Assembly: GCA_003131665.1 (NCBI GenBank)
Contig: PKWA01000039.1
Span: 1 to 16,766 of the forward strand
DNA from: Acidimicrobiaceae bacterium
GTDB taxonomy: Bacteria; Actinomycetota; Acidimicrobiia; Acidimicrobiales; RAAP-2
DNA length: 16,766 nt
Reading direction: 5' to 3'
Both the position numbers and the translations under genes were made by a program. Positions 1 through 16,766 of this stretch are shown piece by piece (positions within the stretch are counted from its first letter, which is position 1; every line of letters begins with the position of its first letter). The notes under the pieces are model-generated. The model saw only the letters and a program-made list of their open reading frames with translations, made no database searches and was not told the origin of the DNA.

Positions 1-1947
1 TCGATGCTGTGCCTGCCGTTCAGCGATCCCGATGCGGCGCTGCGCCGACTGCTCTCGTCCGGATTCCGCCGCCCCGACGGAGAGCGCGTCCAGGGCCTGC
101 GGGAGATGATGGAGAGGCTCCGCCAGCAGCGCCAGGCGGAGCTCGATTGGGGGGACCTGGGCGGTGCCTTCGAGGAGATAGCCCAGGAGCTCGAACAGGT
201 CATCGCCGAGGAACGCCTCGGTCTGGAGGACCTGGCCGATGACGCCCGGAACTCCGGCGACGACCGCCGCCGGGAGGTTACCGACGAGGTGGTGGCCGAG
301 CGCAGCCTGGAGCTCGAGCTGCTGCCCCCCGACCTGGCCGGCCGGGTGAAGGGCCTCCAGCAGTACGACTTCACCTCGTCGGAGGCCCGCGAGCACTTCG
401 AACAGCTCATGGAGCGGCTCCGCCAGGAGGTGGCCAAGAGCTGGTTCGACCAGATGTCCGACGCCCTCACCAGTCCCGATCCCGAACAGCTCGAGCGGGT
501 GCGCCAGATGCTCGATGCCCTCAACCGGATGATCGAGCAACGCGAGGCGGGGGAGCCGATCGATCCCTCCTTCGAAGACTTCATGGGTCGGTTCGGCGAC
601 TTCTTCCCCGCCAATCCGCAGACCCTCGACGAATTGCTCGAGCAGTTCGCCGCCCAGATGGCGGCCGTCCAGGCCGCCATGGACTCGTTGTCCCCCGAGC
701 AGCGAGCCCAGCTGCAGGCGCTGGCCGAGTCGATGTTCGAGGACCTCGACCTCCGGTGGCAGGTGGACCGGCTGTCCCAGAATCTGCAGCAGGCCGTGCC
801 TGGGGCCGGTTGGGGACGGCGCTACCGCTTCACCGGGTCCGATCCCATGGGCCTGGCCGACGCCGCCGCCGCCGCCCGGCGGCTCGGCGAGATGGACCAG
901 CTCGAGCAGTTCCTGCGCTCGGCCTCCTCACCCGGTGCCCTGGCCGAGGTCGACCTCGACCAGGTGGCCAAGCACCTCGGTGACGATGCGGCGCGATCGC
1001 TCGACAGCCTGGCCCGCCTGGCCAAGGAGCTCGAGGAGGCCGGCCTCATCGAGCAACGAGAAGGTCGCTACGAGCTCACCGCCATGGGCATACGCAAGAT
1101 CGGGCAACGGGCCCTGTCCGAGCTGTTCTCCAAGCTGGCCAAGGACCGACTGGGGGCCCATCCCAACACCTTCGTGGGGACCGGCCACGAACCCGAGGGT
1201 CAGACCAAGCCCTACGAATTCGGTGACCCTTTCAACATTGACATCCAGAGGACGGTCCACAACGCCGTGCGCCGCAGCGGGACCGGCACCCCTGTCCGAC
1301 TCGATCCCCAGGACTTCGAGATCTCGCGCACCGAGCACCTGACCCGCACCTCGACCGTCCTCATGATCGACCTCTCGCTGTCGATGCCGATGCGCGACAA
1401 CTTCCTGGCCGCCAAAAAGGTGGCCATCGCTCTGCATACCCTCATCTCGACCCGGTTCCCCCGCGACTTCCTCGGCCTCGTCGGCTTTTCCGAGGTGGCC
1501 CGGGAGATCAAGGCCGAGGAGCTGCCCGAGGTGTCCTGGGACTTCGTCTACGGCACCAACATGCAGCACGGCCTGCTCCTCAGCCGGCGCCTCCTGGCCC
1601 ACCGGCCCGGTACGAAACAGATCATCATGATCACCGACGGTGAGCCGACGGCCCACCTGGTCCCCCAGGTCGGCGGAGACGGTTACGAGGTCTTCTTCAA
1701 CTATCCGCCCGTGCCCGAGACCGTGAGGGCCACGCTGCAAGAAGTCGTCCGCTGCACCCGTGCCGGCATCACCATCAACACCTTCATGATCGATGCCAAT
1801 CGCTCCCTCCAGGGTTTCGTCGAGCAGATGACCAAGCTCAACCGAGGTCGGGCCTTCTTCACCACCCCCGAGACGCTCGGTGACTACGTCCTCGTTGACT
1901 TTCTCGAGAACCGGCGGTCGTCCTCCGCCACCCGACGCGGCGCCTGA
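1..1947 (+). CDS. VWA domain (MIDAS) protein, 5' end outside the window
   Basis: Actinobacterial von Willebrand factor A protein of the type usually encoded beside a magnesium-chelatase-like/MoxR-like AAA ATPase. The reading frame is open from base 1. The first Met (base 4) lies in a region that, from memory of homologues, follows about 50 residues beginning with an RYxRWDG-like motif, so the true start is probably upstream. Numbering from that Met: residues 20-260 are a charged helical region rich in Glu, Gln and Arg; residues 315-375 look like a winged-helix-like segment; the VWA domain covers about 450-630. The metal-binding site is complete: DLSLS at 456-460, Thr518 in YGTNM, Asp545 in MITDGEPTA. 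The family is thought to act with its ATPase partner in metal insertion or protein remodelling, but no exact role is established. It stands alone here, with 196 bases before whiB. Family assignment is secure; the partner ATPase would have to lie outside the window. Confidence 0.9.
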   Translation, partial: SMLCLPFSDPDAALRRLLSSGFRRPDGERVQGLREMMERLRQQRQAELDWGDLGGAFEEIAQELEQVIAEERLGLEDLADDARNSGDDRRREVTDEVVAERSLELELLPPDLAGRVKGLQQYDFTSSEAREHFEQLMERLRQEVAKSWFDQMSDALTSPDPEQLERVRQMLDALNRMIEQREAGEPIDPSFEDFMGRFGDFFPANPQTLDELLEQFAAQMAAVQAAMDSLSPEQRAQLQALAESMFEDLDLRWQVDRLSQNLQQAVPGAGWGRRYRFTGSDPMGLADAAAAARRLGEMDQLEQFLRSASSPGALAEVDLDQVAKHLGDDAARSLDSLARLAKELEEAGLIEQREGRYELTAMGIRKIGQRALSELFSKLAKDRLGAHPNTFVGTGHEPEGQTKPYEFGDPFNIDIQRTVHNAVRRSGTGTPVRLDPQDFEISRTEHLTRTSTVLMIDLSLSMPMRDNFLAAKKVAIALHTLISTRFPRDFLGLVGFSEVAREIKAEELPEVSWDFVYGTNMQHGLLLSRRLLAHRPGTKQIIMITDGEPTAHLVPQVGGDGYEVFFNYPPVPETVRATLQEVVRCTRAGITINTFMIDANRSLQGFVEQMTKLNRGRAFFTTPETLGDYVLVDFLENRRSSSATRRGA

Positions 1948-1960
1948 AACTGCCACCTCG

Positions 1961-1972
1961 GACCTCGAGGTC
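1961..1972. repeat. 12-bp perfect palindrome downstream of the VWA gene
   Basis: GACCTCGAGGTC is a perfect inverted repeat with no loop, 13 bases after the VWA stop codon. With no loop and no T-run it is not a standard terminator. It could be a protein-binding site, or chance in a sequence rich in CTCGAG. Confidence 0.35.
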
Positions 1973-2010
1973 GACGCCACCGGCCCGGACGCTCCCCACG
2001 TTCGGCCTCC

Positions 2011-2036
2011 ATTGTCTTCTCACTCAACGTGACAAT
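2011..2036. promoter_or_regulatory. Inverted repeat upstream of whiB
   Basis: ATTGTC (2011-2016) and GACAAT (2031-2036) form an inverted repeat with 14 bases between the arms. It sits about 110 bases before the whiB start, in the 196-base gap between the VWA gene and whiB. A GACAC pentamer, the core recognised by WhiA in Streptomyces, follows at 2091-2095. Both are visible in the sequence; any operator role is inference. No convincing -35/-10 pair was found in this gap. Confidence 0.25.
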
Positions 2037-2127
2037 CGCGGTGGCGAATGCCGGATCCCTCTTGCACGAGCAGCGACGATGGTGAATGATGACACCGTTG
2101 TAACTACACCTATGCCACTAGATGGCG

Positions 2128-2135
2128 AGGGGAGG
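2128..2135 (+). promoter_or_regulatory. Ribosome binding site fixing the GTG start of whiB
   Basis: AGGGGAGG ends 8 bases before the GTG at 2144. It supports that start over the ATG at 2112, which is in a different frame. Confidence 0.75.
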
Positions 2136-2143
2136 CGTACCCG

Positions 2144-2431
2144 GTGGACATCGTTTCACTGCTGTACGGCCGCCAGGATCGCGACTGGCAGACCAGAGCC
2201 AACTGCATGGGGGTCGATCCCGACCTCTTCTTCCCGGAGCGCGGCGCGTCCACCCGGGAAGCCAAAGAGGTCTGCCGCGGATGTGTCGTGCGTGAGGACT
2301 GCCTCGAGTACGCGCTGGCCAATGGCGAGAAGTTCGGGATCTGGGGCGGACTGTCCGAGCGCGAACGTCGTCGCCTGCGTCGGGCCCGAGCCATGAGCCG
2401 TCGCGTCTCGGAGACGGCCTCGGCCTCCTGA
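2144..2431 (+). CDS. whiB: WhiB-family [4Fe-4S] transcriptional regulator, WhiB/WhmD type
   Basis: A 95-residue Wbl protein. The four cluster-ligating cysteines are at 21, 44, 47 and 53 (C-x22-C-x2-C-x5-C), followed by the GIWGG turn at 65-69 and a basic C-terminal tail from about residue 71 (SERERRRLRR) that contacts DNA in this family. The segments FFPERGASTREAK and CLEYALANGEKFGIWGG closely match Streptomyces WhiB and mycobacterial WhiB2/WhmD as I remember them, and these proteins control cell division and septation with WhiA. The GTG start is set by a strong Shine-Dalgarno 8 bases upstream. The gene converges on the formimidoyltransferase gene with 30 bases between stops. It is monocistronic as far as seen. 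Subfamily assignment is fairly sure; regulon membership cannot be judged from the window. Confidence 0.93.
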   Translation: MDIVSLLYGRQDRDWQTRANCMGVDPDLFFPERGASTREAKEVCRGCVVREDCLEYALANGEKFGIWGGLSERERRRLRRARAMSRRVSETASAS

Positions 2432-2461
2432 TCCGACCGACACCCCGCCAGGGTCGTCCTG

Positions 2462-3337
2462 TCAGCCGGCGCCGGACCTCTCGAGGCGCGCTTCGACGGT
2501 CCGCTCCGGATCGAGGTCAAGCTGTCGCCACCGAACCCGGGGCGCCTCCTCGACCACCCTGGCCGGTGCCAGTCCCACGAGTTCGGCCCTGGTGACCCAG
2601 ATCCCGGCGGCACGAGCCAGACGGTCGACGTCGTCGTAGACCTCGGCCGGACCCACGCTCATGGGGTCGACGAGATTGCACGAGACCTGGGTCACACCGG
2701 CCGTGCTCAAGCCGAGGGCCCGGACGGCCCGACGGCGAAGAGCGGCGGCGATGGACCTGGCCACATCGACATCGCCGGTCGACAACCACACGTTGTAGGC
2801 GACCAGAGCGAAGCGGGCGCCCACCGCGCAGGCCCCGGCCGTCCGATGGGGCAGGGCCGGCCCCCTATCCGGATCGAGTCCCCGAAAAGCCCGCTTGCGC
2901 ACCTCCGGTAACGAACGCTCCGGGCCGTAGGCGAAGCACGGGAGCGCCAGGTCCCGCCCGGCCCAAAGCGCGAACCGGTCGCGAGCGGCGACGGCGCCCG
3001 ACAGATCGCCCTCGCCCCCCACCGGGTTCCCGTCGTAGTCGAGCGGCGTGAAGGGGACGACGTCGAGGGCACCGAGCCGGGGATGGACCCCACGATGACG
3101 TCGGAGGTCGACGAGTTGCACCGTCGTGCGGGCGACCTCGCGCACGGCCTCCTCGAGATCCCCACCGGCCATGGTGAGAACCATGCGATTGTGATCGGCG
3201 TCAGTGTGGATGTCGAGCACACACCGACCACCGGCAGCGGTGACGGCTCCGATGGTCTCGAGGTCCCGGCCCTCGCTGATGTTCACCACGCAGGCGAGCC
3301 CGACCGGCTCGGCGGCGCACCCTCCGACGGGTGCCAC
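2462..3337 (-). CDS. Glutamate formimidoyltransferase (FTCD N-terminal type)
   Basis: Transfers the formimino group between N-formimino-L-glutamate and tetrahydrofolate in histidine breakdown, in the cytoplasm. With the GTG at 3337 as start (291 residues) the sequence shows NISEGRD at 19-25, DADHNR at 46-51, and RRHRGVHPRLGALDVVPF at about 79-96. His85 in that last motif aligns with the catalytic His82 of the porcine enzyme. A C-terminal subdomain carries VTQVSCNLVDP and ELVGLAP-type motifs. The length fits a transferase without the cyclodeaminase domain. A start at 3403 is possible (313 residues), but its extra Pro/Cys-rich residues lie inside the upstream whiB-like gene and look non-homologous. 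The preferred GTG is only 4 bases after that gene's stop, which suggests translational coupling. No other histidine-utilisation genes are visible, so the pathway is inferred from the family alone. Confidence 0.88.
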   Translation of the reverse strand: MAPVGGCAAEPVGLACVVNISEGRDLETIGAVTAAGGRCVLDIHTDADHNRMVLTMAGGDLEEAVREVARTTVQLVDLRRHRGVHPRLGALDVVPFTPLDYDGNPVGGEGDLSGAVAARDRFALWAGRDLALPCFAYGPERSLPEVRKRAFRGLDPDRGPALPHRTAGACAVGARFALVAYNVWLSTGDVDVARSIAAALRRRAVRALGLSTAGVTQVSCNLVDPMSVGPAEVYDDVDRLARAAGIWVTRAELVGLAPARVVEEAPRVRWRQLDLDPERTVEARLERSGAG

Positions 3338-3341
3338 CTGA

Positions 3342-3590
3342 TCAGGTGTGGCTGGAGGGCAATCTGGCCAAGCGGTGGGCCCGCAGGATGCGTCGCCGTT
3401 CACGTTCGGACGTGCCGCCCCACACCCCGTGATCCACCCGGTTGGACAGGGCGTACTCGAGACAGGGGGCCTTCACCGGGCACTCGGCGCAGATGCGCTG
3501 GGCCACGATGACGCCCATGCCGTCACGGGGAAAGAAGGTCTCGGGTGAGTACTCGCGACACAGTCCATCGGCCATCCACTCTGTACCCAT
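3342..3590 (-). CDS. Small WhiB-like [4Fe-4S] regulator, upstream of the formimidoyltransferase gene
   Basis: An 82-residue Wbl protein starting at the ATG at 3590, chosen because AGGAGG lies 5 bases upstream. An in-frame upstream ATG at 3641 would add 17 residues, part of them translated through the ribosome site, and is unlikely. The cluster cysteines are 11, 34, 37 and 43 (C-x22-C-x2-C-x5-C); GVWGG is at 55-59, followed by SERERRRILRAHRLAR as the basic tail. It has the same core as the whiB at 2144 but a shorter N terminus and a different middle (PRDGMGVIVAQRICAECPVK), so it is a paralogue, not a recent duplicate. The order wbl then formimidoyltransferase, 4 bases apart, suggests one transcript. 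A redox or nitric-oxide-sensing role is usual for the family; the target genes are unknown. Confidence 0.92.
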   Translation of the reverse strand: MGTEWMADGLCREYSPETFFPRDGMGVIVAQRICAECPVKAPCLEYALSNRVDHGVWGGTSERERRRILRAHRLARLPSSHT

Positions 3591-3595
3591 AACCA

Positions 3596-3601
3596 CCTCC
3601 T
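3596..3601 (-). promoter_or_regulatory. Ribosome binding site of the small whiB-like gene
   Basis: On the minus strand AGGAGG is followed by 5 bases and ATG (3590). This is the strongest Shine-Dalgarno in the window and decides the start of the gene. Confidence 0.8.
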
Positions 3602-3669
3602 CCCCTACTTCTACTCTCACAGTAGCGACTCTTGTGGTCACTCTTCGTTACGTTTAATTAATGTCCGCT

Positions 3670-3695
3670 GGAACCGGTTACCACTTAGAGGCGTC
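3670..3695 (+). promoter_or_regulatory. Possible ECF-sigma-type promoter
   Basis: GGAACC at 3670-3675 and CGTC at 3692-3695 are separated by 16 bases, resembling the GGAAC-N16/17-CGTC pattern of extracytoplasmic-function sigma factors. It points toward the small gene at 3758. The -35-like element overlaps an 8-bp palindrome, AACCGGTT (3672-3679). This is a pattern match only. Confidence 0.35.
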
Positions 3696-3720
3696 TTAGA
3701 GATACTTTCGCGCGGTCCAG

Positions 3721-3726
3721 TAGAAT
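3721..3726 (+). promoter_or_regulatory. Possible housekeeping -10 element before the small gene
   Basis: TAGAAT is a good match to TANNNT/TATAAT. It would give a transcript starting near 3733, about 25 bases ahead of the GTG at 3758. No clear -35 box is present at the usual spacing. Confidence 0.4.
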
Positions 3727-3747
3727 GACCAAAGTACGTGTTTTTCT

Positions 3748-3753
3748 AAGGAG
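3748..3753 (+). promoter_or_regulatory. Ribosome binding site deciding the start at 3758
   Basis: AAGGAG precedes the GTG at 3758 by 4 bases. It favours that start over the upstream in-frame ATG at 3725, which overlaps the -10-like element. Confidence 0.65.
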
Positions 3754-3757
3754 AATC

Positions 3758-4036
3758 GTGAGCCAGGTCCCGACCAGTGAAGTCACCGAGGTCGTCGATC
3801 CGGTCGGTCACGTCCAGGTCATCTACCTCGGACCGGTGGCTCCACACTGGGAGTGCCGCATGGTCTTTGGCGACGAGGAGCAGATCCAGGCCTTCGTCGA
3901 TCGCGTGGACGCGCGCCTACGTTTCTTGCCGCCGCACGACCCACAGTTTCGCCGAAACCGCGAGCGCGTCAATCGCGACGGCGAACGCGAGAACCTGCTC
4001 GTTGAGTGGAATCTCGGCTACGACGAAGAGTCTTAG
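3758..4036 (+). CDS. Small uncharacterised protein
   Basis: I do not recognise a family. With the GTG at 3758 it is 92 residues, predicted soluble, with no signal peptide or membrane segment. Visible parts are a beta-like stretch around VQVIYLGPVAPHWECRMVF, an acidic helix (DEEQIQAFVDRVDARL), and a charged, Arg/Asn/Glu-rich C-terminal third ending in an acidic tail. There is one Cys. The start is fixed by AAGGAG 4 bases upstream; an ATG at 3725 would add 11 residues but lacks its own site. It converges on the DUF2342 gene with a 4-base stop overlap. Good start signals, a plausible promoter and codon choice like its right-hand neighbours argue that it is a real gene. Confidence 0.7.
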   Translation: MSQVPTSEVTEVVDPVGHVQVIYLGPVAPHWECRMVFGDEEQIQAFVDRVDARLRFLPPHDPQFRRNRERVNRDGERENLLVEWNLGYDEES

Positions 4037-5154
4037 GCGAGCGGCGAGTTCGTCACCCGCTCGTACCACGCGGCTGGATCGTAGAGTTCGCTCGCGCTCG
4101 GCAGTCCGTCCACCCGCAACAGGGCGCCAAAGACACTGAGTGAGTGCTCGGCGACCAGCGTCGCGACAAAGGCCGTGGCCGCATCGTGGTGCGGGCCCTG
4201 GGTCGCAATGCCAAACAACGCGGCGGCGGCGTCCTCACCTCGCGCGTCGCTTCGACGGTGGCGCGCGTAAGCCTCGGCGAGCGCCGGTCGGGGCCCTAAG
4301 AGCCTTTCGGTGATGTCCTGAGCGGCGAAACAGAAGAAGGCCAGCAGCACGCTGGTGGCGGCGTTGATGGCGCGCGTCGCGTCACTCTCCTCGGGCACAT
4401 TGATGCCGTCGAGCAACGACGCGGGGTCGTTCATCATCTCGTTGATGTCGCCGCTTTCCATCATGGTCTGCAGTCGGCCCATCAGATCACCCTGGACGGC
4501 GTTGGCTTCGTTGACGGTGTCGATGAGTAACGCGCGCAACGCGTCGCCGGTACCCGGCTGGGTCAAGACCAGTGAGGCCACGAACTCTTGGGCGAGCGCG
4601 AAGACGTAGACCTCGTCGTGCTCGAGCGACCACTCGTTGGCGAAGGTCGCCAGGTTGTTCACCACGAGCAGTCGCTGCTCGTCAACGCGCGGCAGCGGCA
4701 GTACCGCCAAGCTCCACGCGCGCGCCGAGAAGTGTCCGGCGACCGAGCCCATCTGAAAGCCGGTGAAGAGCGGTCCAATGGTCGAGGCGATCTGGGCCAT
4801 CAACTGGGTGCCGGTGACGTCGGGCTCTTCGTTCGTGGGGGGCGACGTGACGACCATCGGTGCCATCAAGGGACGCCACTGTTCGAGCGCCGCGCTGGTC
4901 AACGCGGAGCGATTAACGGCCACGATCGAGGGCTCGCGCGAGACGCCAAAGAGGGCGTCGACGTGTCGCCCGACGAGGGGCGCCAACTCTTCCAGGCGTT
5001 GGCGTTCGATGGGCAGCGGGTTGGGATCGCCGTCCTCGCCCCGGGCAATGTTGAGCGCCAGTTGGCTGGCCGTGGTGTACCAGGCGTCGGGACCTTGTTG
5101 GCTCAGCATCGAAAAGATGTCGCCGAACATGTCGCCGAAGGGATTGACCGTCAC
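4033..5154 (-). CDS. DUF2342/Zincin_2-like protein with a lost HExxH metal site
   Basis: Resembles the actinobacterial DUF2342 (Zincin_2, 'zinc-dependent metalloprotease') family, 373 residues. N-terminal NPFGDMFGDIFSML, then QLALNIARGED, an ELAPLVGRHVDAL helix, VNRSALTSAALEQWRPLM and GFQMGSVAGHFS follow the family's order as I remember it. In active members a WVALHExxH-type helix follows the strand RLLVVNN. Here the equivalent is VFALAQEFVAS (184-194), so HExxH reads QEFVA (189-193) and both zinc histidines are missing. This is probably a non-catalytic member. It starts at a GTG that overlaps the stop of the HtrA-like gene as GTGA, so the two are probably translationally coupled. In M. tuberculosis a DUF2342 gene is, from memory, next to the PDZ-S16 and UPF0182 genes, which are also found in this window. 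There is no signal peptide; it is likely cytoplasmic. Family call moderate; loss of the site is seen directly if the call is right. Confidence 0.72.
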   Translation of the reverse strand: MTVNPFGDMFGDIFSMLSQQGPDAWYTTASQLALNIARGEDGDPNPLPIERQRLEELAPLVGRHVDALFGVSREPSIVAVNRSALTSAALEQWRPLMAPMVVTSPPTNEEPDVTGTQLMAQIASTIGPLFTGFQMGSVAGHFSARAWSLAVLPLPRVDEQRLLVVNNLATFANEWSLEHDEVYVFALAQEFVASLVLTQPGTGDALRALLIDTVNEANAVQGDLMGRLQTMMESGDINEMMNDPASLLDGINVPEESDATRAINAATSVLLAFFCFAAQDITERLLGPRPALAEAYARHRRSDARGEDAAAALFGIATQGPHHDAATAFVATLVAEHSLSVFGALLRVDGLPSASELYDPAAWYERVTNSPLA

Positions 5155-6245
5155 TGCACCAACTTAGAGGGACAGCCCAGCGTGACATTCGCGTGGTGCA
5201 CCGTGGTCTTCCAGTCGAAGGTCAGTTTCGCCGAGGTGTAGGCCGGGGTGAGGTACAACGTCGACACCAACTGGTCCCAGGTGTTGAGGTCGGCGCCGTT
5301 CCAGTCGGTGATGACGTCGCCGACGATGACGTTGGCGTGGGCGGCGGCACTGTAAGGCACGACGTGGGTGACGAGCACACCGCCGCCTTGTTCGTTCTTG
5401 CCCGTGATGCCCAGTTGCGCGTGACAGCCCCGTCCGGTCGCGACGACCTCGGCGACTTGAGCGACGAAGCGCGCCGCGTACCACTGGTGACGCGAGGAGA
5501 GCACGGCCACGACGTAGCCCTTGGCGTCGACCGCGATGGCATCGACGTAGCCACTGAGCGAGGTATCGGACTTCGTGGCGAGGTAACGCACGACCCCCGC
5601 GGCACTATTCGTTGGATCACCGAGTGTGGTCTGGGACCAGTCGTACTCGGGTGTGGGGGAGGTTCCCGAGAGTATCGGCGCCACGGCAGTGACCGAGGTG
5701 CTCGAGGGCATCGGGTCGAGTTTCAACGCGGTCACCGGCACGCTGAGGCGCACGATGGAAAAGCCCATGACGTTGTCGCGCCCCACGAGCGTGACCGGAA
5801 AGTCTTCCTTGGTGGCGGTCCAGCCACTGATGAGTGCGTTGACGGGGATGGCGGTGGTGGTCACCGCCAGATTGTGCGGTAACACCAGTGCCGCGACGTG
5901 CACGACGTGACCGGGCGAGGAGATGGTCAGGTCGACCGTGTGGGCGGCGGCGACGCGGCTCGAGGCTGGCAACGCGGAGAGCGTGGAGGCCAAGTGCGCG
6001 GGCAAGTTGCCGTTGGGCGTCCCTGCGCCGCGATTGACGATCAACACGACCCCGCCCACGACCAACAACACGGCCATCAGTCCGGCGATGACCCGTGGGC
6101 TGATGGACCGGGCCCGTACGCTCGTAGTGGTCGCGAGCGCCTCAAAGCTCGGCAGCTCGCTCGGGTGGACCCAGGCGCGGCCTTCTACGGGCGGTCTCGC
6201 GCGACGACCAGGTCTGCGCCATCTCGAAAAATCCCATCCAGCCAC
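5151..6245 (-). CDS. Membrane-anchored HtrA-like protein with degenerate protease domain and PDZ domain
   Basis: 364 residues. A basic cytoplasmic N terminus with the actinobacterial AWVHPSELP motif (24-32), one transmembrane helix at about 52-70, an extracytoplasmic trypsin-like region (about 100-265) and a C-terminal PDZ domain (about 276-355, with VVPYSAAAHANVIVGDVITDW). The fold follows HtrA/DegP, but no triad is visible. The His position falls in AVTTTAIPV, the Asp position in GRDNVMGFSIVRL has Gly, and the GNSGGP loop is replaced by SDTSLSGYVDAIAVD. It is therefore probably a scaffold or substrate-binding pseudoprotease, not an enzyme. Cys274 and Cys358 may pair. Start is a GTG with no Shine-Dalgarno but with TAGCCT 7 bases upstream, which fits a leaderless mRNA. 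It is followed by the DUF2342 gene with a 4-base overlap and is divergent from the mreB-like gene. Confidence 0.82.
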   Translation of the reverse strand: MAGWDFSRWRRPGRRARPPVEGRAWVHPSELPSFEALATTTSVRARSISPRVIAGLMAVLLVVGGVVLIVNRGAGTPNGNLPAHLASTLSALPASSRVAAAHTVDLTISSPGHVVHVAALVLPHNLAVTTTAIPVNALISGWTATKEDFPVTLVGRDNVMGFSIVRLSVPVTALKLDPMPSSTSVTAVAPILSGTSPTPEYDWSQTTLGDPTNSAAGVVRYLATKSDTSLSGYVDAIAVDAKGYVVAVLSSRHQWYAARFVAQVAEVVATGRGCHAQLGITGKNEQGGGVLVTHVVPYSAAAHANVIVGDVITDWNGADLNTWDQLVSTLYLTPAYTSAKLTFDWKTTVHHANVTLGCPSKLVQ

Positions 6246-6252
6246 GGAGTAA

Positions 6253-6258
6253 AGGCTA
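6253..6258 (-). promoter_or_regulatory. -10-like element for a leaderless HtrA-like transcript
   Basis: TAGCCT on the minus strand ends 7 bases before the GTG at 6245. With no Shine-Dalgarno present, this spacing is what leaderless actinobacterial genes show. No good -35 box was found. Confidence 0.4.
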
Positions 6259-6288
6259 GTAACGAAAGGGTTCTTAATGCCGTCGCCC

Positions 6289-6294
6289 TAACAT
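6289..6294 (+). promoter_or_regulatory. -10-like element for a leaderless mreB-like transcript
   Basis: TAACAT lies 8 bases before the ATG at 6303, again without a Shine-Dalgarno. The divergent region is only 57 bases long, so both divergent promoters must fit within it. Confidence 0.4.
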
Positions 6295-6302
6295 CGCTAG
6301 TC

Positions 6303-7307
6303 ATGGCTGTAGACGTCGCTCTCGACATTGGAACCTCACACACGCGACTAGCGACCAGTCAGCGCGGCGTGCTCTTCGATGAACCCACGATGGTCGCCAT
6401 AGACACCAACTCTGGGGTCGTGGTGGAGCTCGGACACGGTGCGCTCGAACTGGTCGGGCGCACGTCGCGACACGTGGTGGTCTTTCGGCCGTTCGCCCAA
6501 GGCGCCACCGTCGACTTCGACGTGACCGCGCGACTCATCGAAGCGCTCTTTGACCGGGCGGGCGTGTCCAAACTCAGTCGAGCTCGTGTGGTGATGAGCG
6601 TGCCGTCACTCGCGACGGCCATCGAACGCCGTGCGTTGCGCCAAGCCGCCATCCAGGCCGGCGCACGAGAAGTCAGTTTGGTCGAGGCGCCGTTGGCGGC
6701 GGCGATCGGCTTGGGACTGCCGGTGCAAGACCCCGTGGGCTCGGCGGTGACGCTGCTTGGTGCGGGCGCGTCGGAGGCGGCCATCATCTCGTTGGGCGGC
6801 ATCGTCACTGGCGGCGCAAGGCGCCTCGGCGGCAACGACGTCGACGCGGCCATCGCGACCTTGCTACGACTCAACCTGGGCGTGGTGGTCGCGCCGCCGA
6901 TCGTCGAGATGCTCAAGTGCACGCTGTCCTCAGCCCTTGGACGAACGGCCGGACTCTCAGAAGTCGTGCTGGCGCGAAGTGTTGATCGAGGTGAGTTGAT
7001 GCAGGTCGAAGTCAGCGCCGAGTTGGTGAACGCGGCCGCGCGCGACGTGCTCAACTCGACGATTCGCATGATCCAAGAGTGTCTCGGCGACACCGCGCCC
7101 GACCTCTCCCAGGACGTCAGCGCACGAGGCATGACCCTGGTTGGCGGACACGCCAATCTGCGAGACCTGGACGAGCTGGTCGCGATCAGCACCGGGGTCG
7201 AGGTGAACGTTGCGAGTCAATCAGACCTAGTCGTCATTCACGGTCTGCAGGCCTGTCTCGAGGAGATGGCTTCGCTGCACGCGCTCTTTCGAAGCGCGGA
7301 TCGTTAG
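6303..7307 (+). CDS. MreB-like actin homologue with degenerate phosphate-2 motif
   Basis: 334 residues, the normal length of MreB, the bacterial actin that guides lateral wall synthesis. Recognisable parts are phosphate-1 LDIGTSHTRL (7-16), RPFAQGATVDFDVT (62-75), SVPSLATAIERRALRQAA (99-116), VEAPLAAAIGLGLPV (127-141), and SLGGIVTGGARRLGGNDVDAAI (163-184). In phosphate-2 the usual DIGGGTTE reads LLGAGASE (151-158): the Mg/nucleotide Asp is Leu151 and the Thr is Ala156. The adenosine motif GGGA is GGHA (281-284), and the second Glu of IEEP is Ala129. Nucleotide hydrolysis is therefore doubtful, and this may be a divergent paralogue. The ATG at 6303 was chosen because homology begins there; the open frame upstream is antisense to the HtrA-like gene. 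No mreC or mreD is in the window. It converges on the HEAT gene with a 4-base stop overlap. Confidence 0.87.
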   Translation: MAVDVALDIGTSHTRLATSQRGVLFDEPTMVAIDTNSGVVVELGHGALELVGRTSRHVVVFRPFAQGATVDFDVTARLIEALFDRAGVSKLSRARVVMSVPSLATAIERRALRQAAIQAGAREVSLVEAPLAAAIGLGLPVQDPVGSAVTLLGAGASEAAIISLGGIVTGGARRLGGNDVDAAIATLLRLNLGVVVAPPIVEMLKCTLSSALGRTAGLSEVVLARSVDRGELMQVEVSAELVNAAARDVLNSTIRMIQECLGDTAPDLSQDVSARGMTLVGGHANLRDLDELVAISTGVEVNVASQSDLVVIHGLQACLEEMASLHALFRSADR

Positions 7308-7936
7308 TGATCGCTACTGCGTAGCTGGGTCACGGCCGCACGAACTTGCCAGTCGCGGTCGTCGCGAGCCTCGTCGAGAGCGGCTTCGACGTCAGGTCCC
7401 TCAAAGTTGGAAAGGGCCACGATGGCGCGACGGCGAACCGCCGGCTTGTCCTTTAATGCGTCGATGATCACCGCTCGAGCACGGTCGTCACCGATCGCGC
7501 CGAGCGACGCCACGGCCGACTCTCGACATCGTGCGTCCTCGTGGTTCGTCGCGACATCGCAGAGTTCATCGACGGCGCCCACGTACAGATGCTCTCCCAA
7601 CGCGAAGGCCGCGCCGTCGACGACGAGGGCGTCGTTGTCCTGCAGCAAGCGCACGACGTCATCGAGCACCGAGTCGTTCTCGATGCCCGCGTGGGCGAGC
7701 TGTTGGAGCGCTTCTCGGCGAATCTCCACGTCGTCGTCGCCGAGTGCCCGGTGCCACAGTTCAGGGTCGACGAGCGATTGGCGCACCAGACCGCGCAGGG
7801 CCAGCACGCGATGACGAACATTCGAGGAGTTAAAGTGCGTCATCAACAGTGCCTCGCCGCCATCGCCCAGGGCGTAACTCGCGCGCAGGAGTTCATTCTC
7901 CAAGGGTTCAACTAGCGTTGCGTCATCACTTTGCAC
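7304..7936 (-). CDS. HEAT-repeat protein
   Basis: 210 residues made almost entirely of helical HEAT/PBS-lyase-like repeats. About five units are visible, for example SSNVRHRVLALRGLV (37-51), DDDVEIRREALQQLAHAG (67-84), DALVVDGAAFALGEH (102-116), DARCRESAVASLGAIGDDRA (134-153), KPAVRRRAIVALSNF (164-178) and DRDWQVRAAVTQL (193-205). Such proteins are protein-binding scaffolds; no catalytic residues are expected. The GTG at 7936 is preferred because residues 7-30 (TLVEPLENELLRASYALG...) already form the first helix pair. An ATG at 7843 would give 179 residues and cut into it. The chosen start overlaps by 6 bases the start of the divergent S16 protease gene. No Shine-Dalgarno is visible. The partner is unknown; the neighbours suggest an envelope-related one. 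Confidence 0.78.
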   Translation of the reverse strand: MQSDDATLVEPLENELLRASYALGDGGEALLMTHFNSSNVRHRVLALRGLVRQSLVDPELWHRALGDDDVEIRREALQQLAHAGIENDSVLDDVVRLLQDNDALVVDGAAFALGEHLYVGAVDELCDVATNHEDARCRESAVASLGAIGDDRARAVIIDALKDKPAVRRRAIVALSNFEGPDVEAALDEARDDRDWQVRAAVTQLRSSDH

Positions 7937-9094
7937 GATCCCATTCCACCACCAAAACCGGGCGGGCGTCGATTCGGGGCCGTACTCGTGAGCGCCGCAA
8001 TCATTATCGCCCTGGTACTCGGTCTGCACGCGTGGAACATCTCGGAGTACGCGCTCACCCCGGGCAACGCGACGCCGGTGGCGCCGCTCGTGAAGATCCA
8101 CGGCGTCGCCACGAATCCCCGTCACGACACGATCATGCTGGCCGACGTCTATCTGCAGTCGCTGAGCGCCTGGCAGTGGTTGACGATGCACTTTCAATCC
8201 CACGTGCAGTTCGTTCCCGCCGCGGCGCTCGTGGATCCGGGAATACCCAATGACGAACTCGGCGCGCAGGGGTTTCTCGAAATGCGTGACGCCAAGCAGG
8301 CCGCGGAAGTGACGGCCTTTCGAACCTTGGGCTGGACCGTGCCCGCCACGCGAACCGGCTCGATCGTCAACGGCGTGGTGTCGCCGTCGCCGGCCCGCTC
8401 GGCGGGCGTGCACGTGGGCGACGAGATCGTGGCCGTCAACGCCACGCCCGTGCGCTCGACGTGTGAGCTCATTGGCGACGTCCACGATCTGGCGCCGGGA
8501 ACGAGTGTGCGACTTCAAATCGAGCGGGTGAAGATCTCCGACGCCGGGACGTTGTCGTGGGGTCCGGTGCAGGACCTGAGCGTGAAAACGGCCGCCGTGC
8601 CGAGTTCGGTCGGGGTGTCGGGCTGTACGGGTTTGACGGGCAGACCTCGCTCGTGGTTGGGCGTATCGGGCGAAGACGGATTCAGCTACCGACTGCCCGC
8701 GACGGTGTCCATCGATACCGCCAACATCGGCGGACCGTCGGCCGGACTGGCCATGACCTTGTCGCTCATCAACGAGCTGAGTAGCGGATCGCTGACGGGC
8801 CATCACGTGGTCGCGGCCACCGGCACCATCGACGTGAAGGGCGACGTGGGCGACGTGGGCGGCGTGGCGGAAAAGACGGTCGCGGTGCAACGTGCGGGAG
8901 CGTCCTACTTCATCGTGCCCGAAGTGGAGGTGGCAACGGCTCGCGCCGCGGCCTCACCCGGACTCAAGATCCTTGGCGTGACGACACTGAGTCAAGCGCT
9001 GCGCGACCTGCGCCGGCTCGGCGGCGTGGCCCCCCAGCCCCTCACCACGCCCCTCGTAACCCCAGATACTGGCGCGCTACGCCGTAGTCTGTAA
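7931..9094 (+). CDS. PDZ-domain Lon-like serine protease (S16, YlbL type), membrane anchored
   Basis: 387 residues. Proline-rich basic N terminus, one transmembrane helix at about 17-33, an extracytoplasmic domain with a PDZ region (about 144-200, SPSPARSAGVHVGDEIVAVN), and a C-terminal Lon-type S16 domain. The Ser-Lys dyad is intact: Ser270 in ANIGGPSAGLAMTL and Lys315 in GDVGGVAEKTVAVQRAG. Unlike true Lon it has no AAA ATPase, so it degrades or trims substrates without ATP at the membrane. Members in actinobacteria sit beside UPF0182, as here with one gene between. The frame is closed by a stop at 7913-7915, so the start is the TTG at 7931 or the GTG at 7988; TTG is preferred because the Pro/Arg segment before the membrane helix is typical. 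The next gene follows in the same frame after TAA-GGA. Confidence 0.9.
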   Translation: MHDPIPPPKPGGRRFGAVLVSAAIIIALVLGLHAWNISEYALTPGNATPVAPLVKIHGVATNPRHDTIMLADVYLQSLSAWQWLTMHFQSHVQFVPAAALVDPGIPNDELGAQGFLEMRDAKQAAEVTAFRTLGWTVPATRTGSIVNGVVSPSPARSAGVHVGDEIVAVNATPVRSTCELIGDVHDLAPGTSVRLQIERVKISDAGTLSWGPVQDLSVKTAAVPSSVGVSGCTGLTGRPRSWLGVSGEDGFSYRLPATVSIDTANIGGPSAGLAMTLSLINELSSGSLTGHHVVAATGTIDVKGDVGDVGGVAEKTVAVQRAGASYFIVPEVEVATARAAASPGLKILGVTTLSQALRDLRRLGGVAPQPLTTPLVTPDTGALRRSL

Positions 9095-9097
9095 GGA

Positions 9098-10765
9098 ATG
9101 GACGACCGGCGATCACTTTCTTCGACGCGCCAGTCGTCGTCCGAAATTGCGCGGGCCAACTTCACGACGCTTCGCAAGGGAGGGGTGGATCCCAATGAGG
9201 TTCGCCTTCACCTCGAGGCGGTGGCGCGAGAGATGGGCCACCTCGAGCACCGCATCCGAGAACTTCAAGAACAGCTGAGCGAATCTCAGCGACGCGTCGC
9301 CAACCCCGTCCTGGACGAGGCGACGTTGGCCGGCGCTTTGGGCTCACAGAGCGCCGCCATACTTCGCTCCGCCCACGAAGAGGCCGGTCGCGTCACCGCC
9401 GAAGCACAAGAGCGCAGCGCCCAAGTCTTCACCGAGAGTCAACAGCGCAGCGCCGGGCACCTCATTGAAGCCCAAGAGCGCGCGACGGCCTTGATCACCG
9501 AGGCCGAGAACACGGCCCTGCAGATCGATCACGAGGCCCGCCTGGCCGCTGAACGGCTGATCGATTCGGCCAAGGTCAATGGCGAGGCACTCATCGATCG
9601 AGCGAGAGAGCAGGGGCGCGCCATCGTCGAGCAGTCGAACGAAGCGCGCCGAACCGTCTTGAACGACCTCGCCGTAAAGCGCAAGGCTCTGCAACTTCAG
9701 ATTGAGCAACTCCGTGCGGCGCGCGACACGTTGGGCTCGTTCGTCTCCTCGGTGCGCCAACAGGTAGACGACGTGGTTTTGGGAATTGACTCATCCGACG
9801 AATCCGCGCGCGCCAGCGCTCTCGAAGCGCTGCGACAGCACTCCAACGCGCCTGAACCGAGCGAAGAAGAGTTGCTCGCCGGCACGCCGCTACGCGAAGT
9901 TCCCGAGAGTGCGCCGGATGCGCCGCCCGATCCCAACGCTCCAAAGACTCGGGGGCGCCGCGCCGCCAAGGGGGCCGCGCCGGTGGGCGAAGTGCTACTC
10001 GAGGACGATCCTTCGGGCACCGACGTCGTCAACGAGATCTTTGCCCGGCTGCGAAAGGCGACGCTTGAAGAGCGCGGTGCGTCGGCCCACACGCCGCGCA
10101 AGGCCCCCGCGCACAAACTCCAGACGCCCGTCGGCGAGCTCTTTCATCGCCGGGACCAAGCGCTCGAAGAATCACTCACCGTGTTGACCCGGCGCGTGAA
10201 GCGAGCGCTACAAGACGACCAGAACATCATGCTCGAACGTCTGCGCGACGTGAAGGCCATGATCACGACCGAGTTAGAAGACGAACACACCCAGCGGGCT
10301 CGCTACGCCGAGTCGGCCTACGAGGCGTTGGCCCATGCGGCAAGCGCCGGTGAGCAGTTCGCCAAGGACGAAGGCGGTGTCGCGGGAGCCCCCTTGTCCA
10401 AGGCGGCGCTCGATGAGTGCGCGGCGGACCTCGCGGTGACCGTCGTGCTGGCGCTGCGCAAGCGCATCTTGGCCGACGGCAGCGGCGAAGGCACCGAACG
10501 TGCGAACGCGGCCTATCGCGAGTGGCGCGGCGCTCGCGTCGAGCGACTCTGCACCGACGCCGCCAGGCGGGCCTTTCACCTCGGTGTCGTCACGGCCGCC
10601 CAGGGACGCCTTATTCGCTTTGTCGCCGCGCCCAACGACGCGCCGTGCGACGCGTGCGCGCGCGACGCCTCGAGCGCCGAGCGCATCGCCGGCGAGAACT
10701 TTCCCAGTGGATCGCCCTACCCACCGCTGCACGCGGGATGTGCCTGCACCGTCGTACCCGTGTAA
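9098..10765 (+). CDS. DivIVA-like coiled-coil protein fused to a MuF-like C-terminal domain
   Basis: 555 residues. Residues 21-60 (FTTLRKGGVDPNEVRLHLEAVAREM) match the DivIVA N-terminal pattern of F, R-G-x-D, E-V, L, V, followed by a coiled coil. Residues 101-199 are nine consecutive 11-residue repeats. Residues 245-345 are a Pro/Ala/Glu-rich, probably disordered linker. Residues 350-505 are helical. Residues 507-555 resemble the end of the phage Mu gpF/head-morphogenesis (MuF) domain: Cys517-x2-Cys520, then YPPLHAGCACTVVPV with His545, Cys548 and Cys550. DivIVA proteins recruit partners to curved membrane at poles and septa; MuF modules occur in phage capsid-assembly proteins and some toxins. 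I know of no standard protein combining them. The ATG follows the S16 stop by 3 bases, with AAGGA touching the ATG, so translation is probably by coupling. Start moderately sure. Confidence 0.8.
   Translation: MDDRRSLSSTRQSSSEIARANFTTLRKGGVDPNEVRLHLEAVAREMGHLEHRIRELQEQLSESQRRVANPVLDEATLAGALGSQSAAILRSAHEEAGRVTAEAQERSAQVFTESQQRSAGHLIEAQERATALITEAENTALQIDHEARLAAERLIDSAKVNGEALIDRAREQGRAIVEQSNEARRTVLNDLAVKRKALQLQIEQLRAARDTLGSFVSSVRQQVDDVVLGIDSSDESARASALEALRQHSNAPEPSEEELLAGTPLREVPESAPDAPPDPNAPKTRGRRAAKGAAPVGEVLLEDDPSGTDVVNEIFARLRKATLEERGASAHTPRKAPAHKLQTPVGELFHRRDQALEESLTVLTRRVKRALQDDQNIMLERLRDVKAMITTELEDEHTQRARYAESAYEALAHAASAGEQFAKDEGGVAGAPLSKAALDECAADLAVTVVLALRKRILADGSGEGTERANAAYREWRGARVERLCTDAARRAFHLGVVTAAQGRLIRFVAAPNDAPCDACARDASSAERIAGENFPSGSPYPPLHAGCACTVVPV
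9398..9694 (+). repeat. Nine in-frame 33-base units encoding hendecad coiled-coil repeats
   Basis: Codons 101-199 of the DivIVA-like gene divide into nine units of 11 residues without insertion, e.g. AEAQERSAQVF, TESQQRSAGHL, IEAQERATALI. Position 3 is Ala or Ser in eight of nine, position 10 is hydrophobic in eight, and position 2 is Glu in the first five. An 11-residue period indicates a nearly straight or right-handed coiled coil. The first three units are also similar at DNA level (CAA-GAG/CAG-CGC core). Confidence 0.75.
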
Positions 10766-10773
10766 GAAAGTCG

Positions 10774-10779
10774 TAGGCT
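10774..10779 (+). promoter_or_regulatory. -10-like element just before the UPF0182 gene
   Basis: TAGGCT ends 6 bases before the GTG at 10786, in the 20-base gap after the DivIVA-MuF stop. No Shine-Dalgarno is seen. This would allow an internal leaderless transcript in addition to read-through from upstream. Confidence 0.35.
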
Positions 10780-10785
10780 CAATCC

Positions 10786-13686
10786 GTGCGTAGTCCCACC
10801 GACGTCCCCCGGCGTCCCCGCCGAATCGGCCGCCTCTCGCGGCGATTCTGGTTTGGACTGGCCTTCGTCGTGCTCCTGGTCGGATTTCTCTCGTTACGCA
10901 ACCTGGCGGTGCTGTGGACCGACCAGATGTGGTTCTCCTCGGTGGGGCTCTCCAGCGTCTTTTCCACCCTGTTCTTCGTAAAGGTGGGACTCGGTTTCAC
11001 CTTCGGCGCCATCTTCTTTTTCATCATGTGGGGCAACCTCTTGCTCACCGATCGATTCGGAGCGCGCGACCTCTCCTTTGACCCCGAAGACGAGGTCGTG
11101 CGACGTTTTCAAAACGTCGTACGCCCCTACGCCAAGCGCGTCTACGCGGCGATCGCGCTGGTCATGGGCATCATCGCCGGGCTCAACGCGACGGGCCAGT
11201 GGCAGAAGTATCTCCTGTTCTCTCACGCGCAGCTGTTTCACATAAAGGACCCGGTCTTTCACAAGGACCTGGGCTTTTACGTCTTCACGTTGCCCTTCGT
11301 CTCATTCGTCGTGACCTGGTTCCTCGTCATCTTGATCCTGGCGCTGATCGTCACGACCGGCTTTCACTTTTTGAACGGCGGCATTCGCACGACCCGCGTC
11401 ACCCCGAGGGTGTCGCCGAGGGTAAAGGCCCACCTCTCGGTGATCGGGGCCGCGATCGCGTTGATGAAGGCGGCTGGGTATCTGCTGGCCAAGTGGGAGC
11501 TGGTGAACTCCACCAACGGCTACGCCCAGGGCGCGAGTTACACCGACATCCACGCCCGCATGCCGGCGCTGACCATACTGTTCTACCTGTCGCTCGCCGC
11601 CGCGGCGATCCTGTTGTACAACGTTCGCTCGAGGGGTTGGTCGCTGCCGGTGGTGGCGGTCGGGCTGTGGGCCTTCGTGGCGCTCGTCATCGGCGTGCTC
11701 TATCCGACGTTCCTCCAGGCCTTGAAGGTCAGCCCCAACCAACAGTCCTTGGAGGCCCCATATATCCAGCGCAATATCGCCGCGACCCGCGCGGCCTTTG
11801 GCCTAAAAAGCGTGCAGTACCACACCTTCGCTGGCTCGACGTCGATAAGCGAGTCTCAGATTAAGGCCGATGAGCCGACTTTGAACAACATCCGACTCTG
11901 GGACCCGGCGAACACGATTGCCCTAGAGACGGTGACCCGACGTCAGTCAATACGCTCCTACTACACCTATACCACGCTGGGGGTGGACCGTTACTACATC
12001 AACGGCAAGCTGACCCCGGTGTTGATCGGCGCGCGCCAGCTCAACCCCGCCGGTTTGCCGTCTCAGAGCTGGGTCAACCAGCACCTGACGTACACGCACG
12101 GCCTCGGCGCGGCAGTCGTGGCGGCGAATGACGTGGACGCCTCGACGGGTAACCCCAAATTCGTCGTCTCTAATGTGCCACCGGTTTCGACCAACGGCAT
12201 GCCGATGTTGACCGAGCCCGACATCTACTTTGGCATCAACGACCCCGGATGGGTGGTGGCGAACTCCAAGCAGCCCGAACTCGACTACCAGGTGAACTCG
12301 GGCGCGAACGCGGGCACGCCGGTCGAATCGCACTACTCGAGCACCGGGGGCGTCGCGGTGGGGAACATCTTTTCTCGCCTGGCGCTCGCGCTGCGACTCG
12401 GGGACTTCAACTTCCTCATTTCGAACCGGATCGATTCGAAGAGCCGCGTGCTCTTCGTTCGCGACGTACGTCAGATGGCCCAAAAGGCCGCACCCTTCCT
12501 CTCCTTTGACTCCCAGCCCTACGCCGTCATCGCCAACGGCCAGGTGCAGTACGTCTTGGACGGCTACACGACCTCGAGCGACTACCCCTACAGCGAGAAC
12601 GCCTCGCAGCTGGGCATCAACATGGGTGGACTGCCCGGCAGCTTTAACTACGCGCGCAACTCGGTCAAGGTCGTGATCAACGCCTACACCGGTTCGATGA
12701 AGTTCTACGCCAACGACCCCAACGACCCCATTTTGAAGGCCTACCGCTCGGCCTTCCCCTCGATGTTCCAGCCCCTCAGCGCGATGCCCTCGACGATTCG
12801 CTCGCACCTGCGCTACCCCTCGGACCTCTTCTCGGTCCAGGCGGCGACGCTGGGGCGCTACCACATCACCTCGCCCAGCTCCTTTTACACCGCGTCGGAC
12901 CGCTGGGAGGTCTCACCCACCACCGGTGCAGGGTCGCCCACCGAGGCACTCGCGCGCACGGCCGTGGTCGATTCAGCGGGCAACGTCGTCTCCACCTCGC
13001 TCTCGCCAATGAGCCCTATTTATCAGGTCGGCTCCCTGCCCAACGCCAACCACCAGCAGTTGCTCGAAACGATTGACTACGTGCCGGCCGGCAACTCCTC
13101 GACGGTCCAGAGCCTGACGGCTTTCATGGTCGCCACCAGTGACCCCGAAGACTACGGGCAATTGAGCGTCTACGAGACGACCCGCGGCACGACCGTCACC
13201 GGACCGCTGCAGGCCGACTCCGAGATTCAACAGAACTCCAAGGTCAGCTCCAACATCACTCTGCTCGACCAGCACGGCTCGGAAGTCATCCTGGGCAACA
13301 ACCTGACGGTGCCACTCGATTCCAGCGTGCTCTATATCCGTCCGCTCTACGTCACCAGCACCTCGAACCCGATGCCCCAGCTGCGCTACGTGATCGCGGT
13401 CTTTAATCAAGACGTCGGCATCGAGCCAACCTTGGCCGGCGCGCTCTCGGACGTGCTCGGCGCGAACGTCAGTGGTCTCTCCGGCTCCAAGGGCAAGGGG
13501 AAGGGCAACGGCACGACCCCTCCCACCACTAGTGCCAGCGTGGACTCCTATCTCCAACAGGCCTCGGCCGACTACACCAACGCACAAAAGGCCCTGACGG
13601 ATGGGGACTTGGCGCTCTATCAAAAAGACGTCAACGCGATGAACCAACAGCTCCAACTAGCGCAGAACTCACTCGGTAACGGCTAG
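10786..13686 (+). CDS. UPF0182 family (COG1615) membrane protein
   Basis: 966 residues, normal for this actinobacterial and cyanobacterial family of unknown function. The N-terminal 305 residues hold about seven transmembrane helices (roughly 22-42, 60-86, 113-132, 165-192, 214-236, 255-274, 282-304) after a basic leader. The remaining 660 residues form a large extracytoplasmic domain with family segments such as SPNQQSLEAPYIQRNIAATRAAF, NNIRLWDP and YPYSENASQ (the first is given in part only: residues SPNQQSLE onward). A Gly/Lys/Thr/Pro linker (GKGKGNGTTPPTT) near residue 900 leads to a short helical C terminus. In M. tuberculosis the UPF0182 gene Rv3193c neighbours the PDZ-S16 gene, consistent with this locus. 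The start is a GTG with no Shine-Dalgarno. The last 18 bases overlap the convergent potC-like gene. Function is unknown. Confidence 0.93.
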   Translation: MRSPTDVPRRPRRIGRLSRRFWFGLAFVVLLVGFLSLRNLAVLWTDQMWFSSVGLSSVFSTLFFVKVGLGFTFGAIFFFIMWGNLLLTDRFGARDLSFDPEDEVVRRFQNVVRPYAKRVYAAIALVMGIIAGLNATGQWQKYLLFSHAQLFHIKDPVFHKDLGFYVFTLPFVSFVVTWFLVILILALIVTTGFHFLNGGIRTTRVTPRVSPRVKAHLSVIGAAIALMKAAGYLLAKWELVNSTNGYAQGASYTDIHARMPALTILFYLSLAAAAILLYNVRSRGWSLPVVAVGLWAFVALVIGVLYPTFLQALKVSPNQQSLEAPYIQRNIAATRAAFGLKSVQYHTFAGSTSISESQIKADEPTLNNIRLWDPANTIALETVTRRQSIRSYYTYTTLGVDRYYINGKLTPVLIGARQLNPAGLPSQSWVNQHLTYTHGLGAAVVAANDVDASTGNPKFVVSNVPPVSTNGMPMLTEPDIYFGINDPGWVVANSKQPELDYQVNSGANAGTPVESHYSSTGGVAVGNIFSRLALALRLGDFNFLISNRIDSKSRVLFVRDVRQMAQKAAPFLSFDSQPYAVIANGQVQYVLDGYTTSSDYPYSENASQLGINMGGLPGSFNYARNSVKVVINAYTGSMKFYANDPNDPILKAYRSAFPSMFQPLSAMPSTIRSHLRYPSDLFSVQAATLGRYHITSPSSFYTASDRWEVSPTTGAGSPTEALARTAVVDSAGNVVSTSLSPMSPIYQVGSLPNANHQQLLETIDYVPAGNSSTVQSLTAFMVATSDPEDYGQLSVYETTRGTTVTGPLQADSEIQQNSKVSSNITLLDQHGSEVILGNNLTVPLDSSVLYIRPLYVTSTSNPMPQLRYVIAVFNQDVGIEPTLAGALSDVLGANVSGLSGSKGKGKGNGTTPPTTSASVDSYLQQASADYTNAQKALTDGDLALYQKDVNAMNQQLQLAQNSLGNG

Positions 13687-14502
13687 CTCAGTTGGTCGCC
13701 GTGACCTCGGCGCCGCGAAAGTGTCGCGCCCCGTGAGCCGTGCGGCGATGACGATTGGAATGAACATCAAGATCACCACGGCGGTCACCACGACGTTGAC
13801 CTCGGGGAGCTGTTGACCGAGGCGAATGGCGCCGAAGATCCAAATCGGCAACGTATTCTGCGCACCGGCGGTGAACGTCGTGACGATCACCTCATCAAAA
13901 CTGAGCGCGAAGGCCAACAGCCCTCCCGACACCAGCGCGGTCGCGATAAGGGGCAACGTCACGAAGCGGAACGTCTGGTGCGCCGACGCGCCCAGATCGG
14001 CCGACGCCTCAAAGAGCGTGGAGGAGGTTCGTCGAAGCCGAGCGATGACGTTGTTGTAGACGACCACGATGCAAAAGGTCGTGTGGCCGATGATGATCGT
14101 CCAGATCGAGAGATCGATGCCCGCCCACTGAAACGTCGAGTGCAGGGCCACGCCGGTGATGATGCCCGGCAACGCGATCGGCAACACCAGCAGCAACGAG
14201 ATCGTGTCGCGGCCGAAGAATTTTGCGCGGTGCACCCCAAAGGCCGCGAGGGAGCCGAGCAGCAGCGCCAGCACCGTCGCGGCGCAGGCCGCCTTGATCG
14301 ACAACACGAAGGCCTGGCGCACTTGGTCGTCGTGCCAGGCCACTTGGTACCACGAGAGCGTCCAGTTTCGAATCGGCCAGGTCTCGATATTGGACTTGTC
14401 GAAACTGAAGATGACGATGGTGATGATTGGCCCGAAGAGAAAGACCAGCACGGCCCAGACCCACAGCCACAGTCCGCCTCGGGCGAGCAGTCGGCGTTTC
14501 AC
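13669..14502 (-). CDS. potC: Polyamine-type ABC transporter permease, PotC-like
   Basis: 277 residues with six transmembrane helices (about 11-33, 64-90, 100-121, 131-152, 184-205, 236-254). The EAA loop that docks on the ATPase, EASADLGASAHQTFRFVTLP, is at 165-184, between helices 4 and 5. The N-terminal pattern PIITIVIFSFDKS and the WTLSWYQ motif are typical of PotC, the second permease of spermidine/putrescine importers. The GTG start overlaps the PotB stop as GTGA, so the two permeases are probably made in equal amounts. It is the last gene of the minus-strand transporter unit and overlaps the UPF0182 3' end by 18 bases. Substrate class comes from family resemblance; putrescine, spermidine or another small cation cannot be told apart here. 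Confidence 0.9.
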   Translation of the reverse strand: MKRRLLARGGLWLWVWAVLVFLFGPIITIVIFSFDKSNIETWPIRNWTLSWYQVAWHDDQVRQAFVLSIKAACAATVLALLLGSLAAFGVHRAKFFGRDTISLLLVLPIALPGIITGVALHSTFQWAGIDLSIWTIIIGHTTFCIVVVYNNVIARLRRTSSTLFEASADLGASAHQTFRFVTLPLIATALVSGGLLAFALSFDEVIVTTFTAGAQNTLPIWIFGAIRLGQQLPEVNVVVTAVVILMFIPIVIAARLTGRDTFAAPRSRRPTELAVTE

Positions 14503-15425
14503 AGCGCCTCGAACGCGCCGAGGCGTTTGGCGATCAAGAGGTAGGCCACCATGATGGCGATCGGTACGGTGGCGAGCGCCGCGGCGAGGGGCAGGTTGCC
14601 GCCGATCAGCAGATTGTCGTAGATCGCGTTACCGATCAACGTGGAGTTGGCACCCCCCACCAACAGCGGTGTCACGTAGTCACCGAGGGTCAAGGAGAAG
14701 GTGAAGATCGATCCCGCGACCAGTCCGGGCAAGGCGAGGGGCAAGATGACGTGGCGAAAGGTCCACCAACTCGACGCGCCTAAGTCGCTCGAGGCGTCCA
14801 ACAGCGACGAGGGAATTCGCTCCAATGCGCCAAAGAGCGGCACGATCATGTAGGGCAGCCAGATGTAGCTAAAGGTCAGCCACATCGCTCCGTTGGTGAA
14901 GCCGAGGTTGGGCGAGGGGAGGCCGAGGTGCTGGAAGCTCCAGTTGAGCGCGCCGCCCTTTTCCAAGATTGAGATCCAGGCGTAGATCTTGGCGAGGTAG
15001 CTCGCCCACAACGGCAAGAGCACCGCGACCAACAAGAGCCGCTGTCCGCGCTGGGTCGCCACGCGCGCCATCACGTAGGCGAAGGGAAAGGCGATGATCG
15101 CGTCGGTCAGCGTCACCAATGCCGCCAAGATGACGGTGCGCTCGATGATCGAGGGGTAGGCGCCCGAGGAGATCTGGTGGAGGTTGACGTTGGTGAGTTG
15201 GTGGGTGACGTTACCGGTGAAGCCGTTGATGCTCCAAAAGGCCGTGACGAGCATCAAGACCAGTGAACTGACGTAGAGCACCAAGAACCACAGCAGGGGC
15301 GGCGCGAGCAAGAACGCGGTGCCCCAACGTTGGGCCAACGACGACGAGCGCAGGGAACGAGTCCCAGAGCTCTTCGCTGGTTCGAGGGTGGCTACCCTCC
15401 GATCTGGACCCACGCGTTGGTCCAC
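14499..15425 (-). CDS. potB: Polyamine-type ABC transporter permease, PotB-like
   Basis: 308 residues with six transmembrane helices (about 41-63, 97-120, 129-151, 180-201, 232-252, 278-299). The EAA loop DASSDLGASSWWTFRHVILP is at 210-229. FLLAPPLLWFLVLYV and SYLAKIYAWISIL are typical of PotB, which pairs with PotC to form the membrane channel. The GTG at 15425 lies within the end of potD (34-base overlap); a GTG at 15413 or a TTG near residue 30 could be the real start, since residues 1-30 show no family resemblance. No clear Shine-Dalgarno separates the options. Identity is firm, the start is uncertain. Confidence 0.9.
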   Translation of the reverse strand: MDQRVGPDRRVATLEPAKSSGTRSLRSSSLAQRWGTAFLLAPPLLWFLVLYVSSLVLMLVTAFWSINGFTGNVTHQLTNVNLHQISSGAYPSIIERTVILAALVTLTDAIIAFPFAYVMARVATQRGQRLLLVAVLLPLWASYLAKIYAWISILEKGGALNWSFQHLGLPSPNLGFTNGAMWLTFSYIWLPYMIVPLFGALERIPSSLLDASSDLGASSWWTFRHVILPLALPGLVAGSIFTFSLTLGDYVTPLLVGGANSTLIGNAIYDNLLIGGNLPLAAALATVPIAIMVAYLLIAKRLGAFEAL

Positions 15426-16594
15426 TCACTGTAGGGAACACAGTCGTTCTTGCCGTTGTCGCACGTCGAGAGCGGCGTCTTCCAGAACTTGATGGACTTG
15501 AAGTACGAGTCGGGCGCGTTGGCGTGGTACGCGGCGCACGAGCCGGCCTGGATCTTGTTCATCAACGGACAGGCCAAGGAGTTATCCGGCGTCTCGCCGT
15601 AACTGACGGCCTGCTGGGCCTGGACCTCGGGGGTGGTGATCCACTTCATCCAGTCGTAGGCGCAGTTGGGATCCGGCGCGTCTTTGGCGAGAAGCCACGA
15701 GTCGGCCCAGCCCGTCGCGCCCTCTTTGGGAATCGTCTCTTTCACGGCCACGTGGGAGGCCTGCAGGGTCGAGGTCTGGTAGGGCCACGCCGCACCGACG
15801 ACGGCCGTACCGCTCGAAAAGAGGGTGATCTCGTCGCTGGCCAAACTCCAGTACTTGGCGATGAGCGGCTTCTGGGCGGTCAAGAGCGCGATGGCCGCGT
15901 TGAACTGGGTCTGGGTCAGCTCATAGGGGTCAGTGATGCCCAGAGACGGCTGGGACTTCGACAGGTAGAGCGCGGCATCGGCGATCTGAATGGGGTCGTT
16001 CGGCACCGTGATCTCGCCCTTGTACTTCTTGTTGTAGATCACGCTCCACGAGGTCGGGGCCGTCTTGAAGGTCTTGGTGGAGTAGAGCAACACGTTCGGT
16101 CCGAACTGCAAGCTCACCCCGTAGTGCACGCCGTTGATCGTGTTAAAGCCCGGGGACTGAAGAAACGGGCGCAACTGCTTCCACGAGGGGATCAGCGCCA
16201 TGTTGACGGGTTTTACGTCGCCGCCGTAGATGAGTCGAAGGTCCGCGTCGCCTGAAGCGGACACCAGGTCGTACTGTCCACCGCCGCCTCCGGCCATCAA
16301 CGCCACCATCTCACCCGATGAGCCGGCGTACTTCGTGGAGACGACACAGCCCGTCGACCTCTCGAAGGGCTTCACCCACTGCGGCTGGGCGTACCCCTCC
16401 CAGGCGATGAGACTGAGCTTGCCCTCACCCTTACCAATGGACGTCTGGGGTGTCATGCCCGCGGTCGGTGGTGTCAGCGTCGAGGACGCGCCCGCGCTAA
16501 TGGAGACGGCACTGGCCCCCAGGCTTAAGAGTGACAGCGCGGCGAGCGCGATGGCGAAGCGCCCACGAGCGCCTCTGCGAAGATGACGAAACAT
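15392..16594 (-). CDS. potD: Polyamine-type ABC transporter substrate-binding protein, PotD-like, without lipobox
   Basis: 400 residues. A signal peptide is clear (basic MFRHLRRGARGR, hydrophobic 13-28, Ala-rich cleavage region near 27-37), but there is no cysteine there, so it is not a lipoprotein, unlike most Gram-positive binding proteins. The mature part follows PotD: LSLIAWEGYAQPQW (60-73), YDLVSASGDADLR (108-120), YGVSLQFGPNVLLYST (158-173), PKEGATGWADSWLLAKDA (289-306) and the helical PEVQAQQAVSYGETPDN. Six cysteines (83, 311, 342, 353, 378, 385) may form disulfides outside the cell. It captures the polyamine or similar solute and delivers it to PotBC. Start is the ATG at 16594 with a purine-rich AAGGGGGG ahead of it. 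It follows the potA-like gene by 32 bases. Confidence 0.88.
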   Translation of the reverse strand: MFRHLRRGARGRFAIALAALSLLSLGASAVSISAGASSTLTPPTAGMTPQTSIGKGEGKLSLIAWEGYAQPQWVKPFERSTGCVVSTKYAGSSGEMVALMAGGGGGQYDLVSASGDADLRLIYGGDVKPVNMALIPSWKQLRPFLQSPGFNTINGVHYGVSLQFGPNVLLYSTKTFKTAPTSWSVIYNKKYKGEITVPNDPIQIADAALYLSKSQPSLGITDPYELTQTQFNAAIALLTAQKPLIAKYWSLASDEITLFSSGTAVVGAAWPYQTSTLQASHVAVKETIPKEGATGWADSWLLAKDAPDPNCAYDWMKWITTPEVQAQQAVSYGETPDNSLACPLMNKIQAGSCAAYHANAPDSYFKSIKFWKTPLSTCDNGKNDCVPYSEWTNAWVQIGG

Positions 16595-16598
16595 AATG

Positions 16599-16606
16599 CC
16601 CCCCTT
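16599..16606 (-). promoter_or_regulatory. Ribosome binding site of potD
   Basis: AAGGGGGG on the minus strand is followed by 4 bases and the ATG at 16594. It supports that start. The 32-base gap to potA leaves little room for a separate promoter. Confidence 0.6.
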
Positions 16607-16626
16607 ATGAGATGAACTCTCGCTGG

Positions 16627-16766
16627 CTAGATTAGTGCGTCATCCATCGCCACGGCGTCGCCTTCGTGCCACGACACGAGGACGTGATCGCCCGTCGCCG
16701 GACCCTGGGCGTCCTCACGGGCCTTGTCGTTCGTGCGTACCACGACGAGGTCTTCGCCGCTCTCAA
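16627..16766 (-). CDS. potA: C-terminal end of an ABC transporter ATPase, PotA-like (partial)
   Basis: Only the last 45 codons and a TAG stop are in the window. The translated end contains LVVVRTNDKA and GDHVLVSWHEGDAVAM, the pattern of the C-terminal TOBE (regulatory, substrate-sensing) domain of PotA-type ATPases, with the SW motif and following acidic residue. The Walker and signature motifs would be beyond the window edge. Its place 32 bases upstream of potD on the same strand fits an operon in the order potA, potD, potB, potC. The call rests on a short match plus context. Confidence 0.75.
   Translation of the reverse strand, partial: ESGEDLVVVRTNDKAREDAQGPATGDHVLVSWHEGDAVAMDDALI

Follow-up and report, generated by a model that had tools for sequence, protein, structure and literature searches.

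In the window, that is, the whole stretch of 16,766 nucleotides analysed here, one open frame at 9098..10765 (+) begins with ATG and encodes a protein of 555 residues. The stop of the upstream gene, encoding a PDZ and Lon-type protease domain protein (PDZ-Lon), is situated 3 nt before this ATG, and the downstream UPF0182 gene opens with a GTG start 20 nt past the stop of the frame. Both neighbours named in the preliminary description, a membrane protease and UPF0182, were recovered by profile matches. The features of the locus are as follows.

6303..7307 (+), MreB-like actin-family gene (presumably, as named by sequence pattern)
7931..9094 (+), PDZ and Lon-type (S16) protease domain protein (PF13180, PF05362)
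9098..10765 (+), DivIVA-MuF fusion protein, 555 residues (open frame, PF05103 match and homologue search)
9137..9301 (+), N-terminal head of DivIVA type, roughly residues 14-68 (PF05103 over residues 14-120; family profile against solved heads)
9302..9772 (+), coiled coil of non-heptad, hendecad-like period, roughly residues 69-225 (hydrophobic period in 114 aligned homologues)
9998..10072 (+), short stretch of acidic character around 'VVNEIFARLRKATLEE', roughly residues 301-325, with variable linkers on either side (conservation, dN/dS and charge)
10130..10597 (+), helices of the MuF-like tail, roughly residues 345-500 (alignments; hhalign against viral MuF)
10598..10762 (+), MuF-like tail, Cys/His end (residues 501-555), C517-x2-C520 ... 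PPLH545AGC548AC550 (motif and homologue conservation)
10786..13686 (+), UPF0182 membrane protein (PF03699, 821.5 bits)

Elsewhere in the window, two small genes at 2144-2431 (+) and 3342-3641 (-), which we take from their pattern to be WhiB-like, flank a formiminotransferase-like gene, and polyamine-type ABC transporter genes, again by sequence pattern, occupy 13669-16594 (-).

Among the relatives, UPF0182 is located directly downstream of the fusion gene in 69 of the 70 loci with room for it; in the sole exception (L012) it follows 3.2 kb further, with extra DNA between about 9690 and 12939. In all 20 longer loci (9.8-17 kb) around tail matches UPF0182 adjoins the fusion gene, and PDZ-Lon is present in 15 of them, directly upstream in 8. 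By an adjacency rule, PDZ-Lon is upstream in 45 of 68 loci, a figure that is an artefact of the rule because stop-to-stop frames overlap; the other 23 loci all list an overlapping PDZ-Lon frame. Within the class, Acidimicrobiia as judged from named relatives that are mostly Acidimicrobiaceae or Acidimicrobiales, 93 of 99 assessable matches have UPF0182 as the next gene downstream, with 36 further matches outside the assessment, and the six without this adjacency (G054, G129, G164, G010, G180 and G192) all have the listed UPF0182 match on another contig except G180. Relatives of the MreB-like gene exist in 58 of 60 relatives' loci of at least 11 kb; in three loci where the fusion family has no match (L223, L228 and L231), the MreB-like gene is found near or directly upstream of UPF0182. 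In genome G013, the PDZ-Lon gene, the fusion gene and UPF0182 are present twice, with each fusion copy beside a UPF0182 copy. Both fusion copies in this genome (L212 and L213) are without the Cys/His end.

The DivIVA-type N terminus of the preliminary description is borne out by PF05103, which matches residues 14-120 with E=4.9e-7 and 30.2 bits, above the cut-off of 28. The same profile is found at E<=1 in 16 of 19 members of one diverse set and in all 14 of another, and the family profile A2 matches the solved N-terminal domains of DivIVA, Wag31 and GpsB. The rod behind the head is clearly non-heptad: over residues 80-180, the hydrophobic period is 3.64 (mean of 114 homologues), with a periodicity power of 9.0 at 3.64, 8.8 at 11/3 and 0.5 at the heptad value of 3.5. 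The long hendecad coiled coil described earlier stands as the best fit to about residue 180; the period peaks at 3.62 over residues 85-215 and at 3.60 over 120-215. The fusion gene is the second DivIVA-type gene of its genome, apart from the canonical divIVA, a 222-residue frame located outside the fusion locus in an ftsZ-sepF-type cluster that reads ftsZ-yggS-sepF-divIVA (gene names by pattern).

Compared with five relatives, with synonymous sites near saturation, dN/dS is low in the head, the rod, the helical part of the tail (0.06-0.14) and the Cys/His end (0.09-0.21), and higher in the linkers. Between these variable linkers, the 'NEIFARLRKATLEE' segment is near-invariant in 114 homologues; this acidic segment (residues 301-325), with a net charge of -4.0, has a dN/dS of 0 to 0.05 in the four of five comparisons for which the ratio is defined. 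The helices of the tail include a KRxLQDxQN...R helix and a 'YREWRGxRVE...D' helix, the latter being the counterpart of IARTE in viral MuF, and the residues K368, R369, D373, N376, P536, G538, H545, C548 and C550 are invariant in a 23-row tail alignment.

At the C terminus, the residues of the C-x2-C ... PPLHAGCAC signature are exactly those claimed beforehand, namely C517, C520, H545, C548 and C550. With residues 300-555 as the query, 613 proteins were found at E<=0.001 (8000 scored candidates), and C..C...PxHxxCxC is present in all 120 homologues among the matches listed. Among 360 collected proteins, comprising the 120 matches listed from each of three homologue searches, the Cys/His pattern is present in its strict form in 270, in a loose form in 334 and as HxxCx[CH] in 342. 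A chance motif was ruled out by the conservation among homologues together with the low dN/dS.

The MuF profile PF04233 gives no match at E<=10 to the fusion protein, whole or tail alone; the tail has no convincing match to the PDB by sequence, and tblastn of the protein (P0001) against phage records returns none at E<=1, with a single record for one divergent family tail. Such results would suit an unrelated zinc ribbon whose likeness to MuF arose by convergence, a reading that the remaining profile evidence renders very improbable. The tail alone (336-555) matches phrog_2662, a 'portal protein' family and the best-scoring PHROG family for the tail, with E=1.6e-6 over profile positions 491-708 of 717, and the match covers residues 355-555, including the helices upstream of the putative ribbon. 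An expected MuF match within residues 430-555 was thus missed by PF04233 but obtained with phrog_2662, the C terminus of which is MuF-like, over residues 415-555 (E=6e-6). The whole protein yields weak minor-head and head-morphogenesis matches in PHROGs (E 0.0078 and 0.027). In alignment A1, all 22 relatives' tails match phrog_2662 at E<=0.1 (best 1.1e-14), leaving the full-length P0001 as the only one of 23 rows without such a match, and the profile positions lie within 484-712 in the seven relatives' tails inspected. Full-length P0138 likewise has no match to phrog_2662 even at E<=10, whereas its own tail piece (L097) scores 3e-11; the matches therefore depend on scanning the tail separately, and the HMMER composition filter is suspected as the cause of the full-length misses.

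In the wider family, PF04233 is found at E<=1 in 5 of 19 diverse members of one set and 6 of 14 of the other (best 5.9e-5), and spans 3-112 of its 112 positions in one Nitriliruptorales protein; its gathering cut-off is exceeded by no orthologue whose score was examined. In 60 class genomes, no protein is over the cut-off, and all 4 matches at E<=0.001, the only ones for which gene identity was checked, are the fusion gene, while the matches between E 0.001 and 1 include several other genes. The best of the four (G014) reaches 28.4 bits against a cut-off of 29.6 and covers 2-111 of 112, which counts against convergence, and the remaining three score 22.7-24.6 bits. PF28068 is precomputed for P0033, P0069 and several of P0333-P0360 and is not shown by the Pfam search used here.

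Profile-profile alignment with hhalign extends the kinship beyond the cysteines. Against ten viral proteins (set A5), the family tail scores 178.5, the helices alone 49.0 and the Cys/His end alone 97.9, compared with at most 21.3, 13.9 and 17.2, respectively, in 40 column shuffles and 15.8, 14.0 and 12.4 for reversed profiles; the 178.5 is inflated, since A5 was collected by similarity to the fusion family. The set comprises 9 of 15 viral loci and the Brevundimonas portal, the five left out being identical to or part of those used; viral locus L161 is present in the tree only, outside A5, and L141 was excluded from set A3. Against four MuF proteins not picked by similarity, i.e. Mu gpF and three over-cut-off PF04233 proteins from other genomes of the phylum, the score is 53.8 over 114 columns, with 60 shuffles reaching at most 18.5. 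Furthermore, the tail and viral MuF share a common order of helix, W, C-x2-C, F-x-x-G and PPxHxxCxC. The hhalign scores and the phrog_2662 match thus disfavour the convergent zinc ribbon, and the MuF or portal-MuF homology proposed for the C terminus is sustained over about 200 residues. Judged by these profiles, the tail is MuF-derived rather than a phage MuF gene, since its neighbours are PDZ-Lon and UPF0182, not a portal gene.

According to PMC5576092, most MuF proteins belong to phages and some bear toxins, which would accord with a prophage remnant or a MuF-type toxin-delivery protein. This alternative is scarcely credible here: phage genes are absent among the profiled neighbours, the gene is syntenic through the class and a second class, its dN/dS is low, and the chain ends 5 residues past the MuF motif, so that nothing toxin-like follows it. 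Neighbours, synteny and low dN/dS ruled out the prophage remnant; the gene is chromosomal, syntenic and conserved in two classes.

The Cys/His ending had been regarded as the MuF hallmark; the signature is indeed present, but the kinship spans the helices too, and the signature is lost in several lineages. In 14 of 133 tail-bearing genomes, the only matches end before the Cys/His end (by eye; G058 and G192 at contig edges). Nine frames in eight genomes without this end stop soon after the helix preceding it, and no Cys/His motif was found in the three forward frames within 600 nt. Because the Cys/His end is degenerate or lost while the helices stay, it is not part of the essential core; by this sequence comparison, the helices and not the putative metal site form the common core, and the Cys/His end is not indispensable.

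The tail profile is found in 133 of 198 class genomes (108 of 136 of good quality), and a single-sequence search matches in 121 of 198. The full-length profile matches in 153 of 198, a count that may include canonical DivIVA heads; hence, the tail-only count is used. Across 396 phylum genomes, the tail is present in 51, of which 18 are outside the class (by eye), with named relatives in Nitriliruptorales and Egibacteraceae (class Nitriliruptoria). Seven of eight frames inspected outside the class show a DivIVA head. The frame L141 7220-8935 has a MuF-type tail and a coil beside UPF0182 with no DivIVA head visible, and PF05103 matches its coil half only, below the cut-off. A tree was built from hand-chosen tails, 45 cellular and 16 viral; in it, one branch (97/90) parts all the cellular tails from the viral ones, and one class row (L154) is placed among rows from outside the class. 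Within the limits set by eleven long end branches and an unknown root, this single branch is consistent with one origin. Judging from this distribution, the fusion is old and common to Acidimicrobiia and Nitriliruptoria, not a local curiosity. The viral contig L161 carries two overlapping frames, 1313-4939 and 4629-6962, each with a MuF-type Cys/His motif.

DivIVA heads collect at curved membrane. The fusion protein is perhaps best regarded, in a tentative reading that falls somewhat short of probable, as a second, specialised scaffold of the DivIVA type with a phage-derived tail for docking a membrane complex of the envelope, UPF0182 being the likeliest candidate. The tail would originate from a tailed-phage MuF module of the gpF/SPP1-gp7 type, apparently portal-fused. 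The head and the coiled-coil rod would self-assemble at curved membrane, at a pole or a septum. The viral relative of the tail docks on the portal ring; the tail itself may have been exapted as a docking module that keeps a membrane complex for envelope growth, with UPF0182 as the likeliest one, at this curved membrane. Docking would fall to the conserved helices, to which the Cys/His end would add a stabilisation that some lineages can dispense with. We infer the pole or septum placement, the metal binding and the partner. In the viral case, SPP1 gp7 gains entry to the procapsid through its binding to portal gp6; it is dispensable for assembly, and only about a quarter of the virions lacking gp7 infect (PMC6316719).

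The long adjacency and the doubled pair of G013 point to a shared task of the fusion protein and UPF0182. Nevertheless, UPF0182 has the wider distribution, being present in 185 of 198 class genomes against 133 of 198 for the tail, and therefore manages without the fusion in many, e.g. family f21; conservation upstream of UPF0182 can be operon inertia. This leaves room for an unlikely yet serious rival with the same identity for the protein, in which the tail is mainly a self-association module closing or capping DivIVA-type filaments and UPF0182 is a mere operon neighbour. The retention of the helices where the Cys/His end is lost would fit such a module, as would FilP and PolyDIV, DivIVA relatives that evolved via altered rods and oligomer state according to PMC9858780. 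On the other hand, an adjacency in 93 of 99 class matches and also outside the class, along with the doubled pair in G013, suggests a shared task.

DivIVA proteins tether chromosomes in other organisms. A tail that binds DNA, making the protein a one-piece chromosome-to-pole tether, is accordingly conceivable, and the title of a paper cited in PMC5576092 calls SPP1 gp7 a DNA-binding protein. However, averaged over 114 close homologues, the net charge is +0.4 over residues 345-393, -5.2 over 394-433, +1.1 over 434-500 and -1.6 over 501-555, and in 18 diverse members it is -2.6 over 434-500 and -1.7 over 501-555. DNA binding is less likely for a tail that is near neutral to acidic, and the profiled neighbours are membrane- or envelope-type genes; the tether is quite improbable as a result.

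UPF0182 has no convincing match among solved structures, and no functional study of it was found in the open-access literature. We take Rv3193c to be the mycobacterial UPF0182 gene. In transposon libraries without the division gene rv0954, Rv3193c, a hypothetical protein with 7 membrane helices, is under-represented, like rodA, pbpA and fhaB (PMC8093794). This need in the absence of rv0954 may provide a thin outside hint of a link between UPF0182 and division. A bolder extension, speculative and unlikely, is that a portal-docking module of phages became the cargo adaptor of a polarity scaffold: the tail would have kept its recognition of a ring-like membrane assembly, with UPF0182 in place of the portal as the builder of the ring, and would recruit this assembly to zones of growth in two deep classes of actinobacteria.

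To our knowledge, few parts are common to tailed-phage heads and bacterial polarity machinery, and no paper on a DivIVA-MuF fusion was found in the open-access literature, subscription papers and preprints being beyond the scope. The fusion appears to be long-kept and adjoins a conserved membrane-protein gene, which points to the recruitment of a phage part for a cellular function. If the docking reading is true, a capsid-docking module would have been taken into cell polarity for the long term, and UPF0182, a widespread actinobacterial family, would gain a candidate cytoplasmic partner. The function of the MuF domain is poorly known (PMC5576092); here the domain gains a non-viral setting, in which its binding role is open to study apart from the virion.

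Compared with DivIVA and Wag31 (PF05103), the fusion protein has the same N-terminal head, with a match above the cut-off, and a coiled coil, but it differs as a second DivIVA-type gene with a non-heptad rod, a variable linker and a MuF-derived tail. FilP, Scy and PolyDIV are likewise actinobacterial and have a DivIVA-like head, with extended hendecad rods in FilP and Scy (PMC9858780). As far as that paper goes, a MuF tail is described for none of DivIVA, GpsB, FilP, Scy and PolyDIV, and the word phage is absent from its main text.

In the case of phage MuF, SPP1 gp7 and Mu gpF, the helices are followed by W...C-x2-C...G...PPxHPxCxC, as in the fusion family, and the homology is seen at the profile-profile level; MuF3 and MuF4 were defined by profile-profile homology and genomic context (PMC5576092). 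In contrast to a phage MuF gene, the fusion gene is chromosomal, does not follow a portal gene, is headed by a DivIVA head and rod, and belongs to a family that sometimes loses the Cys/His end. The MuF polymorphic toxins similarly join a MuF domain to another domain (PMC5576092), the toxin being joined to the MuF part at its carboxyl end (PMC6316719), whereas in the fusion protein MuF is C-terminal with nothing after it. Portals with a MuF-like C terminus, such as phrog_2662 members and the putative portal of Brevundimonas phage vB_BpoS-Strzyga, carry the MuF-like part at the same end of the chain; in the fusion protein, the DivIVA head and the coiled coil replace the portal part.
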